From the IMG/VR virus record IMGVR_UViG_3300013131_000046, positions 1 to 61,701 of that record: a stretch of DNA of 61,701 nucleotides. One strand, written 5' to 3'. This document shows positions 1 to 61,701 of the stretch, one piece after another. The notes beneath the pieces were generated by a model. The model searched no databases, was not told where the DNA came from, and saw only the letters and a program-made list of their open reading frames with translations. Position 1 is the stretch's first letter. Each line of letters begins with the position of its first letter. Source of the stretch: a virus. The translations under genes were made by a program, and so were the position numbers.

Positions 1-1
1 A

Positions 2-1027
2 AAGCATTACAACTACTTCTACGATTACAAAGATGCTTACAAGTGGGCGGAAGCTTGGATCAAGAAGAACCGCACACAAGATCTAGTCGACTTTAAAGCA
101 GCAGAAGAGTGGCGAGTGAATACTGCAATTGGCGGTCTATGCAAGATGCTTTCGGCGGGTGCCCGCTTTAGCGAAAAGCGGATGGCTTGGTTGAATGGTA
201 AGCTGCAAGAAGCTATCGATGCCGGCCGCAAGAATCGCGCTATGAATGACTCAGCGAAAACTACAATCGTAAAAACTGCTGCAGACATTCTATCCGAAAA
301 GACAAGTGACTTTATCGCTGAAGTTGAACATGTGATCGATCTTTATCATGATCCAAAGGTCTGGCTTGATGGTGAAAACTATTCGGTATACAACGAACTG
401 AAGAAGATCAACGCACCTAAGCCACTCGCACAAAAGGTGTATGATTATTACAAGCCGCTGTACGACGAAATCGAAGAGCTTGTTACTCAAAAGACTCCTG
501 ATCTGGTTGAAGGCTACAAGCACCTAAAGACAGCAAAAGATAAGAAAGATTATTTGTCTTTCATTAAGAACATCGTCGACGACTGTCAAAAGTTTATCAA
601 TGCTGCCACTGCGGCGAAGGTGCAAGCAGTGCGCAAGCCACGCGCAAAGAAGAAAGTGCCGGTTGAAAAGCTTGTTGTGAAAGTAAAATATCAAAAAGAG
701 AGTGCTGAATATAAACTGACTTCAGTTGATCCTGCAGCTCTTGTAGGAGCGTCTGAGGTATACCTCTTTAATACTAAGTATCGCCAATTGGTGCAGCTCG
801 TAGCAGCCTCTGTGGATGGCTTCTCGGTGAAGGGTACGACGATCACAAATTTGAGAGAAGAGTCCTGTTTGAAAAAGACTTTGCGTAAGCCTGAAGAAGT
901 GCTGAAAGATATTGGCGCTGCAACGAAGGCGCGGGCTCTAAAGATCTTCCTTGATCTGAAGACAAAGTCAGCACAAGCAAATGGTCGACTCAACGAGGAA
1001 ACAATTATTTTGAAAGTTTACCGTTGA
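2..1027 (+). CDS. Conserved phage protein of unknown function, 5' end outside window
   Basis: The reading frame is open from base 2 to the stop at 1025-1027, so the start lies left of the window; a GTG at 116 is only an internal codon. About 341 residues are visible. The product is Lys/Glu-rich and mostly helical in appearance, with a basic linker near residues 205-215 (PRAKKKVP) that separates a helical N-terminal part from a smaller C-terminal part (VKVKYQKESAEYKLTSV onward). No catalytic motif is recognised. It ends just before a sigma70-like promoter (1024-1051), so it belongs to the preceding transcription unit. I do not recognise the family; a DNA-metabolism or virion role is equally possible. 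Confidence 0.8.
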   Translation, partial: KHYNYFYDYKDAYKWAEAWIKKNRTQDLVDFKAAEEWRVNTAIGGLCKMLSAGARFSEKRMAWLNGKLQEAIDAGRKNRAMNDSAKTTIVKTAADILSEKTSDFIAEVEHVIDLYHDPKVWLDGENYSVYNELKKINAPKPLAQKVYDYYKPLYDEIEELVTQKTPDLVEGYKHLKTAKDKKDYLSFIKNIVDDCQKFINAATAAKVQAVRKPRAKKKVPVEKLVVKVKYQKESAEYKLTSVDPAALVGASEVYLFNTKYRQLVQLVAASVDGFSVKGTTITNLREESCLKKTLRKPEEVLKDIGAATKARALKIFLDLKTKSAQANGRLNEETIILKVYR

Positions 1028-1051
1028 CATTCTCCGCAGTTGATATATAAT
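1024..1051 (+). promoter_or_regulatory. Sigma70-like promoter for RNase H gene
   Basis: TTGACA at 1024-1029, 16 bp spacer, perfect TATAAT at 1046-1051. The -35 box overlaps the stop codon of the preceding gene. It is a member of the TTGACATT promoter family that recurs through the first 19 kb. Confidence 0.8.
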
Positions 1052-1079
1052 TTTATAGTCTAGAATAGGAGTAAATACA

Positions 1080-1934
1080 ATGGCCATCTTGGTCGACCTC
1101 AATCAGGTAATGATTGCCAATCTTATGATGCAGATTGGCAATCACCACAACGCAGAAGTAGATGAGAACATGATTCGTCACATGGTTCTCAACTCAATTC
1201 GCTTTAATCGTATGAAGTTCAAAGATGAATTCGGCGAACTCATCATCTGTGCCGACGACAAAAACTACTGGCGGCGGACGCAGTTTCCCTACTACAAAGC
1301 ATCTCGTCGTAAGAATCGTGAAGAGTCTGAACTTGACTGGACTGCTATCTTCAATGCTCTGAACAAGATTCGTGAAGAGCTCAAGACGATCTTTCCGTAC
1401 AAAGTAATTCAAATTGACGCATGTGAAGCCGACGACATCATTGGCACTATCATCCACCAAGAAGGTCGTGAGCTAAATACTGGCGAGAAGTTTCTTATCC
1501 TATCTGGTGATAAGGACTACATCCAACTTCACAAGTATGCAAATGTGAAGCAGTATAACCCGGTGATGAAGAAGTGGGTTACACATTCAAATCCTGAGCA
1601 GTACCTTTATGAGCATATTGTAAAAGGTGATGCTGGGGACGGTATTCCGAACATCCTCTCAGTCGACAATTCCTTTGTCATGAACATCCGTCAGAAGCCG
1701 GTTACGAAGAAGCGGTTGGAAGAATGGATTGATATAAATAAAATGAGTTCAGAAGTTAAGCGAAACTATGCTCGTAATCAATCACTTATTGATCTTTCTC
1801 AAGTTCCCACTCATCTTAAAGAGCGCATTCTTGATGAGTACAATAAAGAAAACACGAAAGATCGTTCGCAGCTTCTCAACTACTTTATCAAAAATCGTCT
1901 TAAACTGCTCACGGAGTCCTTGAATGAGTTCTGA
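1080..1934 (+). CDS. rnh: RNase H / 5'-3' exonuclease (FEN family), T4 Rnh type
   Basis: This 284-residue protein is close in length to T4 RNase H (305). It removes RNA primers from lagging-strand fragments in T4-type replication. Visible signatures of the FEN/5'-nuclease fold are an N-terminal LVDLNQVM, the metal/DNA-binding block CADDKNYWRRTQFPYYKASR (about residues 56-75), EADDIIGTII and SGDKDYIQL (acidic metal ligands), and the H3TH-like GDAGDGIPNI. The ATG follows an AGGAG-containing leader (AATAGGAGTAAATACA) and the TTGACA/TATAAT promoter at 1024-1051. Family assignment is firm; substrate role is taken from the T4 homologue. Confidence 0.93.
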   Translation: MAILVDLNQVMIANLMMQIGNHHNAEVDENMIRHMVLNSIRFNRMKFKDEFGELIICADDKNYWRRTQFPYYKASRRKNREESELDWTAIFNALNKIREELKTIFPYKVIQIDACEADDIIGTIIHQEGRELNTGEKFLILSGDKDYIQLHKYANVKQYNPVMKKWVTHSNPEQYLYEHIVKGDAGDGIPNILSVDNSFVMNIRQKPVTKKRLEEWIDINKMSSEVKRNYARNQSLIDLSQVPTHLKERILDEYNKENTKDRSQLLNYFIKNRLKLLTESLNEF

Positions 1935-1956
1935 GTGAGCTCAAAGGAGAACCATA

Positions 1957-2388
1957 TTGGCAACACTTTCATTATCTGAGATCGTGAACAAAACTGCAAC
2001 ATTACCGACACGAGAAGAGAAGGTCGACTTTCTGAAAAGAAACAATAGTCAGTCTCTTCGTACTCTTATGACGGTAATGTTTGACAAGGAAAACTTCAAA
2101 TGGAATATTCCATCTGATAGTGTTCCACCTTACAAGCCTTCACCACATGTTGAGTCGCAAGGCATGTTATATCGTCAAACTCGTAAACTTCGGTACTTCA
2201 TCAAAGGATATGACGGCGACAGGCTTAACCAGTACAGAAGAGAGTTCCTCTTCATTGAGTTACTTGAAAGTATTGATAAAGAAGATGCTAAGCTTATGGA
2301 ACGCGTTCTTCTACAAACACCACCAAAAGGACTCACCGCAGACGTAATCAACGAAGGCCTTGGTCTTAATCTACCAGTAATTGCTTAA
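1957..2388 (+). CDS. Conserved T4-like phage protein, DUF6433-like
   Basis: A 143-residue protein whose TTG start is supported by a strong AAAGGAG eight bases upstream (1942-1948). The pattern of an N-terminal helix (SLSEIVNKTATLPTREEKV), then LRTLM, a W near residue 49, PPYKPSPHVESQGMLY and RKLRYFIKGY matches my memory of a small conserved family in T4-like cyanophages (DUF6433). The function of that family is not established. It sits 22 bases after RNase H and just before a small basic protein, consistent with a replication-linked operon. Confidence 0.8.
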   Translation: MATLSLSEIVNKTATLPTREEKVDFLKRNNSQSLRTLMTVMFDKENFKWNIPSDSVPPYKPSPHVESQGMLYRQTRKLRYFIKGYDGDRLNQYRREFLFIELLESIDKEDAKLMERVLLQTPPKGLTADVINEGLGLNLPVIA

Positions 2389-2416
2389 CAACCTAAAAGA
2401 GGACGAAAGCCAAAAA

Positions 2417-2590
2417 ATGGCGAAAAAGCAGAAGAAGTTTAAAGATTGGCAAGACGACGAATGGGGATCGTCTGACGATGTTAAAAAAGATGGTAAACGC
2501 TATAATCCGAAAAAAGAATTCGTGAAGCAACAGCGCGAACAAAAATCACTCCGAAAAAATAGTTTCTTTGATAGTGATAATAGCCATTGA
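2417..2590 (+). CDS. Small highly charged protein
   Basis: 57 residues starting MAKKQKKFKDWQDDEWG, with a Lys-rich head, an acidic WQDDEWGSSDD segment and a basic tail. The ATG at 2417 is chosen over an upstream in-frame start because AGAGGACG lies about 12 bases before it. Short proteins of this composition occur at this place in other T4-like environmental phages, but no function is known. Its stop codon overlaps the -35 box of the next promoter (2587-2592). Confidence 0.6.
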   Translation: MAKKQKKFKDWQDDEWGSSDDVKKDGKRYNPKKEFVKQQREQKSLRKNSFFDSDNSH

Positions 2591-2614
2591 CATTCTTCTG
2601 CAAGTGATTATATT
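2587..2614 (+). promoter_or_regulatory. Sigma70-like promoter for HAD phosphatase gene
   Basis: TTGACA 2587-2592, 16 bp spacer, TATATT 2609-2614; same TTGACATTCT start as the promoter at 1024. Confidence 0.7.
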
Positions 2615-2638
2615 GGTCATGTAAAGAAAGGCTTTAGC

Positions 2639-3220
2639 ATGAAACTGAGTGAAAAACTTATCGTTGTCGACGCTGACGGGGTTCTACTTGACTGGTTCTA
2701 TTCCTTTGCGGGATGGATGAAGTTCCACGGATATCCCATCGTACAAAACGACGAGTACCAAATCGAAAAGTCGTTTAATATCCCAAAGGAAAAAGCGAAA
2801 GCTCTCGCTCGACACTTCAATGAGAGTGCTCGAATCGAATATCTTCCACCTTTCAGAGATGCGATTAAGTATGTTCGTAAACTGCACGAAGAACATGGAT
2901 ATGTGTTCCATTGCATTACTTCTCTCAGTGAAGATCCATATGCTGGTGAATTGCGTAAACGCAATATTCATCGGTTGTTCGGAGAGACTGCTTTTGAAAA
3001 AATCTTGTGTCTTGATACCGGCGCTGATAAAGACGAAGCTCTTGCTGAGTACAAAGATAGTGGTTGTATCTGGGTTGAAGATAAGTTTGAAAACGCAGTT
3101 GCTGGGCTGAATGCCGGTCTTACTCCATTTCTGATCGATCACGGTCACAACAAAGGTCACCACCACGCCGATATCACTCGTGTGCAAAATTGGCGTCATA
3201 TCTATGAACTTATCACCTGA
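2639..3220 (+). CDS. HAD-superfamily phosphatase / 5'-nucleotidase-like
   Basis: A 193-residue protein with the four HAD motifs: motif I VVDADGVLLDW (nucleophile and acid/base Asp, about residues 9-19), motif II in the ITSLSED region, a Lys in the DKDEALAEY region, and motif IV WVEDKFENA. The short N-terminal cap and WFYSFAGWMKFHGYP segment fit phage 5'(3')-deoxyribonucleotidase-like or T4 PseT-phosphatase-like HAD proteins. The substrate cannot be told from sequence. It has its own promoter upstream and a strong terminator 30 bases downstream, so it is probably a single-gene unit. Confidence 0.82.
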   Translation: MKLSEKLIVVDADGVLLDWFYSFAGWMKFHGYPIVQNDEYQIEKSFNIPKEKAKALARHFNESARIEYLPPFRDAIKYVRKLHEEHGYVFHCITSLSEDPYAGELRKRNIHRLFGETAFEKILCLDTGADKDEALAEYKDSGCIWVEDKFENAVAGLNAGLTPFLIDHGHNKGHHHADITRVQNWRHIYELIT

Positions 3221-3251
3221 GTATTGAATAAATACTATCGTGGTAGTGAAT

Positions 3252-3280
3252 GGGTCCCTATCATGGGACCCTTTTCTTTT
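3252..3280 (+). terminator. Rho-independent terminator after HAD gene
   Basis: GGGTCCC (3252-3258), six-base loop, GGGACCC (3265-3271), followed by TTTTCTTTT. Perfect 7-bp GC-rich stem with U tract. Confidence 0.88.
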
Positions 3281-3292
3281 ATCGGAGTTATT

Positions 3293-3526
3293 ATGCCAAC
3301 CTACACCTTTACAAACACTGAAACTGAAGAAGTTTTCACCGAAATCATGTCTCTCTCTGAAAGATATGATTTTCTTACAAACAATCCTCATATCAAACAG
3401 AATCTAGCAACTCCAGGTTTTGCTGACCCGGTGCGCTTAGGTGTGCGCAAAATAGACAAGAGCTTCAACGACGTCCTTATCAAAGCTAAGTCCGCGCACA
3501 AGTATTCTACGATTGATACACTTTAA
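3293..3526 (+). CDS. Small conserved phage protein (FmdB-like N-terminus without zinc cysteines)
   Basis: 77 residues from ATG 3293 (SD TCGGAG eight bases upstream); a longer frame from 3224 would cross the terminator and is rejected. The start MPTYTFTNTETEEVFTE resembles the strand pair of FmdB-type regulatory proteins, but there are no Cys residues, so a zinc ribbon is absent. The rest contains LTNNPHIKQNL and GFADPVRLGVRK, a combination found in short T4-like cyanophage proteins next to phoH. Function unknown. Confidence 0.72.
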   Translation: MPTYTFTNTETEEVFTEIMSLSERYDFLTNNPHIKQNLATPGFADPVRLGVRKIDKSFNDVLIKAKSAHKYSTIDTL

Positions 3527-3540
3527 TACAAGGACCAATA

Positions 3541-4287
3541 ATGCCTCTACAACAACAAAGACTAACAAAGCGGCAAAAAAGAATCTTAAAGCAAGATGGA
3601 ACAGTTGAATCAGGCGAAGCAAAGATGTTTGCTATGAAGTCTGATATATCACCAATGACAGAGAATCAAAGACTTGCGTTTGATCGTTGGGATGATGGAT
3701 ACAATATGATGCTTCACGGTATCGCTGGTACCGGCAAAACATTTCTTGGATTGCATTTTGCTCTCAAAGAAGTATTGAAAGCAAACTCGCCGTACAAAAA
3801 AGTCTACATTGTTCGTTCGACAGTATCAACTCGTGATCAAGGATTTTTACCTGGATCATTGAAAGACAAAGCGAAAGTCTTTGAAGCTCCGTATGTGCCG
3901 ATTGCGACAAAGCTGATTGGTAGAGGCGATGCGTATGAAGTACTTAAGGGTAAAGGTTACGTAGAGTTTATTACGACGTCGTATCTTCGCGGAGAGACAT
4001 TTGACGATTGCATTCTTCTCGTCGACGAAGTCCAAAACATGGGTGATGGTGAACTACATACAGTCATGACTCGTGTTGGTGAAAATTGCAGAATCATCTT
4101 TTGCGGTGACGTGAAGCAAGACGACCTTACGTCTGAGCGTAAGAAAGAACTATCAGGCCTTCGTGACTTTATGAGAATCATTGAACGAATGAAAGAGTTT
4201 GAATTCGTCGACTTCCAAGTAGAAGACATTGTTCGATCAAAATTAGTCAAGTCTTATATCATCGAACGCGATAGATTGGGGTTATAA
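3541..4287 (+). CDS. phoH: PhoH-like P-loop ATPase
   Basis: 248 residues; PhoH-family ATPase common in marine phages. Walker A GIAGTGKT at residues 60-67, VYIVRSTVSTRDQGFLPG typical of the PhoH core, Walker B CILLVDEVQNM near 158-168, and IIFCGDVKQDD as the sensor region. Bacterial PhoH proteins are RNA-linked ATPases and often in the Pho regulon; the phage role is unproven. A TATAAATA late-promoter match overlaps the stop codon and serves the downstream PAAR unit rather than this gene. Confidence 0.93.
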   Translation: MPLQQQRLTKRQKRILKQDGTVESGEAKMFAMKSDISPMTENQRLAFDRWDDGYNMMLHGIAGTGKTFLGLHFALKEVLKANSPYKKVYIVRSTVSTRDQGFLPGSLKDKAKVFEAPYVPIATKLIGRGDAYEVLKGKGYVEFITTSYLRGETFDDCILLVDEVQNMGDGELHTVMTRVGENCRIIFCGDVKQDDLTSERKKELSGLRDFMRIIERMKEFEFVDFQVEDIVRSKLVKSYIIERDRLGL

Positions 4288-4290
4288 ATA
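4283..4290 (+). promoter_or_regulatory. Late promoter TATAAATA before AbrB-like and PAAR genes
   Basis: Exact T4 late-promoter octamer across the phoH stop and the next ATG. It is 160 bases upstream of the PAAR gene, a virion gene that needs late expression. Confidence 0.55.
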
Positions 4291-4469
4291 TGGCAGACAT
4301 CATCGGTGTATCGACAGTAAAAGAAGATGAATATGGCGAGCCCTACATAGAGTTTAATGCTACCCTCATGAAACAAATGGGCTGGGACGATCAAACTCTT
4401 CTTGAATGGGAAATCATGGGTAACATGGCCATCATAAGAAAGAAAGAAGATGCCAGCGATCGCTCGTAA
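4290..4469 (+). CDS. Small AbrB/SpoVT-like protein
   Basis: 59 residues beginning MADIIGVSTVKEDEYGE and ending with LLEWEIMGNMAIIRKK plus a short tail. The pattern of a beta-rich half followed by G-W-D-D-Q-T-L-L-E-W-E-I and a terminal I-I-R-K-K is that of the swapped-hairpin AbrB-type fold (MazE/AbrB). The ATG follows the phoH stop by two bases and the end overlaps the PAAR start by 20 bases, indicating translational coupling. It could be a DNA-binding regulator; no operator is evident. Confidence 0.65.
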   Translation: MADIIGVSTVKEDEYGEPYIEFNATLMKQMGWDDQTLLEWEIMGNMAIIRKKEDASDRS

Positions 4470-4749
4470 AACTGATTCTGTTTCGACTGGACATGCCTGT
4501 ACCGGGTCGACTACGCTGAATACACCATCACAATCGACGGTGTTTGTAGAGGGTCAGCTTGTGGCATGCCAAGGCGACCCTACAGTATCGCATACAGTGT
4601 TAGTTGGCGATGACTGTGTACCGCATGTAGAGTTTATAAACGGTGCAACGTCAAGTGTAAAGATTGGTGGAATATCAGCAGCAAAAGTTGGTGATGGTTG
4701 TGATGCTGGTAGCATAACAAGTGGTGCATCATCCGTATTCATAGGATAA
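4450..4749 (+). CDS. PAAR-repeat tail spike tip protein
   Basis: 99 residues, the usual size of a single PAAR domain (T4 gp5.4 type). Evidence: starts MPAIARKTDSVSTGHAC, repeated strand-turn pattern STTLNTPSQSTVFVEGQLVA, and His/Cys residues (H15, C17, C62, H64, C84) placed for metal binding at the cone apex. It should cap the central spike of the baseplate. It lies about 26 kb from the spike genes gp5 and the beta-helix protein, which is unusual, and is translationally coupled to an AbrB-like gene. Confidence 0.87.
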   Translation: MPAIARKTDSVSTGHACTGSTTLNTPSQSTVFVEGQLVACQGDPTVSHTVLVGDDCVPHVEFINGATSSVKIGGISAAKVGDGCDAGSITSGASSVFIG

Positions 4750-4753
4750 CAAT

Positions 4754-5245
4754 ATGATTAGTTTTAGAGATTTTATGGAAAAGGCTCCGGTAGAAAAATA
4801 CGTTGCTGTACAGTATGATGAAGCAACTCAACGTAAGCTTCGAAAGTGGGCAAAAGAAAACGGCTTTGATCTGACCACAAAGTATGATGGTACGAAGCAG
4901 GGCGAAGAAGACTTCGACTTTCATACAACGATCTTCTTCACTACTTCAAAGCATGATATACCGAATCGTAAACACACAATTGCGCCTCCGAACAGCGCAA
5001 AAGTAGTTGACATTATGATGCTTGGAGCTAATAATGACATACCGGTATTGAAGGTAGAGTCACTAGCGATATCGAGACTCAGAAAATACTATGAAGATAC
5101 CTATGACATGAAAGATGCATGGCCTGAATATAAACCACATGTGTCTGTATCCTACTCGAAAGATTTGCCCGATATGAACAAAGTGAAACTTCCAACGTTT
5201 GAATTAACGTTCAATGAAATTAAAGTAGATGATGCTTCAACCTAA
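4754..5245 (+). CDS. 2H phosphoesterase, candidate anti-CBASS Acb1-like nuclease
   Basis: 163 residues with two H-x-(T/S) motifs: FHTTIFF (about residue 56-62) and PHVSVSY (about 131-137), the hallmark of the 2H phosphoesterase superfamily. The spacing, the EYKPHVSVSY context and the size match T4 57B/Acb1, which degrades cyclic oligonucleotide signals of bacterial CBASS immunity. Other 2H proteins (RNA ligase or tRNA 2',3'-cyclic phosphodiesterases) are possible. Upstream the late-type PAAR gene ends four bases earlier; downstream it overlaps the next gene by 17 bases. Confidence 0.75.
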   Translation: MISFRDFMEKAPVEKYVAVQYDEATQRKLRKWAKENGFDLTTKYDGTKQGEEDFDFHTTIFFTTSKHDIPNRKHTIAPPNSAKVVDIMMLGANNDIPVLKVESLAISRLRKYYEDTYDMKDAWPEYKPHVSVSYSKDLPDMNKVKLPTFELTFNEIKVDDAST

Positions 5246-5924
5246 GTACAAGCTGAATCGAGATATCGATATTCGAGTTGGTCAAAAGAGGTTATACGCT
5301 GTTCAAGCACTTCGAGACTTTGCAGATGTGAGTGCTGGTGATATCGGTGGGTTTGTTGAAAGCGAAGCTAACCTTTCACATGAAGGCGATTGCTGGATAT
5401 ATGACAGCGCACTTGTATACGATAAAGCACAAGTCGACCGAAACGCAAAAGTAAAAGATCAAGCGAACGTATATGGCAACGCAAAGATATCAGATGATGC
5501 TCTTGTCACTGGTCAAACAAACGTCTTTCAAAACGCGTTAGTGTATGATGAAGCTATTATTGATGGTATTTCATCAGTGTATGGAAATTCTCAAGTATTC
5601 GGAAAGATTGAAATCTTAGGCCACTCGAAGGTGCATGATGACGCTTGGGTGTATGGCGATTTTGTAATTGATGGATATGCTAACATCACTCGTAAGACGA
5701 CTCAGAAGCCCATCGTGCTCACTGGCTTTACTTACGATGTAACCATCATGGACGATCATATAAGTATTGATTGCCAGACCAAAACATTTGATGAGTGGCG
5801 AAAAGTCACTCGTGAAGAAGCATTTGCAATGAATGGAAAAGAAGGACTACGATTCTTCAAGCATATTCCAGATACGCTTGAGTTCCTTGTTTCCAAATAT
5901 CGAAAGAACCAATCCAATGTTTAA
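5229..5924 (+). CDS. Left-handed beta-helix (hexapeptide-repeat) protein, YdcK-like
   Basis: 231 residues. After a lead segment (YAVQALRDFADVSAGDIGGFVESEANLSHEGDCWIYD region) come many short repeats of the type A-x-V-Y-G-N-A-x-I, forming a left-handed parallel beta-helix through about residue 155. The lead resembles the E. coli YdcK and phage transferase-like family. No acyltransferase catalytic His context is obvious, so it may be structural. Two adjacent ATGs (5229, 5232) are possible starts. It overlaps both neighbours. Confidence 0.8.
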   Translation: MMLQPKYKLNRDIDIRVGQKRLYAVQALRDFADVSAGDIGGFVESEANLSHEGDCWIYDSALVYDKAQVDRNAKVKDQANVYGNAKISDDALVTGQTNVFQNALVYDEAIIDGISSVYGNSQVFGKIEILGHSKVHDDAWVYGDFVIDGYANITRKTTQKPIVLTGFTYDVTIMDDHISIDCQTKTFDEWRKVTREEAFAMNGKEGLRFFKHIPDTLEFLVSKYRKNQSNV

Positions 5925-6585
5925 CCATGTCAATCATGGAATTGTACTCGATCAGCTCGGTTGTGATACTACTCCAACCGGGCGTTTCTATTTTCCTCCA
6001 ACCGGCGAGAAGTTTCCTTCAGTTACAACTGTGCTCAGCGTGCAGGACAAGTCTGGACTCGAAGCATGGAAAGCTCGTGTTGGTGAAGAGGAAGCAAAGC
6101 GCATCAGTGTTCAGGCTGCGAATCGTGGATCTGATGTCCACCTCATTGCTGAAAATTATCTGAACAATGAAGTCGACTATGGCAAAGGTCGCATGCCGAT
6201 CAATGTAATGACTTTCAACACACTCAAGCCAGTGCTCGATGCTCGAGTCGATAACATCTACTTTCAGGAAGCACCGTTGTATTCAAGGAAGATCAAGACT
6301 GCTGGTCGAGTCGACTTGATTGCAGAGTTTGATGGTCAACTATCCATCATTGACTTTAAGACATCTCGTAAGCCAAAGAAGGCTGAGTGGATTGAAGGAT
6401 ATTTTCTACAAACAGCATTTTACGCCGCAGCTTTTTATGAAAGAACCGGAATCCCAATTAAACAAGGCGTAATTCTTGTAATGGTCGACGATGATTTGCC
6501 GCAAGTGTTCACTGTTAACACATATGAATGGCTTCCAAAGTTTATATCTTTGCGTAGAAAATACTTCGAATTAAAGGGTATATGA
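5917..6585 (+). CDS. PD-(D/E)XK exonuclease (RecB/Cas4-like) with a probably exchanged 3' end
   Basis: 222 residues from ATG 5917. Motifs typical of RecB/Cas4-type nucleases: E near GSDVHLIAENYL, RVDLIAEFDG, then IIDFKTSRK (D-x-K metal-binding core) and a Q-x-x-F-Y-A motif (LQTAFYAAAFY). T4-like marine phages carry similar single-domain exonucleases for DNA processing. The last 62 codons have a diverged second copy at 7294-7482 beyond a GIY-YIG gene, so this copy's C-terminus may have arrived with the homing element. The stop is overlapped tail-to-tail by 15 bases with that element. Confidence 0.85.
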   Translation: MFNHVNHGIVLDQLGCDTTPTGRFYFPPTGEKFPSVTTVLSVQDKSGLEAWKARVGEEEAKRISVQAANRGSDVHLIAENYLNNEVDYGKGRMPINVMTFNTLKPVLDARVDNIYFQEAPLYSRKIKTAGRVDLIAEFDGQLSIIDFKTSRKPKKAEWIEGYFLQTAFYAAAFYERTGIPIKQGVILVMVDDDLPQVFTVNTYEWLPKFISLRRKYFELKGI

Positions 6586-7221
6586 ACAGTTTGTGAAATG
6601 CCATCTACTCATTGCGCTTCGGTTTTTGCCAGTTTTGCCGCAATGTGGACACTCTAACAATGGTTTAGCGTGGTACGCTTTCTTCCAAGATTCTTTTCTC
6701 ATTTCTTCAGATTCTTGGGTCATGTTCTTCCACCCCTGTTTCATCTTTTCAGATAGAATGGTTTTGTCGGTTTTGGCCCATCTATCTTTAGTCTTTTGGG
6801 AAATAATTGACTTAGCAGAATCTGGGTATGATTCTTTTTGTGATCGATATTGTATATTTCCGATCTTATGCGAAGATGATATTTTTGATCGTCTAAGATC
6901 TTCTACTTCCTTAGGTAATTCTGAAGGAGATACTGGAGCAGCATTAGTAGTTATATTAAGAAATCTGTTATCACTAGAAACTCTCATTCTAGTGAGAACT
7001 CTAGATTCCCATAAACGAGCTTTAGATGGCGAATCAAAGGTTTTACGAATTTCAATTACGTCTGGTTCACCATTGATCTCTACAAACTTCTTAACAACCT
7101 TAGAAGATGTAAAATATCTCATCCACAGTTCATTTGGATGAGCATCTTTAGCATATCTAACGCCATAATACCATCTATTGAGTTTCGACCAACCTATAAG
7201 GTATGTGTAATAAATAGCCAT
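6571..7221 (-). CDS. GIY-YIG homing endonuclease 1
   Basis: 216 residues, minus strand. N-terminal GIY-YIG domain seen as YTYLIGWSKLNRWYYGVRY (about 5-23), followed by DELWMRYFTSS-type region, catalytic R in the W-E-S-R-V-L segment (ARLWESRVL), and a C-terminal zinc finger CPHCGKTG...RWHFTNC that probably binds the target. It is freestanding. Its own TATAAATA (7281-7288, minus) and structured leader precede it. Its 3' end overlaps the exonuclease 3' end by 15 bases. No group I intron core is visible. Confidence 0.9.
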   Translation of the reverse strand: MAIYYTYLIGWSKLNRWYYGVRYAKDAHPNELWMRYFTSSKVVKKFVEINGEPDVIEIRKTFDSPSKARLWESRVLTRMRVSSDNRFLNITTNAAPVSPSELPKEVEDLRRSKISSSHKIGNIQYRSQKESYPDSAKSIISQKTKDRWAKTDKTILSEKMKQGWKNMTQESEEMRKESWKKAYHAKPLLECPHCGKTGKNRSAMSRWHFTNCSYTL

Positions 7222-7280
7222 GCTGGGAATTCCTTTTGTTTTCTAGAGCTGATGGGAGCTGGTACCTCCGCGATCAGTAC
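7222..7280 (-). other. Structured leader RNA of homing endonuclease 1
   Basis: Reading on the minus strand from 7277: CTGAT, CGC, GGAG, a 7-base loop, CTCC, C, ATCAG. This gives helix P1 (7273-7277 with 7249-7253) and helix P2 (7266-7269 with 7255-7258). The block CTCTAGAAAAC then precedes an AAGGAATTCC ribosome-binding region. The same architecture with different base pairs occurs before the other two GIY-YIG genes. Confidence 0.6.
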
Positions 7281-7288
7281 TATTTATA
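7281..7288 (-). promoter_or_regulatory. Late promoter of homing endonuclease 1
   Basis: TATAAATA on the minus strand, 60 bases before the ATG; same placement as in the other GIY-YIG elements. Confidence 0.7.
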
Positions 7289-7293
7289 CGAAT

Positions 7294-7482
7294 GGTTACT
7301 TCATGCAAGAGTCATTCTATGCTGCAGCGTTCTACGAGCTGACTGGTATTCCAATCAAACAGATTGTTACTCTCGTTATGGTTGATGATGAACAACCACA
7401 GATCTTTGTAGAACAGCCACTGAACTGGCTACCACAGTTTATGGATCTACGGAAGAAGTATCAGCAGATTAATGGAATCTAA
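7294..7482 (+). pseudogene. Displaced 3' end of the exonuclease gene
   Basis: 62 codons plus TAA, in frame, beginning GYFMQESFYAAAFYELTG and ending RKKYQQINGI. It aligns over its full length with the C-terminus of the gene at 5917-6585 (GYFLQTAFYAAAFYERTG ... RRKYFELKGI), including TGIPIKQ and VMVDD, but the DNA is clearly diverged. It has no start codon or ribosome-binding site. It begins six bases beyond the homing element's promoter and is best read as the original gene end left behind when the element supplied a replacement. Confidence 0.85.
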
Positions 7483-7574
7483 TATCAAAGTATTCTGAAG
7501 ACCTTAAAGGTATTATACACAACCTGCCAAAGTTGTCAACAAGAAAATAATTTGCAAAAAGTGCATTTTACCGG

Positions 7575-7603
7575 TTGACATTTCCGTTGCCAAGTACTAT
7601 ATC
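7575..7603 (+). promoter_or_regulatory. Sigma70-like promoter for small-gene operon
   Basis: TTGACA 7575-7580, 17 bp spacer, TATATC 7598-7603. The following leader (TAACTAGTAAGCAATGGAG) is nearly shared with the promoters at 9753 and 10159. Confidence 0.75.
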
Positions 7604-7628
7604 TAACTAGTAAGCAATGGAGTAGAAC

Positions 7629-7784
7629 ATGTCTGACATCGTCACGATCCTCACCGACCTCCTCATCAAAGCCAAAGAAGACCTGATGAAAGCCTCGACT
7701 ATCGTCGAGAAAGATGTTGCAAATATGAAGGTCAAGAACCTCGAACTTCGTCTTGACCGTATCATGACCATGGCTGACCTCTAA
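7629..7784 (+). CDS. Small unknown protein (helical)
   Basis: 51 residues, start MSDIVTILTDLLIKAKEDLM. The whole protein looks like one or two amphipathic helices rich in Leu, Lys and Glu. TGGAG lies eight bases before the ATG and the promoter at 7575 is 25 bases upstream. It is the first gene of a tight run of four small genes (7629-8289). No homologue recognised. Confidence 0.68.
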   Translation: MSDIVTILTDLLIKAKEDLMKASTIVEKDVANMKVKNLELRLDRIMTMADL

Positions 7785-7794
7785 GGAGAACGAT

Positions 7795-7989
7795 ATGACT
7801 TTTGAACGCACCATCTTCGAACTTTCGCACGGTATGTCGGCCATGGCCGCTACTCACAAGAACGACACGATCAGCAATGCTCTTGCCTCGTTGTCAGATC
7901 GTCTGACTCGCTTGAAAGACAAGAGCGAGCTTTCGAAGTTGACGGCTGCAGACAAACAACTGATCGCGTACTACCATGCGACTAAGTGA
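7795..7989 (+). CDS. Small unknown protein (helical)
   Basis: 64 residues, start MTFERTIFELSHGMSAM, mostly helical with SLSDRLTRLKDKSELSKL. AAGGAGAACGAT precedes the ATG. It follows the previous gene by ten bases and its end overlaps a small membrane-protein frame by 14 bases. No family recognised. Confidence 0.7.
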   Translation: MTFERTIFELSHGMSAMAATHKNDTISNALASLSDRLTRLKDKSELSKLTAADKQLIAYYHATK

Positions 7990-8092
7990 TGATGACCTGC
8001 TCAACGCAATTATCTGGGGACTCATCGCCAGCATCTTTTTAGGTGCTAGTTTTGGTGTGCTAGTCTTTATGATGGTCTATGCCTTATCATGA
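7976..8092 (+). CDS. Tiny predicted single-span membrane protein
   Basis: 38 residues: short charged head MRLSDDDLLNA followed by one continuous hydrophobic span (IIWGLIASIFLGASFGVLVF region) to the end. It overlaps the gene before by 14 bases and the gene after by the four bases ATGA, a typical coupling arrangement. Support is from composition and packing only; it has no strong ribosome-binding site. It could be a small membrane effector, or a chance frame. Confidence 0.45.
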   Translation: MRLSDDDLLNAIIWGLIASIFLGASFGVLVFMMVYALS

Positions 8093-8289
8093 CATACTTT
8101 CAGCATAACAAAATCTTAACTCAAGGCTCTCATCTTGTTGGCACAGCTTGGCCATTTCGTGGCTGCGAGGTTGTCATGCATGATGAGGGTTTTTCTTGCA
8201 CATGCAAAAAACGGTTGACATATGTCTGCTATCATATTAAATCTGTACAGCTAGGCCTTCTCGGCGTCGGTCAAACGTACTGGAAATAA
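8089..8289 (+). CDS. Small Cys/His-rich unknown protein
   Basis: 66 residues, start MTYFQHNKILTQGSHLVG. A central block F-S-C-T-C-K-K-R-L-T-Y-V-C-Y-H-I-K-S carries three Cys and a His that could bind a metal; the C-terminus reads VQLGLLGVGQTYWK. The ATGA overlap with the preceding frame suggests coupled translation. A TTGACA box lies inside it (8215), apparently the original promoter of the gene that begins at 8291. Confidence 0.6.
   Translation: MTYFQHNKILTQGSHLVGTAWPFRGCEVVMHDEGFSCTCKKRLTYVCYHIKSVQLGLLGVGQTYWK
8215..8242 (+). promoter_or_regulatory. Weak sigma70-like promoter inside the 8089 gene
   Basis: TTGACA at 8215-8220; the best -10 at a 16 bp spacing (TTAAAT) is poor. It lies 71 bases before the abandoned start at 8291. 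Confidence 0.4.
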
Positions 8290-8290
8290 T

Positions 8291-8332
8291 ATGAACCTCT
8301 TCATCCTCGACAAACACATTGTAAATACATAA
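8291..8332 (+). pseudogene. Displaced 5' end of the gene now starting at 9008
   Basis: ATG then MNLFILDKHIVNT and stop. The first eight codons match the start of the intact downstream protein (MNIFVLSKD), and the position, two bases after the previous stop, is where that gene would be expected. The frame then breaks off at the late promoter of the inserted homing endonuclease. It is read as the original gene start cut off by the element. Confidence 0.65.
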
Positions 8333-8335
8333 TTG

Positions 8336-8343
8336 TATAAATA
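8336..8343 (+). promoter_or_regulatory. Late promoter of Vsr-like homing endonuclease
   Basis: TATAAATA 26 bases before the ATG at 8362, immediately followed by TCATGAAGGAG, so the leader is very short. Confidence 0.7.
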
Positions 8344-8361
8344 GTCATGAAGGAGATTAGC

Positions 8362-9042
8362 ATGGCTATTTGTAATATTTGCAAAAAGGAATTCAATAAT
8401 GTGAATGGGTTGGCCAAACACATTAGAAATCATAATATTTCAAAGAAAGAATACTACGATATATACATAAAAGAGGTTAGCCAGATATGCAAATGTGGTG
8501 CCGCTAAAAAGTTTCGTAATCTCGGTGAAGGATACCGCGAGTATTGCTCACCTAAGTGTAGATCTAATCACATAGCACCGACCTCATATTGGACTGGGCG
8601 AACTCAACCGCAAAGCTTAATAGATAAGCGCCGTGATACAATGGTTGAACGATATGGTGTTTCAAACGGATATTTAACTAAACATTCCGTTGCAGAAAGA
8701 TACAAGGGATTTGTGTGTAGGTCTGCTTATGAAAAACTTTTTGTTGATTTTGCTGAACAATGCGGGTACACCTTAGAAGTTCCGTCTAGAATAGAATACA
8801 CCCATGAAGGAACGTCAAGGCACTACTACCCTGACTTCTACATTGTTGAACTCGATCTGATCGTTGAAATCAAGAGCGACTGGACGTGGAAGCAAAACCT
8901 AGATCTAAATATATCAAAAATGGTATGTACAATCGAACAAGGCTATGATATAGTCTTCATAGATGAAGAACACGGGGTCAACGACCCTAAACTTTGGGAT
9001 GAACTTGATGAATATCTTCGTACTTTCGAAAGATCCAGTTGA
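8362..9042 (+). CDS. Zinc-finger Vsr/EDxHD-like homing endonuclease
   Basis: 226 residues from ATG 8362 (AAGGAG nine bases before). Domains: a C2H2 finger CNICKKEF...KHIRNH (about 4-25), a second Cys cluster CKCGAAKKF...YCSPKCRS (about 44-70), and a C-terminal Vsr/PD-(D/E)XK-like nuclease with RSAYEKLFVDF, YYPDFYIVELDLIVEIKSDW (D and E-x-K metal-binding core). This layout is that of phage freestanding homing endonucleases of the Vsr-like class. Its 3' end overlaps the start of the next gene by 35 bases, and that gene has an abandoned start upstream of the element. Confidence 0.82.
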   Translation: MAICNICKKEFNNVNGLAKHIRNHNISKKEYYDIYIKEVSQICKCGAAKKFRNLGEGYREYCSPKCRSNHIAPTSYWTGRTQPQSLIDKRRDTMVERYGVSNGYLTKHSVAERYKGFVCRSAYEKLFVDFAEQCGYTLEVPSRIEYTHEGTSRHYYPDFYIVELDLIVEIKSDWTWKQNLDLNISKMVCTIEQGYDIVFIDEEHGVNDPKLWDELDEYLRTFERSS

Positions 9043-9562
9043 AGCAGCACAACTACAATGTAATGCACATGTAGTAAAAATGATCGTCGAGTCAGCTCAG
9101 ATGCTATCAACTGCGCATCGCATGCTCGACGGTAAACTCAAGCGAGCACCTTCTAAATCTGGCAAGACTATGTCGAAGCACTGGACTCTTCCAGATGATC
9201 GCGAAGATGTGCTGTACAAAGCGGTACATGTCGGCCACCCGTGTACAGTCTGGACGATGGTGTCAAACAACAACTACACTTGGCACTGGGTTCACTTTGC
9301 TGCTCTGTGTGACGAATACACTTATCGCTATGGCAAGGTGCATGCGACTGATACTCTTCTTCGTGAGAAGCTGAAGCAGCTTCCTCGTAACATCGAGGTT
9401 GGTCCTCTCACTCAACAGCCTCTTGCCATGAAGTCGAACCCTGAATGCATGTATCCGAATGATCCTGTTCGTTCGTACCGTGAGTTCTACCAAACCAAAC
9501 AAGAACGTTTCAAGATGGCTTGGACAAATCGTGAGGTGCCGGAATGGTTTACAGTGAAGTGA
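9008..9562 (+). CDS. Conserved phage protein of unknown function
   Basis: 184 residues from ATG 9008 (MNIFVLSKDPVEAAQ). Conserved-looking segments are HVVKMIVESAQMLSTAH, HPCTVW, WHWVHFAALCDEYTYRYGK and EVPEWF. Similar proteins occur widely in T4-like environmental phages, but I cannot name a function. The beginning of the gene lies within the 3' end of the homing endonuclease gene and probably came with it; the native start survives at 8291. No ribosome-binding site of its own is obvious, so translation may be coupled to the endonuclease. Confidence 0.8.
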   Translation: MNIFVLSKDPVEAAQLQCNAHVVKMIVESAQMLSTAHRMLDGKLKRAPSKSGKTMSKHWTLPDDREDVLYKAVHVGHPCTVWTMVSNNNYTWHWVHFAALCDEYTYRYGKVHATDTLLREKLKQLPRNIEVGPLTQQPLAMKSNPECMYPNDPVRSYREFYQTKQERFKMAWTNREVPEWFTVK

Positions 9563-9756
9563 AAAATGAGTATGGCTTCAGCGCCGAAGATGTTCGTCAG
9601 TATCGCGAACAGTTCGGCGTAAGTATGATGGAAGCAAAGAAGTACTTCATGGACATCTACCGTCAAAAACAGAAAGCCGAGATGGTGAAGCTCATCGAGT
9701 CTGGTACGCTGGAAGATATTCAAAAAATTGTACAAATTTTGATCGAAAGGTATTGA
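9544..9756 (+). CDS. Small helical unknown protein
   Basis: 70 residues, start MVYSEVKNEYGFSAEDVRQYRE; amphipathic helices with QFGVSMMEAKKYFMDIYRQK, a shape often seen in short phage DNA-metabolism regulators. It overlaps the gene before by 19 bases, and its stop overlaps the -35 box of the next promoter. No family recognised. Confidence 0.7.
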   Translation: MVYSEVKNEYGFSAEDVRQYREQFGVSMMEAKKYFMDIYRQKQKAEMVKLIESGTLEDIQKIVQILIERY

Positions 9757-9781
9757 CATTTGTAATGCGAGTGCTTATATC
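9753..9781 (+). promoter_or_regulatory. Sigma70-like promoter
   Basis: TTGACA 9753-9758, 17 bp, TATATC 9776-9781, followed by TGAATAGTAAGCAAAGGAG. Confidence 0.78.
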
Positions 9782-9806
9782 TGAATAGTAAGCAAAGGAG
9801 CTTCTC

Positions 9807-10151
9807 ATGATCGCAATCTATCAAATTCTACTGAACGGCTCTGACGTCGCTCGAGCCAATGCTGAAGGGTTCGGCGCAGTTCCTGCCGTGCACGCAAAGA
9901 CTTCGCTGATGATTGGCTTTAATAGATGGAAAGCTGAGTATGTACCGTTCTTCTCGAAGGTGTACGAAGTCGACACTGATAATCTTGATCAAGCCTTCGA
10001 GTCGACGAACCTCTGGAACGATCATCTCGTGACTCGCGTTCGCCCGGGGTCGAGTACTTCTGTCGGTGATATCGCTGTGAAGGATGGTGTCTGCTACTTC
10101 TGCGACAATTTTGGTTGGGTCGCTATGGGTAAATACGACGGACTTGTGTGA
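9807..10151 (+). CDS. Conserved phage protein of unknown function
   Basis: 114 residues, start MIAIYQILLNGSDVARANAEG. The C-terminal half has YEVDTDNLDQAFESTNLW and SVGDIAVKDGVCYFCDNFGW, a pattern shared by small proteins in many T4-like phages (beta-rich, ending in a G-W/G-F strand). Function unknown. Strong AAAGGAG before the ATG and its own promoter at 9753. Confidence 0.75.
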   Translation: MIAIYQILLNGSDVARANAEGFGAVPAVHAKTSLMIGFNRWKAEYVPFFSKVYEVDTDNLDQAFESTNLWNDHLVTRVRPGSSTSVGDIAVKDGVCYFCDNFGWVAMGKYDGLV

Positions 10152-10158
10152 TTAGCTA

Positions 10159-10187
10159 TTGACATTTAGCAAGTGAGTGTTTATATC
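10159..10187 (+). promoter_or_regulatory. Sigma70-like promoter
   Basis: TTGACA 10159-10164, 17 bp, TATATC 10182-10187, then TATATAGTAAACAACAGAAAGG. Confidence 0.78.
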
Positions 10188-10216
10188 TATATAGTAAACA
10201 ACAGAAAGGTGCCATC

Positions 10217-10567
10217 ATGGCCTACATCTCGACTGAAGAAGTGAAGAACATTCGCGATCGTCTCAAAGCTGAGTTTCCAGGTTTCAAGTTCTCGGTACGC
10301 AAGAGCCATCACACCAGTGTCGACGTTAACATCCTGAAAGGTCCGGTCGACTTCTCTGAGATCGCTACCAACGGTCATCATCAAGTGAACCAGTACCACC
10401 TCTACATGTCGGGTAAGTTTGAACCTCTGTTCTCGAAAATGCTCGACATCATCAAGAGTCAAGACTGGTTCGATCACTCAGACTCGATGGTCGACTACTT
10501 TCATACCGCCTACTACTTCTCGCTCTCTGTAGGAGACTGGTGCAAACCTTACGTGCAGGTGAAATAA
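10217..10567 (+). CDS. LPD29-like domain protein
   Basis: 116 residues, start MAYISTEEVKNIRDRLKAEFPGFKFSVR; the segment I-R-x-x-L-K-A-E-F-P-G-x-K-F-S-V-R followed by S-V-D-V-N-I-x-x-G-P resembles the LPD29 domain found in large polyvalent proteins of mobile elements and in short phage proteins. Function unknown. It is a single-gene unit with its own promoter upstream and a terminator whose stem includes the last codons. Confidence 0.72.
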   Translation: MAYISTEEVKNIRDRLKAEFPGFKFSVRKSHHTSVDVNILKGPVDFSEIATNGHHQVNQYHLYMSGKFEPLFSKMLDIIKSQDWFDHSDSMVDYFHTAYYFSLSVGDWCKPYVQVK

Positions 10568-10580
10568 CCTGCACTTTTTT
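10553..10580 (+). terminator. Rho-independent terminator overlapping the stop codon
   Basis: GTGCAGGT (10553-10560), loop GAAATA, ACCTGCAC (10567-10574), then six T. The TAA stop lies in the loop and first stem base. The -35 of the next promoter starts two bases after the T run. Confidence 0.92.
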
Positions 10581-10581
10581 G

Positions 10582-10608
10582 TTGACATTCACTTGTGTAT
10601 AGTATAGA
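10582..10608 (+). promoter_or_regulatory. Sigma70-like promoter for CobT-like gene
   Basis: TTGACA 10582-10587 followed by TATAGA at 10603 (15 bp spacing). It immediately follows the terminator at 10553-10580. Confidence 0.65.
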
Positions 10609-10632
10609 CTGGTCTCAGGAAAGGAATCCGAC

Positions 10633-12756
10633 ATGACCGCACTTGCAAAAAAGTCTATCCTCGCTCGTCTTCTCGCTCGTGAGAACATCACTGTTGAACA
10701 GACTAACCATCACACCGCTTTCTTTGACGTTGAACGCCGTATCCTTGGTCTTCCTTATTGGAAAGACGTCGGGAACGACCTCTACGATCTGCTCGTCGGC
10801 CACGAAATTGGCCATGCCCTTCACACTCCGGCTGAAGGTTGGCACGAGTCGACTGCTCAAATTCCTGGTTGCCCTCGCTCGTACATCAACATCGTTGAAG
10901 ACATCCGCATCGAGAAGCTTGTGCTTCGCGAGTTTCCGGGTCTTCTCGGTTCTTTCATGCGTGGCTATCAAGATCTTCTTGATCGCGACTTCTTCGGTAT
11001 CAAAGAAGAAGACGTCAACGGTCTTTCTTTCATGAACCGTCTGAACATCTTCGCGAAAAGCCGCGGCCTTGTCAACGTCAGGTTCTCCAGCAAAGAGCAA
11101 CCCTACGTTGACCGTGCCATGGCAGTTGAAACATGGGAAGATGTTATGGCTTCCTGCAGTGAACTCTATGCGTTCATGAAAGAAGAACTCGAAGCTGCTC
11201 GCAAGGCTCAGGAAGAAGCTGAGAAAGCTGCTAAAGAAGCCGGCATCAAGATGCCTCAGCCGATCCCTGAAAAGATCATCATCACGAAAGGCAAAGGTGG
11301 TGGTGAAGCCGAGCCGATGTCGGAAGAGCTGAAAGAAGCTATTCTCAGCGGCGAAGTCGAGATTGAAGTCGACATCGACAGCTTCAACGAAGAAGACAAG
11401 TCGACTGAAGACGGTGATGCTCCCATCACCATCACGACTGAAGATAACCCTGATGTTGTCGAGACCGACTCTCTCTTCCGTTCAGCCATTGCTCGCTCGC
11501 TTGTTGACTCGATCAATGCCGGTGGGTCGACTCTCTATGCCAAAGGGCCGAGCAAAGCATTGGCTAATGCTGTCACTTCTCCCTACGAAGCTGTGAAGAA
11601 AGGTCGCTGGAAGAAAGTCGACTCGGCTGACTTCCCTACTAGAAAGTATATTCGCTTTCTTTCTGATATCAAAGACTCTGTTACCGTGATGGTAAAAGAG
11701 TTCGAGATGCGTAAGACTGCTCGTCGCTTCGCTCGGGCACGGACATCGACTAAAGGTTCGCTTGACGTCAACGTGCTTCACAAGTATAAGTTCGAAGACA
11801 ACCTCTTTAAACAAGTGACTCATCTCGACGACGACAAGTCGCACGGTATGATGATGCTGATTGATTACTCTTGCTCGATGGATACTGTCCTGCCAAAAGT
11901 GATCAAGCAGGTTCTCATCCTTGCCACCTTCTGTAAGCGTGTGAACATTCCGTTTGAAGTCTATGGCTTCACCAACCCCTACGGTGTTGGTCCGGACTTC
12001 GGTGTTCGTGTTCGTGCTGCTAAGCATCATCTGACCTCTGTCGGCATGAGCAACACTCACCTCTTCAAGCTGATCGACTCGTCAATGCCGAAGAAGGTCT
12101 ATGAAGAAGCTTTCAAAGCTCTCTTTGCTCAGACTGGTAATGGCCGTCGCCAATGGAAGGGTGCACTTGAAGAAATGGGTGGCACTCCTCTCGACACTTC
12201 GATCTTGGCCATGTTCCACCACATCGCCGACTTCAAGGCTAAACATCAGGTCCAAAAGATGAACTTCATCACGTTGACTGATGGCGCAGGCGAAGGCTTG
12301 TTTATTGAAAACGGCATCGATTTGGGTGGCAATAAGTCTGGTTACAGGAAGCGAGTGATTGAGATCCTTGGCCAGAAGATCGAAGTCAGCTATGGCTATG
12401 GCAAGACTACTCCTTGCATCCTGAATGGCCTACGTGCTATGGGTGTTCGCACTATGAACTACCACCTGATCGGCACTTCGGGGCTGAAGCGCTACCTCGG
12501 CATTGATGGCCAAGAACTAGCCGATGCTATTGCTACGGTTAACAAGAATGGTTGCATTGCGGTGGATAACCGTGATGGATATGACCGTCAGATCTTCACT
12601 GTTCTTGGTAACACTTCTTCGACTAAGGACGAAGAAGATGAAGACGAAGATCTTGATTCTGATACTCGTAACATTGCTTCGGCCTTTACTAACAAGGCTT
12701 TCAAGCGTAAGCAAGATCGAATGATCGCTGCAAATTTTGCACAAATTATCAGTTAA
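10633..12756 (+). CDS. CobT-like VWA protein with HExxH N-terminus
   Basis: 707 residues. N-terminal region has a zinc-metalloprotease-like HEIGH (residues 57-61) followed by INIVEDIRIEKL, the arrangement of CobT/VWA-type proteins. A long acidic low-complexity stretch (about 180-285) separates it from a C-terminal VWA domain with MIDAS DYSCS (about 411-415) and ITLTDGAG. In bacteria such VWA proteins pair with MoxR/CobS-type AAA ATPases to insert metals or remodel complexes. The next gene is such an ATPase. The phage substrate is unknown; cobalt chelation should not be assumed. Metal ligands for HEIGH appear complete (downstream E in NIVEDIRIE). Confidence 0.82.
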   Translation: MTALAKKSILARLLARENITVEQTNHHTAFFDVERRILGLPYWKDVGNDLYDLLVGHEIGHALHTPAEGWHESTAQIPGCPRSYINIVEDIRIEKLVLREFPGLLGSFMRGYQDLLDRDFFGIKEEDVNGLSFMNRLNIFAKSRGLVNVRFSSKEQPYVDRAMAVETWEDVMASCSELYAFMKEELEAARKAQEEAEKAAKEAGIKMPQPIPEKIIITKGKGGGEAEPMSEELKEAILSGEVEIEVDIDSFNEEDKSTEDGDAPITITTEDNPDVVETDSLFRSAIARSLVDSINAGGSTLYAKGPSKALANAVTSPYEAVKKGRWKKVDSADFPTRKYIRFLSDIKDSVTVMVKEFEMRKTARRFARARTSTKGSLDVNVLHKYKFEDNLFKQVTHLDDDKSHGMMMLIDYSCSMDTVLPKVIKQVLILATFCKRVNIPFEVYGFTNPYGVGPDFGVRVRAAKHHLTSVGMSNTHLFKLIDSSMPKKVYEEAFKALFAQTGNGRRQWKGALEEMGGTPLDTSILAMFHHIADFKAKHQVQKMNFITLTDGAGEGLFIENGIDLGGNKSGYRKRVIEILGQKIEVSYGYGKTTPCILNGLRAMGVRTMNYHLIGTSGLKRYLGIDGQELADAIATVNKNGCIAVDNRDGYDRQIFTVLGNTSSTKDEEDEDEDLDSDTRNIASAFTNKAFKRKQDRMIAANFAQIIS

Positions 12757-12779
12757 GGGGTTGACATTTCCCCTTAACT
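12751..12779 (+). promoter_or_regulatory. Perfect 10-bp inverted repeat enclosing a -35 box
   Basis: AGTTAAGGGG (12751-12760), loop TTGACATTT (12761-12769), CCCCTTAACT (12770-12779). The stop codon of the CobT-like gene is in the left arm and the -35 of the CobS-like promoter is the loop. No U tract follows, so it is not a standard terminator. Confidence 0.7.
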
Positions 12780-12789
12780 GACTTATATA
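12761..12789 (+). promoter_or_regulatory. Sigma70-like promoter for CobS-like gene
   Basis: TTGACA 12761-12766, 17 bp, TATATA 12784-12789; embedded in the inverted repeat at 12751-12779. Confidence 0.78.
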
Positions 12790-12822
12790 GAATAAGTGAA
12801 TGGCTAAATCATGGAGACTCTT

Positions 12823-13953
12823 ATGTCTGACGCCCAAACTTTCATCGACTCGATCCGCTCGGCTAAAGGCGGTAAAGAAACCTACTCTCGTAAAGAACTT
12901 CTTGACTTCGGAAAGGCAAATGGCTTTCGTCCGAAAACCGTCTGGGAAGCGATCAAGTCTGTTCCTGCTGTTAAGCGCGGAGTGGTCGACTTCTCTGCGA
13001 AAGTTATTCCGTTGAACACTACTGCCACCGCCCAGCCGACGATCGTCCTCTCGGAAGAAGGCACCTACATCCCCAAGCGCGTGAAAACCTACGTCAAGTG
13101 GGGTCACTTCAAAGACATCTCGACCATCATTGAGTCCCGCATGTTCTACCCTGTTTATCTTACCGGCTTGTCGGGTAACGGCAAGACTATGATGGTCGAA
13201 CAGGCTTGCGCTGAAGCTGGTCGCGAATACATCCGGGTTCAGATCACTCCTGAGACTGACGAAGATGACTTGATCGGTGGCTTCCGCCTTGTGAATGGTG
13301 AGACCATCTTCTCGAAAGGTCCGGTCATCAAAGCGATGGAAGCTGGCGCAATGCTGCTGGTCGACGAGATCGACCGTGGTTCGAACAAGCTGATGGCTCT
13401 TCAGGGTGTTCTCGAAGGTAAGCCTGTTCTCATCAAGAAGACTGGTGAGCTTGTGACTCCGGCTGCTGGCTTCAACATCATCGCCACCTCGAACACCAAA
13501 GGTAAAGGTTCCGAGGATGGCCGCTTCATCGCCGCTACGATCATCGACGAAGCTTTCCTTGAGCGCTTCACCATCACGATGGAGCAACCCTACCCGACGG
13601 CTCAGGTCGAGAAGAAGATCGTCGTCAAGCACATGGAGCTCTTTGGCCAAGTCGACGAAGACTTTGCTGAGAACCTGACGAAATGGTCGGCTGCCATTCG
13701 CAAGACCTTTGATGAAGGTGGCATTGACGAGATCATCTCCACTCGTCGACTGTGCCACATCGCTCAGACCTTCGCGATCTTCAAGGATCGTAAGAAGTCG
13801 ATCGACCTCTGCGTCTCTCGCTTCGATGAAGATACTCGTGCAGCCTTTGTCGACCTCTACACTAAGATCGATGCTCTTGCATCGGCTCCGAGCGGTAAGT
13901 CGCACATTACGACGAACCCCGATGACGACTACCGCAACGAATCTCCTTTCTGA
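12823..13953 (+). CDS. CobS/MoxR-like AAA+ ATPase
   Basis: 376 residues from ATG 12823, chosen because GGAG lies six bases upstream; an ATG at 12811 has no such site. Walker A GLSGNGKT near residue 116-123, Walker B AMLLVDEIDRGS near 177-188, sensor-type IIATSNTKGKG, and an arginine-finger region FLERFTI. The N-terminal 40 residues form a small helical segment. Matches the CobS-like ATPases of T4-like cyanophages and bacterial MoxR proteins. It presumably works with the VWA protein encoded just upstream, though separately promoted. Confidence 0.88.
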   Translation: MSDAQTFIDSIRSAKGGKETYSRKELLDFGKANGFRPKTVWEAIKSVPAVKRGVVDFSAKVIPLNTTATAQPTIVLSEEGTYIPKRVKTYVKWGHFKDISTIIESRMFYPVYLTGLSGNGKTMMVEQACAEAGREYIRVQITPETDEDDLIGGFRLVNGETIFSKGPVIKAMEAGAMLLVDEIDRGSNKLMALQGVLEGKPVLIKKTGELVTPAAGFNIIATSNTKGKGSEDGRFIAATIIDEAFLERFTITMEQPYPTAQVEKKIVVKHMELFGQVDEDFAENLTKWSAAIRKTFDEGGIDEIISTRRLCHIAQTFAIFKDRKKSIDLCVSRFDEDTRAAFVDLYTKIDALASAPSGKSHITTNPDDDYRNESPF

Positions 13954-13958
13954 AGCAA

Positions 13959-14306
13959 ATGATGATTAAGTATCTTGGAGTGGCAGCTGCTTTGGCTGCC
14001 ACTTATGGAATCGAAGGAGCGATTGAAGTAACTGCCTTCTTTCTTGCTTTACTTGCTTCAATGTTCTATTTTGTAGCGGTTCGCTTGTTTACCGGTTTGT
14101 CTCAAGCTGCCCTTTCAACTGACTTTGACGTCTTGCATATGTTGATGGTGTACATGATTTATATCACTATGGCAACTCTCGTATACATGAGCCCATACAG
14201 CTATATTGCATTTGTTGCTCTACCATGGCTTATCATCCAAGGCTCTGCGAATATTCTTTCTCTTCTGGTCAAATTCGACATCATTGGAATTGAAGACAAG
14301 GAATGA
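13959..14306 (+). CDS. Predicted multi-span membrane protein
   Basis: 115 residues with about four hydrophobic segments (residues 5-22, 24-45, 65-85, 88-107 approximately) and a short charged C-terminus GIEDKE. Two adjacent ATGs (13959, 13962). It follows the AAA gene by five bases, so it is likely co-transcribed. It could be a holin-like or other inner-membrane protein; an exported hydrolase gene lies 98 bases downstream, which makes a lysis role worth testing but unproven. Confidence 0.68.
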   Translation: MMIKYLGVAAALAATYGIEGAIEVTAFFLALLASMFYFVAVRLFTGLSQAALSTDFDVLHMLMVYMIYITMATLVYMSPYSYIAFVALPWLIIQGSANILSLLVKFDIIGIEDKE

Positions 14307-14320
14307 GCAGAATTCTGCTC
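14305..14320. other. Perfect 16-bp palindrome after membrane-protein gene
   Basis: GAGCAGAATTCTGCTC starting at the stop codon of the preceding gene. No T run follows, so it may be an operator-like dyad or a weak RNA hairpin. Confidence 0.5.
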
Positions 14321-14403
14321 GTTGTAGAATTAAATGTTGATGTAGTGACTTCTATGGAATAAATATTTTTACCAAAGTGGAAACAACAGAGGTAGTATTT
14401 CCC

Positions 14404-14931
14404 GTGAAATTTCTAGTAAACGTAAGCTCAGCCATCACGGCTGCAGCCATAATCTCTCTTTTGCCGCATGCAGTAGCATCGTCGTATAACCCAGACTTCA
14501 ACACTTCGGCGATTGAAGATTATAATGAACAACGTGAGTGCTTAGCTCTCAACATCTACCACGAAGCAAAAGGTGAATCCGAGCTTGGTCAAAGAGCAGT
14601 TGCATATGTAACTCTTAATAGAGCTGCAGACGATCGCTATCCAGACGATATCTGTGGGGTTGTTAAGCAAGCTCGTCTTGGCAAAGATGGTCAGCCTAAG
14701 CGCAATCAGTGTCAGTTCTCTTGGTATTGTGACGGTAAATCAGACGAAATTCAAAATCAAGAATCGTACGAACAAGCTTTACAGGTTGCCACTGTAGTTA
14801 TAAATACGTATGGTGCTTCATTCGACCCTACGATGGGTGCAACTATGTACCACGCCGACTCTGTAAAACCGAAGTGGCGCAAATCGTTTGAAGAGACTAC
14901 TCAAATCGAAAATCACATCTTTTATCGCTAA
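14404..14931 (+). CDS. Exported cell-wall hydrolase (SleB/Hydrolase_2 type)
   Basis: 175 residues from GTG 14404, preferred over GTG 14377 because it gives a compact Sec-like signal (MKFLVNVSSAITAAAIISLL, then AVASS) and follows AGAGG. The mature part has the SleB-like signature LALNIYHEAKGES (catalytic Glu), GQRAVAYVTLNR, then QCQFSWYCDG and a final M-Y-H-A-D region. Such enzymes cut peptidoglycan and serve as phage endolysins; export signals are known in some phage lysins. An AATAAATA late-like element lies about 45 bases upstream. Confidence 0.85.
   Translation: MKFLVNVSSAITAAAIISLLPHAVASSYNPDFNTSAIEDYNEQRECLALNIYHEAKGESELGQRAVAYVTLNRAADDRYPDDICGVVKQARLGKDGQPKRNQCQFSWYCDGKSDEIQNQESYEQALQVATVVINTYGASFDPTMGATMYHADSVKPKWRKSFEETTQIENHIFYR
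14799..14806 (+). promoter_or_regulatory. Late promoter match TATAAATA inside hydrolase gene
   Basis: Exact octamer, 136 bases upstream of the gene at 14942. It could be chance within coding sequence. Confidence 0.35.
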
Positions 14932-14941
14932 GGAGTAAGGC

Positions 14942-15208
14942 ATGACTCGAGTCGTACAAAGAGTACAGATCACCAGTGATAGTGCAACTATCCGAACATC
15001 TGCCGGGGCCTTCAAAGTTCTTACTGCACATGAACGAGATGGTATTCCAACTGTATGGTACGAAACGCTCGAAAAACCTGTAGTGCCAATTGATGTAACC
15101 TTTACTGTAGTACCAACCGGAGGAGCTGTTCCAGAACACTCAATTTACGTTGGTACTGCCTTTAAGGAAGGAAGAGCTTCACATATCTATCAACACCCAA
15201 GTATCTGA
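14942..15208 (+). CDS. Small conserved phage protein, DUF7352-like
   Basis: 88 residues, start MTRVVQRVQITSDSATI. The layout of a beta-rich N-terminus, an IPTVWYETLEKP block, then FTVVPTGG and IYVGTAFKEGRASHIYQ matches a short protein family of many tailed phages (DUF7352), function unknown. AAGGAGTAAGGC lies before the ATG. Ten bases after the hydrolase. Confidence 0.7.
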   Translation: MTRVVQRVQITSDSATIRTSAGAFKVLTAHERDGIPTVWYETLEKPVVPIDVTFTVVPTGGAVPEHSIYVGTAFKEGRASHIYQHPSI

Positions 15209-15216
15209 GGTGATGA

Positions 15217-15306
15217 ATGGAGAAACAGGAAGAACAAAAAGAAGCTCCATCCACGCCTAGACACGAAGAATACCTTGAGAAGCAACGACGATATGAAAAG
15301 GGCTAA
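15217..15306 (+). CDS. Very short charged protein
   Basis: 29 residues (MEKQEEQKEAPSTPRHEEY to the end), almost all charged or polar. TGAGGTGATGA provides a ribosome-binding site and the start is eight bases after the previous stop. Support is limited to position and the ribosome-binding site. Confidence 0.45.
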   Translation: MEKQEEQKEAPSTPRHEEYLEKQRRYEKG

Positions 15307-15315
15307 ACTATTTAG

Positions 15316-15345
15316 TTGACATTCGCGAATAATATGATATAAATA
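15316..15345 (+). promoter_or_regulatory. Promoter of the permuted tmRNA gene (sigma70-like plus late octamer)
   Basis: TTGACA 15316-15321, 16 bp, TATAAA 15338-15343. The -10 region is also an exact TATAAATA (15338-15345), so the gene may be read in both early and late phases. Confidence 0.75.
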
Positions 15346-15411
15346 GACTTGTAGTGATGATGTTCACTGAACACGTTCTGGACCTGGGGGCGGTACCCAG
15401 CGGGTCCACCA

Positions 15412-15521
15412 TAGATACACTCGGTTGGGTTCCAAGTTTCACTTGGCTATACCAATAGAGGGTGCTGGCTATCCTGTAAAATCCTGCCAGCACATTAGGA
15501 TTATCCGAGTGTATCTTTGAT
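15412..15521 (+). other. Intervening segment of the permuted tmRNA precursor
   Basis: Lies between encoded CCA and GGGCTCG. It is closed by an 11-bp helix (15414-15424 with 15505-15515) and contains two hairpins, CCAAG-TTTCA-CTTGG and GTGCTGGC...GCCAGCAC. It is expected to be cut out during maturation. Confidence 0.75.
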
Positions 15522-15604
15522 GGGCTCGAAATAGGATCGACAGGCGGACTAGGCAGGATGGAGCTACCCGGCGCAAGCTCGGTTAACGCAAGAAAATTAT
15601 AACT

Positions 15605-15649
15605 GCAAACGAAAACTTTGCTCCTAAGGCTTACGCGCTAGCCGCATAA
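15605..15649 (+). other. tmRNA tag reading frame
   Basis: Fourteen codons and TAA encode ANENFAPKAYALAA. The AN start and A-L-A-A end are those of protease-directed tmRNA tags. The upstream bases CGCAAGAAAATTATAACT are A-rich as required for resume-codon choice. Confidence 0.9.
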
Positions 15650-15727
15650 TCCTGTGGGTATGGGCACCACCTAGAAACAGAACGGGCCCGCTTACACACA
15701 ACACACATTTACACATGAGGCATTTAC

Positions 15728-16576
15728 ATGGCAAATTCACGTCGCATTACTGCGCAAGAATCCGTTATCCCAACATACATCGGTGGATACGTTCAACCTA
15801 CTACTTCTGCAATTCCTAGTTCATTCGCGACTCAAGCAATCGCTCAACCTGCAAATCTTGGCCAAGCTTTCAAACCGAAGCGTGCCGGCAAGAATCCGAA
15901 TCTCTCGCACATCATCTTCGTCCTTGACGAGTCCTCTTCGATGTCGTCCTGCTGGGAACAAACCATCTCTGGCTACAACGAATATCTGAAGGCTCAGAAA
16001 GAAGACGCTGAAAAGACCGGCATCAAGACTCTTGTCTCTCTCTACAAGTTCAACGGCTACGACGTTCGGGCGATCTTTGATCGTCAAGACGTGGCTGAGG
16101 TTCAACCCCTCGACAAATCCAGCTATCGTCCAAGCGGTGACACCAACCTTCTTGACGCTATGGGTGGCGTCATGATGAAGATCAACCTTCTTCTAGCTGA
16201 CAAGAAGAAAGCTGATCGCGAGTCGGTCATTATCACTGTTCTGACCGACGGTGAAGAGAATCAGTCTCGCACCTTCCGTAACGACGACATCAAAGCAATG
16301 GTCGAAAAGTCTGAAGGCAAGAACTGGGGCTTCATGTTCCTTGGTGCAAACATCGATGCATTCCATGCCGGTGCTGCTATGGGTTTTAACCATAACAACA
16401 CAATGCAGTTCTCTACTGCTAACGCTGCTGAAACCTTCCGTTCAGCTTCTGCAATGACTTCTCGTATGAAAGGTGACTATGCTTCTGGTATGGCCACTAT
16501 GGATTCTTACACCGTATCTGCATTCAACGACGCTGAGCGTAAAGCTGCTGTGGGTGACACAGATGCAGGGAAGTAA
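15728..16576 (+). CDS. VWA-domain protein
   Basis: 282 residues. After a low-complexity N-terminus (about 1-58, rich in Thr, Gln, Pro) a von Willebrand A domain begins: IIFVLDESSSMSSC (MIDAS D-x-S-x-S near residue 68-72), SGDTNLLDAMGG (third MIDAS position), VLTDGEEN. The end is Ala/Thr-rich. A metal-dependent binding role for partner proteins is inferred; no catalytic residues. It starts 38 bases after the tmRNA gene and may share its promoter. TGAGG provides the ribosome-binding site. Confidence 0.83.
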   Translation: MANSRRITAQESVIPTYIGGYVQPTTSAIPSSFATQAIAQPANLGQAFKPKRAGKNPNLSHIIFVLDESSSMSSCWEQTISGYNEYLKAQKEDAEKTGIKTLVSLYKFNGYDVRAIFDRQDVAEVQPLDKSSYRPSGDTNLLDAMGGVMMKINLLLADKKKADRESVIITVLTDGEENQSRTFRNDDIKAMVEKSEGKNWGFMFLGANIDAFHAGAAMGFNHNNTMQFSTANAAETFRSASAMTSRMKGDYASGMATMDSYTVSAFNDAERKAAVGDTDAGK

Positions 16577-16823
16577 GACACCATACGAAGTTCGTCTTGA
16601 TATCATGAAGATGGCGCAAGAGATGCTTGACCGTGAGACGCAAATGAAACAGAATGTGTTTTTTGCTAAGCTTGACGCACTTCGAACGTCAAACAATAAC
16701 GTCGATGCGATAAATAAATTCATCGACGAAAACCAACCGAAAGCGTACAGTGAGAACGACGTGGTGACTCGCTCTTCAGCATTATACGCTTTTGTTAATA
16801 ACTCCACCACAAACAAATCCTAA
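16563..16823 (+). CDS. Small helical unknown protein
   Basis: 86 residues from ATG 16563 (MQGSKTPYEVRLDIMKMAQEML), overlapping the VWA gene by 14 bases. It is a long helical protein with YEVRLDIMKMAQEMLDRE and FFAKLDAL, a pattern I recall from small T4-like marine phage proteins, function unknown. A longer frame from 16473 is rejected since it lies within the VWA gene. Confidence 0.68.
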   Translation: MQGSKTPYEVRLDIMKMAQEMLDRETQMKQNVFFAKLDALRTSNNNVDAINKFIDENQPKAYSENDVVTRSSALYAFVNNSTTNKS

Positions 16824-16834
16824 GGAGAATACAA

Positions 16835-17224
16835 ATGATGAAATTTTTGATGGCTACTGCCGCTCTTGTTGCTATGACTTCTGCAGCATCAGCTCTTGAC
16901 TTTGGTAATGGTCTTGCTTTGAATACCGACCTCGTCACCGAGTACAACACTGACACTTCAGTTGTTACTTCTATCTTGACTCCGCGTCTTGGTTATGCAC
17001 CTATTGAAGGCCTCGCAGTTTGGGCAGAGACCGATATCGCTATCTACAATGGTGATCATTTCATCAAGTTTGATAGCACCACCTTTGAAGGGGCTGTGCT
17101 CGGCGCAACCTATGTGCCAAATGTTAACCTTGGCACAGCAAGCGTTGAAGCCTACATCAAGAATAACTTCGATAGCAGCTTCGAGTACGTTGACAGCATT
17201 GTTGGTGTATCGCTTAGCTTCTAA
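16835..17224 (+). CDS. Exported protein with OMP-like beta strands
   Basis: 129 residues. A clear signal peptide (MMKFLMATAALVAMTSAASA, cleavage before LDFGNG) is followed by alternating strands such as FGNGLALNTDLVTEYN, LGYAPIEGLAVWAETDIAIY and a last strand ending V-G-V-S-L-S-F. The terminal Phe with alternating hydrophobic residues is the classic outer-membrane barrel assembly signal. The length would allow only a small barrel of about eight strands. AAGGAG is nine bases upstream, and a terminator follows. It may alter the host outer membrane. Confidence 0.72.
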   Translation: MMKFLMATAALVAMTSAASALDFGNGLALNTDLVTEYNTDTSVVTSILTPRLGYAPIEGLAVWAETDIAIYNGDHFIKFDSTTFEGAVLGATYVPNVNLGTASVEAYIKNNFDSSFEYVDSIVGVSLSF

Positions 17225-17261
17225 GTTACATTCGTATCGGGTGGTCACGTAATAGACCCGT

Positions 17262-17287
17262 GTGGAGCCATGGTTAGCTCCACTTTT
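17262..17287 (+). terminator. Rho-independent terminator
   Basis: GTGGAGC (17262-17268), eight-base loop, GCTCCAC (17277-17283), then TTTT. Confidence 0.85.
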
Positions 17288-17304
17288 ACAAAACAATAAT
17301 ATAG

Positions 17305-17336
17305 CTGTAATCCAATTGTTACATTCATGGTATAAA
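17305..17336 (+). promoter_or_regulatory. Candidate Pho box and promoter of pstS
   Basis: CTGTAAT (17305-17311), four bases, TTGTTAC (17316-17322) resemble the 7-4-7 direct repeat CTGTCAT of PhoB sites, at 6/7 and 5/7 matches. TATAAA (17331-17336) follows at a spacing usual for PhoB-activated promoters. Confidence 0.5.
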
Positions 17337-17386
17337 TTTATCATGTGAGGAAGCAATCCGCAAGCCTCTCGACGTGGAGAAATTGA

Positions 17387-18352
17387 ATGAAGACATTTTT
17401 AATTAGTACTACATTAGCTTTAGTAGTAGCATCTACCGCATATGCAAGAGATAACGTACAAGTAACTGGATCATCTACAGTTCTTCCTTATGCAACAATT
17501 GTAGCAGAAGCATTCGGTGAAAACTTTGAATTTCCTTCGCCAGTCGTAGAGGGCGGTGGATCCGGCGCTGGTCGTAAGAAACTCTGTGAAGGAGTTGGCG
17601 AAAACACTGTTGACATTGCAAACAGTTCATCAAAAATGAAAGACGAAGAGTGGGCTAAATGCGAAGAAGTAATCGGTGAAGTGACTGAGGTTCGCATTGG
17701 CTACGACGGTATCGTGTTTGCGTCGAACATCGGCCAATTGGGCATTAAGGATCTAACAGTTCTTCAACTCTATACCGCATTGCATGCTGATAGCACCGCA
17801 ATGCTTTGGAGCGATGTGGATTCTACTCTACCAGCAGTAGAGATCATTGCTTATATTCCAGGAACAAAGCACGGCACGCGTGAAGTGTTTGATGTGAAGG
17901 TTATGGAAGAAGGATGTAAGCAAGCACTCGGTGTTGAGAAGCTAGATGATGATCAAAAGAAGTCATGTGTTAAGGTTCGTACAGACGGCGCGTCAGTTGA
18001 TATCGATGGTGACTACACTGAAACCCTTGCTCGCCTCGATGCAAATAAAACGGCACTTGGTGTATTTGGTCTTAGCTTCTATCAGAACAACACGAATAAA
18101 CTAGAAGTCACTACTGTAAGCGGTGTATTCCCGAGCGTGGAGACGATTGCAAGTGGTGATTATCCTATCAGCCGTCCACTTTACTTCTATGTAAAGAATG
18201 CACATCTCAGTGTTATTCCGGGTCTTAAAGAATATGTTGAATTCTTTGTAAGTGATGATATGGCCGGCCCTGAAGGCGCTCTTGCTCAGTACGGTCTTGT
18301 TCCTGACCCAGAACTTGCAGCAACTCAAGAAATGGTTTCGAGTATCAAATAA
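17387..18352 (+). CDS. pstS: Periplasmic phosphate-binding protein PstS-like
   Basis: 321 residues. Signal peptide of about 20 residues ending T-A-Y-A, then the PstS-like opening VQVTGSSTVLPYA (phosphate-contacting TGSST), EGGGSGAGRKKLCEG, and ANSSSKMKDEEW. The size matches bacterial PstS. It would load phosphate to the host PstCAB transporter during infection, as proposed for cyanophage pstS. GGAG precedes the ATG, and a candidate Pho box lies 65-82 bases upstream. Confidence 0.92.
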   Translation: MKTFLISTTLALVVASTAYARDNVQVTGSSTVLPYATIVAEAFGENFEFPSPVVEGGGSGAGRKKLCEGVGENTVDIANSSSKMKDEEWAKCEEVIGEVTEVRIGYDGIVFASNIGQLGIKDLTVLQLYTALHADSTAMLWSDVDSTLPAVEIIAYIPGTKHGTREVFDVKVMEEGCKQALGVEKLDDDQKKSCVKVRTDGASVDIDGDYTETLARLDANKTALGVFGLSFYQNNTNKLEVTTVSGVFPSVETIASGDYPISRPLYFYVKNAHLSVIPGLKEYVEFFVSDDMAGPEGALAQYGLVPDPELAATQEMVSSIK

Positions 18353-18379
18353 ATACTTGAAACTCTTTTGAGGTAATCG

Positions 18380-19015
18380 ATGGAAGACTTCCAGGCTTGG
18401 CAAAAATATCCGTATCTCAGAACGTGGTTTAATAAACTTCACCTTGCTGAATATATGGGATATCGCTGTGGGCCTGGAGGTGTCCCTCCAGAGGTATCTG
18501 GATACTACTGTGTAAGACCTATATACAACCTTGACGGTATGAGTGTAGGGGCTAGAAAGCAATGGATCGAAGCTGGTGATCGCACTGGTGTAGAACCTGG
18601 ATATTTCTGGTGTGAATGGTTCGATGGTGAACAATACTCTATTACGTATGAGGCAGATTCCTTATACGGATATGAGCAAAAGACTTGCTACAAAGCCGAA
18701 CGAGATGTGAATCTTCTCTTTAGATTTAAACGGTGGACTCGCTGTAGTGAAAATTTTCAAATGCCATTTCGCATTGAAGATGAACTTATGTTCTCTGACG
18801 TCGAAATAGTCAACATTGAAATGATCGACGACAAAGTGATCGAGCTCCATTTTCGCGATACTCCAGATCCAGACTATGATGAACTTATCCCAATCTGGAG
18901 TGATGAACAACAAATGGTTGACATTTACATGAAAATGGGATATACTTATATAGAAGCCCCCGACAACTCAAACGGTTATCTCCCAGTTTATCGATTGGGC
19001 TTTACGGTAAAATAG
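18380..19015 (+). CDS. Conserved T4-like phage protein of unknown function
   Basis: 211 residues, start MEDFQAWQKYPYLRTWFNKLHLAEYMGY. Features CGPGGVPPEVSGYYCVRPIYNLDGM and PGYFWCEWFDGEQYSITYE, which look like an enzyme fold and are shared with cyanophage proteins found upstream of gp33/gp59. The CRPIYN and EPGYFW motifs are reminiscent of an ATP-grasp core but this is not secure. AGGTAATCG precedes the ATG. The promoter for the next operon lies near its end. Confidence 0.75.
   Translation: MEDFQAWQKYPYLRTWFNKLHLAEYMGYRCGPGGVPPEVSGYYCVRPIYNLDGMSVGARKQWIEAGDRTGVEPGYFWCEWFDGEQYSITYEADSLYGYEQKTCYKAERDVNLLFRFKRWTRCSENFQMPFRIEDELMFSDVEIVNIEMIDDKVIELHFRDTPDPDYDELIPIWSDEQQMVDIYMKMGYTYIEAPDNSNGYLPVYRLGFTVK
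18918..18946 (+). promoter_or_regulatory. Sigma70-like promoter for gp33-gp59 operon
   Basis: TTGACA 18918-18923, 17 bp, TATACT 18941-18946, within the previous gene, 78 bases before ATG 19024. Confidence 0.72.
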
Positions 19016-19023
19016 GAGAACAC

Positions 19024-19230
19024 ATGCTTATTTCAACTTTTTTCAAAGAAAATGCCCATGCAGCTCGAGCCGAAGTGATGCGGAACGAAGCCGGCGCTTA
19101 TTACTATATTGATTACTATGATGCCGGTGGTAATAAATTTTACACCGAGACTTTTCCAGGAAAGTCTATTCATTACGTCGAAGACGCTGCTGAAAATTGG
19201 GCGATCAACACGAAAGTGCTACACGGATAA
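19024..19230 (+). CDS. Small conserved phage protein
   Basis: 68 residues, start MLISTFFKENAHAARAEVMRN. The motif A-Y-Y-Y-I-D-Y-Y-D-A-G-G-N and FPGKSIHYVEDAAENW recurs in T4-like cyanophages directly before gp33. Function unknown. AGGAGAACAC precedes the ATG and the stop shares bases with the gp33 start (TAATG). Confidence 0.78.
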   Translation: MLISTFFKENAHAARAEVMRNEAGAYYYIDYYDAGGNKFYTETFPGKSIHYVEDAAENWAINTKVLHG

Positions 19231-19454
19231 TGCAAATAGAACTGACAGCGGAAAGCATTCTCCGTGAAGTCAGCAAATACGTGAACGACGATGTTACATA
19301 CATCGATGCACTTGTTCATTATGCTGAAGTTCACGGAATTGAAATCGAAGTAATTGGTGACATTGTACGCCGGAGCCAGATTATCAAAGCTCGAGTACAT
19401 GAAGACGCCGAAAAACTTAATTTAGTAGAAAGAACACAGAGGTTACCGATCTAA
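19230..19454 (+). CDS. gp33: gp33-like late-transcription coactivator
   Basis: 74 residues from ATG 19230. The central YIDALVHYAEVHGIEIEVIGDIVRRS and C-terminal KLNLVERTQRLPI match the short marine T4-like form of gp33, which bridges host RNA polymerase, the gp55 sigma factor and the sliding clamp at TATAAATA promoters. It is shorter than T4 gp33 (112). TAATG overlaps on both sides link it to the genes before and after. Confidence 0.78.
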   Translation: MQIELTAESILREVSKYVNDDVTYIDALVHYAEVHGIEIEVIGDIVRRSQIIKARVHEDAEKLNLVERTQRLPI

Positions 19455-20044
19455 TGTCTGTATATTCAACGCGAGATGCTTTTGAGATTTACATGTATTA
19501 TCTCGCGCTGAAGAGGCACTTCACCACTGATTATGATTACTTTAAGTACAATGGTAAGGTGAAGGCCTCTCAACTTTCTTTCGAGAATCGTAAAGACAAA
19601 TTTCAATTTTACAAACTCTCGAAACGCAAGGATGCAAAAGAATTCATTCTTGCTAATATGATCTTTGATCCAACACTTTGGGTCGGAGACCTTCTTGATA
19701 ATGAGAAGGCAGAAGAGGTCTGCATTGAATGGGCACGTAAACAAGAAAGCTTGTCATACGTGTTCAAGAACGACCTCTCGGAGTTGAATGACGACTTCAA
19801 CTCAAACATACTTGTGAAGGATGGTCAGCATCCAAGACTTCTCCAGCTCTATAATATGCGTCGAATTAACTTGGAGACTCTTGTTATCATCGACGACCTT
19901 GTGAATAATTTTTCTTACTGGGAGAAGAAAATTGCTGATCCCATCATCTTTCCACAAATCAAACGAACGGTCGAAAAGGTTAGACCGTTCGTTTCTTACG
20001 ACAAGAAAAAGATGAAGCAGTTTCTACTAGAGAGGTTTGCGTGA
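19454..20044 (+). CDS. gp59: gp59-like helicase loader with probably exchanged C-terminus
   Basis: 196 residues. Matches to gp59 are Y-D-Y-F-K-Y-N-G (T4 YDVIKYN), RKDKFQFYKLSKR, and W-V-G-D-L-L. In T4, gp59 loads gp41 helicase onto gp32-coated forks. The end reads VEKVRPFVSYDKKKMKQF; a diverged second copy of this end is at 20942-21031 beyond a GIY-YIG gene. The 3' end overlaps that gene tail-to-tail by 18 bases. gp32 follows, as in T4-like cyanophages. Confidence 0.85.
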   Translation: MSVYSTRDAFEIYMYYLALKRHFTTDYDYFKYNGKVKASQLSFENRKDKFQFYKLSKRKDAKEFILANMIFDPTLWVGDLLDNEKAEEVCIEWARKQESLSYVFKNDLSELNDDFNSNILVKDGQHPRLLQLYNMRRINLETLVIIDDLVNNFSYWEKKIADPIIFPQIKRTVEKVRPFVSYDKKKMKQFLLERFA

Positions 20045-20692
20045 TTTGCACTTGTCGAAATGCCATCTCGCCATGATATTGTGTGCACCAGTTTTAGCGC
20101 AATGTGGACACATAACAATCTTCTGATTAGCTAATCTAGTGGCAGACATACGTTTCTTAGCTTCTTCTGAATGTGTTTTACCGACGAAAGTAGGTTCTTG
20201 GGTTTTTCTAGCTGTTTTGATCTTTTGAATCGCCTCAGGCGAATGGTTATAACCCCTACACGACTCTGAAATCTTAAGTCTGGTTGATTCGCCGTGTGAA
20301 TAGTTGTTAGACGCCCTAGTTAACATCACTTTAGCTCTGAATTCATCACTCCATTTAGTCCCATACGATGGATGGTCTTTTCCACGCAGCGGATTAAATG
20401 TGCCACCAATATTCGCGTTTAACCATCTCGTTGTATTAAGAACGTCTAAACGGCGAAGGACCCTTTCTTCCCACATCTTTGCAGCCTTTGCATTGGTAAA
20501 AACCCTTCTTACCTCAACAACATCAGGTTCGCCTAATTCATTTCGTAGTTGACATACCTTAGCCGATGAGGTAAAATAGGTTAACCACAGATCTTCTGGT
20601 TTGCATCCTTTGGCGTATCTAACACCATAGTACCAAAGATCGTGATTTTTCCAACCAATGAGATAGGTGAAAGGTGTATGATAAATAGTCAT
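20027..20692 (-). CDS. GIY-YIG homing endonuclease 2
   Basis: 221 residues, minus strand. GIY-YIG domain FTYLIGWKNHDLWYYGVRY, then catalytic region AAKMWEERVL, NUMOD-like repeats (EFRAKVMLTRAS, HSEEAKKRMSATR), and the same terminal zinc finger as endonuclease 1 (CPHCAKTG...RWHFDKC). Freestanding, with its own late promoter (20760-20767) and structured leader. Its target appears to be the 3' end of gp59. Confidence 0.9.
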   Translation of the reverse strand: MTIYHTPFTYLIGWKNHDLWYYGVRYAKGCKPEDLWLTYFTSSAKVCQLRNELGEPDVVEVRRVFTNAKAAKMWEERVLRRLDVLNTTRWLNANIGGTFNPLRGKDHPSYGTKWSDEFRAKVMLTRASNNYSHGESTRLKISESCRGYNHSPEAIQKIKTARKTQEPTFVGKTHSEEAKKRMSATRLANQKIVMCPHCAKTGAHNIMARWHFDKCKSRKPL

Positions 20693-20759
20693 ATGCTGGA
20701 ACTCCTGTTGTTTCTAGAGTAGTTGGGAAGACTCTCACATATTCCGCGAACTACATTTC
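20693..20759 (-). other. Structured leader RNA of homing endonuclease 2
   Basis: On the minus strand: GTAGTT (20754-20749), CGC, GGAA (20745-20742), 12-base loop, TTCC (20729-20726), C, AACTAC (20724-20719), then TCTAGAAAC and AGGAGTTCCAGC before the ATG. Both helices are perfect and differ in sequence from those of elements 1 and 3. Confidence 0.65.
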
Positions 20760-20767
20760 TATTTATA
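20760..20767 (-). promoter_or_regulatory. Late promoter of homing endonuclease 2
   Basis: TATAAATA on the minus strand, 68 bases before the ATG. Confidence 0.7.
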
Positions 20768-20790
20768 CTTGGTTAGATCACATGACTTGA

Positions 20791-20937
20791 AATGAATGTT
20801 TAGAAAAAGCTCATCAAGCAGTTTCTTATGGACTCATACCTATGCATAAGGTAATAGAATACGCTGAACACCTTCAACGTTCTCAGCAAATAAATTTGTA
20901 CAAAGAGCTAAAACGTAATGACTCCGAGTATAAATAG
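20791..20937 (+). pseudogene. Possible gene fragment without a start codon
   Basis: An open frame of 48 codons (NECLEKAHQAVSYGLIPMHK ... KELKRNDSEYK) after an in-frame TGA, with only an internal ATG (20842) and no ribosome-binding site. Composition is protein-like. It lies between the endonuclease 2 promoter and the displaced gp59 end and may be a remnant of a former gene. Confidence 0.35.
20929..20936 (+). promoter_or_regulatory. Late promoter upstream of gp32
   Basis: TATAAATA on the plus strand, 125 bases before the gp32 ATG; reads through the displaced gp59 end. Confidence 0.6.
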
Positions 20938-20941
20938 ATTT

Positions 20942-21031
20942 GTTGGCAAGGTAAGGCCATTCATCAACTACGATAAGAAGATGAAAATAATACTTGTCGA
21001 CAAATTCTCAAAATCGCAACAAGCCGCTTAA
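20942..21031 (+). pseudogene. Displaced 3' end of gp59
   Basis: In-frame codons V-G-K-V-R-P-F-I-N-Y-D-K-K-M-K then IILVDKFSKSQQAA and TAA. They align with the end of the intact gp59 (VEKVRPFVSYDKKKMKQFLLERFA) but the DNA is diverged and no start is present. The gene order gp59 end then gp32 is the native one, so this copy is probably the original end and the one at 20044 the imported one. Confidence 0.82.
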
Positions 21032-21060
21032 AATCGCTTACAATCGCAAAGGATACTATC

Positions 21061-22005
21061 ATGTCTAGCTCATTCGCAGCTCTCAAAAAAGCCCGTTCGT
21101 CTTCGTTCGACAAACTGAACCAGCAGCTTCAAAAGACGGTCGGCGGCCAATCAAACAACAACGATGACAAATACTGGAAGCCCGAAGTCGATAAGGCCGG
21201 GAATGGATACGCTGTTATTCGCTTCCTGCCTGCCCCAGAAGGTGAGGATGTTCCGTTTGTTAAGATGCATGACCATGGATTCCAAGGTCCTGGTGGTTGG
21301 TATATTGAGAACTCGTTGACCACGATTGGTCAAGATGATCCGGTCTCTGAACACAATTCTAAACTCTGGAATTCTGGTAACGAAGCCGATAAAGAAATCG
21401 CACGCAAGCAAAAGCGTCGCACTAACTTTCATGCCAACATCTATGTTGTGAAGGATGCTGCTAATCCCTCAAATGAGGGCAAAGTATTCCTTTTCAAGTT
21501 TGGCAAGAAAATCATGGAGAAGCTTCAGGAAGCAATGAACCCACAGTATGAAGGCGAGACTCCGGTCAATCCGTTCGACATGTGGGAGGGTGCCGACTTC
21601 AAACTGAAGATTCGTAACTACGAAGGCTATCGCAACTATGATCGCTCTGAGTTCAGTGAAGCCGGTCCTATGACAAACTCTCGTGGCGAGTCATTTACCG
21701 ATGAACAACTTGAAGAGGTCTGGAAGCAACAGCATTCTCTGAAAGAGATCGTCGATCCTAAAAACTTCAAGTCTTATGCAGAACTGAAGACGAAACTCTA
21801 TAAGGTTCTGGGTCTTGATGGCGGTGCACACGCACCCATGAAATCCGCCGCCGAGGACGATGATAAGGAGATGGACTTCACTCCGAAGTTCAAAGAACGC
21901 GCAGCCCCTAAGCAGGAGGAAGCTCCATCTCCGTCGTTTAATCCTTCTCTCGATGAAGATGACGACACTCTTGACTTTTTCAAAAGCCTAGCGGCTGGAG
22001 ACTGA
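21061..22005 (+). CDS. gp32: gp32 single-stranded DNA-binding protein
   Basis: 314 residues (T4 301). N-terminal basic LAST-type segment KKARSSSFDKL, OB-fold region G-Y-A-V-I-R-F-L-P-A-P through DMWEGADFKLKIRNYEGYRNYD, and an acidic C-terminus DEDDDTLDFFKS for protein contacts. There is no Cys in the protein, so the T4 zinc site is absent. AAAGGATACTATC precedes the ATG. Three AATCGC repeats lie in the 45 bases upstream, which might serve autogenous control. Confidence 0.94.
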   Translation: MSSSFAALKKARSSSFDKLNQQLQKTVGGQSNNNDDKYWKPEVDKAGNGYAVIRFLPAPEGEDVPFVKMHDHGFQGPGGWYIENSLTTIGQDDPVSEHNSKLWNSGNEADKEIARKQKRRTNFHANIYVVKDAANPSNEGKVFLFKFGKKIMEKLQEAMNPQYEGETPVNPFDMWEGADFKLKIRNYEGYRNYDRSEFSEAGPMTNSRGESFTDEQLEEVWKQQHSLKEIVDPKNFKSYAELKTKLYKVLGLDGGAHAPMKSAAEDDDKEMDFTPKFKERAAPKQEEAPSPSFNPSLDEDDDTLDFFKSLAAGD

Positions 22006-22012
22006 GTCTAAC

Positions 22013-22038
22013 AGAAGGAGCCTTCGGGCTCCTTCTTC
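22013..22038 (+). terminator. gp32 terminator with UUCG tetraloop
   Basis: AGAAGGAGCC (22013-22022), loop TTCG, GGCTCCTTCT (22027-22036), then TCAT. A C(UUCG)G hairpin is the same loop type as used after gene 32 in T4. Confidence 0.88.
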
Positions 22039-22072
22039 ATAAGAGGATAATATGGGGTCTATATCAGCTATT

Positions 22073-23770
22073 TTATTGAACACCGTTCAATTGGAACTGG
22101 TTATATGAAGAGAGAGCACTCGCAGCATTTGTCGTAGTAACGATCGTAGTATTTGTTACGTTATTGGTTGGTCCAACAGTCGTTCTATTATCTACTATCG
22201 CTGGAGCAGCTACGGCTGAAGGTATGCCAGCACGAGCCGCATCCTCTTGTACACGCTGAGCCGCTAATTGCGCACGTTGATCTCTTGCTTCAAGCTGAAC
22301 TTGTGCTATTCTATTTGCACCGTCGTTTTGTCTTGACTGAACAGCTGCTCGAGCTCTTGCAACAGCATCATCACTAACAAGATAGTCTCCAATATCAGTA
22401 TTGTTTAGATACTCTAAAGCGCTTAAGTAGATTCTATCTGGAATCGATGCTACCCAGTTTGAAAAGTTAATGAAGCCTATCTTGAAATTTTCCATCGTGT
22501 TGATCCAAAAATCTTCGAATGCGTCAACAAGCTTACCAGGAATTGCAGAAATCCAGTCAACAACAGAATAGAATAACTCAGTAATACTAAAGCTGTCGAG
22601 CCAATCTGAAGCATTCTCGAATCCAAATAAATCTGCAGCCCATGACACCAAGTCTTTTACTAAGTCAAGAGGCTTTGTCACGAGAGTAGTGAACGCTTCG
22701 GTGAAATATGTCCCGATACCACCCATGATATCGCCGGAAGCAAATTCGGAATAAATGTTATCAAACGATCCAACAAGTGAACTTATAATTCCACTGCCTA
22801 GATCGAATATACCACTGACGAACCGTGAGAACAATTCGCTAAAACTAAATGAGTCTAGAGTTTCTGCTGCGTTCTCGAATCCAAGCTTACTTAATGCCCA
22901 AGAAGCTAGGTCTTTTAATAGATCAAGCGGGCCAAAGATAAGAGAGTTAAAGAATCCGGTGATCGCACCTTCAAGAGCTCCGACGATTCCACCTTCTGTA
23001 TATCCAGCAATAATGCCTTTAACAGTATCAATGGCTGTCATAACAATCGTTAGTGGTAAGAACAGTTTTCCAACGACACCGCTTATTTTAGATATCGTGG
23101 AGCCAAACGATTTAAAATACGCGAACATATCAGTCACCTTTGTAGTCACACCAAAAACGCTGTTCGCTAGGGTTGCAATAGTCTTTGCGGCTTGAGTAAA
23201 CGGAGCAGCCAATTTTAAAAAGAAATCTTTGAACTGATTAAGTGGGCTGAGCGCGCCAAACACCGCAGTTTTTGCTGAGGTAATTACATTCTTACCCATA
23301 TCAGCAAAGCCAGTTAGTGCTTTCGTAATTGATGAGCTCACACTCTGTAACGCGTCAAGAATTTTTGCTGGAGTGAAAAATTTAATCGCGTCGATCCATC
23401 CTTTGAATACACCAATTGTTCCACCGATGGCTGCAGCAGCGAGAGTTGAAAACAATCCTAACTTCATTAATGGCCGACCATCTCCGCCTGAATCACCTCC
23501 ACCTCCACCGTCACCAGAATCATCGCCACCATCACCTTCATCTGCCTGTGGGCCGCCGCCGTATTGTCTTGATCGAGTAGCGTCCTGTAGGAAGTCTGTT
23601 ATAGTAGAATTGTTAGTGCTGATAAGATCTAATTGAGCATCCATTCTATCACGAACATCACGAGAGACTTCAATCAAAGCTTTGATTGAATTTGTTCCGG
23701 TGTTACGCGTAAGCTGGCCTTCAAGCTTAATGCGTTCGATTAAGTCTGATACAGTATTCTCGGCGACCAT
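22073..23770 (-). CDS. Tail tape-measure / gp29-like protein
   Basis: 565 residues (T4 gp29 590). Helical N-terminus, a Gly/Asp-rich linker near 70-98, then long hydrophobic helices typical of tape measures. Two internal copies of a motif L-D-L-x-K-D-L-x-S-W-A-x-x-x-x-G-F-E-N-A-x-x-x-L-D-S-F-S are about 95 residues apart. The start overlaps the preceding short frame (TAATG). It sets tail length and is stored in the tail lumen. Position after gp26-like genes agrees. Confidence 0.82.
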   Translation of the reverse strand: MVAENTVSDLIERIKLEGQLTRNTGTNSIKALIEVSRDVRDRMDAQLDLISTNNSTITDFLQDATRSRQYGGGPQADEGDGGDDSGDGGGGGDSGGDGRPLMKLGLFSTLAAAAIGGTIGVFKGWIDAIKFFTPAKILDALQSVSSSITKALTGFADMGKNVITSAKTAVFGALSPLNQFKDFFLKLAAPFTQAAKTIATLANSVFGVTTKVTDMFAYFKSFGSTISKISGVVGKLFLPLTIVMTAIDTVKGIIAGYTEGGIVGALEGAITGFFNSLIFGPLDLLKDLASWALSKLGFENAAETLDSFSFSELFSRFVSGIFDLGSGIISSLVGSFDNIYSEFASGDIMGGIGTYFTEAFTTLVTKPLDLVKDLVSWAADLFGFENASDWLDSFSITELFYSVVDWISAIPGKLVDAFEDFWINTMENFKIGFINFSNWVASIPDRIYLSALEYLNNTDIGDYLVSDDAVARARAAVQSRQNDGANRIAQVQLEARDQRAQLAAQRVQEDAARAGIPSAVAAPAIVDNRTTVGPTNNVTNTTIVTTTNAASALSSYNQFQLNGVQ

Positions 23771-23928
23771 TAGCTTTCCTTTTTAGATTCGATGAAGCGA
23801 ATTAGCATATCATAGTAAATGTCTCGTTCAAATGGTATTAAGTTTTCAATTTCACTTATTTGGTATTTATGGTGTTGAGCCAATCCAAACACTACTTGAT
23901 AGTAGATTTGTAGATTGGTATGGCTCAA
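23770..23928 (-). CDS. Short frame before tape measure, probably expressed as -1 frameshift extension of gp26
   Basis: 52 codons from a weak TTG (23928) to TAA overlapping the tape-measure ATG. Sequence IYYQVVFGLAQHHKY and EIENLIPFERDIYYDMLIRF resembles the short conserved protein that precedes tape measures in T4-like phages. There is no ribosome-binding site and no ATG. The frame is open upstream through the T7 run at 23937-23943 into the end of the gp26-like gene, so translation by -1 slippage is more likely than independent initiation. Confidence 0.72.
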   Translation of the reverse strand: MSHTNLQIYYQVVFGLAQHHKYQISEIENLIPFERDIYYDMLIRFIESKKES

Positions 23929-23930
23929 CG

Positions 23931-24629
23931 TTAGGTAAAAAAAGTTTCTACACCTTGAGCAACAAACGTTTTGGTTTTTCCAGTTTTATCAGTGTAAGTT
24001 GTTTCGTATTTCATGACGGGAATTGTGTCGAAGAATTTTTTGATTTGTGCGACAATAACGGAGCTAAGAGATTCAATAAAGTCTTCGACTTCTGCTTCAC
24101 TGAAATCGGCCAATTTATATGACTGGTCACCATCGGAAATAGAATTTATACATTCCTTCATAATACTGTTTAATGAATCGCTCTCGCTTTGACCATCTTT
24201 GAGGCTCTCTAAATACGAAATAGATGGGTAACGCATTTCAATCATAATATCATCGTTTACTTTAATGATTTTATTATGATCTGGAAACTTAACGATCTGG
24301 ATGTTGTCGATGTTAATAGTAAGATCTACTTTTTCTTCAGTATCTGGATCTTTAATACTAAATGAAATCTCGTTGTTCACCGACTTAGCTCGAATATTCA
24401 GTAAGATATACTCTAAATCGAATATAGCTAATTTTTCAACGTCAGTACTTTGTAAGCAGTTTGTTAAGATTTGTTTAATCGCGAGGAAGATCTGTTTAGG
24501 ATCTTTTGACTCTTGTGCAATAAGTAGAATCTTTTCTTCTTTTACTGTGAACGGGCGATATTTGACTTTCTTTCCAGTTGATGGAACTTCAAGTTCAAAA
24601 AGTGGTAAATCAATCTTGGGTAAACCCAT
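23931..24629 (-). CDS. gp26: gp26-like baseplate hub / tail assembly chaperone protein
   Basis: 232 residues. V-K-Y-R-P-F-T-V-K-E-E-K-I-L-L-I-A-Q-E-S and LEYILLNIRAKS are the signature of the T4 gp26 family (PF12322). The C-terminus ends V-E-T-F-F-T at a T TTT TTT run (23937-23943) right before the stop. In many tailed phages a chaperone gene at this place yields a frameshifted longer form; here the longer form would be about 286 residues. Confidence 0.85.
   Translation of the reverse strand: MGLPKIDLPLFELEVPSTGKKVKYRPFTVKEEKILLIAQESKDPKQIFLAIKQILTNCLQSTDVEKLAIFDLEYILLNIRAKSVNNEISFSIKDPDTEEKVDLTINIDNIQIVKFPDHNKIIKVNDDIMIEMRYPSISYLESLKDGQSESDSLNSIMKECINSISDGDQSYKLADFSEAEVEDFIESLSSVIVAQIKKFFDTIPVMKYETTYTDKTGKTKTFVAQGVETFFT
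23937..23943 (-). promoter_or_regulatory. Candidate -1 ribosomal slippery site T TTT TTT
   Basis: On the minus strand the zero frame reads ACT TTT TTT ACC TAA. After a -1 slip both tRNAs re-pair with TTT and reading continues TAC CTA ACG TTG AGC into the 52-codon frame. It lies six bases before the zero-frame stop. Confidence 0.65.
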
Positions 24630-24641
24630 AGTATAACTCCA

Positions 24642-25394
24642 TTATAATGCACCGAAAATGGTGTTGATGTTTGTGTAAGTAAGAATGAGGTCTTGAATAT
24701 TGCGTGGGCGGTCGATCTGCTGAATTGCTTGGCCGAATCCATTAATCGCGCTAATATACGAAATCAATCCGTTTTGACGATCAAGATCCGGCGCAATTGA
24801 AGCATACTCAACAGTTTCAAGAGTAAGTGAATCATACTCGAAATTAACTGGTAGAGACATCACATCACTTTGATTTTCCCACGACATATCAACAGTGCCG
24901 ATTGAAACCGGATATGCTTTATCGAATGTGTATTTGTAAACCTTTTGTACGTCGTTTGCTGAAAAGACATATAATTCAATTCGCGCTGCATAGTTATCAC
25001 GATATTCAAATTCATTTGGCAATTTACGATATACATCTTCAGCTGCAACCGCGCCAGTGTTAAAGTTGAAGATCGATTGCATCCACTTGTGGAAGTACTT
25101 CATAACTCCAAACTCTGCATCGACCATGAAGATGAGTGGTAGAGAAGAAGTATTGAAGTCCATTGGGCGCTTATATTCTCTGCCGTAGCCGTGCTGACGG
25201 AATGAAACAGTAGTTAAGTCGAACGATGGAATCTGAGCTGACTTACAGAAGAATGTAAGTTCATTTGACGTAATTGTAGAGCCCACCGTATTACTCAAAG
25301 TAGTCGGGATGGTAATAGCACAATAGAACAGATTGTTTTTTGCTAACCCTCTGTTACTGACATGCGCTTTAAAATCGTTGATGTTGAATACCAT
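24642..25394 (-). CDS. gp54: gp54-like baseplate tail-tube initiator
   Basis: 250 residues. Opens VFNINDFKAHV; has SAQIPSFDLTTVSFRQHGYGREYKRP and a tube-protein-like strand pattern through MSWENQSDVMSLPVNFEYD. This fits the gp54/gp19 family, with gp54 favoured because of length and proximity to the hub and tape-measure genes. It would nucleate tail-tube assembly on the hub. It is 10 bases after the upstream minus-strand gene. Confidence 0.72.
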   Translation of the reverse strand: MVFNINDFKAHVSNRGLAKNNLFYCAITIPTTLSNTVGSTITSNELTFFCKSAQIPSFDLTTVSFRQHGYGREYKRPMDFNTSSLPLIFMVDAEFGVMKYFHKWMQSIFNFNTGAVAAEDVYRKLPNEFEYRDNYAARIELYVFSANDVQKVYKYTFDKAYPVSIGTVDMSWENQSDVMSLPVNFEYDSLTLETVEYASIAPDLDRQNGLISYISAINGFGQAIQQIDRPRNIQDLILTYTNINTIFGAL

Positions 25395-25404
25395 CGAGGT
25401 GACC

Positions 25405-25995
25405 TTACACTATGAGTTTCTTTGAGTCTTGCCAGACTTTTTGTTTTGTTGCGCCTTGGAATCTTTCCGTAGGAAGAAACAACGCGATATCCCATTCTGA
25501 TGGATATACATAGAGAAACCGACTACGTAAGTGATCGGTTAAGTAGTGTTTCACACATGGAGCAAAATACTTGAACTTAGAAGATCCGTTTAGGATATTG
25601 TAGTTCAACTTAAGCTTCGTCGTTTCATCAAACTTGTCGTTGTTTGCCACGTCGTATAGAGCATCCATAAGCTTAGCGCGATATACATACGGAAGATAGT
25701 GTAGGTTCAGACCCATGAATCCGCCTGGCACTTTACGATACGGAAACACTAATGGGAATCTATCATAATAAGGAAGAGTTGCTTTATGCTTCGGGTCGTA
25801 GTAATACATGTACATCTGTCCAACAAGAGGCTTCATTGTGAGCCTCTCAGCATCGCCCTTCATTAGCTGACGTTCATCAATACGCTTATAGCTTTGAGCT
25901 GTATCACGATACCACTGACGCGCAGCCTCGGTTCGTGCTGGCATTTGGCCGGCTCGAATACCTTTTGTTAAGACTGTATCAAATAGAATCGCCAT
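25405..25995 (-). CDS. Conserved T4-like phage protein of unknown function
   Basis: 196 residues from ATG 25995 (MAILFDTVLTKGIRAGQMP), with AAGGG seven bases upstream; an in-frame start at 26031 is less likely. Core motif G-Q-M-Y-M-Y-Y-Y-D-P-K-H-K-A-T-L-P-Y-Y-D-R-F-P and MGLNLHYLPYVYRAKLMDALYD is strongly conserved in T4-like environmental phages. A virion or DNA-end role has been suggested by context only. First gene of the minus-strand late operon; its TATAAATA promoter (26087-26094) lies within the opposing homing endonuclease gene. Confidence 0.78.
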   Translation of the reverse strand: MAILFDTVLTKGIRAGQMPARTEAARQWYRDTAQSYKRIDERQLMKGDAERLTMKPLVGQMYMYYYDPKHKATLPYYDRFPLVFPYRKVPGGFMGLNLHYLPYVYRAKLMDALYDVANNDKFDETTKLKLNYNILNGSSKFKYFAPCVKHYLTDHLRSRFLYVYPSEWDIALFLPTERFQGATKQKVWQDSKKLIV

Positions 25996-26009
25996 AAGAA
26001 CCCTTAAAT

Positions 26010-26017
26010 TATAAATA
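26010..26017 (+). promoter_or_regulatory. Late promoter of homing endonuclease 3
   Basis: TATAAATA on the plus strand, 65 bases before the ATG at 26082. Confidence 0.7.
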
Positions 26018-26081
26018 TTGATGTAGGTCACGGGAGACCGGGAAGAATCCCCACCTACTCTAGAAACTTAGGAGTTCCAGC
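26018..26081 (+). other. Structured leader RNA of homing endonuclease 3
   Basis: GTAGGT (26023-26028), CAC, GGGA (26032-26035), 12-base loop, TCCC (26048-26051), C, ACCTAC (26053-26058), then TCTAGAAAC and AGGAGTTCCAGC before the ATG. Same fold and unpaired bases as in elements 1 and 2; the base pairs covary. Confidence 0.65.
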
Positions 26082-26681
26082 ATGACTATTTATAGCATAG
26101 CTACAAAACCGTATTTGTATGTTTGGCTAGACACACTTACAAAAAAGCGTTATATCGGCATTCATAACGGATCACGTGGTTATTCTTACATTGGAAGTGG
26201 CACAGTATTTAGAAGAGAATATAACACTAGGCCAAATGACTTTTTACGCGTAAAAATTATACACCATAGAGATTACAACTATATTCAAAAATTAGAAAGT
26301 CGTTTTTTAAAAAGAGTGCGCGCAGATTTAGATGAGACATATTACAATATGGTCTGGAGAGCTCCACCAAATACACTTGGAAGACAAATGTCAAGTGAAG
26401 AGAAAGCACTAGTATCAAAAAGATTTAGAGGCGTTAAAAAATCTGACTACCAAAGAAAAAAGATGTCTGAAGCAAAAATTGGAAGAAAATATAGCGATAG
26501 ACACAGAGTAAATATGTCAAATGCTCATACAGGGATGATTTTTACTGAATCTCATAAAGAATCTCTTTCAAGTATCGCTAAAGCCAGGCCAACCGTTAAT
26601 TGTCCACATTGCAATAAAATTGGTAAACTTAACCAAATGAAAAGATGGCACTTCGATAACTGCAAACTATTTAATACCTAG
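26082..26681 (+). CDS. GIY-YIG homing endonuclease 3
   Basis: 199 residues. GIY-YIG domain PYLYVWLDTLTKKRYIGIHNG...YIGSGT, then RVKIIHHR, NUMOD3-like repeats (KKMSEAKIGRKYS, VNMSNAHTGMIF), and the C-terminal zinc finger CPHCNKIG...RWHFDNC shared with elements 1 and 2. The GIY domain is from a different branch than those of 1 and 2 while the ends are alike. Its 3' end overlaps gp4 tail-to-tail by 15 bases. AT-rich compared with its neighbours. Confidence 0.88.
   Translation: MTIYSIATKPYLYVWLDTLTKKRYIGIHNGSRGYSYIGSGTVFRREYNTRPNDFLRVKIIHHRDYNYIQKLESRFLKRVRADLDETYYNMVWRAPPNTLGRQMSSEEKALVSKRFRGVKKSDYQRKKMSEAKIGRKYSDRHRVNMSNAHTGMIFTESHKESLSSIAKARPTVNCPHCNKIGKLNQMKRWHFDNCKLFNT
26087..26094 (-). promoter_or_regulatory. 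Late promoter of the minus-strand tail operon, inside homing endonuclease 3 codons
   Basis: TATAAATA on the minus strand, 92 bases before ATG 25995. On the plus strand the same bases encode residues 2-5 (T-I-Y-S) of the endonuclease. Confidence 0.65.
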
Positions 26682-27125
26682 TTCTATTTCAGTCATGATT
26701 AAGAAGTTCCAACCTCGATCTGCACAAAATTCTTGAGCTGCTTTCCATTTAGCCTGATTTACCCCGTAAGTCATAACCTCAGTGAGGTAACGTTTAGTAG
26801 GTTTACCTTTAGCGGTTAACTTATTATCTGGATTCGGTGCAACTGTTTGACTTTTTGGCTTTACTTCAATCAATATAGTTTGCTTTTTTCCTTCTATACC
26901 GATCTGTTCTACATAAACGTCTGGAAAGTATCGATGCCAACGGCCGTCGATAGGACTCTTGTAGGGAATAACTAATTCCTCGCTACCCCATTTGATTACG
27001 TTTGGATGTTCATCGAGATAATTGAATAGTTTGAGTTCCCAACCAGATCTGTATACGATATTAGTCGGATCACCTTTATATTTTTGTGGATTCTTTGGTT
27101 TGAATCTGCCCTGGTAATACGCCAT
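26667..27125 (-). CDS. gp4: gp4 (gp50/65)-like head completion protein
   Basis: 152 residues (T4 gp4 150). Signature YYQGRFKPKNPQKYKGDPTN, YRSGWELKLFNYLD, then RYFPDVYVEQ and ILIEVKPKSQ, a PD-(D/E)XK-like arrangement seen in T4 gp4. It completes the packaged head before tail joining. Its 3' end is overlapped by homing endonuclease 3. The late promoter at 27160-27167 is 35 bases upstream of the ATG. Confidence 0.9.
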   Translation of the reverse strand: MAYYQGRFKPKNPQKYKGDPTNIVYRSGWELKLFNYLDEHPNVIKWGSEELVIPYKSPIDGRWHRYFPDVYVEQIGIEGKKQTILIEVKPKSQTVAPNPDNKLTAKGKPTKRYLTEVMTYGVNQAKWKAAQEFCADRGWNFLIMTEIELGIK

Positions 27126-27135
27126 GAATGTCCAT

Positions 27136-27143
27136 ATAAATAT
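27136..27143 (+). promoter_or_regulatory. Late promoter of the plus-strand baseplate operon
   Basis: TATAAATA 33 bases before ATG 27176. Confidence 0.8.
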
Positions 27144-27159
27144 CTTAAACTACCTACGT

Positions 27160-27167
27160 ATTTATAG
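27160..27167 (-). promoter_or_regulatory. Late promoter of gp4
   Basis: TATAAATA on the minus strand 35 bases before ATG 27125; interleaved with the plus-strand promoter at 27136 so that the two start sites face each other. Confidence 0.78.
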
Positions 27168-27175
27168 GATACTTC

Positions 27176-28060
27176 ATGGCATTCGTCAGACCAGCCCAAG
27201 ATGTTATTAACAGAAACAGAAGCACATCAAATGTAGCTTCATCTCTTCTGAGGTATCCTTCGGAAGCTACTTCTCATGCAATGATCTTTAACTTTAAAAA
27301 CTACAGCGCAAGACCGGCTGGTGGCACGACTACAGTGTCGAACGGCTCAATTGCTCTTCCATTGCCAAAGACTATTCAAGATGTAACAAGCCCAGACGTA
27401 ATGGGTCGCGAACTTGGAATTACTGGAGCTGCTGTTGTCGATGTTGCTGCAGCAATGAATTCAGATCAAGGATTAGTTGGAGCAGCCACTGACGCGATCA
27501 GTAAGCTCACTGGTGGCAGCGTACTCGATCCTCGTAATGTAAGTGCAAGTGGGCTTGCATCATTTGCAACCTTTGCTGCTCGAGCTGGCTTGACATCCAT
27601 CGGTGGTTCTGAAATTGAACAAGGTTTATCAGTAGGAACCGGCACCGCAGTTAACCCTCACCAAGCTCTTGTATTTAACGGTATCGCTCTGAAACAATAC
27701 ACATTTGAATGGACATTAATTCCAAACAATGAAACCGAGTCAGAACAGATTCGTGATATCGTCAAAAGATTCAAATCTGCTTCACTACCATCTTACGGCG
27801 GAGTAGAAGGTACACAATCAAACGTGTTAAGTCGAGCACTACTGAACTACCCAAATATGGTCGATGTATTCTTTGTTGGTCTTGATCAGAATTACTTTCC
27901 ATTGTTCAAAACGGCGATGATATCGAACGTAACAGTCGACTATACCCCTCAAGGTCATGTTGTTGTAAATAAGGGTCCAACTGGTTCTCGTCCTGCAATG
28001 GTTAACTTAGCTGTTACCATCATTGAATCTGAGATTCATACTCAAGAGGATTACGCATAA
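27176..28060 (+). CDS. gp48: gp48-like baseplate tail-tube cap protein
   Basis: 294 residues (T4 gp48 364). Contains RYPSEATSHAMIFNFKNY, SIALPLPKTIQDVTSPD, an Ala/Gly-rich middle, and the conserved end NPHQALVFNGIALKQYTFEW, then KRFKSASLPSYGG and FKTAMISNVTVDYTP. In T4-like phages gp48 sits on the hub and caps it for tube growth. First gene of the long plus-strand late operon; ends sharing its last base with the gp53 start. Confidence 0.82.
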   Translation: MAFVRPAQDVINRNRSTSNVASSLLRYPSEATSHAMIFNFKNYSARPAGGTTTVSNGSIALPLPKTIQDVTSPDVMGRELGITGAAVVDVAAAMNSDQGLVGAATDAISKLTGGSVLDPRNVSASGLASFATFAARAGLTSIGGSEIEQGLSVGTGTAVNPHQALVFNGIALKQYTFEWTLIPNNETESEQIRDIVKRFKSASLPSYGGVEGTQSNVLSRALLNYPNMVDVFFVGLDQNYFPLFKTAMISNVTVDYTPQGHVVVNKGPTGSRPAMVNLAVTIIESEIHTQEDYA

Positions 28061-28860
28061 TGGCTAAGTATTTTCGCTACTTTCCAAAGATAGAGTACGG
28101 CGGCGAGACCGTAACTGATATTACTCGTCGTGTAAAGGTTGCTGAAAAGCTTCAAGCAGATCCGTATTTGTTTTTACCTTACACTGTAACAAGTGATGAC
28201 CGTCCGGAAGATATCGCGCGCCTATATTATGGAGATGTGAACAAAGTATGGATGATATATCTAGCAAACAACATTATCGACCCATACACGCAATGGCCGC
28301 TCTCAAATGAAAAGTTTGAATCGACGATTCGCAAGAAGTATGCACATTCTATTTCTTTTGCCGGCAATAAAGTAAATGTCTCATCAAATCGTATTACTTC
28401 AACTGCACATGGGTTTAAGACAACTGATCCAGTCATTTATACTGGAAGCCCAGCAATCGCCGGCCTCACATCTGGTACCACATATTATGTTATTCGTGTA
28501 AACTCAAATATCATTAAGCTCGCAACATCTGCAACAAACGCAAGAAATGGCACAGCGATCAATATTACAACCACCACAAACAGTACAGTAACTCATACAT
28601 TGTCACTGAATGTAGATACGTTTTTGTCAAGTACATTGATAGATACAAACGTAGTCTACTGTACAAAAAATACTGATACAACTATTAAAATATCGTATGA
28701 CACCTATCGTTTGGGAGATATAACGGTCGGTGATTGGACACCAGTTCGCGTATACGAATACGAAACACAGCTGAATGAAGATCGTAGAACTATATTCCTT
28801 ATTAATGCCGACTATGCGCAACGAGTCGAAAAAGATTTGAAGAGTTTGTTGAATGGCTAA
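28060..28860 (+). CDS. gp53: gp53-like baseplate wedge protein with an inserted beta domain
   Basis: 266 residues (T4 196). The N-terminal 90 residues match gp53: Y-F-R-Y-F-P-K-I-E-Y, D-D-R-P-E-D-I-A-R-L-Y-Y-G, VWMIYLANNIIDPYTQWPLS. A beta domain follows (about residues 100-185: ITSTAHGFKTTDPVIY, G-T-T-Y-Y-V-I-R-V) of a type found in several virion proteins, then the C-terminal helix. gp53 stabilises the wedge ring around the hub. Confidence 0.85.
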   Translation: MAKYFRYFPKIEYGGETVTDITRRVKVAEKLQADPYLFLPYTVTSDDRPEDIARLYYGDVNKVWMIYLANNIIDPYTQWPLSNEKFESTIRKKYAHSISFAGNKVNVSSNRITSTAHGFKTTDPVIYTGSPAIAGLTSGTTYYVIRVNSNIIKLATSATNARNGTAINITTTTNSTVTHTLSLNVDTFLSSTLIDTNVVYCTKNTDTTIKISYDTYRLGDITVGDWTPVRVYEYETQLNEDRRTIFLINADYAQRVEKDLKSLLNG

Positions 28861-30199
28861 TATCAAACAAGCTGGACATTACGAATTACGAGAGTTTACT
28901 CTACTCAACAAATCTCTTAATGTTGAGCGTAATATGCTTGGTCTTGTTGGTAGCTTTAATATTCTTGAATCAATGAATAACGGCGCTATTCGAGGCAGCG
29001 CAACAATATTTGAAGCGTATGATATTCTAAATGAGTTCCCAATCCGTGGGCAAGAATTTATTCGAGTTACATATGCAGATTGGTTCGATAATGAAAGAAC
29101 CGAATACTATTTCGTATACGCTGTAGATAATGTTAATTATGGTGATGAAAAGAATCCAAGCTTTGTGCAATACACTCTTAACTTTACTTCACCATACAAG
29201 TTTCTATCAGAAAATTCATATCTTCAAAGAGCATACACAGATTCAATTGCTGGAACACAGTTGATTAGTGACTACGCAATTGACGCGTTTGATGAATATT
29301 ATCAAAGACCAGTTGAAAAGTTATTTCGAAAGAAACTCAAATTCCTAATTGCCGAAAAAACTACGAACCGCAGAACGATTGTTGTTCCAAAATATAGTAC
29401 AGAAGAAGCAATGAATCTGTTTGTGAGAAATGCTTATTCAGACGAAAATCCTCTTAATAACGGAATGACTCCTTCTCAAACATTTCGCTTTTTTGAAGCA
29501 CGAGATGCTTTCTTCTTTGCAACGAACGAGTATATGCAAAGCAGAGCTTTAAAGTCTGGAGAAGATCGAAGTGGTATTCAACGACCAGTCCTTGATTACA
29601 AACGCAACTACGCTGGATCTATTAGTGCTGATTCGCAATACTCTGCGATGACTGAAATTCTCGATGTTAACTTCGGTACTCGAGTGAATACAATTGATAC
29701 ACTTTCTCAAGGTGGATACCGTCGAATCGTTTATGAATTCAATTTGCTCACCATGAATATTGATTCAAAGACTTACGATTATACTGAAGAAGGAAATCAT
29801 GATCCTGAATTAAATCCAGTTCATGATAAGTTATTCATACGTGAGAATATGTCGAGAGAAAAAGAATACCATATCTTCCGAGATTGGTCTGGGCCGGGTG
29901 TTCCAGGCGGCGAAGGAATTAGATCCGATACTCACTATTCAGACCTATACACAAAAAAGCTAGCACATTTCTATAATCACAACATGAATACTTTGAACAT
30001 AACAGTGTATGGAAGAAACGATGTTTTTGCCGGATCATACATTAACATTACACTATACAAACACGCATATCAGAAAACTACTGAAGAAGAAGAACGTTTA
30101 AATGGTATGTATCTAGTTGAATCTGTGAATTCTATCTTCGATGGCAATGTTTTCAAGCAACAGCTTAAATTAACACGAGGCGGTATTAAGTTATCATGA
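28853..30199 (+). CDS. gp27: gp27-like baseplate hub protein
   Basis: 448 residues (T4 gp27 391). Strand-rich N-terminus (NVERNMLGLVGSFNILESMNNGAIRGSATIFEAYDIL region) parallels the gp27 tube-like domain, and the end (INITLYKHAYQKTTEEEERLNGMYLVESVNS) its second domain. It overlaps gp53 by eight bases and the lysozyme gene by four. Assignment rests on position before gp5 and pattern rather than strong motif identity. Confidence 0.72.
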   Translation: MANIKQAGHYELREFTLLNKSLNVERNMLGLVGSFNILESMNNGAIRGSATIFEAYDILNEFPIRGQEFIRVTYADWFDNERTEYYFVYAVDNVNYGDEKNPSFVQYTLNFTSPYKFLSENSYLQRAYTDSIAGTQLISDYAIDAFDEYYQRPVEKLFRKKLKFLIAEKTTNRRTIVVPKYSTEEAMNLFVRNAYSDENPLNNGMTPSQTFRFFEARDAFFFATNEYMQSRALKSGEDRSGIQRPVLDYKRNYAGSISADSQYSAMTEILDVNFGTRVNTIDTLSQGGYRRIVYEFNLLTMNIDSKTYDYTEEGNHDPELNPVHDKLFIRENMSREKEYHIFRDWSGPGVPGGEGIRSDTHYSDLYTKKLAHFYNHNMNTLNITVYGRNDVFAGSYINITLYKHAYQKTTEEEERLNGMYLVESVNSIFDGNVFKQQLKLTRGGIKLS

Positions 30200-30990
30200 T
30201 AAGTGAAAGAGGTTTTAATCCACATTGGTTCATCGGTATCGTTGAACAGGTAGAAGCTGCTGGTGACGGCAGGCTGAAGGTGAGATGCTTTGGTTATCAT
30301 CCAACTGATACTTCGCTTGATACCGTAACAACGGATGATTTACCTTGGGCGTATGTTGTAAACGCCAATTTCAATCGAATGTTCAATTGGCCAGAAAGAG
30401 GAACACTCGTCTTCGGTTTCTTTATGGATGGAAGAGACGCGCAGCATCCTTTCGTTCTTGGATCGATAAGCGGCGGTCTATACACTTCTCTTCCAAGGGA
30501 CGTAACCGGTGTGACTCAAGACTTTGATGCTACTCCAGTTACGAACACTACTTACGACCCGTGCTCAGCATATTCAGATCTTAGAAATAGTGGACTAAGT
30601 CACAACCATGCAATTGGCGTTCTTGTAAATATCCATCGCGAGTCTGGGTTCAATCCTGGAATACTTGAAGTCGGTGGGGGAGGCGGTGTTGGTTTGTTCC
30701 AATATACATTCCCATCTCGTAAGGAAGCATTCATTGCAGCCGTTCCAGATTGGCAAACAAATCCAACCGGACAAGTTCGTTACGCAATCAATAGCGATCC
30801 TGAAGGAGTCAAGTTTGCAAAGAGATCGTTCACGAACGCAACGGAAGCAGCAAACTACTTTACTCGCTACTTTGAAAATCCTCGTGAAGATATTCAAGAG
30901 CAATATATCAATGGTGGCGGAAATGCTGCATTGGTCGAATCCTATGAAGCTCAAATTGCGCAGTGCTCGAGCGGTGCTGGGCCGCAGTAA
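30196..30990 (+). CDS. gp5: gp5-like hub protein: OB fold plus tail lysozyme
   Basis: 264 residues. Residues 1-100 are the gp5 OB-fold (HWFIGIVEQVEAAGDGRLKV, DLPWAYVVNANFNRMFNW, PERGTLVFGFFMDG). The rest is a phage-tail lysozyme domain: A-I-G-V-L-V-N-I-H-R-E-S-G-F-N-P (catalytic Glu) and GVGLFQYTF. Unlike T4, the polypeptide stops after the lysozyme; the beta-helix spike is encoded by the next gene. It digests peptidoglycan during DNA injection. Confidence 0.86.
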   Translation: MISERGFNPHWFIGIVEQVEAAGDGRLKVRCFGYHPTDTSLDTVTTDDLPWAYVVNANFNRMFNWPERGTLVFGFFMDGRDAQHPFVLGSISGGLYTSLPRDVTGVTQDFDATPVTNTTYDPCSAYSDLRNSGLSHNHAIGVLVNIHRESGFNPGILEVGGGGGVGLFQYTFPSRKEAFIAAVPDWQTNPTGQVRYAINSDPEGVKFAKRSFTNATEAANYFTRYFENPREDIQEQYINGGGNAALVESYEAQIAQCSSGAGPQ

Positions 30991-31002
30991 TGGAGATAGA
31001 TT

Positions 31003-31965
31003 ATGGCAACGTATAATATAGCAGAAGATGCAAATCCAGCAGTTCAACCTGGCGTAAGTGAAGTTATCAATAACTACGGACGAACGACTCTACCAGCACA
31101 GATGAACGGAGAGGGCCTCGAGAGAACGCCTTATCTCAATGCCGTTGGTATGGCTAAGAAGGATGTTGTCATGCCCTCTGGCAACACCTGGAGTGAACCT
31201 GGAGTGCCATTCTCTGGCTCTACGCAAAGTACTATGTGGCAGGCAAGATATGGCGGCAGCTATGTTGAAATCGGCGGTGGGCCAAACGCCGAGTTCATTA
31301 ACATTATTCATCAATCTGGAAGTAGAATTACAATCGCACATGACGGGTCGATTACGATTAGTTCTGCTGGTGATGTAGTTCTTACCTCTGATGAAAACTC
31401 GATTGAAGTATTTGACGGCGCAAAAGAAGGTATGTATAAAGCTGGATATACAATTGGTGTATCTGGCGGTAAGACCGTAATCAATAGTGCATCAAGTATC
31501 GATCTTATTTCTGGCCAAGACATCAATTTGCTTGCTGGTGGTGCAATTAATTTAAATGCAGGAAATGGCATTGACTTATCGACTACACGTATCGCAATGA
31601 CAGCAAAAGTTGATACGATCGACCTTTACGCAGAAGGAAAGCTTTCAATCGAAAGTCTTACCGAATTGCATGTTAAGAGCGGTGAATCTTTAAATATTGG
31701 AAGTAAAGAAATTGGTATTCTAAGCTCAGACGAAATGAACATTCAGGGTAAAGGTCTTGGCTTAAGTGGTGGAGGATCGCCGATTGTTGTAATCGGTTCA
31801 ACCATCGACCTCAACTCGCCTGGAAAATCCGTTTCGGTTTCGCAAGCAAAATCAGCAAATAAGAGTGCGCTTGGTGCTCCTCCTGCACACGCTGTAGATT
31901 CACAACAAGCTGTTACATATTCAATGGGCGGCATCTCTGCGACAGACGTCGACGATTCAAATTAA
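31003..31965 (+). CDS. gp5 C-terminal-like beta-helix central spike
   Basis: 320 residues. N-terminal 100 residues include ERTPYLNAVGMAKKDVVMPSG; then a glycosidic VgrG/gp5C-like repeat region with S-G-S-R-I-T-I-A-H-D-G-S-I-T-I-S and I-D-L-I-S-G-Q-D-I-N-L-L-A-G-G-A-I-N-L-N, ending in a Ser/Ala-rich tail. It should form the trimeric needle below the lysozyme, to be capped by the PAAR protein encoded at 4450. Starts 12 bases after gp5. Confidence 0.82.
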   Translation: MATYNIAEDANPAVQPGVSEVINNYGRTTLPAQMNGEGLERTPYLNAVGMAKKDVVMPSGNTWSEPGVPFSGSTQSTMWQARYGGSYVEIGGGPNAEFINIIHQSGSRITIAHDGSITISSAGDVVLTSDENSIEVFDGAKEGMYKAGYTIGVSGGKTVINSASSIDLISGQDINLLAGGAINLNAGNGIDLSTTRIAMTAKVDTIDLYAEGKLSIESLTELHVKSGESLNIGSKEIGILSSDEMNIQGKGLGLSGGGSPIVVIGSTIDLNSPGKSVSVSQAKSANKSALGAPPAHAVDSQQAVTYSMGGISATDVDDSN

Positions 31966-31975
31966 GGAAAAATAG

Positions 31976-33562
31976 ATGTCTTGTAACACATTTGATTCCA
32001 TCGGTTCAAAATTTTCTCCGCGTATACTTACTCCCGAGCAAGCTCTTCAAAGAGTGCTGAGTGTCGACCAGCGCATATCCTATGATAGCGATGCGTTGTC
32101 TCGTCATAATATTTCTCTTATGACGACGTCACTGAACAATCTTATATCGAGAGCACCGAGCACATATACTATTATTACTGCTCGACAAAATGTAGATCCA
32201 CTTACACCACGAGATTTTGCGGGATTTGTGGAATGGGCAGGTTATAGCGATAACGACATATATCAAATCAGTCTATTGCCTCTTCCTTCTGAGCAAGTAA
32301 TCACCGTCTTCGATTTGATGGAATATTACTTAGATCCAAACTTTGCAAAAAGAGCAACAGGTAATAGCTGTGCAGGTCTTGTAAATAAGCTTGCACAAAT
32401 TATTGGATTCTTATCTGCAGGCGCAAAACTAATTAATGAGCTAAAGAACTTTTCTCTTGCAAGTGTTATTGCAAGATTGAACGCGTGGAAATTAATGCTT
32501 CAAGAAATGGTTGATGAGCTCAAAGAAAGAATTATGACTATGATCAATAACTTCGTTGATCAAATTAAATCATATGCGTTTCAAATACAAGCTGCTTTTG
32601 GAAGATTTATGAAGCGAGTCGAAAGAGTAAAGCAGTTCCTATCTGACCTAAGCATTCAATCGATCAAGGATAAAATCGAAGAAATCATTGCAAAACTTGC
32701 TGGACAGTTTGAAGAATTAACGCCTGAAGCCATGGCTCATTTGCTTATGGTAATCTGCCAACTCTCAGATAGTATTACATCCTTTATGCAATCACCACTT
32801 GATTCATTAAAGAGCATGTTTAACAATTTCGCTCTTGCAGAATTTGGCATGAAGCAAATGACGAATGAACGAGTTGCAAAATCTGTTGAAGCCGGCCTAC
32901 CGCGAATGGCACCTGAAACACCTCGATTGGTTACTGAAGAAGCAGCGCAAAGAAACGGCAAGCTAAGAGATCCTGTAATAAGCAGTGAAGAGCGCGCATT
33001 CCTCACTCAGTTATTTAATTCAACGAGTGGGAGTGTAAGTATTGGAAGTGTTTCAATCAACCATGCTTCTACTCCTGTCGCTGATCAGAAGTCTGGTAGA
33101 GGTGGATGGACGTACGTCATTAATAATCATCCTATGCTTTATGTAATTGCATTTCGAATTGCGAAAGCGATTGGTAAGCCACTTACAATTAATAGCGCGT
33201 ATCGATCACCAGAAAAGAATGCTGAACTTTCAAAAACCACAACAGGTGTTGCAAAGAACAGTCTGCATATGAGAGGCATGGCTCTTGATATATCTGGTGC
33301 AAATTTGACTGAAGAAGAAAGAGCGTTTCTTGTCAAGCTTGCAAGTAGAGAAGGTATCGGTGGCATCGGCCATTATCCAAATAGCAATACAAAGTTTACT
33401 CATATTGATCTAGGCAACACTCGTACTTGGGGTGGAGGCAATCCTCGATTGATTGCTGCAGCAATATCAGATCATGTATCTGGAGCAAACCCAAGATTTA
33501 CAGAACAGGAACTGGCAAAATTGCCGTCAGGACCTGCGATGGCTCCAAGCAATGCTCAATAA
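31976..33562 (+). CDS. Virion protein with C-terminal M15-type peptidase
   Basis: 528 residues. The first 330 are helical with long amphipathic stretches (VDELKERIMTMINNFVDQ), as in a structural tail protein. The end is a Peptidase_M15-like domain: LTINSAYRSPEKNAEL, LHMRGMALDI (zinc His and Asp) and FTHIDLG (zinc His), about residues 395-475. The expected activity is D-Ala-D-Ala or L-Ala-D-Glu cleavage of peptidoglycan. Encoded between spike and wedge genes, so probably part of the baseplate. Confidence 0.83.
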   Translation: MSCNTFDSIGSKFSPRILTPEQALQRVLSVDQRISYDSDALSRHNISLMTTSLNNLISRAPSTYTIITARQNVDPLTPRDFAGFVEWAGYSDNDIYQISLLPLPSEQVITVFDLMEYYLDPNFAKRATGNSCAGLVNKLAQIIGFLSAGAKLINELKNFSLASVIARLNAWKLMLQEMVDELKERIMTMINNFVDQIKSYAFQIQAAFGRFMKRVERVKQFLSDLSIQSIKDKIEEIIAKLAGQFEELTPEAMAHLLMVICQLSDSITSFMQSPLDSLKSMFNNFALAEFGMKQMTNERVAKSVEAGLPRMAPETPRLVTEEAAQRNGKLRDPVISSEERAFLTQLFNSTSGSVSIGSVSINHASTPVADQKSGRGGWTYVINNHPMLYVIAFRIAKAIGKPLTINSAYRSPEKNAELSKTTTGVAKNSLHMRGMALDISGANLTEEERAFLVKLASREGIGGIGHYPNSNTKFTHIDLGNTRTWGGGNPRLIAAAISDHVSGANPRFTEQELAKLPSGPAMAPSNAQ

Positions 33563-33587
33563 ATACTGAATAAAGGAATATAGAGTC

Positions 33588-33995
33588 ATGGCAATTACAC
33601 CTCTCTCACGAAGAACTGAAACATATTCGGACTTCTTTAAGGACATGACTCAGAGTCTTGTTAACGCCGATCTTGCTCGTAAGATAGATGAAAACTCCGT
33701 AAAAGAATCTATTCGTAATTTGATTCTTACGAACCGTGGAGAAAGGCTATTTCAGCCCGATGTAGGGTGCGATATTCGACAGTTGCTATTTGAGAATATT
33801 TCTGCAGATACAATCATTGTTGCAAAAGAATTAATACGAACAACGATTGAAAACTATGAACCACGTTGTAGCCTTATTGGAATAGATATACTCGCTTCGC
33901 TTGATTCAAATAATGTTGGAATCATAGTTACGTTTAACATAATAAATAGAGAAGAACCAGTAGTTCTCACACTCACACTCGATAGGGTAAGATAA
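33588..33995 (+). CDS. gp25: gp25-like baseplate wedge protein
   Basis: 135 residues (T4 132). Conserved core: V-K-E-S-I-R-N-L-I-L-T-N-R-G-E-R-L-F-Q-P-D-V-G-C-D-I-R-Q-L-L-F-E with the EPR-type motif seen as Y-E-P-R-C. It nucleates sheath polymerisation. It is preceded by AAAGGAAT and shares its last base with the gp6 start. Confidence 0.93.
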   Translation: MAITPLSRRTETYSDFFKDMTQSLVNADLARKIDENSVKESIRNLILTNRGERLFQPDVGCDIRQLLFENISADTIIVAKELIRTTIENYEPRCSLIGIDILASLDSNNVGIIVTFNIINREEPVVLTLTLDRVR

Positions 33996-35785
33996 TGGCA
34001 GTCCAAACATCTATTACTGAATTAGATTTTTCTCAGGTCAAAGATAATCTAAAAGCCTTTTTGCAGGGTCAGGACCGCTTTAAAGACTACAATTTTGAAG
34101 GCTCAAACATGAACGTTCTTCTTGACGTTCTTGCCTACAATACGTTTCAAAATAACTTTTATGCAAATATGGCAATCAACGAGATGTTTCTCGACTCTGC
34201 TCAGTTACGTGAGTCAGTCGTATCTCATGCGAAAGGATTGAACTACATTCCGCGCTCACGCACCGGCGCAAGAGCTCGCGTGAATATTACATTAAACGTG
34301 AATGACAGTCCTTCGTTTGTTATTATTCCATCAAAGACAAAGTTTAACGCACAGTGTGGATCAAAGACCTTTACATTCTATAATACGTCTGCGGTAACAA
34401 TCTATCCTCTTAACAACGCTTATTCATACAGCAATCTCGAGATCATTGAAGGATCATGGGTGAATGAATCCTTCGAGATACTCGGCGATTTAAATGAAAG
34501 ATTTATTCTATCAAACGACACCGTTAATACTGGCACGGTAAGAGTCTATATAAAAGAAAATAGCACATCGACTACTTCTACAGAATACACACTCAGAAAT
34601 TCTATCTTTGGTGTTGAAACAGACGCAAAGGTATTTTATATTCAGGCTGCAGAAGATAACAAGTACGAAATCGTATTCGGTAGAAACAGTTTCGGCTATC
34701 AGCCGATCGCAGGAAACGTGATCAATGTCGAATATATGATCACCAACTCAGATGAAGCAAACGGAATTACAAGTTTTGCTGTACCTGAGAACATTCAAGG
34801 TTACCCAACGGTTGTTACTCTTTCAGTTGCTTCTGAAGGAGGAGCTGAACGCGAGTCGATTGAATCAATTAAATATTACGCTCCTCGTTCAATTCAGGTA
34901 CAAGATAGAGCAGTCACTGCTTCAGATTACGAAATTCTTCTTAAGACACGTTATCCAGAAATTCAGGCAGTTTCGGTTTACGGCGGAGAAGAATTGACTC
35001 CGCCACGCTATGGAAGAGTCGTAATCGCAGTTGACGTAAAAGACGCAGATGGTGTATCTGAAAATAATAAAAGAACATACGCTTCTTTCTTAAGAGAAAG
35101 ATCACCGGTGAGTATCGAACCGCTTGTGATATCACCAGACTTTATGTATCTTTCTGTTAATACTACAGTTTACTTCAATACAAAAACGACCGCTCTTGGT
35201 GAAACTGATATCCGTTCGAAAGTTACTGCTGCTCTACAAAATTACAGCGATACATATCTTAACGATTTTAAAATTCGCTTTAAGCAATCAAATCTATCTT
35301 CAGTAATTGATTCTGTAGATCCAAATATCATTTCAAACGATCTTGAAGTATTGCCGATTATTCCTCTGAATCCTGCGCTTAACATTGCAAATAACTTCGA
35401 TATTTCATTCGGAAACGAGCTCATTCGCGATCAGCACATTGAACCTGGAGAAGTATACACTACGCATAAGCCTGCGATTCGATCATCTACGTTTACGTAT
35501 CGCGGAGCCAAATGTCTTATTAAAGATAATGGGTTTGGCGTTCTAAGAATTATTCGACTACAGGGCGATTCTTTTGTGGTCGTCAATCAAAACATTGGCA
35601 GTGTAAATTACACAACCGGTAGAGTTATCATTCGAAACTTGAACGTGAGTGCTTATACTGGATCAGAAATTTCGTTGTTTGCTCGCCCAGTCGCACAAAC
35701 GATTACTGCGCCGAAATCTCGCATTCTATCAATCCGCCCGAACACATCCGACGTTAATATTAACGTAGTTGGAGTCAATGACTAA
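33995..35785 (+). CDS. gp6: gp6-like baseplate wedge protein
   Basis: 596 residues (T4 660). N-terminus L-D-F-S-Q-V-K-D-N-L-K-A-F-L-Q-G-Q, N-M-N-V-L-L-D-V-L-A-Y-N-T and MNEMFLDSAQLRESV-like pattern typical of gp6/J proteins. The middle has VTASDYEILLKTRYPEIQAVSVYGGEE. It forms the inner baseplate ring. Overlaps its neighbours by single bases. Confidence 0.93.
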   Translation: MAVQTSITELDFSQVKDNLKAFLQGQDRFKDYNFEGSNMNVLLDVLAYNTFQNNFYANMAINEMFLDSAQLRESVVSHAKGLNYIPRSRTGARARVNITLNVNDSPSFVIIPSKTKFNAQCGSKTFTFYNTSAVTIYPLNNAYSYSNLEIIEGSWVNESFEILGDLNERFILSNDTVNTGTVRVYIKENSTSTTSTEYTLRNSIFGVETDAKVFYIQAAEDNKYEIVFGRNSFGYQPIAGNVINVEYMITNSDEANGITSFAVPENIQGYPTVVTLSVASEGGAERESIESIKYYAPRSIQVQDRAVTASDYEILLKTRYPEIQAVSVYGGEELTPPRYGRVVIAVDVKDADGVSENNKRTYASFLRERSPVSIEPLVISPDFMYLSVNTTVYFNTKTTALGETDIRSKVTAALQNYSDTYLNDFKIRFKQSNLSSVIDSVDPNIISNDLEVLPIIPLNPALNIANNFDISFGNELIRDQHIEPGEVYTTHKPAIRSSTFTYRGAKCLIKDNGFGVLRIIRLQGDSFVVVNQNIGSVNYTTGRVIIRNLNVSAYTGSEISLFARPVAQTITAPKSRILSIRPNTSDVNINVVGVND

Positions 35786-38700
35786 TGAATATGGTTAACT
35801 TCACTAAGGACATCTCTCAATTAATTGAGACGCAATTTCCTGATATCTACCGTGAAGAAGGCGAGGCATTAGTCGCTTTCACCAAAGCATATTACGAGTT
35901 TTTAGAATCAGATAATCGTTACGCTACTAAAATATCACGACAAATGTTCGATATACGTGATATTGATACTTCAATGGATGATTTTTTAAAGTCGTTTAAA
36001 GAAACATATTTGGCCGATTTTCCGTTTAAATTTAGAACTGATACTAAGTTCGCAATTAAAAACATACTCAATTATTACCGCTCAAAGGGTTCAAAAGAGT
36101 CTCTCGCTCTTTTAATGAAACTTTTATTTGAAGAAGATGTAAGTGTTTATTACCCAGGTGAAGACGTTCTTAAACCTTCTGACTCAGACTGGTATAAGCC
36201 GTCGTATCTTGAAGTTACTGTTTCTCCACGTAACGCTTCTTTTCTTGATAAGGAAATTACTGGCGTAAAATCTGGCGCGAAAGCTTTTGTTGAAAGTATC
36301 GTTCGCAAAAGAATCAAAGGTAAGATATTTGACGTATTTTACTTAAGTGGTCTTCGTGGCAACTTTATAACAGGTGAACGAGTAACAGACAACGGAGTTA
36401 TTGCTGGATCACCTCGTATTAAAGGATCTATGACGTCACTTGACGTGGTCCTCGGTGGACGTAATAACTCAGTTGGTGACGTATTCGAAGTAGTTACTGA
36501 TGAAGGTAAACAAGGTCGAGTAAAAGTTACAAGTATTGTCGACGCTACCGGTCGAGTAGACTTTACCATCATTGATGGCGGATGGGGATTTACTACAGAC
36601 GGACTTACTGACGTCTATCTTTCAAATGCCATACTTTTCATTAATAACCCAGATCAGTCGTATCTACAATACGAAAAAGTTTATCAGCCAATTGAAGTAA
36701 TTAACGTTCAAAGCGCAGGTGATATTCTTTCTGCGAACAGCTTGATTGGAAAATATATTATCGGAAGAACTAGTAATGGTGCGCTTGTTGCAAATGGCAC
36801 AATCGTTTCCGTCTCGAATACGGTAGCGAATGGCGCTATCACACAATCTGCTTCAAGTAACGGCATCATTAAAATACTGACGTCTTCTGGTTCTTTTGCC
36901 GCACAACGAGCCTTAACTCTGAGCAGCAATAATATCGGATATTCTATCGGAGAAACGATTACTGAAGAAAGTAAAAACATCATCGCAGTTACGAGTCCTA
37001 CCGGTACTTTTACAAACGGAGAGACTGTAGAGCAGCACGTATATGAAACGTACGGAACCGTTGTTGCAGGCTTAACATCCACGCTCACGCTAGGGAATAC
37101 AATTATTACTGTTGCTTCGACAAGTAACTTAATAGCGGGCCAGCCTCTAGCAAAAACGAGTGGAACCGGAGCTTTCCGTTCTGGTACTCGCATCGCAAGC
37201 GTTCTCAATTCTACTCAAATTAAACTAAATAAAACTCCTCTTACAGCTGGATCAATAACCTTTACGGCGAATCAGTACGATGTTCTAATTAATTACGTGT
37301 ATGGTGAATATGTTTCAGCAGAATCAAATACTGCGTGTGTCGTACTTGAGCCATCATGGGGAACTTTTAGTACAACATCAAATACTGTTATTGTAGGAAA
37401 AACTAGCTCTGCTGAAGCTCTTCCGTCTTCAGTCACAATTCCAAATGATTATATTGGAGCTCGAGGCACGGTTTCAAGTATTGATAATTCGTCGAATACA
37501 ATTATTGTAGATGTAGTGTTTGGCGACTTTGATACAACAAAGCAGATCAAAGGTGACAAATCTAATTTAGTGTATACGGTGAATACTAACACTGACGCTG
37601 GTGCTATTCTCGTATATTTAGAAGCAAATAACAATTCAAATGGCATCATTAGTTTAGCAAATAGTGCGTATGTTGAAGGAATTATTATCGGTCAGAATAC
37701 ATCGGCTATCGGTGTCTACGGCAATACTTCACCATTCTTTTATTCGAATAGCTACACCTCGTATGTGTATACTAAACGTGAAGATCTTCTTTCTCCTCCT
37801 CGATATTCAAATAATACTATCATTGAGATTCAATCACAAATTAACAGAATTCCTGGTGGCAAAGGCGCAAACTTTGAAATTGGAGCGCTTTCAAACGTAG
37901 AAGAAAATGTTACGGTTTACACTGATGTTGTGGGCGGCACAAACATCGCTGGTGTTCCATACTCGGAAATTCAAATTAATGGACAAAATTCTGGGTTTGG
38001 TTTAGTGAGCGGCGTTGACATTACCAGCGGCGGGACAGGATATACTACGAACGATAGAATTACTTTTGTCGGAGGCGGGTTTGCTAACGGTACTCCCACT
38101 GCTCCAGCAAGCGCTTTTATCACATGCAATGTAAATGGAACTATAACGGATGTAACGGTAGATGTCCCAGGCTCAGGTTATTATCAGGAACCAACTCTTA
38201 TACTACCAGGAAACGGTGCTGGAGTTGACGCAACTCTTGCAGTAGAAATGGATTATGGGTACGGCTTCCCAAAGAATCCGAATGCCGAAAGTGGAAACAT
38301 CATCGCAGACGCTCTCGATGTTTCCGTCATGGACATTGGTGGAATTTCTCTCTTGTCGAGAATCAACCCAGGTACAGAATACACGGCAGCACCCTTCATT
38401 GATGTGAGAAACAGATACGTTGCAGCATATAATCGCCGAGATCTTGTTCTAAGAATAACCGGAATGACAAATGGTTCATTCGCAATTGGAGAAGAGATTA
38501 CACAGGTCATTGGTGCTTCAGTTTCAGTAAAGGGTGTGATTAGTGCAGTAAACATAACTGCCGGTACAGGCGAAATTTATCTCACTCGCAAGTCTGTTGC
38601 AATTTCATTCACAGACGGCTATGATCTAGTAGGAAGTGTTACGGGTGCTCGAGCTACGCTTGTCGAAGCATATACCGATGAAAATTCTTTACCTATCGGT

Positions 38701-39114
38701 CATAACGCGCATATCTATGTTGAAGCAATTTCTGCTTCTGGTGTTGCGACTGGTCTGGAAGTGGTTGATTCTGGCTTTGGTTACATTAACAACGGTCCGG
38801 TTATTCTGGAAAGAGAAGGCAATCAATTCATTATTACTGCCACAACCAAAACACAACGCCAAGGTACAAGCCAAGGATATTGGAGAACTACAAATTCTCA
38901 CTTGAATTCAGAAAAGAAAATTCACGACAATAAATACTATCAAGAATATTCTTACGATGTATTGTCAGGTCTATCGTTGAATCGTTATGAGAGAATTTTG
39001 AAGAAAGTATTCCACGTTGCCGGAACAAGAATGTTTGGTAGTGTAGTGAAATCTTCTCATGTGTCAACTCCGACCACGATCATTGAAAGCAGTATTACTA
39101 TAGATGCAGTGTAA
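35785..39114 (+). CDS. gp7: gp7-like baseplate wedge protein
   Basis: 1109 residues (T4 1032). The N-terminal region F-P-D-I-Y-R-E-E-G-E-A-L-V-A-F-T-K-A-Y-Y-E-F-L-E and YRSKGSKESLALLMKLLFEED matches gp7/gpI-like wedge proteins; the remainder is beta-rich, with repeated S-G-G-T-G-Y and G-S-G-Y-Y elements. It links gp6, gp8 and gp10 in T4. Position after gp6 supports the call. Confidence 0.85.
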   Translation: MNMVNFTKDISQLIETQFPDIYREEGEALVAFTKAYYEFLESDNRYATKISRQMFDIRDIDTSMDDFLKSFKETYLADFPFKFRTDTKFAIKNILNYYRSKGSKESLALLMKLLFEEDVSVYYPGEDVLKPSDSDWYKPSYLEVTVSPRNASFLDKEITGVKSGAKAFVESIVRKRIKGKIFDVFYLSGLRGNFITGERVTDNGVIAGSPRIKGSMTSLDVVLGGRNNSVGDVFEVVTDEGKQGRVKVTSIVDATGRVDFTIIDGGWGFTTDGLTDVYLSNAILFINNPDQSYLQYEKVYQPIEVINVQSAGDILSANSLIGKYIIGRTSNGALVANGTIVSVSNTVANGAITQSASSNGIIKILTSSGSFAAQRALTLSSNNIGYSIGETITEESKNIIAVTSPTGTFTNGETVEQHVYETYGTVVAGLTSTLTLGNTIITVASTSNLIAGQPLAKTSGTGAFRSGTRIASVLNSTQIKLNKTPLTAGSITFTANQYDVLINYVYGEYVSAESNTACVVLEPSWGTFSTTSNTVIVGKTSSAEALPSSVTIPNDYIGARGTVSSIDNSSNTIIVDVVFGDFDTTKQIKGDKSNLVYTVNTNTDAGAILVYLEANNNSNGIISLANSAYVEGIIIGQNTSAIGVYGNTSPFFYSNSYTSYVYTKREDLLSPPRYSNNTIIEIQSQINRIPGGKGANFEIGALSNVEENVTVYTDVVGGTNIAGVPYSEIQINGQNSGFGLVSGVDITSGGTGYTTNDRITFVGGGFANGTPTAPASAFITCNVNGTITDVTVDVPGSGYYQEPTLILPGNGAGVDATLAVEMDYGYGFPKNPNAESGNIIADALDVSVMDIGGISLLSRINPGTEYTAAPFIDVRNRYVAAYNRRDLVLRITGMTNGSFAIGEEITQVIGASVSVKGVISAVNITAGTGEIYLTRKSVAISFTDGYDLVGSVTGARATLVEAYTDENSLPIGHNAHIYVEAISASGVATGLEVVDSGFGYINNGPVILEREGNQFIITATTKTQRQGTSQGYWRTTNSHLNSEKKIHDNKYYQEYSYDVLSGLSLNRYERILKKVFHVAGTRMFGSVVKSSHVSTPTTIIESSITIDAV

Positions 39115-39129
39115 TTGCAAGGATAATAA

Positions 39130-41211
39130 ATGAAACTGATCACAAATAAGTTTAGAACTCATTCTGCTAAGCAGTTTGTAGAATCTTTAACAGAACCACA
39201 AAATACCATTTATTATCTTGGAGCTCACCGAAATACTCCATTTCCGAGTGATTCGCTTCCGCCTACTCCGGTCAACAGCGTTTCAGCTGCTCATTATGAC
39301 ATGTATGACGAGCTTATCTTTGGTAAGCACATATTAAGTTCTGATGTTGTGCACATGATTCGAAACGTACAGTGGACTTCCGGAACAGTCTATGGCATGT
39401 ACGACCACCAAACAGCTGATCTTGAATTAACTAATTTTTATGTGATATCTCAAGAAGCAAACGAATATCACGTTTTCAAATGCTTAAACAATAACGGTGG
39501 CGTTGCTTCCACGTCCCAGCCTCGCCGCTCTGAAACCGCACCAGACGACGACTTTTATGTAACTGCTGATGGCTATCAGTGGAAATATATGTACACCATT
39601 ACGGCAGCACAATGGTTTAAGTTTGCTACTACTAATTATGCTCCGCTCTTCGTGAATGCTGACGTCACAGCAAATGCAGTTTCTGGTTCTATTGATACAA
39701 TTATAGTCGAAGACGGCGGTTCTTCATATCGTAGTTACGCGACTGGTAATATCAAAGAATCAGCGCTTGGCGGTGATCCTCTCTATTATACACTCGAAAG
39801 TTCAGATGTAACACTATCGGCAAATGACAGCTTCTATGAAAACTGCTCTATCTACATTGATAGTGGACCAGGAGATGGTGAGATCAGAACTATTATTGAC
39901 TACTTTACCACCGGCGTTGAGCGCACGATTGTTATTGATCACCCGTTTGAAACACTACCGAACAGAACAAGCACATTCGTTATTGCTCCTCGTGTGTTTA
40001 TTGGTGGAGATGGCTCTAATGCAAAAGCTCGAGCAGTCGTAAATACCGATAACGGTTCGATATCAACTATCGAAATTATCAATCGAGGATCCGATTACAA
40101 ATTCGCTTCAGTAGAGGTTGTAGGAAATACTGGTACTACAGCAGTAGCGACGACTACATCTGCTGTTGCAAGAGCAATTATTTCTCCACCAAACGGTCAT
40201 GGTGGAGAAATAATTAACGAACTCTATGCAAGTAAAGTTGGAATATCTGTCGAATTCGAAGGATCAGAGTCAAACACCATTCCGGTAGAAAACGATTATA
40301 GAAAAATCTCTATTATCAAAGACCCATTCTTTAAAGATGGAAATCTGCAACTAACGACAACGGTCGCTTCAACTGGATTACAAACTGGAGAAGTTATTAC
40401 TCAAGAATCGACCGGCGCTTTTGCTACAATCTCTGGGTCTTCAGCAAATACCGTATCGATTACAAATATTCGAGGATTCTTTGAGACGTCTGAAGTGGGA
40501 GCAAATAACACACACATCATTGGATCTACGAGCGGAGGAACTGCTCTAATTGATTCAATAGACAGATCATTCCAAACATTTGATCAAAGAGATATCTATC
40601 AAGTTGAGATACTTGACGCGGGTCTTCCGGCATATGGCGGATTTATTGAAGACGAGACTGTTGTGCAGTCAGGATTGTCTCAAACTCTAGCTACAAATGT
40701 AATTAAACTGAGATTGTCAGGCACAGACATTGCTTATGCTTTTGTTGATGGTGAAACAATATCACAGAACAATAGTCCTATTACCGCAACAGGCATAATT
40801 GTTGCTCGATATACAAACGTCTTAACAATATCTTCTCCTACGAGTTATTTTACAGTAAATAATGCGGTAACAGGTCTAACTTCTGGTGCAACTGCAACAG
40901 TGACAGACTATGATAATACACTAGACGCGACTGCGGTTGCAGTTGTTCATGAAGTAAATATTAGTGGTACAACAGGAACTATAGCAGTAACAGGTGGGCA
41001 TAGTGCATTTCTTTTAAGCGATGATGAAACAAACACAATAAATAGCTTTAAGGGTCAAACATCCCAAGCAATTGCATCATTGACTGGAATCGATTCAAGT
41101 AAGAATAAATTAGTAGATGGTAGTGGCGAAATTATGTATGTTGAAAACTTTGCGCCAATTACTCGAGACGCTGATCAAACTGAAAGAATCAAACTTGTCA
41201 TCGAATTTTAA
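39130..41211 (+). CDS. gp8: gp8-like baseplate wedge protein, extended
   Basis: 693 residues, twice T4 gp8 (334). The first 260 residues match gp8: I-T-N-K-F-R-T-H-S-A-K-Q-F, H-M-I-R-N-V-Q-W-T-S-G-T-V-Y, and D-G-Y-Q-W-K-Y-M-Y-T-I. The C-terminal half is a beta-rich extension with GXT-rich repeats like that in the gp7 protein, as in other marine T4-like phages. Ribosome-binding site AAGGATAATAA. Confidence 0.87.
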   Translation: MKLITNKFRTHSAKQFVESLTEPQNTIYYLGAHRNTPFPSDSLPPTPVNSVSAAHYDMYDELIFGKHILSSDVVHMIRNVQWTSGTVYGMYDHQTADLELTNFYVISQEANEYHVFKCLNNNGGVASTSQPRRSETAPDDDFYVTADGYQWKYMYTITAAQWFKFATTNYAPLFVNADVTANAVSGSIDTIIVEDGGSSYRSYATGNIKESALGGDPLYYTLESSDVTLSANDSFYENCSIYIDSGPGDGEIRTIIDYFTTGVERTIVIDHPFETLPNRTSTFVIAPRVFIGGDGSNAKARAVVNTDNGSISTIEIINRGSDYKFASVEVVGNTGTTAVATTTSAVARAIISPPNGHGGEIINELYASKVGISVEFEGSESNTIPVENDYRKISIIKDPFFKDGNLQLTTTVASTGLQTGEVITQESTGAFATISGSSANTVSITNIRGFFETSEVGANNTHIIGSTSGGTALIDSIDRSFQTFDQRDIYQVEILDAGLPAYGGFIEDETVVQSGLSQTLATNVIKLRLSGTDIAYAFVDGETISQNNSPITATGIIVARYTNVLTISSPTSYFTVNNAVTGLTSGATATVTDYDNTLDATAVAVVHEVNISGTTGTIAVTGGHSAFLLSDDETNTINSFKGQTSQAIASLTGIDSSKNKLVDGSGEIMYVENFAPITRDADQTERIKLVIEF

Positions 41212-41226
41212 TAGAGGTAAGTAATA

Positions 41227-44200
41227 ATGGGTCTTAACACCGACTTTAATCAATCGCCGTACTTTGACGATTTTGATGAAGCAAAAAACTTTCATAGGGT
41301 TTTGTTTAAGCCTGCAGTCGCTGTGCAAGCTCGTGAACTTACACAACTACAAACTATTCTTCAGAATCAAATTGAAAGATTCGGCGATAATATTCTGACT
41401 GAGGGCACCATCATTCAGGGTGGTAACTTCGTTGAAGAAAAAAGATTGCCTTATGTTAAAGTTCTTGACATCGCAAAGAATACATCTGGTGCAGAAGTAT
41501 CAACTGACGTGAATCAGTATGTCGGCATGAAAGCTGTTGGCCAGCAAACTGGTGTAGAAGCAATCATCATTGCTACCGAGTATGGACTTGAATCTCAGTC
41601 TCCGAACCTCAGCACATTATTTTTGAAGTACACAAAAGGCAACGTTGTAGCAAATACTAACGTGAAGACCTTTGCTGCTGGTGAAGAAATTCAACTAAAA
41701 TCGAAAGATGCTAACGGTGATTATGTTACCGACTATCACCTATTAACTGTTGTCGGTACAACAGTAGATGCTGCACCAATTGGTACTGGATATGGTGTAA
41801 GATGTGGCGAAGGTATCATTTATCAAAAGGGTCACTTCATTCGGTTTGAAAATGCTCTTACAATTGTTTCGAAATATTCAAATTCTCCAGATGGAGTTGT
41901 TGTTGGTTTCGAAACAACCGAAAGCATTGTCGACAGTAACGAGGATTCGTCACTTCTTGATAACGCAAATGGTTTTAATAACTTCAATGCTCCAGGAGCA
42001 GATCGTCTTCAGCTAACCCCATCTCTTGTCGTGAAGACAATTGCAGAAGCAAAGGAAGATGAAACTTTCTTCGCTATTCAAGAATATGCCAATGGCAAAG
42101 TAGTTCGCCGCAGACTACAGACACAGTATAGCACTATCGAAAAAGAAATGGAACGCCGTACTGCTGAAGAGTCTGGGGACTATGTGGTGTCTCGTTTCAA
42201 AATTCGTTCTGATAAGGATCCGGTTACTCCAACAAATATTAATGCTTATGTTGGTGCTGGTCTAGCATATGTCGATGGCCAGCGCGTTGAACTTCTAAAT
42301 GAAATCAAACTTCCTATTGATGAAGCAAATACGTTTAGCACAGTCGAAAATCAAGACATCAATACGAATTACGGTATGTATGTCAACGCCACTAGCTATA
42401 CTGGCAGATTTGACTTTACTACGTTCGAACAAGTTAACCTTAAAAATAACGGTGGCACAACAATTGGTACTGCACGAGTACGTTCGGTTACTAAGGAAAG
42501 CGCTTCTGCATACCGCCTCTATATCTTTGCAGTGAAGATGGGATCGGGTTACTCCTTCAAGGATACTCGTATTATCGAATCTGCTCTTGGAACTGCAACC
42601 GTCACACTTGTTGGCGGAAACGCAGTACTCGTTGATGCTTCTTTCAATAAGTTGTTCTTCCCAACCGGTAAGTCGTTCATTAAATCTGTCGATGAAACCG
42701 AAACAAGTTTTATCTACAGAACTTCTACTGATGTTACAATTACATCAAACGCTTTCAGCTTTAGTACTGCAGACATTTTCCCTTATGCAAGTGGTGCACT
42801 CACAAGCGATGATCTTCTTGATTTTATCGTAAGTGCAAAGGCTGCAGCTGGTGTGGTAGTTGCTAACGGCGAAATCCTCGAAATCTCTTCGGCAACGCTT
42901 GATTCGAACCTGAATTACATCACGATCAATCTCGTAAAGAATCCTGGTACCTCTCTTCCAGTCTCGATTTACTACAATGCTCAAAGAACACCGGTTGCGT
43001 TTGACGACAAATTGTTGAGAACTGTATACGTGAAGGTTCAAGCCAACACCAACGTAAACGGTGTGTCAGGCGTGTATTCTCTTGGATTGCCAGATGTGTA
43101 TAGCGTCGAAGGTGTGTGGAGAGGCACTAGTGCAACTGCATGGGCAACTCTTGAAACAAATGCTACCGACGGAAGCGCAACAAACAACGTAACAACTCAG
43201 TTTGATCTTCTCGCAAATCAGCACGACGACTATTATGGTCTCTCAAGAATTCGTAAGAAGAGATCTTTTACCGTTGGTGCAAACGATAAACTTATTGTGA
43301 AAGCAAAAGTCTTTAAGAAGGGCGATTCAACTGGCCACTTCTTTACGGTTGACAGCTATCCAGTTGACGATGCATCAACTACTCTTCCAGCAAACGCTAT
43401 TCGCACTGAAAGCATTCCGTCATACACCGCAGCTGATGGTAATAAGTACTATCTAAGAGATGTGATCGATCTTCGACCATATGCTTCAAATACTGCAGCA
43501 TATTCTGAAACTGCATCAAGTGCTACAATTAACCCTGCACTCACCGAGACATTTGCTAACCTCGAATTCCCAGCACCAAGACAGAAGATTAACACAAAGT
43601 ATTCATACTACCTAAGCAGAAAAGATCTTCTTGTTATCGACCAAAATGGCGATTTTGAGTTGATTAAAGGCGTACCAGCAGAGAATTCGTCATATCCGGC
43701 AGAACCAACGAAGGGCATGCTGTTGGCTCGTCTTGATATTCCGCCTTTCCCAACTCTTGATACAAATACTGCGAATAGAATCGGTAAGCCAGAATATGGC
43801 GTATCAATCGAATCAAATCAGACTCGTCGATACACGATGAAAGATATCGGTGGAATTGATAAGCGTATTTCGAATCTTGAATATTATACGTCTCTATCTA
43901 TTCTTGAAAATAAGGCAAAGGACTTCCTCGTTACCGACTCGTCTGGCGCCGATCGCTTTAAGAATGGTATCTTCGTAGATAACTTCAAGAACTTGTTCTT
44001 AGCTGATGTAAATGGTGGTGAATTCGCTGCTGCTATCGATACTACTCTTGATAACATTACACCAAAGATTCGTCAATACAATCTTGCGTTGAAATATTCG
44101 ACCGGAACAAACGTTACGAAGTTCAGCAACAAAGCAGTTACACTAAATAAAACAGATTACGTTCTTGAATCTGCTTCTCAGGCGTATGCTACTGCATTGA

Positions 44201-46686
44201 AAAACTGTACTACGAGTTTCTATAACTATGTGGGTAAGATGCAAATCAATCCTACATACGACACCGGTCCAGACACCGTTCGCGCACCAGCGATTAACTT
44301 TGAAACTGATTTGGCTACGCCTTTCATCGAATACACCGAAGCACTAAACGAGGTGATTCCTCTTACTACAACTCAGCGCAATCAGCTTACCAATAGAGTT
44401 ACTCAGATAACCACTACAGAACTTCAAACTGGAACTGGCCAAGCGACCACTCAAAATCTTGGTGATTTTGTTACTGACGTAAACTTCCTTCCATACATGA
44501 GAAGCCGTGACATTCAGATTCGTGTTGTTGGATTAAGACCGAATACTCGTTTCTTCTTCTTCTTTGACGGTGTAGATGTAAATAATCATGTAGTGAATGG
44601 TATTGAACCAGAAGCAGAACAGCTAGCGGACGGCATTATTGTTGCACGTAAGCAATCCTTCAACGGTTCTGCCAGTGTAATTCTTTCTGATTCAGATGGT
44701 GTTCTACGTGCAGTATTTAGACTTCCTGCAAATACGTTCTTCGTTGGTGATAGAAAACTTGAAATTCTTGACGTTACAGACATTGCAGATAAGGACGCTG
44801 CAACCTCTTATTCGTCGACAAACTACAGCGCATTTAACTTTGCCGTAACAAAGACGAACTTGTCAACGACAACTATTCCGCCACAGTTCGATCTTGTTAC
44901 TACGGTTGAGACCCAAACTCGTGGAAGAGGTTCAGACCCTCTTGCACAAACGTTTATCATCGACCCAGACGCTTCATCTGATACAAACGTATTCATCACA
45001 AAACTCGATCTATACTTTGCAAAGAAAAGCAGAGCTGGTAAAGGTGTAGGTATTCAAATCCGCGAAGTGCAGAATGGATTCCCAACCGGTCCGGCTCTAC
45101 CATTTGCTTCTGTATATCTCAAAGCAAGCCAGGTAAATGCCGGAACAGTTACTCCTGCTTCGAATGCTCTTACTGCCACAACCATAACATTTGAAGCTCC
45201 GGTTGCTCTACGCACAAATACTGAATACGCAATCGTGATTGCTCCAGATGGTAATGATCCTGACTACTTAGTTTGGATCTCTCGTACTGGTGAAAGAGAT
45301 GTCGACACTGGCGTAGCAGTTGTTGCTGATACAAACGCTGGTGTTCTCTTTACTTCAACGAATGCTAGAACTTGGACTCCATACCAGAATGAAAATCTAA
45401 AGTTCACGTTGCATGCAGCAAGATTTGCAAACGCGACCGGTGACGTCACCCTAACGAATGACAACCACGAGTTCTTTACGATCTCTGATCTTACGGGTAC
45501 ATTCAACGACGCTGAAGAAGTATTCATTCAAAAGGGTTCATACCTCACTGGCACTGTGACTCTTGTAGAAGGAAATAACATTGTTACAGGTTCAGCCACA
45601 ACGTTTACTTCTGATTATACCGTAAATAGCCATATCGTTACGTATAACGGCTCTACTTATCAGACCCTTAAGATTAAGACGATTAACAGCGATACACAAA
45701 TGACTCTCTTTGAGCCATCGCGTTATTCGGCCTCAGCTCTTGCAGCGCACTATACATCTCCAGTTGGTAAACTTATTTACTTCAACGCAAATGAACCAGC
45801 GAAGATGATTCTTGAAGGCTCGACTGCAAAAGCTGGATTTGTTTTTGCGGCTGGCAACACTATTCGTGGTGAAGCATCTGGTGCTACAGTCAATGTGGTA
45901 AGCGTAGATGATCTAAACATCAGCTATATGCAACCTATGATTAGCCGAGCAAACTTCTCGAAGACTCGTACTAGCCTTGTTGCAAGTAAGTTGTACAACG
46001 GTACAGCGACTGATTCGCGCAATATATCCTTTAATGCTACAAACTACTTGACTAACGATTCATATGTTATTCAAAGTAGAAGTAACAATACAGGTACTGC
46101 ATCGTTTACTTTTACCGTAAACATGCTGAACACTTCTACTACTACAAAAGACACTTCTCCTCTCATTAATCTAGATGCATCATCTGTTATGATTGGTGAA
46201 TATATGGTGAATAGCACCGTAACTGATGCTGACGAGAGAGTTGGTCTTGGTGATGCGAGTGCAAAGTATGTTTCAAGAATGATTCAGCTTGCAGATGGAA
46301 TGGACGCTGAAGATACTCGCATTCTTCTTGGTGCATACAAGCCAACAAGTACCGATATCAGAGTTTATGCTAAATTCTTGTCTTCTACGGATCCAAGAAA
46401 CTTTAAAGAAGTCGAATGGACAAGATTGTATATTAAGCCTGAAACAGATTCAACATCGTCATCGGTTAACCGCGAAGACTATCGTGAATTTGAGTATCAG
46501 CTTGGTACAACAACGCTTGGAAATGGTTTGGGTGCTTATATGAATAGTGATACGATCAATTATAAAGATCCAGACGGTGCACTTTACACGAATTACAAGT
46601 ACTTTGCAGTGAAGATCGTACTTCTTGCAGACTCTTATAACTTAGTACCTCGTCTGAAAGATCTTAGAGTATTGGCGCTATCATAA
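41227..46686 (+). CDS. Giant virion protein with DUF4815-type N-terminus
   Basis: 1819 residues. Opens T-D-F-N-Q-S-P-Y-F-D-D-F-D-E-A-K-N-F-H-R-V-L-F and P-A-V-A-V-Q-A-R-E-L-T-Q-L-Q-T-I-L-Q-N-Q-I-E-R-F-G, the DUF4815 signature found in T4-like marine phages. The remainder is beta-rich, with a QTF-type motif (DPLAQTFIIDP) near 1240. It probably takes the place of gp9/gp10/gp11 in holding fibres to the baseplate. The largest gene of the window; AT-leaning codon choice like the adjacent wedge genes. Confidence 0.82.
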   Translation: MGLNTDFNQSPYFDDFDEAKNFHRVLFKPAVAVQARELTQLQTILQNQIERFGDNILTEGTIIQGGNFVEEKRLPYVKVLDIAKNTSGAEVSTDVNQYVGMKAVGQQTGVEAIIIATEYGLESQSPNLSTLFLKYTKGNVVANTNVKTFAAGEEIQLKSKDANGDYVTDYHLLTVVGTTVDAAPIGTGYGVRCGEGIIYQKGHFIRFENALTIVSKYSNSPDGVVVGFETTESIVDSNEDSSLLDNANGFNNFNAPGADRLQLTPSLVVKTIAEAKEDETFFAIQEYANGKVVRRRLQTQYSTIEKEMERRTAEESGDYVVSRFKIRSDKDPVTPTNINAYVGAGLAYVDGQRVELLNEIKLPIDEANTFSTVENQDINTNYGMYVNATSYTGRFDFTTFEQVNLKNNGGTTIGTARVRSVTKESASAYRLYIFAVKMGSGYSFKDTRIIESALGTATVTLVGGNAVLVDASFNKLFFPTGKSFIKSVDETETSFIYRTSTDVTITSNAFSFSTADIFPYASGALTSDDLLDFIVSAKAAAGVVVANGEILEISSATLDSNLNYITINLVKNPGTSLPVSIYYNAQRTPVAFDDKLLRTVYVKVQANTNVNGVSGVYSLGLPDVYSVEGVWRGTSATAWATLETNATDGSATNNVTTQFDLLANQHDDYYGLSRIRKKRSFTVGANDKLIVKAKVFKKGDSTGHFFTVDSYPVDDASTTLPANAIRTESIPSYTAADGNKYYLRDVIDLRPYASNTAAYSETASSATINPALTETFANLEFPAPRQKINTKYSYYLSRKDLLVIDQNGDFELIKGVPAENSSYPAEPTKGMLLARLDIPPFPTLDTNTANRIGKPEYGVSIESNQTRRYTMKDIGGIDKRISNLEYYTSLSILENKAKDFLVTDSSGADRFKNGIFVDNFKNLFLADVNGGEFAAAIDTTLDNITPKIRQYNLALKYSTGTNVTKFSNKAVTLNKTDYVLESASQAYATALKNCTTSFYNYVGKMQINPTYDTGPDTVRAPAINFETDLATPFIEYTEALNEVIPLTTTQRNQLTNRVTQITTTELQTGTGQATTQNLGDFVTDVNFLPYMRSRDIQIRVVGLRPNTRFFFFFDGVDVNNHVVNGIEPEAEQLADGIIVARKQSFNGSASVILSDSDGVLRAVFRLPANTFFVGDRKLEILDVTDIADKDAATSYSSTNYSAFNFAVTKTNLSTTTIPPQFDLVTTVETQTRGRGSDPLAQTFIIDPDASSDTNVFITKLDLYFAKKSRAGKGVGIQIREVQNGFPTGPALPFASVYLKASQVNAGTVTPASNALTATTITFEAPVALRTNTEYAIVIAPDGNDPDYLVWISRTGERDVDTGVAVVADTNAGVLFTSTNARTWTPYQNENLKFTLHAARFANATGDVTLTNDNHEFFTISDLTGTFNDAEEVFIQKGSYLTGTVTLVEGNNIVTGSATTFTSDYTVNSHIVTYNGSTYQTLKIKTINSDTQMTLFEPSRYSASALAAHYTSPVGKLIYFNANEPAKMILEGSTAKAGFVFAAGNTIRGEASGATVNVVSVDDLNISYMQPMISRANFSKTRTSLVASKLYNGTATDSRNISFNATNYLTNDSYVIQSRSNNTGTASFTFTVNMLNTSTTTKDTSPLINLDASSVMIGEYMVNSTVTDADERVGLGDASAKYVSRMIQLADGMDAEDTRILLGAYKPTSTDIRVYAKFLSSTDPRNFKEVEWTRLYIKPETDSTSSSVNREDYREFEYQLGTTTLGNGLGAYMNSDTINYKDPDGALYTNYKYFAVKIVLLADSYNLVPRLKDLRVLALS

Positions 46687-46901
46687 TGCAAGAGTTTATT
46701 CAAACCGAAGAAAAAGATTATTCGCGTGATGTTACTACGAGAGCTCTAATAAATACAAATAGAAGAGCTCTCGCAGAGCACAAAAAGAAAAAAGAAGATG
46801 CATTACGCTTAGATAAGCTTGAGCGTAACGTACAAGACATAATGTCTATGATGTTAGACATCCGCCAAGCGGTACGAGAATTAGGAGCAAGTAAGCAGTA
46901 A
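46686..46901 (+). CDS. Small coiled-coil protein between structural genes
   Basis: 71 residues; from about residue 28 a continuous charged helix (EHKKKKEDALRLDKLERN) with heptad pattern. It shares one base with the gene before and one with the fibre gene after. Probably a fibre or wedge accessory; no family recognised. Confidence 0.75.
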   Translation: MQEFIQTEEKDYSRDVTTRALINTNRRALAEHKKKKEDALRLDKLERNVQDIMSMMLDIRQAVRELGASKQ

Positions 46902-49753
46902 TGGCAAAGGCACACATCTATTTAGCTGCAGGTGCGAACGTTGAAGCAACAGATACTTTTGCTTCATGGGTCGATACTACCAACTCTCTCGTATACGATA
47001 TGGGAACTGTAGTACTCACTTCGGTAACGCAACCACAGCCAAACGTAACCGTTGGTGGATACACTACTGGTAACGCTCATCTTGAAGGTATCTTCTCAGC
47101 GAATACAGTTGTAGTATCGAATAGACTCAGAGGCGGATCGGTAAGTACTGGTGGTGACCTAACAATAGTTTCAAATACTATCTTTTCTGAATCACCCCTT
47201 GTTCGCATTTCGGCAAACACCGATAACTTTACGATTAACTCGAATAATACAACATTTACGAGTAACGTAGCAATTGATTCGACAAAGACGGTCTTAATTT
47301 CTGCAGCAAATACGACCATCAACGCAGGTCAATTGTTTGTACGTACGAATTCGGAATTCACTGGCACTCGCGTTGATATTGACGGTACAACCTTTGATGT
47401 TACTTCAAATACAATAGTAACTGCCGCCTCGCTAAATGCTAACGTCGACGTAATTACTCTTGGCTTCAACGCGTCAGATTCTCTTGTAGTAAATAGCTTA
47501 GCTGATTTTAATTCAAACACAAATATCGACGGTATTCTCACTGTAACTGCAAATGCTGCATTTACCGGATCTAACACAACAGTAACAGCTCTTGAGGCTA
47601 CAGATGAAGTTAGATTAAAGGGCACAAGTGCAAGAACTATTAAGACACAAAGTACAAACTCTACTCTATACTCGCTCAATTTAAGTCTCGCGAATACTTC
47701 AGCTACAGTGACACCTCTTATAGTATCTTCGACAGGCATACTTCCGGATACTACAACTACATACAATATTGGTTCAAGTTCTGCCACTTGGAATAAAGCT
47801 TGGGTAAAAGATCTCGATGTTGCAAACAGTGTTAACATTCAGGTCGATGCTGAAGTTGATCGTGACATGATTATACGCCGTGACTTGTATGTGTATGGAA
47901 CATCTTATTTCTCATCGAACGTTACACTTGTAGTAAGTTCGTCTGATGTACACGATTTTAACGTGACAAATACGATGTCATTTGTTGGAAGTGCCGGATT
48001 TGATACTGACGTGTTACCTACTGCAAACGTTTCTTATTCTCTTGGATCGAATCTCGCTCGCTGGAATAGGGTATTTGCAAATAATGTAACGGCCAATACT
48101 GTTGACGTTATAACAGTTACTACAAGTAATGTTGGCTCATCATTGATTCCTACTGCAAACGTTTCTTATTCTGTAGGCTCTGACTTGATGCGCTGGAATA
48201 GGGTATTTGCAAATAATGTAACGTCCAATACGGTTACTGCAACGACCGTAACCGCAGCACTGGTAGGTAATGCATCTACCGCTACTACATTACAAACTGC
48301 TCGTACGATCAATGGTGTATCATTTAACGGTTCTGCAAATATTACCGTAACAGCGAATACGAATAACACTCTTACTCGTGGTACTTATCTTACCGGCTCC
48401 AACTTTGATGGTTCAGCAGCCACTACTTGGGCTGTTGATGCTACTACAACTTCTACTGCCTCGAAGGTCGTAGCTCGCGACGCCTCAGGTAACTTTGCTG
48501 CAAATACTATCACTGCAGCTCTGGTTGGAAATGCTTCAACGGCTACAACTCTTGCTACAGCCCGCGCGATAAACGGTGTTAACTTTGATGGTTCTGCAGC
48601 AATCACAATTACGGCAAATACACCAAACACTCTTACTCGTGGTACATATCTCACTGGATCAAACTTCAACGGTGGAGCTGCAACTACATGGGCGGTTGAT
48701 GCTACCACAACTTCTACAGCTGGAAAAGTTGTAGCCCGTGATGCTTCTGGTAACTTTGCTGCAAACACAATCACTGCAGATCTTGTCGGTAACGCCACGA
48801 CAGCAACGACTCTTGCTACTGCAAGAACGATTAACGGTGTAAGTTTCAACGGTTCGGCTAATATAACAGTCACCGCAAATACGAACCAAGCACATACCGC
48901 TGGAGCTTATCTTACCGGATCAAACTTCAACGGTTCAGCAGCAGTAACATGGGATGTGGATGCAACTAACCTTGCAACTGCTGGAAAAGTTGTAGCCCGT
49001 GATGCTTCTGGTAACTTCGCTGCGAATACGATTACGGCGGTATCATTTGCTGGTATTGGTTCTGCTATTACTAATATTAATGGCACAAATATCACATCCG
49101 GAAATGTGGATGATGCACGAATTCCTACTACAATCGTTCGAACATCTAGAAGTGTCACAGCAGGAGATGGTTTAGCTGGAGGTGGTGATCTATCAGCTAA
49201 TAGAACTTTTACAGTAGATGAAACAGTAGTACGCACGTCAGGTACACAAATAATCTCTGGTACGAAGACATTCCCAACACTTCGCTATAGTGGATCCGCA
49301 TTGCCAGATACGACTAACGTTTATAACTTAGGTTCGTCTACACTTAGATTTGCAACGGTGTTTGCTACCACATTTAACGGTACTGCAACAACTGCTCAGT
49401 ACGCTGACCTTGCAGAAAACTATCTTGCAGATCAAGACTATGAAGTCGGTACAGTAATTGCTGTCGGCGGTTCAGCAGAAGTAACCGCGGCGGATGTTAA
49501 TAATGCACATGCAGTGCTAGGTGTGGTTTCGGAAAAGCCGGCTTATCTCATGAACAGTGATCTAGAAGGTGGTACAGCAATCGCTCTGAAGGGTCGCGTT
49601 CCGGTTAAAGTAATCGGTGGCTGCAAGAAGGGCGACAGACTAGCTCCTTCAACTACTCCGGGTTATGCGCATGTGGACAACGGCAGAAGTGCCTGGTCAT
49701 TCGCAATTGCTCTTGAAGATGGATCGCTAATGGTAGAGGCTGTTATCCTATAA
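46901..49753 (+). CDS. Repeat-rich tail fibre protein
   Basis: 950 residues. N-terminal segment MAKAHIYLAAGANVE, then long Thr/Asn/Val-rich beta stretches, repeat blocks (see 48247-49039), a V-T-A-G-D-G-L-A-G-G-G-D-L-S element, and a C-terminal domain LAENYLADQDYEVGTVIAVGG ... ALKGRVPVKVIGG common at fibre ends in marine phages. Most likely a host-recognition fibre. Starts one base inside the previous stop and is followed eight bases later by the radical SAM cassette. Confidence 0.82.
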   Translation: MAKAHIYLAAGANVEATDTFASWVDTTNSLVYDMGTVVLTSVTQPQPNVTVGGYTTGNAHLEGIFSANTVVVSNRLRGGSVSTGGDLTIVSNTIFSESPLVRISANTDNFTINSNNTTFTSNVAIDSTKTVLISAANTTINAGQLFVRTNSEFTGTRVDIDGTTFDVTSNTIVTAASLNANVDVITLGFNASDSLVVNSLADFNSNTNIDGILTVTANAAFTGSNTTVTALEATDEVRLKGTSARTIKTQSTNSTLYSLNLSLANTSATVTPLIVSSTGILPDTTTTYNIGSSSATWNKAWVKDLDVANSVNIQVDAEVDRDMIIRRDLYVYGTSYFSSNVTLVVSSSDVHDFNVTNTMSFVGSAGFDTDVLPTANVSYSLGSNLARWNRVFANNVTANTVDVITVTTSNVGSSLIPTANVSYSVGSDLMRWNRVFANNVTSNTVTATTVTAALVGNASTATTLQTARTINGVSFNGSANITVTANTNNTLTRGTYLTGSNFDGSAATTWAVDATTTSTASKVVARDASGNFAANTITAALVGNASTATTLATARAINGVNFDGSAAITITANTPNTLTRGTYLTGSNFNGGAATTWAVDATTTSTAGKVVARDASGNFAANTITADLVGNATTATTLATARTINGVSFNGSANITVTANTNQAHTAGAYLTGSNFNGSAAVTWDVDATNLATAGKVVARDASGNFAANTITAVSFAGIGSAITNINGTNITSGNVDDARIPTTIVRTSRSVTAGDGLAGGGDLSANRTFTVDETVVRTSGTQIISGTKTFPTLRYSGSALPDTTNVYNLGSSTLRFATVFATTFNGTATTAQYADLAENYLADQDYEVGTVIAVGGSAEVTAADVNNAHAVLGVVSEKPAYLMNSDLEGGTAIALKGRVPVKVIGGCKKGDRLAPSTTPGYAHVDNGRSAWSFAIALEDGSLMVEAVIL
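48247..49039 (+). repeat. Tandem coding repeats in tail fibre gene
   Basis: Three units of roughly 87-90 codons, each with G-T-Y-L-T-G-S-N-F, T-T-W-A-V-D-A, K-V-V-A-R-D-A-S-G-N-F-A-A-N-T-I-T and T-A-R-x-I-N-G-V. Unit starts are near 48367, 48628 and 48890. Confidence 0.8.
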
Positions 49754-49761
49754 GGAATAAA

Positions 49762-51789
49762 ATGAATTTTGTTTATGTAAATTACACCATACGCGATAAT
49801 GTATATGACTACGCATGGCTTTCGTTTAAATCATATGTAGAAGATAATTATAAGGGTAGTGCTAAGTGGAATTGGCACTACCCAATTTCTTCTTCAAGAG
49901 CGGATGACGTTCATAAACTTGTCGATGATATCTTGTCAAAAGATCCTACACTTGTGGGATTCTCCGTCTATGTATGGAATGTAGGATTGTCTCGAGAAGT
50001 AGCTCGGCTAATTAAAGAAATTAGACCTTACGTTCATATTGCATTCGGTGGTCCTTATTGTGAATATAAGGAAGACCCAGATTATTTTAAGAAATACCCG
50101 TACATAGATTTTACGTGCCAAACTGATGGGTATGGAGAGCCTTTCATAAACGAATTGCTCTATCAAATAGAGACTGATAAAGATTGGATGAAAGTCCCAT
50201 TTATGGTGATGGCGAAGGACGATAGTTATATCACTTCGTCTGTTGTATTTAACAAGCGTTTATTTACTTGGCCAAAGAAAATCTTTGAACGTAATAAATA
50301 CTATATCAAAGATGTGATCGATAATCGCATTCCAGGTGTAACGCTTCAGGCTATCTACGAAACTCATCGCGGATGCCCGTATGGATGCACGTTCTGCGAG
50401 TGGAGCGGTGGAATCAACTCAAAGGTTTCATTTCGTCCAACTGAAGATATTATTGAAGACTTAACATGGCTTGCAGAAAATGGCGCTCTAGAAGACTTAC
50501 ACATGGTCGAAGCAAACCTCGGTCAGCTTGATCGCGATGTAGAAATCATGGAGTATGTTTGCGAGCTCAAAGCAAAATATGGCGCGCCAAAAGAAATAGT
50601 GTTTGCTGGTTTAAGCAAATCAAAGAAATCAAACGTATACAAGATCGATAGACTTATGGCTCAACATGGTCTATCATCTGGTTTCAAGATCTCGATGCAA
50701 GACATGGATCCACAAGTCCTGAAAAACATTGATCGAATTGATGAGCCGTGGGAAAAGCAATTTAAAGCTTATAATGAACTTCGTGAAGAGTTTGGCATTA
50801 AGATTCGAGCAGAATTAATTCGAGGCCTTCCTGGTACCACACTGCAGAACTACTACTTTGCAGCTGGTGAAATGGCAAAGCTAAATGTGTTCTGGGAAAA
50901 ATACACATGGCATCTTCTTCCAACATCACCCGCTTCACATCCTGATTACATCAAAAAGTTTAAGCTCGAGACGATTGAATCTTTAACTGAATCTACAAAA
51001 GACGCCGTTATTCGTGAAGATGTACTGATGAGTGGGTCTTTGATCAAACAAAGAGGTCTTATCGAAGCACCAGAGTATGTACAGCCATCGAAGATTGTTG
51101 TAGCTACTATGTCATACACTCGAGAAGACTATGTTGAGATGCTTGTGTCTGATGGTATTATCTTCACGATGGAGACTGAAGGCTACCTTCGCAGAATTAC
51201 TCAGTATTTAGACTCTATCGGTATACCACACTCTACTTTTTATCAGAGATTCTATAAGACATTCATCAGCATTGACTATTTAGAATCTATCCAATTTTCT
51301 GTGCTTAATAGCATTATACTGCAGGCTCAGGAGAAAGTAAAGGAAAAAAGTGCGATCAACTTCGAATACTATCGACTAGATGGTCTACCATGGAAGTTGT
51401 ACGCAAAGATGCCAGCTCTGATCAACATCATGATCAACCTCAATCGCCATAAATTTTACCAAGCAGTCAAGGCTTGGATCATAAACGAGTTTGGAGAAGA
51501 TGAGAAGCTCGATGATCTAGTTAACTGGAGCATCAATTCTGTTAAGTGGATTGATTATAATCCCGATAATCCTACACAATTCATAAGTGAATATGATTGG
51601 ATGTCGGAAAATTTGATCAAAGGTACATATGTTAATACTCCATTGGATAAAACATACACAGACCTTCATCACAACATTGATTGGCATAAATACGACATGA
51701 ATGAGAGAGTAAACAGATATTTCATTAAACTATGTTCTGTGTCTGGATCAAACAAAATGTTTAAGACAATAGAGGTAAATCCATGCTAA
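49762..51789 (+). CDS. Cobalamin-binding-type radical SAM protein
   Basis: 675 residues. N-terminal Rossmann-type region (LVGFSVYVWN, VHIAFGGPYCEY) as in B12-binding radical SAM enzymes, then the 4Fe-4S motif C205-x3-C209-x2-C212 in HRGCPYGCTFCEWSGG, and a TIM-barrel core through ELIRGLPGTTLQNYY. A long C-terminal helical extension (about 400-675) is unassigned. Such enzymes methylate or rearrange unreactive carbons. First gene of a five-member radical SAM cassette following the fibre gene by eight bases. Confidence 0.86.
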   Translation: MNFVYVNYTIRDNVYDYAWLSFKSYVEDNYKGSAKWNWHYPISSSRADDVHKLVDDILSKDPTLVGFSVYVWNVGLSREVARLIKEIRPYVHIAFGGPYCEYKEDPDYFKKYPYIDFTCQTDGYGEPFINELLYQIETDKDWMKVPFMVMAKDDSYITSSVVFNKRLFTWPKKIFERNKYYIKDVIDNRIPGVTLQAIYETHRGCPYGCTFCEWSGGINSKVSFRPTEDIIEDLTWLAENGALEDLHMVEANLGQLDRDVEIMEYVCELKAKYGAPKEIVFAGLSKSKKSNVYKIDRLMAQHGLSSGFKISMQDMDPQVLKNIDRIDEPWEKQFKAYNELREEFGIKIRAELIRGLPGTTLQNYYFAAGEMAKLNVFWEKYTWHLLPTSPASHPDYIKKFKLETIESLTESTKDAVIREDVLMSGSLIKQRGLIEAPEYVQPSKIVVATMSYTREDYVEMLVSDGIIFTMETEGYLRRITQYLDSIGIPHSTFYQRFYKTFISIDYLESIQFSVLNSIILQAQEKVKEKSAINFEYYRLDGLPWKLYAKMPALINIMINLNRHKFYQAVKAWIINEFGEDEKLDDLVNWSINSVKWIDYNPDNPTQFISEYDWMSENLIKGTYVNTPLDKTYTDLHHNIDWHKYDMNERVNRYFIKLCSVSGSNKMFKTIEVNPC

Positions 51790-52358
51790 AAAGAATTGTA
51801 TTAGCAATGAATATTGAAATTGACGACGTCAACAACAAAATACGTAATAGCGTAAATCCTTGGTATGTCGATAATTTTATTCAATATTGCATGGAAGATG
51901 CGTATTTTCTTGATATTATCACAAAGAATTTGATACATCACAAATATAGTAAAGATATCGTCGATGCATTTAAATCCGGAAACTATAAGTACGTCTTCGA
52001 ATCTTTTAAAGACCAAGAATCATACATAAAGTTTTTTGAAGAAGCTTTTCATGACATGAATCGATTCATATTTCTAAAGTATGAAGCGACCACATATTTA
52101 GATAAAGAATTAAATGGACTCGTTGTTTTGCCTATTGCGTATTCGGGCAATCGACCTCAGGTACCTCATACCTATATTGGATGGGTCACACCGCACAGTA
52201 TCGATCATCTTGTAACACATGAAAATCTAAGCGAAGAAGCTGCAAATTTATTTCAAGAATCTTATTCGAACTTTTTAAGAAGTCATAAAGATAAATTTGA
52301 TGTGTTTTTTGATGGAAATTCAGCCGAAGAAATAATAGAATATATGAGGTCACTATGA
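51783..52358 (+). CDS. Unknown protein of the radical SAM cassette (A)
   Basis: 191 residues from ATG 51783 (GAGG eight bases upstream), overlapping the previous gene by seven bases and the next by four. Helical N-terminal half (YVDNFIQYCMEDAYFLDI) and a region Y-I-G-W-V-T-P-H-S-I-D-H-L-V-T-H-E. No family recognised; tight packing suggests it works with the radical SAM genes, perhaps as a partner or tailoring protein. Confidence 0.75.
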   Translation: MLKRIVLAMNIEIDDVNNKIRNSVNPWYVDNFIQYCMEDAYFLDIITKNLIHHKYSKDIVDAFKSGNYKYVFESFKDQESYIKFFEEAFHDMNRFIFLKYEATTYLDKELNGLVVLPIAYSGNRPQVPHTYIGWVTPHSIDHLVTHENLSEEAANLFQESYSNFLRSHKDKFDVFFDGNSAEEIIEYMRSL

Positions 52359-53362
52359 TTAATTGGGCCTTCATTTGGGCGTCAAGACGACCTCCTATTT
52401 GGGAAAATTGTACTGATGTAATGAATCTTGCCATCGGTGATAAGTGGTCATTTAATGGACTATACATGCCAGTTAATTCTGGAAGATCTTCACTTGCCAA
52501 TATAGTAAAAGATGAACGTATTCATACACTGAAAGCGCCGGTACTTGAGCAGTTTGAGTCTGAATCATTTAAATACGTGATAGAAACGAATAATTCGGGA
52601 ATGAATACTGAAGTAGGCGAGTCGAGGGGCCAACTCATTCTCAAAGAATATTTGACTCCAAGCGTTAGCTTAGATCCAGACAACAGTAGAGTTATTAATC
52701 TTGATGAAGTGTATGAGTATTTAGAAAAGTATTCGTGGGTGGCACTGGGAACGCCACTCAGCAATATCGCTATGAACAAAAAAACCCTGATGGCTAAATC
52801 TTATTACTATGCTCGAGACGATGATTTTAATGTGATTAACATAAGTGGCGATAACAATCCAATCGACGGATTAGCTTCTATCGCCACAGTAACGTACTGT
52901 GTTTTTAAAAGAACGAAAAACAAAGAACTAGTTATCTGTGTGCTCAACCCGCATCTGGTATCAATGCCCAGTATTGATTCGAACGTTTATGACAATTCTC
53001 ATCATGTGTTTAGTATGGATGCCTATGACGCTACTGTAGAAGAATATTTTTTAGTGCCAAGAATTGAAGGTTCTGGAGCGTATATGGTGAATAGAAATAC
53101 AATCTTTACTACGTCCCAGTTTACTATACATGAGTACGAGGGCGGCACATACTTCGGTAAGTACGGAAGCGCTATAAAATTTGACAGAGAAATCAAAACC
53201 AATTTAACTGTAAAAGTGAAGGACGGAAAAATACATGTAGATCCGACTCGACACTTTGGGTATATTACCTTAGAATACAATATAGATTCAATTATAAATA
53301 GGTATGATCGTACTGCTACTGCGGGCAAATATAAGATAGAATTTATCGTAGCTAAAGGATAA
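52355..53362 (+). CDS. Unknown protein of the radical SAM cassette (B)
   Basis: 335 residues, start MINWAFIWASRRPPIWENCTD. Strand-rich, with repeated aromatic/Asn residues (EYEGGTYFGKYGSAIKF, HFGYITLEYNID). There is no known catalytic motif. It may be a virion protein or a carrier for modification. A late promoter (53293-53300) lies near its 3' end for the following genes. Confidence 0.72.
   Translation: MINWAFIWASRRPPIWENCTDVMNLAIGDKWSFNGLYMPVNSGRSSLANIVKDERIHTLKAPVLEQFESESFKYVIETNNSGMNTEVGESRGQLILKEYLTPSVSLDPDNSRVINLDEVYEYLEKYSWVALGTPLSNIAMNKKTLMAKSYYYARDDDFNVINISGDNNPIDGLASIATVTYCVFKRTKNKELVICVLNPHLVSMPSIDSNVYDNSHHVFSMDAYDATVEEYFLVPRIEGSGAYMVNRNTIFTTSQFTIHEYEGGTYFGKYGSAIKFDREIKTNLTVKVKDGKIHVDPTRHFGYITLEYNIDSIINRYDRTATAGKYKIEFIVAKG
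53293..53300 (+). promoter_or_regulatory. Late promoter within cassette
   Basis: TATAAATA 68 bases before the small HxH protein gene at 53368. Confidence 0.6.
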
Positions 53363-53367
53363 CGAAC

Positions 53368-53559
53368 ATGGTTGCAGATAACACAAGCACATTCACCGCA
53401 GCTGGATCCACTACAGCGAAGACGACTGGGCAGACCATTGACGCAGCATCTTTTCGACAGATGGTTGATGTGCTTGATGCGCTAATTCAGCACAGCCATA
53501 CGTTTAGTGATGACTATACTTCGAACTGTCAGTGTAACTGTTCTCGAGGCAGCATCTAA
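53368..53559 (+). CDS. Small HxH-motif protein with Cys-rich tail
   Basis: 63 residues: Thr/Ala-rich head, then a helix motif T-I-D-A-A-S-F-R-Q-M-V-D-V-L-D-A-L and H-S-H-T-F-S-D-D-Y, then a tail N-C-Q-C-N-C-S-R-G-S-I. The helix-HxHxxxD unit occurs twice in the protein at 57374. H-x-H units bind metals in phage fibres; the three Cys tail next to radical SAM genes recalls RiPP precursor peptides. Immediately followed by a radical SAM start (TAAATG). Confidence 0.72.
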   Translation: MVADNTSTFTAAGSTTAKTTGQTIDAASFRQMVDVLDALIQHSHTFSDDYTSNCQCNCSRGSI

Positions 53560-54120
53560 ATGTCAGATAATTATGTGAATGTGAAAAGAGTTTTAAGCGA
53601 AGCACAAAAGAACAGATTAAAAAATCATACTCCTTCCGTTATTGACCAAGAAGGAACTCTTCATACCACCGTTGAAACTATTAACATTTCCAGTAAAGGT
53701 CAAAAATCTAATAAGCTCATCACAGTTCTTCCCAAGTCCGAAGAAGCAGCAGTTCCATTTTCTGAAGCAGAGGTTCTTTTCAAGGATCTTGTGCAAGTAA
53801 ATGCAATGCTTACGAATGCATGCAATCTTGCATGCTCTTATTGCTATGAGCAACATAATAAAGACTTTGGGCGGTTTACAAAAGAATCACTAAAGCAAGT
53901 TTATGATTGGATGAATTCCCGTAATAACGGCCAGAAGAAAGTGTTTCAATTCTTTGGTGGTGAGCCACTGATTCATAAACCTTTGATCAAAGAATTTATC
54001 GAAACATACGACGAAGAACTCAGTTCAAATTATAGTGATTACCGTGGCACATATATCTCGATGTGTACAAACGGACTTTTGCTGAATGATGAAATTACAG
54101 AATTCTATTGTAGTAAGTAA
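53560..54120 (+). CDS. Radical SAM protein, N-terminal part before in-frame TAA
   Basis: 186 codons. Contains the 4Fe-4S motif C88-x3-C92-x2-C95 in NACNLACSYCYEQ and F-F-G-G-E-P-L-I-H, and stops at codon 187 (TAA 54118-54120) just after ITEFYCSK, in the middle of the TIM barrel. The same frame continues Y-T-Q-M-M-I-S-L-D-T, the expected next strand, so the stop interrupts one gene of 546 sense codons. Either a nonsense mutation, readthrough, or an assembly error. Confidence 0.8.
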   Translation: MSDNYVNVKRVLSEAQKNRLKNHTPSVIDQEGTLHTTVETINISSKGQKSNKLITVLPKSEEAAVPFSEAEVLFKDLVQVNAMLTNACNLACSYCYEQHNKDFGRFTKESLKQVYDWMNSRNNGQKKVFQFFGGEPLIHKPLIKEFIETYDEELSSNYSDYRGTYISMCTNGLLLNDEITEFYCSK

Positions 54121-54129
54121 TACACTCAG

Positions 54130-55203
54130 ATGATGATTAGTCTTGATACTTTCAATTCGACTATCGATCATCGTGAAATTACTCCAGCTCAAATGAACAA
54201 GCTGAAAGGAGTAATCAAGAAAGCAGTTGATACTGTTGATGATCCTATGCGAGTTGTAATTCGTGCTACACTCTCCGAAGAAACAAGTCGTGACATGGGT
54301 AACTTTATCGACGAGCTGTATTCTCTTGGTGTGCGCAATATGGTTGTGCATCCTCTCGTGCTTGATTCAAAACATGGGTTTATTTCTTGGAAAGAAGAAA
54401 ACTGGCAATCGATGAGATCGAAGATTTTCAATGCTCTTGAAATGTACGATGATCTATACATTAAGTTTTCTGAAGGCGTTGGCCAAAAAGAAGATTCAAA
54501 CTGTATGGTTGGTTCACACATGGTTGCTATTGATGCATCGGGTGACTTTTCAGGGTGTTACTTCTTTACAAATCAGAAATCAAACGGAGCTGACATTGCT
54601 GTACTTGGAAATGTGATTCAAGATAAAGTATATGTAGATCGTTATAAGACTTTTCAGAATGCTTATAATGAAATGTTCCAAACCGAGGAACAGTGCAGAA
54701 CTTGTGATTATCAGAATGCATGTTATCAATGCCCTGCAGGAAATCTTGATACTGGATCAAGAATATTCAGACCGGATGATATGTGCCAAAAGATTGTGAA
54801 GCTATACGTTGATTTTCAAACTGACGTAAGTAAGAAGATCTTTATGCGACATGTAAAGAAGAGAGCCAAGCGCTTAGAAGAACTTGGCCCACAAGTTATG
54901 TCAGCAGAGTTAACGTTCTTTCGAGAAGCGCTTGGCGGAAATGTAATGGGTCAAGATATGTTTGATCATTATATCTCGATCAGAAATGATCTTCAAACGC
55001 CAGAGGAAATCATGTACGAGTGGCTCGGGGCAAAAGATCTGAGAGAACTATACAACATACTAGCAAAAACGTATGGCTATCCAGAATTCACATTCCATCC
55101 TGACTCTCACATAGTGAAGTGTTATTACATACAATGCATATCGACCATCATATTCAAACAGAACTCAATCAACAAGACAAGTCTCGCGACTTTACTGGAA
55201 TAA
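54130..55203 (+). CDS. Radical SAM/SPASM protein, C-terminal part after in-frame TAA
   Basis: Same frame as 53560-54120. Starts M-M-I-S-L-D-T-F (barrel strand 4-5), includes a SPASM-type auxiliary cluster region (SNCMVGSHMVAIDASGDFSGCYFF, then C-R-T-C-D-Y-Q-N-A-C-Y-Q-C-P-A-G) and a helical tail. The ATG at 54130 has no convincing ribosome-binding site, supporting the view that this is the remainder of one gene. Its last 70 bases overlap the next radical SAM gene in another frame. Confidence 0.75.
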   Translation: MMISLDTFNSTIDHREITPAQMNKLKGVIKKAVDTVDDPMRVVIRATLSEETSRDMGNFIDELYSLGVRNMVVHPLVLDSKHGFISWKEENWQSMRSKIFNALEMYDDLYIKFSEGVGQKEDSNCMVGSHMVAIDASGDFSGCYFFTNQKSNGADIAVLGNVIQDKVYVDRYKTFQNAYNEMFQTEEQCRTCDYQNACYQCPAGNLDTGSRIFRPDDMCQKIVKLYVDFQTDVSKKIFMRHVKKRAKRLEELGPQVMSAELTFFREALGGNVMGQDMFDHYISIRNDLQTPEEIMYEWLGAKDLRELYNILAKTYGYPEFTFHPDSHIVKCYYIQCISTIIFKQNSINKTSLATLLE

Positions 55204-56231
55204 AAGCAATTACAATATACCTCGGAGACTTCTGCAACTTCGACTGTGTGTATTGTGATAGAGCCTATATTCGCGATGAGATCGGTTCTCAAAACTTGTT
55301 AAAGCGTGACTTTGACGAGATCGTTAAATTTATGACTCTCGCAAAAGAACACGCAAAAGAATTGAAAGCAATATCTTTTCATGGTGGAGAACCATTTCTC
55401 TACATTAAGAGAATTGACCAGCTCATGGAGTTGCTTCATCCACTTTTTGGTGATAGCGTTGAATATTACATCACTACAAACGGTTCGTTAATTGTAGAGA
55501 ATGAATGGTTCTTTCAAAAGTGGAACCACATACATATTACATTGAGCTATGACTTCAATTATCAAGAAATCAATCGTGAAAAGATCGATCTAAAGGGTCT
55601 AGCCGATGTCTTGTACAGAAACAATTGTTATCTCATGTTTCAATTTGTTTGCCCGCCGGATGGGTTCAACGAACACACTCTTTCAGCCGTAATAAGCGCG
55701 TGTAAAGAAAGTAGATGTGACACGGTAAATTTGATTCCTCTTCGGCATCATCGAGGAAAGCAAAAGTTTAAAGTATTGATTGACGACTTTGACATAAAGT
55801 GGTATAGTATTTACCTAATGCGATTTATTCATTCTCTCTACGTTCAAGGAATCAACCTGAATATCGATGGTAATTACGATAAGATAGATAAGCAATACTT
55901 GAACAATCATGGTAAGTTAATTCTATCACCAGACGGTTATCTATATCCGGAGTTTGATTATCTTGAGTATAAGAGAAAAGAGTTTCGAGTAGGTCGATGG
56001 AGAGGTCAACAGTATCTCGACCGCGTAAAAAGTGAAGAAGACTTTATACTGCCTGGATGCCAAACTTGTGACTTGAGAGATGCTTGCGGGTTAAAGTATT
56101 TGTATCACATGTTTGAAGAAGAACCTAGAGGCAAGTGTGTTGACTTCTACAAAACGATTAGCCTGATGGTTAGACATTTACATAAATTAAAACAGCAACC
56201 AACGTTATTGCATTGGATTGGATATGAGTAG
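55134..56231 (+). CDS. Radical SAM protein with SPASM-like C-terminus
   Basis: 365 residues from ATG 55134. 4Fe-4S motif C34-x3-C38-x2-C41 in GDFCNFDCVYCDRAY, S-F-H-G-G-E-P-F-L-Y, and T-T-N-G-S-L. A C-terminal L-P-G-C-Q-T-C-D-L-R-D-A-C-G (about 305-318) is a short auxiliary-cluster region, later C-V-D-F. Intact. Overlaps genes on both sides. Confidence 0.85.
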   Translation: MHIDHHIQTELNQQDKSRDFTGIKAITIYLGDFCNFDCVYCDRAYIRDEIGSQNLLKRDFDEIVKFMTLAKEHAKELKAISFHGGEPFLYIKRIDQLMELLHPLFGDSVEYYITTNGSLIVENEWFFQKWNHIHITLSYDFNYQEINREKIDLKGLADVLYRNNCYLMFQFVCPPDGFNEHTLSAVISACKESRCDTVNLIPLRHHRGKQKFKVLIDDFDIKWYSIYLMRFIHSLYVQGINLNIDGNYDKIDKQYLNNHGKLILSPDGYLYPEFDYLEYKRKEFRVGRWRGQQYLDRVKSEEDFILPGCQTCDLRDACGLKYLYHMFEEEPRGKCVDFYKTISLMVRHLHKLKQQPTLLHWIGYE

Positions 56232-57363
56232 TTACACCGGTGAAGAATTTAGAAAATTCAAAGATAATAGCGCATACTTCATAACTGAAGATGCATTAGC
56301 ACCTTTAGATCATGATATTACATTTAGTCCCACTAACAAATATTATTGTGGAGCAAATTGTCAGGTCTGCTATATTAAACAAAAGCTAAATCAGCACCTA
56401 CCATATTATGCAAGCGCTGTGCCAGTTAAGATAACAGCTGAAGAAGAAAAGCGTTGGTACGAGATTTTCAGTTACTTCTATGTTATCAGAGTCGTCGACG
56501 ATTTATTGTACCTCAAAGAAAACTATCCGTACGTCTATTCCTGGTATAAAGAACATGCTTCTACGTTCGAATATGGTATGACTGATAATGCTCTCATAAA
56601 GCAACATAAAACTCTCATGGAACTTAACATGAAAGGATTATCTGAAGTTGCGTTGAGTGAAGAGTTTATGAACAAAGTAAACTCAAAGAAAAACTACAAC
56701 AAGATCATTGAGATACTGCAAGATTATATTCACAAATACGATTTGCATAAAGTCAAGGTAATCAAAACCACAGAAACAGAATTACCATATCACGCAAAAG
56801 AGCTCGTTGAATGGATAAACGATAAAGGTATTGTAACGTCTCTTCATAACGATTATAGAAAGAGAAGTGTTAAAGATAACGAATTAGGCAATGCTGATCA
56901 TGATCTACAGGGTCTGTTTGATTATCAAAATAGCCACGTGTTGTGTTATAATGATAGAACATATCAGGTCTACCGTGGATCACTTCACTTATATGGTGAT
57001 CGTTTCTTCTATAGTATTGATGACGCAACAGACATAAATTGGGAACCGTTCCACACTATGGACGGCGACTTTGATCATAGAGCGTTTATGTATGATATGA
57101 TCGACGGAAAGTTTAAATTATATAGCTCTTTCTTTCAAGAGCTACAACCAGCATTAGACGCTACTGCTCAAAAATTTAGAGACTACTATATAAATACAGT
57201 AGATACATTTGTAGTGAATAGAGAATTCAACTTTATACCAAAGATGATGTTAAGCGAAAACTCGAAATACTATCACAAGCTTATAGAGCTAGGATACCGA
57301 AGAACAGAGGTTGGTTTATACTTCCCATCAGGCGATCCGGCTCCTATAATAAGTTTTAAATAA
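56224..57363 (+). CDS. Divergent radical SAM-like protein
   Basis: 379 residues from ATG 56224, overlapping the previous gene by eight bases. A CX3CX2C motif (C42, C46, C49) occurs in KYYCGANCQVCYIKQKL, but the usual G-G-E motif is not visible and the rest is unusual, so the enzyme class is less certain. Segments V-K-V-I-K-T-T-E-T-E-L-P-Y-H and D-K-G-I-V-T-S-L-H fit alternating strands of a partial TIM barrel. Contains a TATAAATA near its 3' end. Confidence 0.72.
   Translation: MSSYTGEEFRKFKDNSAYFITEDALAPLDHDITFSPTNKYYCGANCQVCYIKQKLNQHLPYYASAVPVKITAEEEKRWYEIFSYFYVIRVVDDLLYLKENYPYVYSWYKEHASTFEYGMTDNALIKQHKTLMELNMKGLSEVALSEEFMNKVNSKKNYNKIIEILQDYIHKYDLHKVKVIKTTETELPYHAKELVEWINDKGIVTSLHNDYRKRSVKDNELGNADHDLQGLFDYQNSHVLCYNDRTYQVYRGSLHLYGDRFFYSIDDATDINWEPFHTMDGDFDHRAFMYDMIDGKFKLYSSFFQELQPALDATAQKFRDYYINTVDTFVVNREFNFIPKMMLSENSKYYHKLIELGYRRTEVGLYFPSGDPAPIISFK
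57189..57196 (+). promoter_or_regulatory. Late promoter match before second HxH protein
   Basis: TATAAATA within the previous gene, 178 bases before ATG 57374. Confidence 0.4.
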
Positions 57364-57373
57364 GGATTTAAAC

Positions 57374-57754
57374 ATGCCGGCAGTAGCAGGTACAACATCG
57401 ATAAGCCCAGCTCTATCTCTTCGTACAACTTATACAACACCACTGTTAGCGCAAGTAGCTTCTGGTAATACGGTGCAAGCTGCGCATTACACCATGTTAA
57501 AAGACTTCATTAACGCAGTTGGCGCTCACACTCATACGCTTACAGATTATAGCCAGATTAAAGAATTTGGTAACTTAGCTTCGCCCGGAACTGTTTCTAC
57601 GACTGACACCGTGTCCACGGTGTCAGGTTTTACAAATGTTACTACAACGTTTTCTGCTGGCGGAACTATTACGGCAGATCACTATACTGATATGAGAAAT
57701 AAGGTTGAACTACTTCGATCACACAGTCATGCATGGGATGACCTACTCGCATAA
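57374..57754 (+). CDS. HxH-motif protein with two motif units
   Basis: 126 residues. Two units: N-T-V-Q-A-A-H-Y-T-M-L-K-D-F-I-N-A-V then H-T-H-T-L-T-D-Y (about 32-62), and T-I-T-A-D-H-Y-T-D-M-R-N-K-V-E-L-L then H-S-H-A-W-D-D-L (about 97-124). The protein at 53368 has one such unit. Thr/Ser-rich linkers look like an exposed virion protein. Each gene of this type lies directly before a radical SAM/SPASM gene (here overlapping by one base), which suggests substrate-enzyme pairs. Confidence 0.75.
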   Translation: MPAVAGTTSISPALSLRTTYTTPLLAQVASGNTVQAAHYTMLKDFINAVGAHTHTLTDYSQIKEFGNLASPGTVSTTDTVSTVSGFTNVTTTFSAGGTITADHYTDMRNKVELLRSHSHAWDDLLA

Positions 57755-58743
57755 TGGATTATCAATACTATGAACTGAAAGATGGCACATCTTTCTATTA
57801 TGACTCACATAACAATAAGTTATTTAACACTCTAGGTGATCAACTAAACCTGCCTCCAGAGCGGAATCTTTCGTATTATGAAGCAGAAGAAAAGAATCAT
57901 GGTGTTACAAGTAAAGTAAACAATCCAATTGCTATTCGAATTCTGCTGGGTCATGCATGTAACTATAACTGCACATATTGCATGCAAAAGGATATTGGAA
58001 ATCCGCTCGAAAGACCACAGTCTATTTACACAGAGACGTTTATAACAAACGTCCAGCGTAGTCTCAATCTTGAAAGACTTCATCGAGTAGAACTTTGGGG
58101 AGGTGAACCATTTCTTTATTGGAAAGATATGGTTGCCATTATGTCTTTCTTCGATTCGCCTGATCGTGAATTCTTTATTTCAACAAATGGGTCAGCATTT
58201 GTACAAAAGCACGTTGACTTCTTTCGATCGTTAAAAGCAAGAGTACTCATTAGTCTTTCACACGATGCAGTTGGACAAGAGAAACTGCGTGGAGAAGACA
58301 TACTGAAGAATTCAAAGAAAGTCGACGTTGTCAAGCAGCTAATAGGTCTCCCAAACGTAGGGTTAGGATTCTCGACAGTTGTAAGTAACGAGAATCATGA
58401 CCTCTATGCAATCAATGATTACTTCATGGACTTTTGTAAATCGAATGATGTTGACCAGAAATACATGAAGATCACGTTTATTCCTGCAAAGAATTACGAT
58501 GTACACGATACAGGTGAAGCTTCGTCAAATTATATTCTTCGTGGAGAGAAACTAAAAGATTTTGCTTCACATCTTTTTCAGTTCACTCAAGAGTCTTTGC
58601 TTGACATCGAGCGAAAAAGATTCTTAAAGAATAACGTAGTGTATTCAGAAGAAGGCATTATTGAATACGCAAAGTTTCTGAAAAGAGCCACACCTATCAC
58701 TACAAAGTCTGGATGTGGCGCAGACTCAAACGACATTTTATAA
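57754..58743 (+). CDS. Radical SAM/SPASM protein, part before in-frame TAA
   Basis: 329 codons. 4Fe-4S motif C69-x3-C73-x2-C76 in HACNYNCTYCMQK, L-W-G-G-E-P-F-L-Y-W, and T-N-G-S. TAA at codon 330 (58741-58743) follows SGCGADSNDIL, the start of the SPASM domain. The frame goes on with V-D-I-Q-G-N-V-R-L-C-P-H-T, exactly the expected strand, so this is a second radical SAM gene with a single in-frame stop. Confidence 0.82.
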   Translation: MDYQYYELKDGTSFYYDSHNNKLFNTLGDQLNLPPERNLSYYEAEEKNHGVTSKVNNPIAIRILLGHACNYNCTYCMQKDIGNPLERPQSIYTETFITNVQRSLNLERLHRVELWGGEPFLYWKDMVAIMSFFDSPDREFFISTNGSAFVQKHVDFFRSLKARVLISLSHDAVGQEKLRGEDILKNSKKVDVVKQLIGLPNVGLGFSTVVSNENHDLYAINDYFMDFCKSNDVDQKYMKITFIPAKNYDVHDTGEASSNYILRGEKLKDFASHLFQFTQESLLDIERKRFLKNNVVYSEEGIIEYAKFLKRATPITTKSGCGADSNDIL

Positions 58744-58767
58744 GTTGATATTCAAGGTAATGTTCGC

Positions 58768-59109
58768 TTGTGTCCGCATACAGATGGAAGCTTTATTGCC
58801 GGTCGTCTTGAAGATGTGACAAAGGTAGAAATTAAGGGTATGGACATCCTACGCAAGAAGAATCATTGCATGAAGTGCCCAGTGAAACGCTTGTGCAGAT
58901 CTTCTTGTCCAATTAAGTTTCCTGATCATGTATTTTATTCTAATTGCGCTCTCGAAAAAGTTTGGTGGGGGAATATTCAACTTCACGCGTTTCAATTGCT
59001 TTTTGGGCAACCAGTTGTGATGAAACATGTACCAGAACCAACAGATTATATGCGAAGATATATTAATGGATTAAGGAAAAGAAATGAAGCTCAACAAAGC
59101 GCTAATTGA
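58768..59109 (+). CDS. SPASM domain remainder after in-frame TAA
   Basis: Same frame as 57754-58743; the homologous sequence resumes right after the TAA at 58744. Cys residues C-P-H-T, H-C-M-K-C-P-V-K-R-L-C-R-S-S-C-P-I and N-C-A-L-E are SPASM auxiliary-cluster ligands. There is no start codon with a ribosome-binding site. The whole gene would have 450 sense codons. Confidence 0.75.
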   Translation: MCPHTDGSFIAGRLEDVTKVEIKGMDILRKKNHCMKCPVKRLCRSSCPIKFPDHVFYSNCALEKVWWGNIQLHAFQLLFGQPVVMKHVPEPTDYMRRYINGLRKRNEAQQSAN

Positions 59110-59827
59110 AGAACATTCAAACCTACTCAAAAATCATTCTTTACTTGTGACTAACAATATTCAAAGCAAAGAGGATCTTCGAATCTTTATGGAACATCAC
59201 GTGTTCGCAGTTTGGGACTTCATGTCTCTACTCAAAACTCTACAACATGAAATTGTACCAACTACAAATTTGTGGATTCCAACTCGAGGAACACGATCCG
59301 ATATTTCAAGAATGATAAATGAGATTGTTTTGTGTGAAGAAACAGACATTGCTCCGGGTGGTGGCTCAGTAAGCCATTTTGATCTGTACTTGCAATCAAT
59401 GCTCGAAGTCGGGGCAGACATAAAACCGATCAACGTGTTTCTCCAAAACATTAATGCGAGTAGTATTCCGTATTATCTCGCATCAAAGCCGGCTGAAAAA
59501 TTCATGAGAAATACGTTTGGTGCTATTCGAAGAGGTCCACATTGCGCTGCTGCAGCATTTGCTTACGGACGTGAAACGATTATTCCCGATATGTTTACTC
59601 GTCTTCTTTCTCAACTGAATATTAGTCGGCTCGAAGCGCCAAAGTTTCATTACTATCTACAGCGGCACATTGAAGTAGATGGCGATGAACACGGTCCGAT
59701 GTCAGAGCATCTAGTTGAATATTTTTGTGACGATGATCCAATTAAAGTCCATGAAGCAGAACAAGCTGCGATATCAGCAATTCAAGCTCGTATCGAGTTC
59801 TTCAATGACATAGAATATGCTCTTTAA
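59084..59827 (+). CDS. DUF3050 protein (haem-oxygenase-like fold)
   Basis: 247 residues. Strong family pattern: D-L-R-I-F-M-E-H-H-V-F-A-V-W-D-F-M-S-L-L-K (E37-H38-H39), I-N-E-I-V-L-C-E-E, G-G-S-V-S-H-F-D-L-Y, A-A-F-A-Y-G-R-E and H-I-E-V-D-G-D-E-H-G-P. The His/Glu positions fit haem-oxygenase-like diiron proteins. The reaction is unknown. Overlaps the preceding radical SAM frame by 26 bases; AAGGAAAAGAA precedes the ATG. Confidence 0.85.
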   Translation: MKLNKALIEEHSNLLKNHSLLVTNNIQSKEDLRIFMEHHVFAVWDFMSLLKTLQHEIVPTTNLWIPTRGTRSDISRMINEIVLCEETDIAPGGGSVSHFDLYLQSMLEVGADIKPINVFLQNINASSIPYYLASKPAEKFMRNTFGAIRRGPHCAAAAFAYGRETIIPDMFTRLLSQLNISRLEAPKFHYYLQRHIEVDGDEHGPMSEHLVEYFCDDDPIKVHEAEQAAISAIQARIEFFNDIEYAL

Positions 59828-59835
59828 GGAGATCT

Positions 59836-59843
59836 TATAAATA
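59836..59843 (+). promoter_or_regulatory. Late promoter of the adhesin-end operon
   Basis: TATAAATA 26 bases before ATG 59869, with AAGGAGAT between. Confidence 0.8.
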
Positions 59844-59868
59844 ACCATAGAACTCAAGGAGATTACCT

Positions 59869-60201
59869 ATGGCTATTAAAGCGAATTTAGTTGTTGACCA
59901 AGGTACAACGTTTAGTGCTACTATTGATCTGACTGATGCAGCCGGTGATGTATTTAACCTTACCGGCTATACCGTCGCTGCGCAAATGCGTAAGAATTAT
60001 GCGTCGAGTACTGCAGTCAGCTTTACAGCAAGTCACTCGAGTACAGGTGGTGAAATATTTCTATCACTTACTTCAACTACCACATCAACGATCGAACCCG
60101 GTAGATATCTGTATGACGTCGAAATTACTTCGTCTGGCGGGTCCATTACTCGTGTCGTAGAAGGTATTGTTACTGTAACTCCTGGCATAACGAGAATCTA
60201 A
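59869..60201 (+). CDS. Small beta-sandwich virion protein (BppU/Ig-like)
   Basis: 110 residues. Pattern A-N-L-V-V-D-Q-G-T-T-F-S-A-T-I-D-L-T-D, T-G-Y-T-V-A-A-Q-M-R-K, G-R-Y-L-Y-D-V-E-I, as in N-terminal domains of baseplate upper proteins and fibre connectors. It may link the fibre encoded downstream to the baseplate. First gene behind a late promoter. Confidence 0.78.
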   Translation: MAIKANLVVDQGTTFSATIDLTDAAGDVFNLTGYTVAAQMRKNYASSTAVSFTASHSSTGGEIFLSLTSTTTSTIEPGRYLYDVEITSSGGSITRVVEGIVTVTPGITRI

Positions 60202-60202
60202 C

Positions 60203-60448
60203 ATGAATATTAAAGCTGTTGTTAGACAAGGTACCACAACCACTGCTAAGGTAACACCTCAGCAGAATATTCTAGTTACTAATTACCAAGTAAGTACAAG
60301 CAATATTACACTTGATGATCTCTCTGATGTTGTTGTCGGCAATTTGCAAGACGGCGCGCTTATCACTTACGACGAATCGACACATACTTGGAGAGCTCAG
60401 ACCGTGATCGAGAATCCAAATACAGAAATTAACGGAGGATTCTTCTAA
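60203..60448 (+). CDS. Small fibre-associated protein
   Basis: 81 residues; M-N-I-K-A-V-V-R-Q-G-T-T, then L-D-D-L-S-D-V-V-V-G-N-L-Q-D-G-A-L-I-T-Y-D, a D-L-x-D-V-x-V motif common at fibre ends of marine phages, and E-I-N-G-G-F-F at the end. Overlaps the next start (TAATG). Probably a fibre attachment piece. Confidence 0.72.
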   Translation: MNIKAVVRQGTTTTAKVTPQQNILVTNYQVSTSNITLDDLSDVVVGNLQDGALITYDESTHTWRAQTVIENPNTEINGGFF

Positions 60449-61701
60449 TGTCACTCATCAGAATCAAACGATCGGGTTCTTCCGGATCACCTGGTGCTCT
60501 TGCGCAAGGGGAAATGGCGTATTCGTTCCTTGGCGGTACACAATCAAACGGTGGAGAGCGTCTCTACATCGGTACCGGCACTGAGACCGGCGGAGTTGCT
60601 GCGAACATTGAAGTTATCGGCGGTAAATACTTTACTGCAATGCTTGACCACGTTGCTGGTACTCTTACTGCTAACTCTGCGATTATTGTTGATGCAGATG
60701 GTAAGATCGACGATTTAAAAATTGATGATATTCGAATCAACGACAATAGCATCAGCACTACAATTACCAATCGTGATCTTGTACTTGATCCAAATGGCAC
60801 CGGCAGTATAAACGTTAATGATTCAAAAATCATTAATCTTGCGACACCAACCGCAAATACTGACGCTGCTACTAAAAAGTACGTCGACGATAGATTCGCA
60901 GGTGGGTCTGTTGCAATTCAAATTGCTGCAGATGTTGGTACTACAGATTCAGTTCTCACGAATGAAGTAATCACCTTTACTGGTGATACTGGTATTACAA
61001 CAACAGTATCAAATAACTCAATCACAATAGACCTCGATGATACGACTGTTACACCTGGATCATATGGCAATACAACGTCGATTGCTACTTTCACAGTTGA
61101 TCAGCAAGGTCGACTAACGGCCGCTAGCACTGTTTCAATTGCTACAAATCTAGCAATCGCTGGCGATTCTGGTTCTGACTCGGTTTCTTTGCTTAGCGAT
61201 ACTCTGAATTTTAGTGGTAATACTGGCATCACTGTTGCTGTCACTAACAATAGAGTTGATATCGATCTTGATGATACCACTGTAACTCCAGGATCTTACG
61301 GTAATACTACCTCTATCGCAACATTCACAGTTGATCAGCAAGGCCGCCTAACCGCAGCCGGCACCGCTGCAATTGCTACAGTGCTCAACATTGCCGGAAA
61401 TTCTGGAACGGATGGTATCTCTCTTATTTCAGATACGCTCACGATTACTGGTGATACTGGCATCACAGCTACTGTTACAAACAACACTGTGACTGTAGAT
61501 CTCGATGATACCGCCGTAACACCTGGTACATATGGATCAGCGACTGCTACCACAACATTTGTCGTAGATCAGCAAGGCCGTATTACTTCTGCCGTTGCAA
61601 ATACTATTTCGATCCCAAACACTCAGGTGAACAACTGGGATGAAGCAGTCCAGGACACTGTCGGTGGAATGCTTACCGGAACACAGAACGGTATTAGTGT
61701 C
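60448..61701 (+). CDS. Repeat-containing tail fibre protein, 3' end outside window
   Basis: Starts ATG 60448 with AACGGAGG ten bases upstream and stays open to the right edge (418 codons). N-terminus S-L-I-R-I-K-R-S-G-S-S-G-S-P, a G-E-M-A-Y-S motif typical of phage fibres, a T-A-N-T-D-A-A-T-K-K-Y-V-D element, then three repeats of about 66 codons (D-L-D-D-T-x-V-T-P-G-x-Y-G and F-x-V-D-Q-Q-G-R). Likely a second host-binding fibre. Confidence 0.85.
   Translation, partial: MSLIRIKRSGSSGSPGALAQGEMAYSFLGGTQSNGGERLYIGTGTETGGVAANIEVIGGKYFTAMLDHVAGTLTANSAIIVDADGKIDDLKIDDIRINDNSISTTITNRDLVLDPNGTGSINVNDSKIINLATPTANTDAATKKYVDDRFAGGSVAIQIAADVGTTDSVLTNEVITFTGDTGITTTVSNNSITIDLDDTTVTPGSYGNTTSIATFTVDQQGRLTAASTVSIATNLAIAGDSGSDSVSLLSDTLNFSGNTGITVAVTNNRVDIDLDDTTVTPGSYGNTTSIATFTVDQQGRLTAAGTAAIATVLNIAGNSGTDGISLISDTLTITGDTGITATVTNNTVTVDLDDTAVTPGTYGSATATTTFVVDQQGRITSAVANTISIPNTQVNNWDEAVQDTVGGMLTGTQNGISV
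60985..61600 (+). repeat. Tandem coding repeats in second fibre gene
   Basis: Three units of about 198 bases, each encoding G-N/D-T-G-I-T ... D-L-D-D-T ... V-D-Q-Q-G-R; the copies near 61040, 61260 and 61497 differ mainly at third codon positions. Confidence 0.75.

Follow-up and report, generated by a model that had tools for sequence, protein, structure and literature searches.

A circularly permuted alpha-type tmRNA gene on a T4-like phage fragment: conservation, promoter and intervening segment

Genes for tmRNA are common in large phages, and we found no test of their use to the phage in the literature. Circularly permuted forms have already been published, namely that of Melnitz in 2022 together with 53 two-piece phage tmRNAs (PMC9004378), and the gene described here adds to these known examples and is not the first of its type. 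The original prediction for this DNA, which named unpermuted tmRNA genes alone as known in phages, was outdated in this respect.

The ssrA of Methylophilales phage Melnitz (PMC9004378, MZ577097) is an alpha-type permuted tmRNA gene from a T4-like marine phage, and it resembles the present gene in its TTGACA-N17-TATAAATA promoter, in the closing stem of its intervening segment (IVS) and in a tag that ends in ALAA. It differs in the glutamine riboswitch that follows the tmRNA, in a small ORF that opens in the IVS, in the acceptor stem GGGGGCG and in the tag ANDNYVPVDYALAA. Roseophages DSS3_MAL1, in which the tmRNA is annotated, and MD18 also carry permuted alpha-type tmRNAs with a closing IVS stem, but they lack TATAAATA, their tmRNA is preceded by a GOLLD RNA, and the tag frame ends in ANTNAAPMEMAIAA. 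In both roseophages the GOLLD RNA lies directly upstream of the tmRNA and contains a tRNA (901-1364 in L002, from DSS3_MAL1; 744-1211 in L003, from MD18).

Alphaproteobacterial ssrA (Rfam RF01849) shares the permutation, the tRNA-like fold and the 3' pseudoknot, while the acceptor stem of the phage gene is GGGCTCG/CGGGTCC. The Paracoccus megaplasmid copies differ further, with a 22-nt IVS, TATATT in place of TATAAATA and the tag ANDNRAPVALAA. Permuted ssrA lies on two Paracoccus versutus megaplasmid records of 1.7-2.2 Mb (L234 and L235), in stretches without annotated genes. Mycobacteriophage tmRNAs other than that of DS6A, such as that of Bxz1, are one-piece and not known to be permuted. They are likewise phage-encoded, whereas the DS6A molecule consists of the tRNA-like domain only (PMC4131195).

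The tmRNA gene and its surroundings

The window, which is the whole stretch of 61,701 nucleotides that was analysed, is a virus record with a T4-like gene set that includes a gp32-like single-strand binding protein, a helicase loader, a DNA end protector and head closure, tail tube, tail tube cap and baseplate wedge proteins. On this T4-like myophage fragment, a complete circularly permuted alpha-type tmRNA gene occupies positions 15312-15692 of the plus strand. The features of the locus are as follows.

15316-15321, plus strand: TTGACA, a perfect sigma70-type -35 hexamer, 16 nt before TATAAATA
15338-15345, plus strand: TATAAATA, by motif match a T4-type late promoter doubling as the -10 box (TATAAA)
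15350-15411, plus strand: acceptor (3') piece, first in the gene and ending in the encoded CCA; the tmRNA_permuted match starts at 15350
15384-15400, plus strand: T arm, 5-bp stem and 7-nt loop; 100% of alignment cells paired, two-sided changes in 3 of 5 pairs
15401-15411, plus strand: acceptor 3' strand CGGGTCC (15401-15407), A73 (15408) and CCA (15409-15411); covariation, and G3.U70 in 15 of 15 family members
15412-15521, plus strand: IVS of 110 nt, not in the mature RNA and non-coding here; closing stem 15413-15424 with 15505-15516
15522-15692, plus strand: 5' (coding) piece with the acceptor 5' strand (15522-15528), tag frame and 3' pseudoknot; the alpha_tmRNA match ends at 15692
15605-15649, plus strand: tag frame ANENFAPKAYALAA, 14 codons (15605-15646) and stop TAA (15647-15649); pN/pS 0.28 over 14 family members
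15656-15689, plus strand: 3' pseudoknot, 15656-15659 with 15669-15672 and 15662-15668 with 15683-15689
15728-16576, plus strand: VWA-domain protein gene, the conserved downstream neighbour (PF00092, E 1e-4, just below the curated cut-off)
19197-19454, plus strand: gene for a gp33-like late-promoter transcriptional regulator (phrog_25387, E 2.7e-13; phrog_254, E 3e-8)

Membership of the permuted alpha-type class was assessed with Rfam RF01849 and RF04321. Both models matched over their full length, alpha_tmRNA at 101 bits (E 2e-26, gathering score 50) and tmRNA_permuted at 104 bits (E 2.8e-19, gathering score 47). The original prediction had named a covariance-model search as its check, and this significant result, together with the T4-like gene set, bears out its claim of a permuted alpha-type tmRNA on a phage. 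The gene runs from the acceptor piece through the encoded CCA and the IVS to the 5' piece, which starts from G1 at 15522. All seven acceptor pairs form between GGGCTCG and CGGGTCC, the alanine identity pair G3.U70 included, A73 is present, and the tag frame has a stop and a degradation-type C terminus. The prediction was thus correct in placing CCA first, in the full pairing of the acceptor strands and in the 14-codon tag, and its 110-base intervening segment is exact. ARAGORN returned 0 genes on the window and missed the tmRNA, so routine annotation could overlook such a gene.

Nine phage records, either related or tmRNA-bearing, yielded no SmpB gene, so host SmpB would be used, and a working tmRNA that borrows it is the most likely reading of the sequence. 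The genes that flank the tmRNA encode a peptidase-like protein of 707 aa, a CobS/CbbQ-like AAA ATPase (both within 10633-13953) and the VWA protein, a set that we take to resemble the MoxR-VWA chaperone set. Elsewhere in the window, three radical SAM domain proteins are clustered downstream of the tail genes (54130-58743), and two homing endonuclease genes of one family (phrog_314; 20027-20692 on the minus strand, with a NUMOD3 motif, and 26082-26681 on the plus strand) adjoin replication and structural genes.

Conservation, tag and origin

Relatives were found through the downstream VWA-domain protein, which gave 29 viral loci, and a permuted tmRNA lies at the same spot in nearly all of those with the VWA gene and enough upstream flank. 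We aligned the window with 12 relatives (13 sequences in all, with only the ends of the IVS kept). Standard pairs make up 95.4% of cells, and two-sided changes occur in 22 of the 32 tested pairs as compared with 10.1 in shuffles; none of 500 shuffles reached 22. When the partner is slid by one base, such changes fall to 3 or 4 pairs. The three outermost acceptor pairs, G3.U70 among them, are invariant, while the other four covary, and all 15 family members have G3.U70 and 7/7 acceptor pairs. More broadly, among the viral permuted tmRNAs listed, G3.U70 and A73 are present in 118 of 118, G3 being part of the scan pattern for most of them, and 117 of 118 have the full 7/7 acceptor pairs. The pseudoknot helices show two-sided changes in 2 of 4 pairs (the 15656-15659 helix) and 5 of 7 pairs (the 15662-15668 helix); across the alignment, 79% of the cells of the latter are paired, and in the window it is imperfect. 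The tag is under constraint, as its pN/pS of 0.28 indicates, and has the AN...LAA form of most sampled viral tags, although frames that end in AA are preferred by the tag finder. The RNA encoded in the window is real, complete and under selection. Unusually long tag frames, of 24 to 29 residues, were seen in L396, L108, L087 and L102 (e.g., ANDNFAPEAFTSLDMSMDRELIAA).

These data bear on whether the gene could be a recently captured host fragment or a decaying, functionless remnant. The RNA is of alphaproteobacterial type and ssrA is a common integration site (PMC9004378), yet we regard this explanation as extremely improbable given the conserved position, covariation and constrained tag next to a neighbour protein that is 57-92% identical across these relatives. 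The gene content is that of a virulent T4-like phage, and no integrase was found among the window proteins scanned. The proposal that the phage took its ssrA from its present host also lacks support, with the tmRNA at the same spot in so many relatives. Scans of 84,980 cellular genomes gave zero matches to the exact T-arm/acceptor form and zero to the tag form, although such exact patterns miss near variants. An ancient alphaproteobacterial origin is possible. Pure co-descent with the neighbouring gene is not proved, since the correlation between VWA-protein and tmRNA distances is weak (r 0.32, p 0.016, n 14), and recombination is likely. One locus, L149, counts against our preferred explanation, as its VWA protein is 56% identical and yet its tmRNA is very different, with a very short IVS.

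Two further explanations grant the RNA an activity other than ordinary tagging. The phage could alter the tag to redirect or protect tagged proteins, as the original prediction had partly suggested, and the form ANxNFAPxA[YF]ALAA was indeed not found in the cellular genomes scanned. However, the AN start and LAA end are kept, the middle residues of tags vary widely anyway, and the tag is of the usual -ALAA degradation type and subject to purifying selection, which gives redirected tagging no support; we consider it improbable. A decoy that titrates SmpB and so inhibits host trans-translation has been suggested for mycobacteriophage DS6A, which has little beyond the tRNA-like domain; inhibition of tmRNA is known for a similar molecule (PMC4131195). 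This is likewise improbable in the window, since a decoy would need neither the tag frame and its stop nor the 3' pseudoknot, all of which are intact and under selection here. Both alternatives become less likely because the tag and pseudoknot are intact and constrained.

The promoter and the timing of expression

Upstream of the gene, a host-type TTGACA-N16-TATAAA promoter overlaps the T4 late element TATAAATA. The T4-type late promoter is quoted as TATAAAT (PMC9004378). The model places the RNA start 12 nt after the first base of TATAAATA, and the phage encodes a gp33-like late-transcription protein, as do all 7 records searched (the window and six relatives). The window holds 15 copies of TATAAATA where 3.4 are expected, and only the copy at the tmRNA has a perfect TTGACA -35. 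Other copies immediately precede the genes for the DNA end protector, head closure and tail tube cap. In the listed set, an exact TATAAATA is found 65-82 nt before CCA in 80 of 118 viral permuted tmRNAs, and a -35 matching at least 5 of 6 positions accompanies 60 of these 80 sites; TATAAATA sites elsewhere in the same loci have one in only 4 of 154 cases (Fisher p 3e-33). Against the composite reading, 20 of the 80 tmRNA-linked sites have no good -35, and against a late promoter, 33 of the 118 have no NATAAATA at the promoter place. We infer a composite host/late promoter from this arrangement, and the TATAAATA motif and its gp33-like partner gene are the reasons why the tmRNA gene is apparently also read late in infection.

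It is conceivable, though rather unlikely, that the tmRNA is expressed early only, from a sigma70-type promoter as proposed for Melnitz, with TATAAATA a mere -10 variant. The perfect and correctly spaced TTGACA of the window and most relatives would fit such a promoter, and that of Melnitz was called early by its authors (PMC9004378). However, the -10 box in those 80 tmRNAs is TATAAATA and not TATAAT, the element occurs in the window at four times the expected number with several copies before late structural genes, and some relatives (L139, L142) retain NATAAATA without a -35. Melnitz itself has TATAAATA 17 nt after its TTGACA. A composite promoter with a gp33-like gene yields a direct prediction of timing, one that departs from early-only expression, the sole published proposal.

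The gene in the window is probably a functional, phage-owned two-piece tmRNA, expressed from a composite promoter and serving late ribosome rescue and degradation tagging with host SmpB. Host RNA polymerase would read it from the sigma70-type -35/-10, and phage-modified polymerase would read it again, late, from TATAAATA. In the precursor, the IVS stem would extend the acceptor helix; tRNA-processing enzymes would then take out the IVS and leave two pieces that remain paired. Once charged with alanine via G3.U70, the two-piece tmRNA would bind host SmpB and free ribosomes stalled on broken mRNAs, adding a ClpXP-type -ALAA tag to the unfinished proteins, and late protein synthesis could be sustained as host transcription fails. 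By analogy with the known alpha-type RNA, we infer charging, cleavage into two pieces and activity. Ribosome rescue with degradation tagging in late infection is the most economical reading of the sequence; the rescue role given in the original prediction fits every feature, and its late use fits the TATAAATA element and the gp33-like gene.

The intervening segment and nested small genes

The closing stem of the window IVS has 12 bp, beginning one nt after CCA and ending five before G1. Stems of at least 8 pairs close 83 of the 89 listed viral IVSs of at least 50 nt, as compared with 2% of shuffled ones, and among the relatives of the window 8 of 9 closing pairs show two-sided changes. Inside this stem, most of these phages have IVSs of their own sequence and length (65 to 149 nt). 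The window IVS has a fold z-score of -5.0 and no ORF with a Shine-Dalgarno sequence. A coding reading of it was rejected, the only frame being one of 31 codons that starts with TTG, without a Shine-Dalgarno; this TTG is TTA in the close relative L124.

In other viral tmRNAs, long IVSs often carry a Shine-Dalgarno right behind CCA and then a small ORF, which in most cases stops at the UAG of GAAAUAGG or one base short of G1. Among the matches listed from metagenomic contigs sampled by a tmRNA anchor pattern, a Shine-Dalgarno and an ORF filling the IVS occur in 21 of 42 IVSs of at least 100 nt, as compared with 0.32 in shuffles (maximum 2); a second scan, which selected on the Shine-Dalgarno, was left out of this frequency. 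Loci with nested genes include L346, L396, L400, L081, L104, L020, L046, L105, L061 and L028, and Rfam confirmed the tmRNA around the nested genes in 12 of 12 loci checked. Five peptide groups have two or more members, and the three that were tested have pN/pS of 0.25, 0.21 and 0.30 when read in the predicted frame, with distinctly larger values for the other frames. At least 25 loci have a nested gene for a 62-aa protein (MEIIWHILLTVC...), and the same junction is also seen in the flank of a further locus, L403. Elsewhere this gene is free-standing, often with its end immediately ahead of the tmRNA promoter, which is also the arrangement in Melnitz. Neither the 62-aa nor the 44-aa peptide has a family in PHROGs, and some others had only weak, insignificant PHROGs matches. 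For annotators, the missed window gene in ARAGORN and the absence of the best-sampled nested peptides from PHROGs serve as a warning.

One strand of the closing stem contains the Shine-Dalgarno and the other the final codons, so that at nested IVSs translation might interfere with RNA processing and vice versa. On balance we favour the broader view that the permuted tmRNA of T4-like phages is a dual transcription unit, in which a composite host/late promoter would serve an RNA whose IVS is a cargo slot. In many relatives this slot would hold a small protein gene under purifying selection, with its Shine-Dalgarno in the closing stem by CCA and its stop at G1, and the segment set free by tRNA processing would be a minimal mRNA; the window would be of the same kind, with a structured non-coding segment. 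If true, this would be an unusual arrangement, in which the discarded spacer of a structured RNA gene houses a protein gene and RNA processing is tied to the life of an mRNA. Our literature search, which covered papers outside subscription, found no ORF in the IVS of a permuted tmRNA, and a tmRNA database paper of 2025 mentions nothing there beyond a tRNA gene and a repeat. In the Melnitz IVS (L426, 1786-1927), a frame reading MFKWLSK...IPKYLSG opens after GGAG and runs on into the 5' piece, and it resembles the nested peptides of L059 and L386.

Follow-up and report, generated by a model that had tools for sequence, protein, structure and literature searches.

A putative programmed −1 frameshift signal links gp26 to a gp51 domain in relatives of T4

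Is gp26 of this phage always read to its own stop codon, or do some ribosomes pass by a programmed −1 frameshift into the small frame that lies between it and the tape measure gene? The window, by which we mean the whole stretch of DNA that was analysed, is a complete IMG/VR record of 61.7 kb. On its minus strand, the zero frame of gp26 closes with GTA GAA ACT TTT TTT ACC TAA, which contains a run of seven T.

gp26 and its −1 extension in the window

The genes and sites that bear on the question are the following.

24642..25394, minus strand: tail tube protein (gp19/gp54-like), upstream neighbour of gp26 (PF23849, E 1e-12; phrog_45, E 4e-38)
23931..24629, minus strand: gp26 zero frame, 232 aa (PF12322, E 7e-58; phrog_150, E 2e-63; N-terminal fold similar to three solved tail assembly chaperones)
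23937..23943, minus strand: slippery heptamer T_TTT_TTT, read from the sequence; T_TTT_TTY/A in 164/164 clusters of relatives
23931..23933, minus strand: zero-frame stop TAA of gp26, one codon past the slip site
23773..23937, minus strand: −1 frame extension, the gp51 domain (T part), 55 aa (phrog_634, E 1e-20; model pLDDT 89)
23770-23772, minus strand: stop of the −1 extension, a TAA overlapping the tape-measure ATG (TAATG)
22073..23770, minus strand: probable tail tape measure, from its position and a weak match to phrog_1272 'tape measure' (E 0.004)

A preliminary description of this DNA had read the end of gp26 as ACT TTT TTT ACC TAA, followed in the −1 relation by an anonymous 'pre-tape-measure' frame of 52 codons that has a TTG as its only start, no SD motif and an end at the tape-measure ATG. 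On the minus strand the gp26 end, its coordinates and the frame relation are as described, and so is the small frame: the program-made ORF (23770-23928) encodes 52 aa from a TTG, before which no SD motif was found on reading the sequence, with gp26 and the tape measure gene having one each. The frame is not anonymous, however, as the −1 extension matches phrog_634, the 'baseplate hub assembly catalyst' or gp51 family. Joined at the slip site, the two frames would encode a fusion of 231 + 55 = 286 aa, in agreement with the product of about 286 residues that had been expected. One PF12322-type gene was found in the 61.7-kb record, which may be a fragment, and it stands in the −1 relation to the gp51 domain; a separate full-length gp51 with a gp26-like N-terminus, the T4-type two-gene arrangement, was absent from the record.

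With a PF12322 profile match of 196 bits against a cut-off of 24.5, and on the basis of its predicted structure, gp26 is probably the short form of a tail assembly chaperone (G, or TAC-N) rather than the 'baseplate hub subunit' of its earlier label. The gp26 model has a pLDDT of 90, and residues 1-93 find 3fgx, 2ob9 and 3klu as their top three PDB folds, with Z scores of 7.9, 7.7 and 6.5 and the next at 4.3; VIA-align scores below 8 can reflect a common arrangement. All three structures, of which 2ob9 is HK97 gp13, are called tail assembly chaperones (PMC9603447). With all Z scores under 8 and a match that leaves out gp26 beyond residue 93, the modelled fold is suggestive of a TAC-like N-terminal domain, short of proof. 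At ~230 aa, gp26 is also longer than the solved TAC chains, which have ~100-120 residues. Searches of the PDB by sequence returned nothing credible, and the TAC match emerged from a second structural comparison, Foldseek by itself having found no significant PDB hit. The extension, modelled separately from gp26, is a small domain of three predicted helices, and on its own it matched no solved fold.

The gene order in the window is tube, gp26, extension and probable tape measure, with the short chaperone ORF between tube and tape measure, and a similar order is found in pf16, phiN3, Melnitz, KVP40 and phiAS5, some with an extra small ORF. The probable tape measure (22073-23770, minus strand) has no Pfam match, and its best profile match is phrog_27688, of unknown function. 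Further upstream, beyond the tail tube gene, are the DNA end protector and head closure genes. Between these two lies an ORF on the opposite strand (26082-26681, plus) with a weak NUMOD3 match (E 0.0016, below the cut-off) and a GIY-YIG match at E 0.08; by sequence, it is possibly a homing endonuclease inserted into the tail cluster. In the gp53-like wedge gene (28060-28860, plus), gp53 similarity is confined to the first ~95 residues, and the next ~80 match tail fibre or large wedge protein domains (phrog_38233, phrog_2885), a profile pattern that suggests an inserted or swapped domain.

Conservation of the slip site and its probable flanking signals

Because megablast of the region against annotated phages gave no match, relatives were gathered by protein searches. 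Viral contigs and named phages together yielded 328 loci with a complete gp26, which fall into 164 clusters at <85% nucleotide identity; these clusters are mutually related and not independent. The KVP40 gp26 query contributed two metagenomic loci and the SRB7757 query none. Among the named phages with the arrangement are P-SSM2, HTVC008M, ACG-2014i, pf16, phiN3, Melnitz, KVP40, phiAS5, BUCT608 and SRB7757, and the hosts in the set comprise Synechococcus, Prochlorococcus, Pelagibacter, Methylophilales, Pseudomonas, Sinorhizobium, Vibrio (KVP40), Aeromonas, Stenotrophomonas and Nitratidesulfovibrio.

The comparison of the T run and frame relation among relatives, which the preliminary description had proposed as a check, bears out both. 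A heptamer lies near the gp26 end in every one of the 164 clusters (T_TTT_TTC in 95, T_TTT_TTT in 68 and T_TTT_TTA in one), exactly one codon before the stop in 149 of them. In all 159 complete clusters the −1 frame is open for 54-68 aa, while the +1 frame never exceeds 29 aa. The codon that precedes the two Phe codons can stand for any of S, T, D, N, A or G, yet its last base is T in all 164 clusters, whereas T-ending codons make up 34-75% elsewhere; likewise, the first Phe codon is always TTT at the slip site, against 71% at other positions. Within the same 164 genes, the 38,111 internal codon positions hold 18 in-frame T_TTT_TT[TCA] heptamers, whereas every 3′ end (164/164) has one. Given synonymous codon usage, the slip pattern has a log10 P of about −66, a value that treats the clusters as independent, which they are not. 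Judged from these sequence counts, the pattern at the end of gp26 is not due to chance.

On either side of the heptamer we find a further element.

23952..23957, minus strand: position of the putative upstream SD-like stimulator, here the weak CAAGGT; GGAGG or GAGGG in most relatives
23921..23929, minus strand: 5′ arm of the predicted downstream stem, 9 bp in the window, starting 7 nt past the heptamer
23874..23882, minus strand: 3′ arm of this stem, from folding and covariation

An SD-like 4-mer lies 5-20 nt before the heptamer in 112/164 clusters, compared with 14 ± 3.5 in control windows, mostly as GGAGG at a spacing of 10 nt or GAGGG at 9 nt. The Glu codon that forms the motif is GAG in 91 of 122 cases, against 28% elsewhere. 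By position and codon choice, this motif 9-10 nt upstream, as in dnaX, is probably a second frameshift stimulator in most relatives.

The RNA downstream of the slip site in the window folds with an MFE of −23.7 kcal/mol (z −6.0), and the stem starts 6-7 nt downstream of the heptamer. Folding z values downstream are −3.33 (75 nt) in the window lineage and −2.07 (45 nt) in other lineages, versus −0.30 in the control. RNAalifold, unaided, predicted no consensus structure; the stem was therefore picked out in folds of single sequences, with covariation tested afterwards, a choice that favours it in the slide control. In the gap-free alignment A2 of 56 window-lineage clusters, the stem pairs columns 16-25 with 64-73. 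Changes on both sides of the stem amount to 37 cells, against 15 ± 4.7 in shuffles, none of 500 of which reached as high. The top covarying pair joins the first base of a Leu codon to the third base of a Gln codon, both synonymous, with C-G in 25 cases, T-A in 22, C-A in four and T-G in none. Across the entire alignment, columns 71 and 68 find their best partners in 18 and 21, as the predicted stem requires. A search of Rfam over the region returned nothing credible. Taken from folding and covariation, the downstream stem is probably a frameshift stimulator.

The form of this stem may differ between lineages: it is predicted as long-range, with a 38-nt loop, in the window lineage and as a short local hairpin elsewhere. 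Even in the window lineage the long stem is broken at several pairs in about five of the 56 clusters, where other local hairpins are apparently used. In L018, L020, L059 and L060 (A2 columns 14-40), inspection by eye finds the long-range stem lost and, about as far from the slip site, a short hairpin formed locally, which in L018 reads TGCTAGGTT-ATTGC-AACCTAGCA; it is as if the local hairpin had replaced the long stem as stimulator. The local hairpin of cyanophages, of the AGTATGGCTCATGAAGATCTTGAGTCATACT type, was likewise inspected by eye, and we claim no covariation for it because the GGCAC...GCGTC variants have one A-C mismatch.

T4 genes 26 and 51 and the alternatives to a frameshift

In T4, gp26 and gp51 are hub assembly chaperones, and gp51 is needed for assembly but absent from the final particle (PMC3004832). 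Their genes are separate and divergently transcribed. The T4-type gp51 family nevertheless aligns over the gp26 part and the extension together (Prob 99.5, residues 7-249 to 13-289): residues 1-201 of T4 gp51 match PF12322 at 4e-52, and HHalign aligns columns 202-252 of the T4-type gp51 to positions 3-54 of the extension with a Prob of 96. The match of T4-type gp26, by comparison, stops at the point equivalent to the slip site. Since T4 gp51 and the fusion match over their full length, T4 would encode the short form (gp26) and the long form (gp51) separately. The likeness is thus of T4 gp26 to the short form and of T4 gp51 to the complete fusion; the difference is that T4 has two divergent genes and no slip site. 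T_TTT_TT[TCA] is absent in six of six separate-gp51 lineages (T4, Aeromonas 31, Acinetobacter, Proteus, RB43 and Krischvirus). Hence the earlier suggestion that T4-like phages make a G/GT-like pair is supported by the slip site and frame of the relatives, but does not extend to T4 itself, which uses a separate, fused paralogue, gp51.

A tree of the gp26 domain resolves three clean groups, namely frameshift gp26, T4-type gp26 and the N-domain of T4-type gp51, the last two on separate branches. The tree is unrooted, with long T4-type branches, and is silent on the ancestral arrangement. In RB43 (L177 3001-3744 and 3737-4294), unlike divergent T4, the long gp51 and short gp26 stand in tandem on the same strand, a layout that would fit an origin by tandem duplication.

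In 2010, the gp51 of cyanophages and vibriophages was described as lacking the first ~200 residues (PMC3037559). The cyanophage gp51 would look truncated because those residues come from gp26 via the slip.

The small frame might instead be an independent gp51 gene, started from a TTG or ATG by coupling to gp26 termination, with the T run incidental. Termination-reinitiation is common in phages, most GenBank records list the 'baseplate hub assembly catalyst' as a gene of its own, and 97/164 clusters have an ATG within the first 12 codons of the −1 frame. However, in 44/164 clusters the first 12 extension codons contain no ATG, GTG or TTG, though the protein is conserved from the slip site on, and a start with a 4-nt SD occurs in only 8/164; for these reasons we consider independent initiation very unlikely. 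It is also at odds with the heptamer, which is maintained even where synonymous codons would break it and is missing from just those phages that carry a separate gp51 gene of full length, and with the homology of T4 gp51 to the fusion and not to the small frame alone. Relatives with a well-supported start for the small gene and no slippery run, to which the preliminary description had looked as evidence against a frameshift, were not found among the clusters, as the run is missing in 0/164. The T4-type phages do lack it, but their gp51 bears its own gp26-like N-terminus. In the 97 clusters with an early ATG, extra internal initiation may occur alongside the frameshift.

That transcriptional rather than ribosomal slippage on the T run joins the frames, as the seven-T run in the window and many relatives might invite, is hardly credible because most clusters (58%, with T_TTT_TTC) have only six T, and the heptamer phase, covarying stem and SD motif are signatures of ribosomal frameshifting; transcriptional slippage usually needs runs of 9 or more.

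A probable chaperone pair of the G/GT type

We therefore prefer the reading in which gp26 and the gp51 domain form a G/GT-type chaperone pair made by a programmed −1 frameshift, and we hold it with high confidence. The slip site with its frame relation, the SD motif, the covariation of the stem and the full-length homology between T4 gp51 and the fusion are read from the sequences; the slippage itself, its efficiency and the G and GT roles are what we infer from them. Most ribosomes would stop one codon past T_TTT_TTT and release the 232-residue short form (G). A minority would pause at the stem-loop 6-7 nt past the slip site, and in most relatives 16S rRNA pairing with the upstream GGAGG or GAGGG would add to the pause; both phenylalanine tRNAs would then slip back one base, and the gp51 domain would be read to give the 286-residue long form (GT). 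If lambda is a guide, the tape measure protein encoded directly downstream would be coated by many G and few GT molecules, tail tube subunits would be brought in by the gp51 domain, and both forms would be absent from the virion. T4 would make the same two products from its paralogous genes 26 and 51. Our broader proposal, for which we see the case as evenly balanced, is that nearly all T4-like phages outside the T4-type two-gene lineages share one frameshift signal with two stimulators, the SD motif and a stem whose form switches between lineages, and that the T4 26/51 pair is derived, a duplication having removed the need for the signal.

A conserved −1 frameshift in the tail assembly chaperones of long-tailed phages, as in lambda G/GT, was reportedly described by Xu, Hendrix and Duda in 2004. 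The window resembles the lambda system in its order of tube, chaperone and tape measure, in a −1 slip towards the 3′ end of the short gene, in an extension that ends at the tape-measure start and in the TAC-like N-terminal fold. It differs in that the gp26 family (PF12322/phrog_150) has no clear sequence similarity, and in its poly-T heptamer with SD motif and stem. The −1 signal of E. coli dnaX consists of a heptamer, an SD ~10 nt upstream and a stem-loop ~5-7 nt downstream. It is similar in having its heptamer flanked by an upstream SD and a downstream stem-loop, but heptamer, gene and purpose are different and the sequence is unrelated.

The preliminary description knew of no frameshift report for the T4 gp26 family; however, Vladimirov, Gautam and Davidson (2022, Virology 566:9-15) are said, going by their title, to have identified the tail assembly chaperone genes of T4-like phages. 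PRFect, where it cites that work, states that in some T4-like phages a short gene is accompanied by a longer one that is fused (PMC10885494), and a 2025 paper, in its passage citing the same study, mentions slippery poly-T runs in the TAC-N genes of T4-like phages (PMC12846349). To judge by these citing passages, the core idea of a chaperone frameshift in T4-like phages is very likely known already. What may be new is the stem with its covariation, together with the SD motif and the breadth across lineages, and the reading of the short-gp51 puzzle of 2010 as a frameshift product may be undescribed. A 2016 recoding review, which covers the lambda G/GT frameshift, gave T4 as an exception to G-T frameshifting (PMC5009743); our comparison indicates that this exception is confined to the T4-type lineages. 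The proposed pair would also supply a molecular role for gp51, the old 'hub catalyst' of T4, and frameshift and gene duplication together offer a natural pair of solutions with which to probe why the ratio of chaperone forms matters.

In many GenBank records the long form is misannotated or omitted. The gp51 domain is left out, or annotated as hypothetical or as a truncated 'assembly catalyst', in L085 (3205-3393) and in many cyanophage records, and the 'assembly catalyst' entry of HTVC008M is 45 aa only. The phrog_150 profile, for its part, covers both full-length gp51 and short gp26.

Follow-up and report, generated by a model that had tools for sequence, protein, structure and literature searches.

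A radical SAM gene set beside a Cys-x-Cys-x-Cys-tailed protein in many phages strongly suggests that phages chemically modify their own tail-fibre tips

The window analysed here is the whole of the IMG/VR virus record IMGVR_UViG_3300013131_000046 (61,701 nt), in which a cassette of radical SAM (rSAM) and accessory genes occupies positions 49762-59827. A previous sequence-only reading had located the genes of this cassette accurately; all of them lie on the + strand and are densely spaced. The tail-fibre genes that it had reported on both flanks were also confirmed, the one directly 5′ of the cassette (46901..49753, +) having PHROGs tail fibre and minor tail protein matches and being part of the context rather than of the proposed pathway. 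Of the five frames that had been read as radical SAM genes, four (those starting at 49762, 53560, 55134 and 57754, hereafter B12rSAM, SPASM1, SPASM2 and SPASM4) contain CX3CX2C and score above the Pfam Radical_SAM cut-off, whereas the frame at 56224 is assigned by its CX3CX2C motif alone. Alignments showed that CX3CX2C and the auxiliary Cys residues are near-invariant across all the cassette enzyme families.

The first gene, B12rSAM (49762..51789, +), is an optional cassette member and encodes a cobalamin-binding radical SAM protein, a probable C-methyltransferase judging from its sequence. KedN5 is its nearest NCBIfam model, at 132.5 bits against a cut-off of 700 and hence outside that subfamily; TokK and CysS are the nearest solved structures, and the B12-binding Pfam domain falls narrowly under its cut-off (31.4 vs 32.1 bits). 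It is followed by p191 (51783..52358, +), which is conserved in relatives, occurs only beside the B12 radical SAM gene and matches no family in Pfam, PHROGs or NCBIfam. The next gene, p335 (52355..53362, +), is a core member with divergent homologues in nearly all cassettes. Its product is beta-rich (AlphaFold pLDDT 86); PHROG and Pfam searches gave no identification, and in a PDB fold search every match at E<0.001 had a TM-score (by query) <0.2. Further downstream, rSAM3 (56224..57363, +) corresponds to phrog_36229 and keeps CX3CX2C in 36/36 sequences. Because Pfam gave no radical-SAM match, and profile comparisons with SPASM4 and with solved radical SAM structures gave nothing useful, it is classed as radical SAM by motif only. 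The last gene (59084..59827, +) had been read as DUF3050 and is indeed a clear member of PF11251 (E=8e-78, 261.7 bits vs a cut-off of 22.2). This haem-oxygenase-like di-iron protein is a frequent cassette member, and each of its predicted di-iron ligands (E86, H98, E165, H196, D200 and H204) is present in 33-34 of 34 sequences. Searching INPHARED by tblastn with rSAM3, DUF3050 and HxH2, described below, returned zero matches.

Three of the enzymes have auxiliary-cluster Cys in the C-terminal part. SPASM1 (53560..55203, +) scores above the cut-off of Pfam SPASM, and SPASM4 (57754..59109, +) reaches 26.6 against a cut-off of 27 for the TIGR04085 SPASM model; the auxiliary Cys residues that define the SPASM subfamily are present, those of SPASM4 being invariant. 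SPASM2 (55134..56231, +) has a single C-terminal four-Cys auxiliary-cluster motif, with invariant Cys, and is fused with SPASM1 in one contig (L105). The nearest NCBIfam model of SPASM1 is PapB, whose match (E=2e-35), at 122.8 bits against an equivalog cut-off of 340, does not make the enzyme a PapB; its nearest solved structure, 5wgg, is a peptide maturase too. In this phage both SPASM1 and SPASM4 are interrupted by an in-frame TAA beyond which the frame resumes, at 54118..54120 (+) in SPASM1, where relatives have Pro, and at 58741..58743 (+) in SPASM4, between auxiliary-cluster Cys 1 and 2, where relatives have Ser. The closest relatives (L005/L006 and L007) have uninterrupted copies of the two genes, and no sister contig with the SPASM4 stop was found in the collection searched, a negative that carries no information since the collection excludes the window itself. 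An alternative genetic code is an unlikely explanation of the stops; TAA ends the neighbouring HxH1 and rSAM3 genes normally, and relatives have Pro or Ser at these positions. Long-standing pseudogenes are also unlikely, purifying selection persisting on the codons 3′ of both stops. With SPASM1 and SPASM4 both interrupted, this particular phage may have an impaired pathway, barring assembly errors or read-through of the two TAAs.

The remaining genes encode two small HxH proteins. HxH1 (53368..53559, +) is a 63-aa protein with a single HxH repeat, homologous to HxH2, followed by a conserved C-terminal Cys tail (CQCNC), and it is the proposed substrate of the system. The protein ends in the invariant arrangement H-x-H-x3-D-x-Y-x3-C-x-C-x-C-(xC)n; in an alignment of 24 sequences the invariant residues are two H, one D, one Y, three C and one G. 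This tail (HSHTFSDDYTSNCQCNCSRGSI; 53491..53556, +), the proposed modification site, is the key feature of the system and had been missed in the sequence-only reading. HxH1 gave no match to PDB sequences. HxH2 (57374..57754, +) is a fibre-type protein of 126 aa with two HxH repeats and invariant His and Asp (alignment A10). The idea that the two proteins are paralogous was borne out by hhalign, which aligned HxH1 to repeat 2 of HxH2 with a probability of 96% (E=1e-8). Gly-rich or Hint domains are found on homologues of HxH2, and these domain fusions, together with the location in a fibre operon, suggest indirectly that HxH1 and HxH2 may be virion (tail-fibre) proteins. The proposal that each HxH gene lies immediately 5′ of a SPASM gene holds in the window but does not extend to most relatives, where HxH2 is upstream of HxH1 and apart from SPASM4.

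The late promoters that had been proposed at 53293 and 59836 rest on the motif TATAAATA, of which the window contains 15 copies where 3.4 would be expected, a count reached in 0/100 shuffles. The site at 59836..59843 (+) is a T4-type late promoter-like site ahead of the following fibre genes, whereas the copy at 53293 is situated inside the p335 gene (52355-53362). A further copy, the third in the cassette region, is found at 57189.

A search for the same gene set in other phages revealed that the cassette is distributed far beyond the window. The HxH1 profile matched 46 IMG/VR contigs, among them the isolated jumbo phage RP12 (L054/L101). In the contig stretches fetched, SPASM1 accompanies HxH1 in 44 of the 46 and HxH2 does so in 45; as for the two contigs without SPASM1, one is cut off and the other retains different cassette radical SAM genes. 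The occurrence of HxH proteins without radical SAM genes had been set as an outcome that would speak against modification and, for HxH1, at least one cassette radical SAM gene was present on 45/45 testable contigs. Because the gene set is kept across dozens of divergent phages, its conservation is far above chance. This conservation bears on the role proposed for the radical SAM clusters of Campylobacter phages CP220/CPt10, namely a boost of host metabolism (PMC2853527). According to this published reading, the cassette would consist of auxiliary metabolic genes whose location among fibre genes is incidental. We regard such a role as very improbable here, since different phage groups conserve the syntenic linkage to HxH1 and HxH2 and to fibre genes, and SPASM1 and SPASM4 are nearer to peptide and protein maturases than to metabolic enzymes.

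The arrangement of the genes also recalls a true RiPP system, in which cleavage of the precursor HxH1 would free its modified Cys core during infection as a small bioactive peptide. SPASM1 is encoded beside HxH1, or with p335 between the two, in agreement with the precursor-next-to-enzyme rule for RiPPs; SPASM enzymes beside a short Cys-tailed peptide resemble RiPP gene clusters, and RiPP maturases are the nearest families. Leader cleavage and export are, on the other hand, unaccounted for, as no protease or exporter/transporter was recognised in the cassette with Pfam, PHROGs and NCBIfam, with p191 and p335 as two members without an assigned function. Because of this, the released peptide product suggested by the sequence-only reading becomes less likely. 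In contrast to most RiPPs, the tail of HxH1 is better conserved than the leader (pairwise identity 0.67 vs 0.41). The genes are situated among fibre genes and, in JWF-like phages, the Cys repeat is part of a large tail fibre. Altogether, a released peptide appears quite unlikely.

The relationship between Cys repeats and radical SAM enzymes in fibres was addressed in a blind scan. Outside the HxH1 contigs, a Cys-x repeat resembling the HxH1 tail is found on a larger tail fibre, close to one SPASM4-type enzyme. The tail fibres of Achromobacter phage JWF and of phage 2-1 carry the Cys repeat CNCDCNC, with a radical SAM gene two genes downstream. The motif of the JWF tail fibre, CxCxCxC ahead of a Hint domain, was used to collect viral contigs. 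A SPASM4-type radical SAM gene was present in 18/19 genuine Cys-Hint records, usually about 1.2 kb downstream, while weak matches were obtained in 2/50 chance records (p = 2e-13); the records are not independent, some being closely related (we count about six lineages), and the contigs behind the chance records are shorter on average. The control PSTNGR1, with a related Hint domain, has neither the Cys repeat nor a radical SAM gene. Counting against the preferred explanation, four contigs with SPASM4-like genes (L043, L045, L047 and L048) yielded no CxCxCxC ORF; the in-frame stops in SPASM1 and SPASM4 of the window also weigh against it.

Metal binding is another possible role of a Cys-x-Cys tail and likewise counts against the preferred explanation. 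In the spikes and fibres of phages, HxH motifs serve as iron ligands, and metal-binding sequences resemble CxCxC tails. The tail might thus form a structural fibre tip around a metal or an Fe-S centre while the radical SAM enzymes act elsewhere, for example on HxH2, p335, a fibre or a glycan. We consider this unlikely; it does not account for the finding that, even among phages that otherwise differ, a Cys-repeat fibre is predictive of a SPASM4-type gene.

The suggestion of the sequence-only reading that a small protein of the virion or fibre is chemically modified receives strong support from the comparison, both from the 45/45 HxH1 contigs with radical SAM genes and from the 18/19 blind-test records. 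On the evidence of the sequences, the cassette is likely to be a system by which the phage matures virion proteins of tail-fibre type, and in which the Cys tail would be modified by SPASM radical SAM enzymes. Cys-rich fibre tips are probably cross-linked by these enzymes, where we infer both the chemistry and the virion location. The tail of HxH1 would be acted on by SPASM1 and SPASM2, and then by rSAM3 and SPASM4. The most likely products would be thioethers like those of ranthipeptides and sactipeptides, cross-linking Cys-S to carbon, and the partner could be the conserved Asp or Tyr that immediately precedes the Cys residues. Further changes may come from the DUF3050 di-iron oxygenase and, in some phages, from C-methylation by the cobalamin radical SAM enzyme. 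The matured protein would give a fibre or baseplate element a hard or chemically unusual tip that faces the host. We lean slightly towards a broader proposal, that T4-like, phiKZ-like jumbo and JWF-like phages cross-link a conserved Cys-x-Cys fibre tip by means of radical SAM cassettes, as a general and unrecognised class of post-translational modification of virions. In the literature searched, we found no description of radical SAM enzymes modifying a viral structural protein. If true, such modification would provide a function for radical SAM clusters that phage papers call unusual without explanation, account for the Cys-repeat tips on many tail fibres, and offer enzymes that act on the Cys-rich tails of fibre-type proteins. 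It also predicts covalent changes in one short C-terminal virion peptide, which is testable in existing isolates.

Among known systems, the PapB/CteB-type ranthipeptide maturases resemble the cassette in that SPASM1 combines a CX3CX2C core with seven auxiliary Cys and has a Cys-rich peptide encoded alongside, PapB and 5wgg being the best NCBIfam model and solved structure for this enzyme. They differ in that SPASM1 is far under the PapB cut-off, the proposed substrate is of fibre type and encoded among virion genes, and the phage cassette, without a recognised protease or exporter, has several different radical SAM enzymes that are proposed to act jointly. As is proposed for the cassette, the radical SAM/SPASM enzymes anSME and QhpD act on proteins instead of free peptides; anSME (4k36/4k37) is among the best structure matches of SPASM4 and QhpD (TIGR03906) among the matches of SPASM1, but the scores are under equivalog cut-offs and the proposed substrate is of viral structural type. 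Like the cassette, the HxsABCD system combines a protein with a His-x motif and a pair of radical SAM genes, and HxsB and HxsC are weak matches; the cassette scores far under the cut-off, however, has a different gene set and, as sequence alignment showed, lacks the His-x-Ser repeat in both HxH1 and HxH2, which places it outside this system. The core of B12rSAM aligns to the cobalamin methyltransferases KedN5, TokK and CysS, although it is under the family cut-off and lies in a phage fibre context. The DUF3050 protein has the complete set of six di-iron ligands and a solved relative (9vwb), whereas MgoB, of the same haem-oxygenase-like di-iron group, belongs to a bacterial secondary-metabolite operon (PMC3298696) and not to a phage fibre cassette. 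With regard to phages, radical SAM clusters have been listed in the jumbo phages RP12/RP31 (PMC5468394) and eight radical SAM genes have been reported in the structural cluster of 332-Vera (PMC12390700), in both cases with no role, substrate or link to an HxH protein or Cys tail given. The IMG/VR contigs of RP12 contain the same cassette as the one described here.

The phage in the window, a 61.7 kb IMG/VR virus record, is a T4-superfamily myovirus whose baseplate wedge protein is nearest to those of the Sinorhizobium phages phiM7/N3/M12 (45% aa); neither a Radical_SAM nor an HxH1 match was found in the whole genome of phiM12. The cassette consists of ten genes arranged head to tail on the + strand, flanked by a tail fibre (46901-49753) on one side and by fibre-assembly genes (from 59869) on the other, in the order B12rSAM, p191, p335, HxH1, SPASM1, SPASM2, rSAM3, HxH2, SPASM4 and DUF3050, which bears out the one-strand packing among fibre genes proposed in the sequence-only reading. 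Sites matching TATAAATA are enriched in the window (15 vs 3.4 expected). This enrichment is consistent with T4-type late promoters and would fit late expression of the cassette, without amounting to proof of it.

The same gene set was sought in related phages. A search with the profile of HxH1, the 63-aa HxH-repeat protein, recovered 46 viral contigs plus two from bacterial MAG bins, while the SPASM4 alignment and DUF3050 searches recovered 43 and 16 viral loci, respectively. Annotation of the neighbourhoods by local profiles defined a core around HxH1, composed of HxH2, HxH1, p335, SPASM1, SPASM2, rSAM3 and SPASM4; among the 46 fetched HxH1 stretches, 25 also carry DUF3050 and 12 carry B12rSAM. 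SPASM1 was present in 44 of the 46, either directly 3′ of HxH1 or separated from it by p335-type genes at a distance of about 1-2 kb; L113 and L105 depart from both layouts. The two stretches without SPASM1 are L078, which stops 84 bp past HxH1, and L083, which nevertheless carries SPASM4 and B12rSAM. In L007, two additional genes, one of them methyltransferase-like, lie between SPASM2 and rSAM3 (9350-10224). The HxH2 model of the window also matched a 125-aa protein of the phiKZ-like Ralstonia phage RP12, equal in length to the HxH2 of the cassette contig L054/L101. The range of the cassette therefore includes T4-like and phiKZ-like phages at least. In the RP12 paper, genes labelled 'radical SAM', 'Fe-S oxidoreductase', 'MoaA' and 'MgoB' are listed and not discussed further (PMC5468394). 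Radical SAM genes have also been reported in the jumbo phage 332-Vera, as a structural cluster with eight of them termed 'highly unusual' (PMC12390700), in the Campylobacter phages CP220/CPt10, with 11-12 (PMC2853527), and in the jumbo phage FLC6, together with Fe-S oxidoreductase and 2OG-Fe(II) oxygenase genes (PMC8066314).

The two HxH proteins had been described as paralogous, and comparison by hhalign agrees: the second repeat of HxH2 matches HxH1 (E=1e-8), and the C-terminal tail is an addition in HxH1. Across 24 aligned sequences two His, an Asp, a Tyr, three Cys and one Gly of this tail are invariant, and the tail is more conserved than the leader (0.67 vs 0.41). The number of tail Cys ranges from 3 to 6, with three in the window, L007, L033, L056 and L020 and four to six in the other aligned sequences. 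All five three-Cys contigs carry a B12 rSAM on the + strand, and p191 was detected in four, L020 being the exception. In L105 (9941-10564, +) the Cys run is broken by what reads to us, without a Pfam score, as an intein-type insertion (CFAGDTLI...IITKN-C). Since HxH2 homologues bear a Gly-rich domain in L120 and a Hint-type domain in L111, they point to fibre-type virion proteins. Repeated fibre-like ORFs with Cys-rich SDCSCCCSCNMNCRHGC lie 3′ of a cassette fragment in L024 (9227-11367).

The SPASM4 search also reached the Achromobacter phage JWF, where a tail fibre carries NCNCDCNCNCSC directly 5′ of a Hint domain and a radical SAM gene lies two genes past this fibre; phage 2-1 is similar. 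In the Providencia phage PSTNGR1 a related Hint domain lacks the Cys repeat, and a search of the phage genome yielded no radical SAM gene. In a blind scan, viral contigs with DNA encoding CxCxCxCFxAG were chosen regardless of radical SAM genes. The scan gave 70 stretches, of which 20, from 19 records, were accepted as genuine Cys-Hint ORFs: an automatic rule picked 18, and L147 and L149 were included by eye because their fibres read alike (FPAGARV). The other 50 were chance or off-frame. A SPASM4-type enzyme accompanied 18 of the 19 genuine records (best E 1e-26 to 1e-53) vs 2 of the 50 chance records (E about 1e-9), giving a Fisher p=2e-13 that overstates independence because the 19 include JWF and several close relatives, about six lineages by our count. 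In fetched stretches that cover both motif and enzyme, the latter usually begins about 1.2 kb downstream of the motif on the same strand. In the single negative record the fetched stretch stops 927 bp past the motif, and its 98%-identical sister has the enzyme about 1.2 kb past it. A third arrangement, with a CxCxCxC run adjoining a Gly-rich stretch and a lone SPASM4 gene on the contig, was found in L042, L044 and L051; no CxCxCxC run was found in the fetched DNA of L043, L045, L047 and L048, where SPASM4 is present.

What the analysis establishes is the genes, the motifs, their synteny and the fact that Cys-repeat fibre proteins predict SPASM enzymes. The sequence-only reading had offered two outcomes, modification of a small virion or fibre protein and a peptide product. 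The former is supported, and a released peptide product only weakly so. The cassette enzymes probably modify a virion or fibre protein, the Cys tail being the presumed target. Thioether cross-linking would be the leading candidate for the chemistry, although we advance it only tentatively; DUF3050 might add an optional oxidation and B12rSAM an optional C-methylation, and the fibre tip that results may be rigid or unusual in its chemistry. No report of radical SAM modification of a phage virion protein was found in the open-licence literature searched.

Two of the enzyme genes in the window contain an in-frame TAA that had been missed, at 54118-54120 (+) in SPASM1 and at 58741-58743 (+) in SPASM4; the rest of the region is intact by comparison with relatives. 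The same cassette in L005/L006 and L007 (about 89% and about 76% aa identity in the SPASM enzymes, respectively) has both genes intact, with Pro (SPASM1) and Ser (SPASM4) at the stop positions. Purifying selection persists in the codons 3′ of both stops, with 28 synonymous vs 1 non-synonymous change in the 81 post-stop codons of SPASM4, which together with the intact relatives indicates that the stops are recent or assembly errors. They may reflect a real recent loss, an assembly error or readthrough. Recoding of TAA is unlikely because this codon is also the usual terminator of neighbouring genes. Damage to cassette genes is seen outside the window too: the rSAM3 of L086 (13033-14222) is split across two overlapping frames.

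The CX3CX2C motif is present in all enzyme families and in every sequence except 1 of 37 in SPASM2; of the five radical SAM frames noted earlier, rSAM3 can be called one by this motif only. Seven C-terminal Cys are invariant in SPASM1, six nearly so in SPASM4, and four are found in SPASM2 and none in rSAM3. In the 90 kb contig L105, SPASM2 and SPASM1 form one 758-aa protein (13044-15320, -), the sole Radical_SAM gene found there, which suggests that the two work jointly and could form a minimal set. The closest family to SPASM1 is PapB (E=2e-35, under the cut-off), and the closest solved structure is PDB 5wgg, that of CteB. B12rSAM is closest to KedN5, TokK and CysS, and in the DUF3050 protein all six di-iron ligands are retained and spaced as published.
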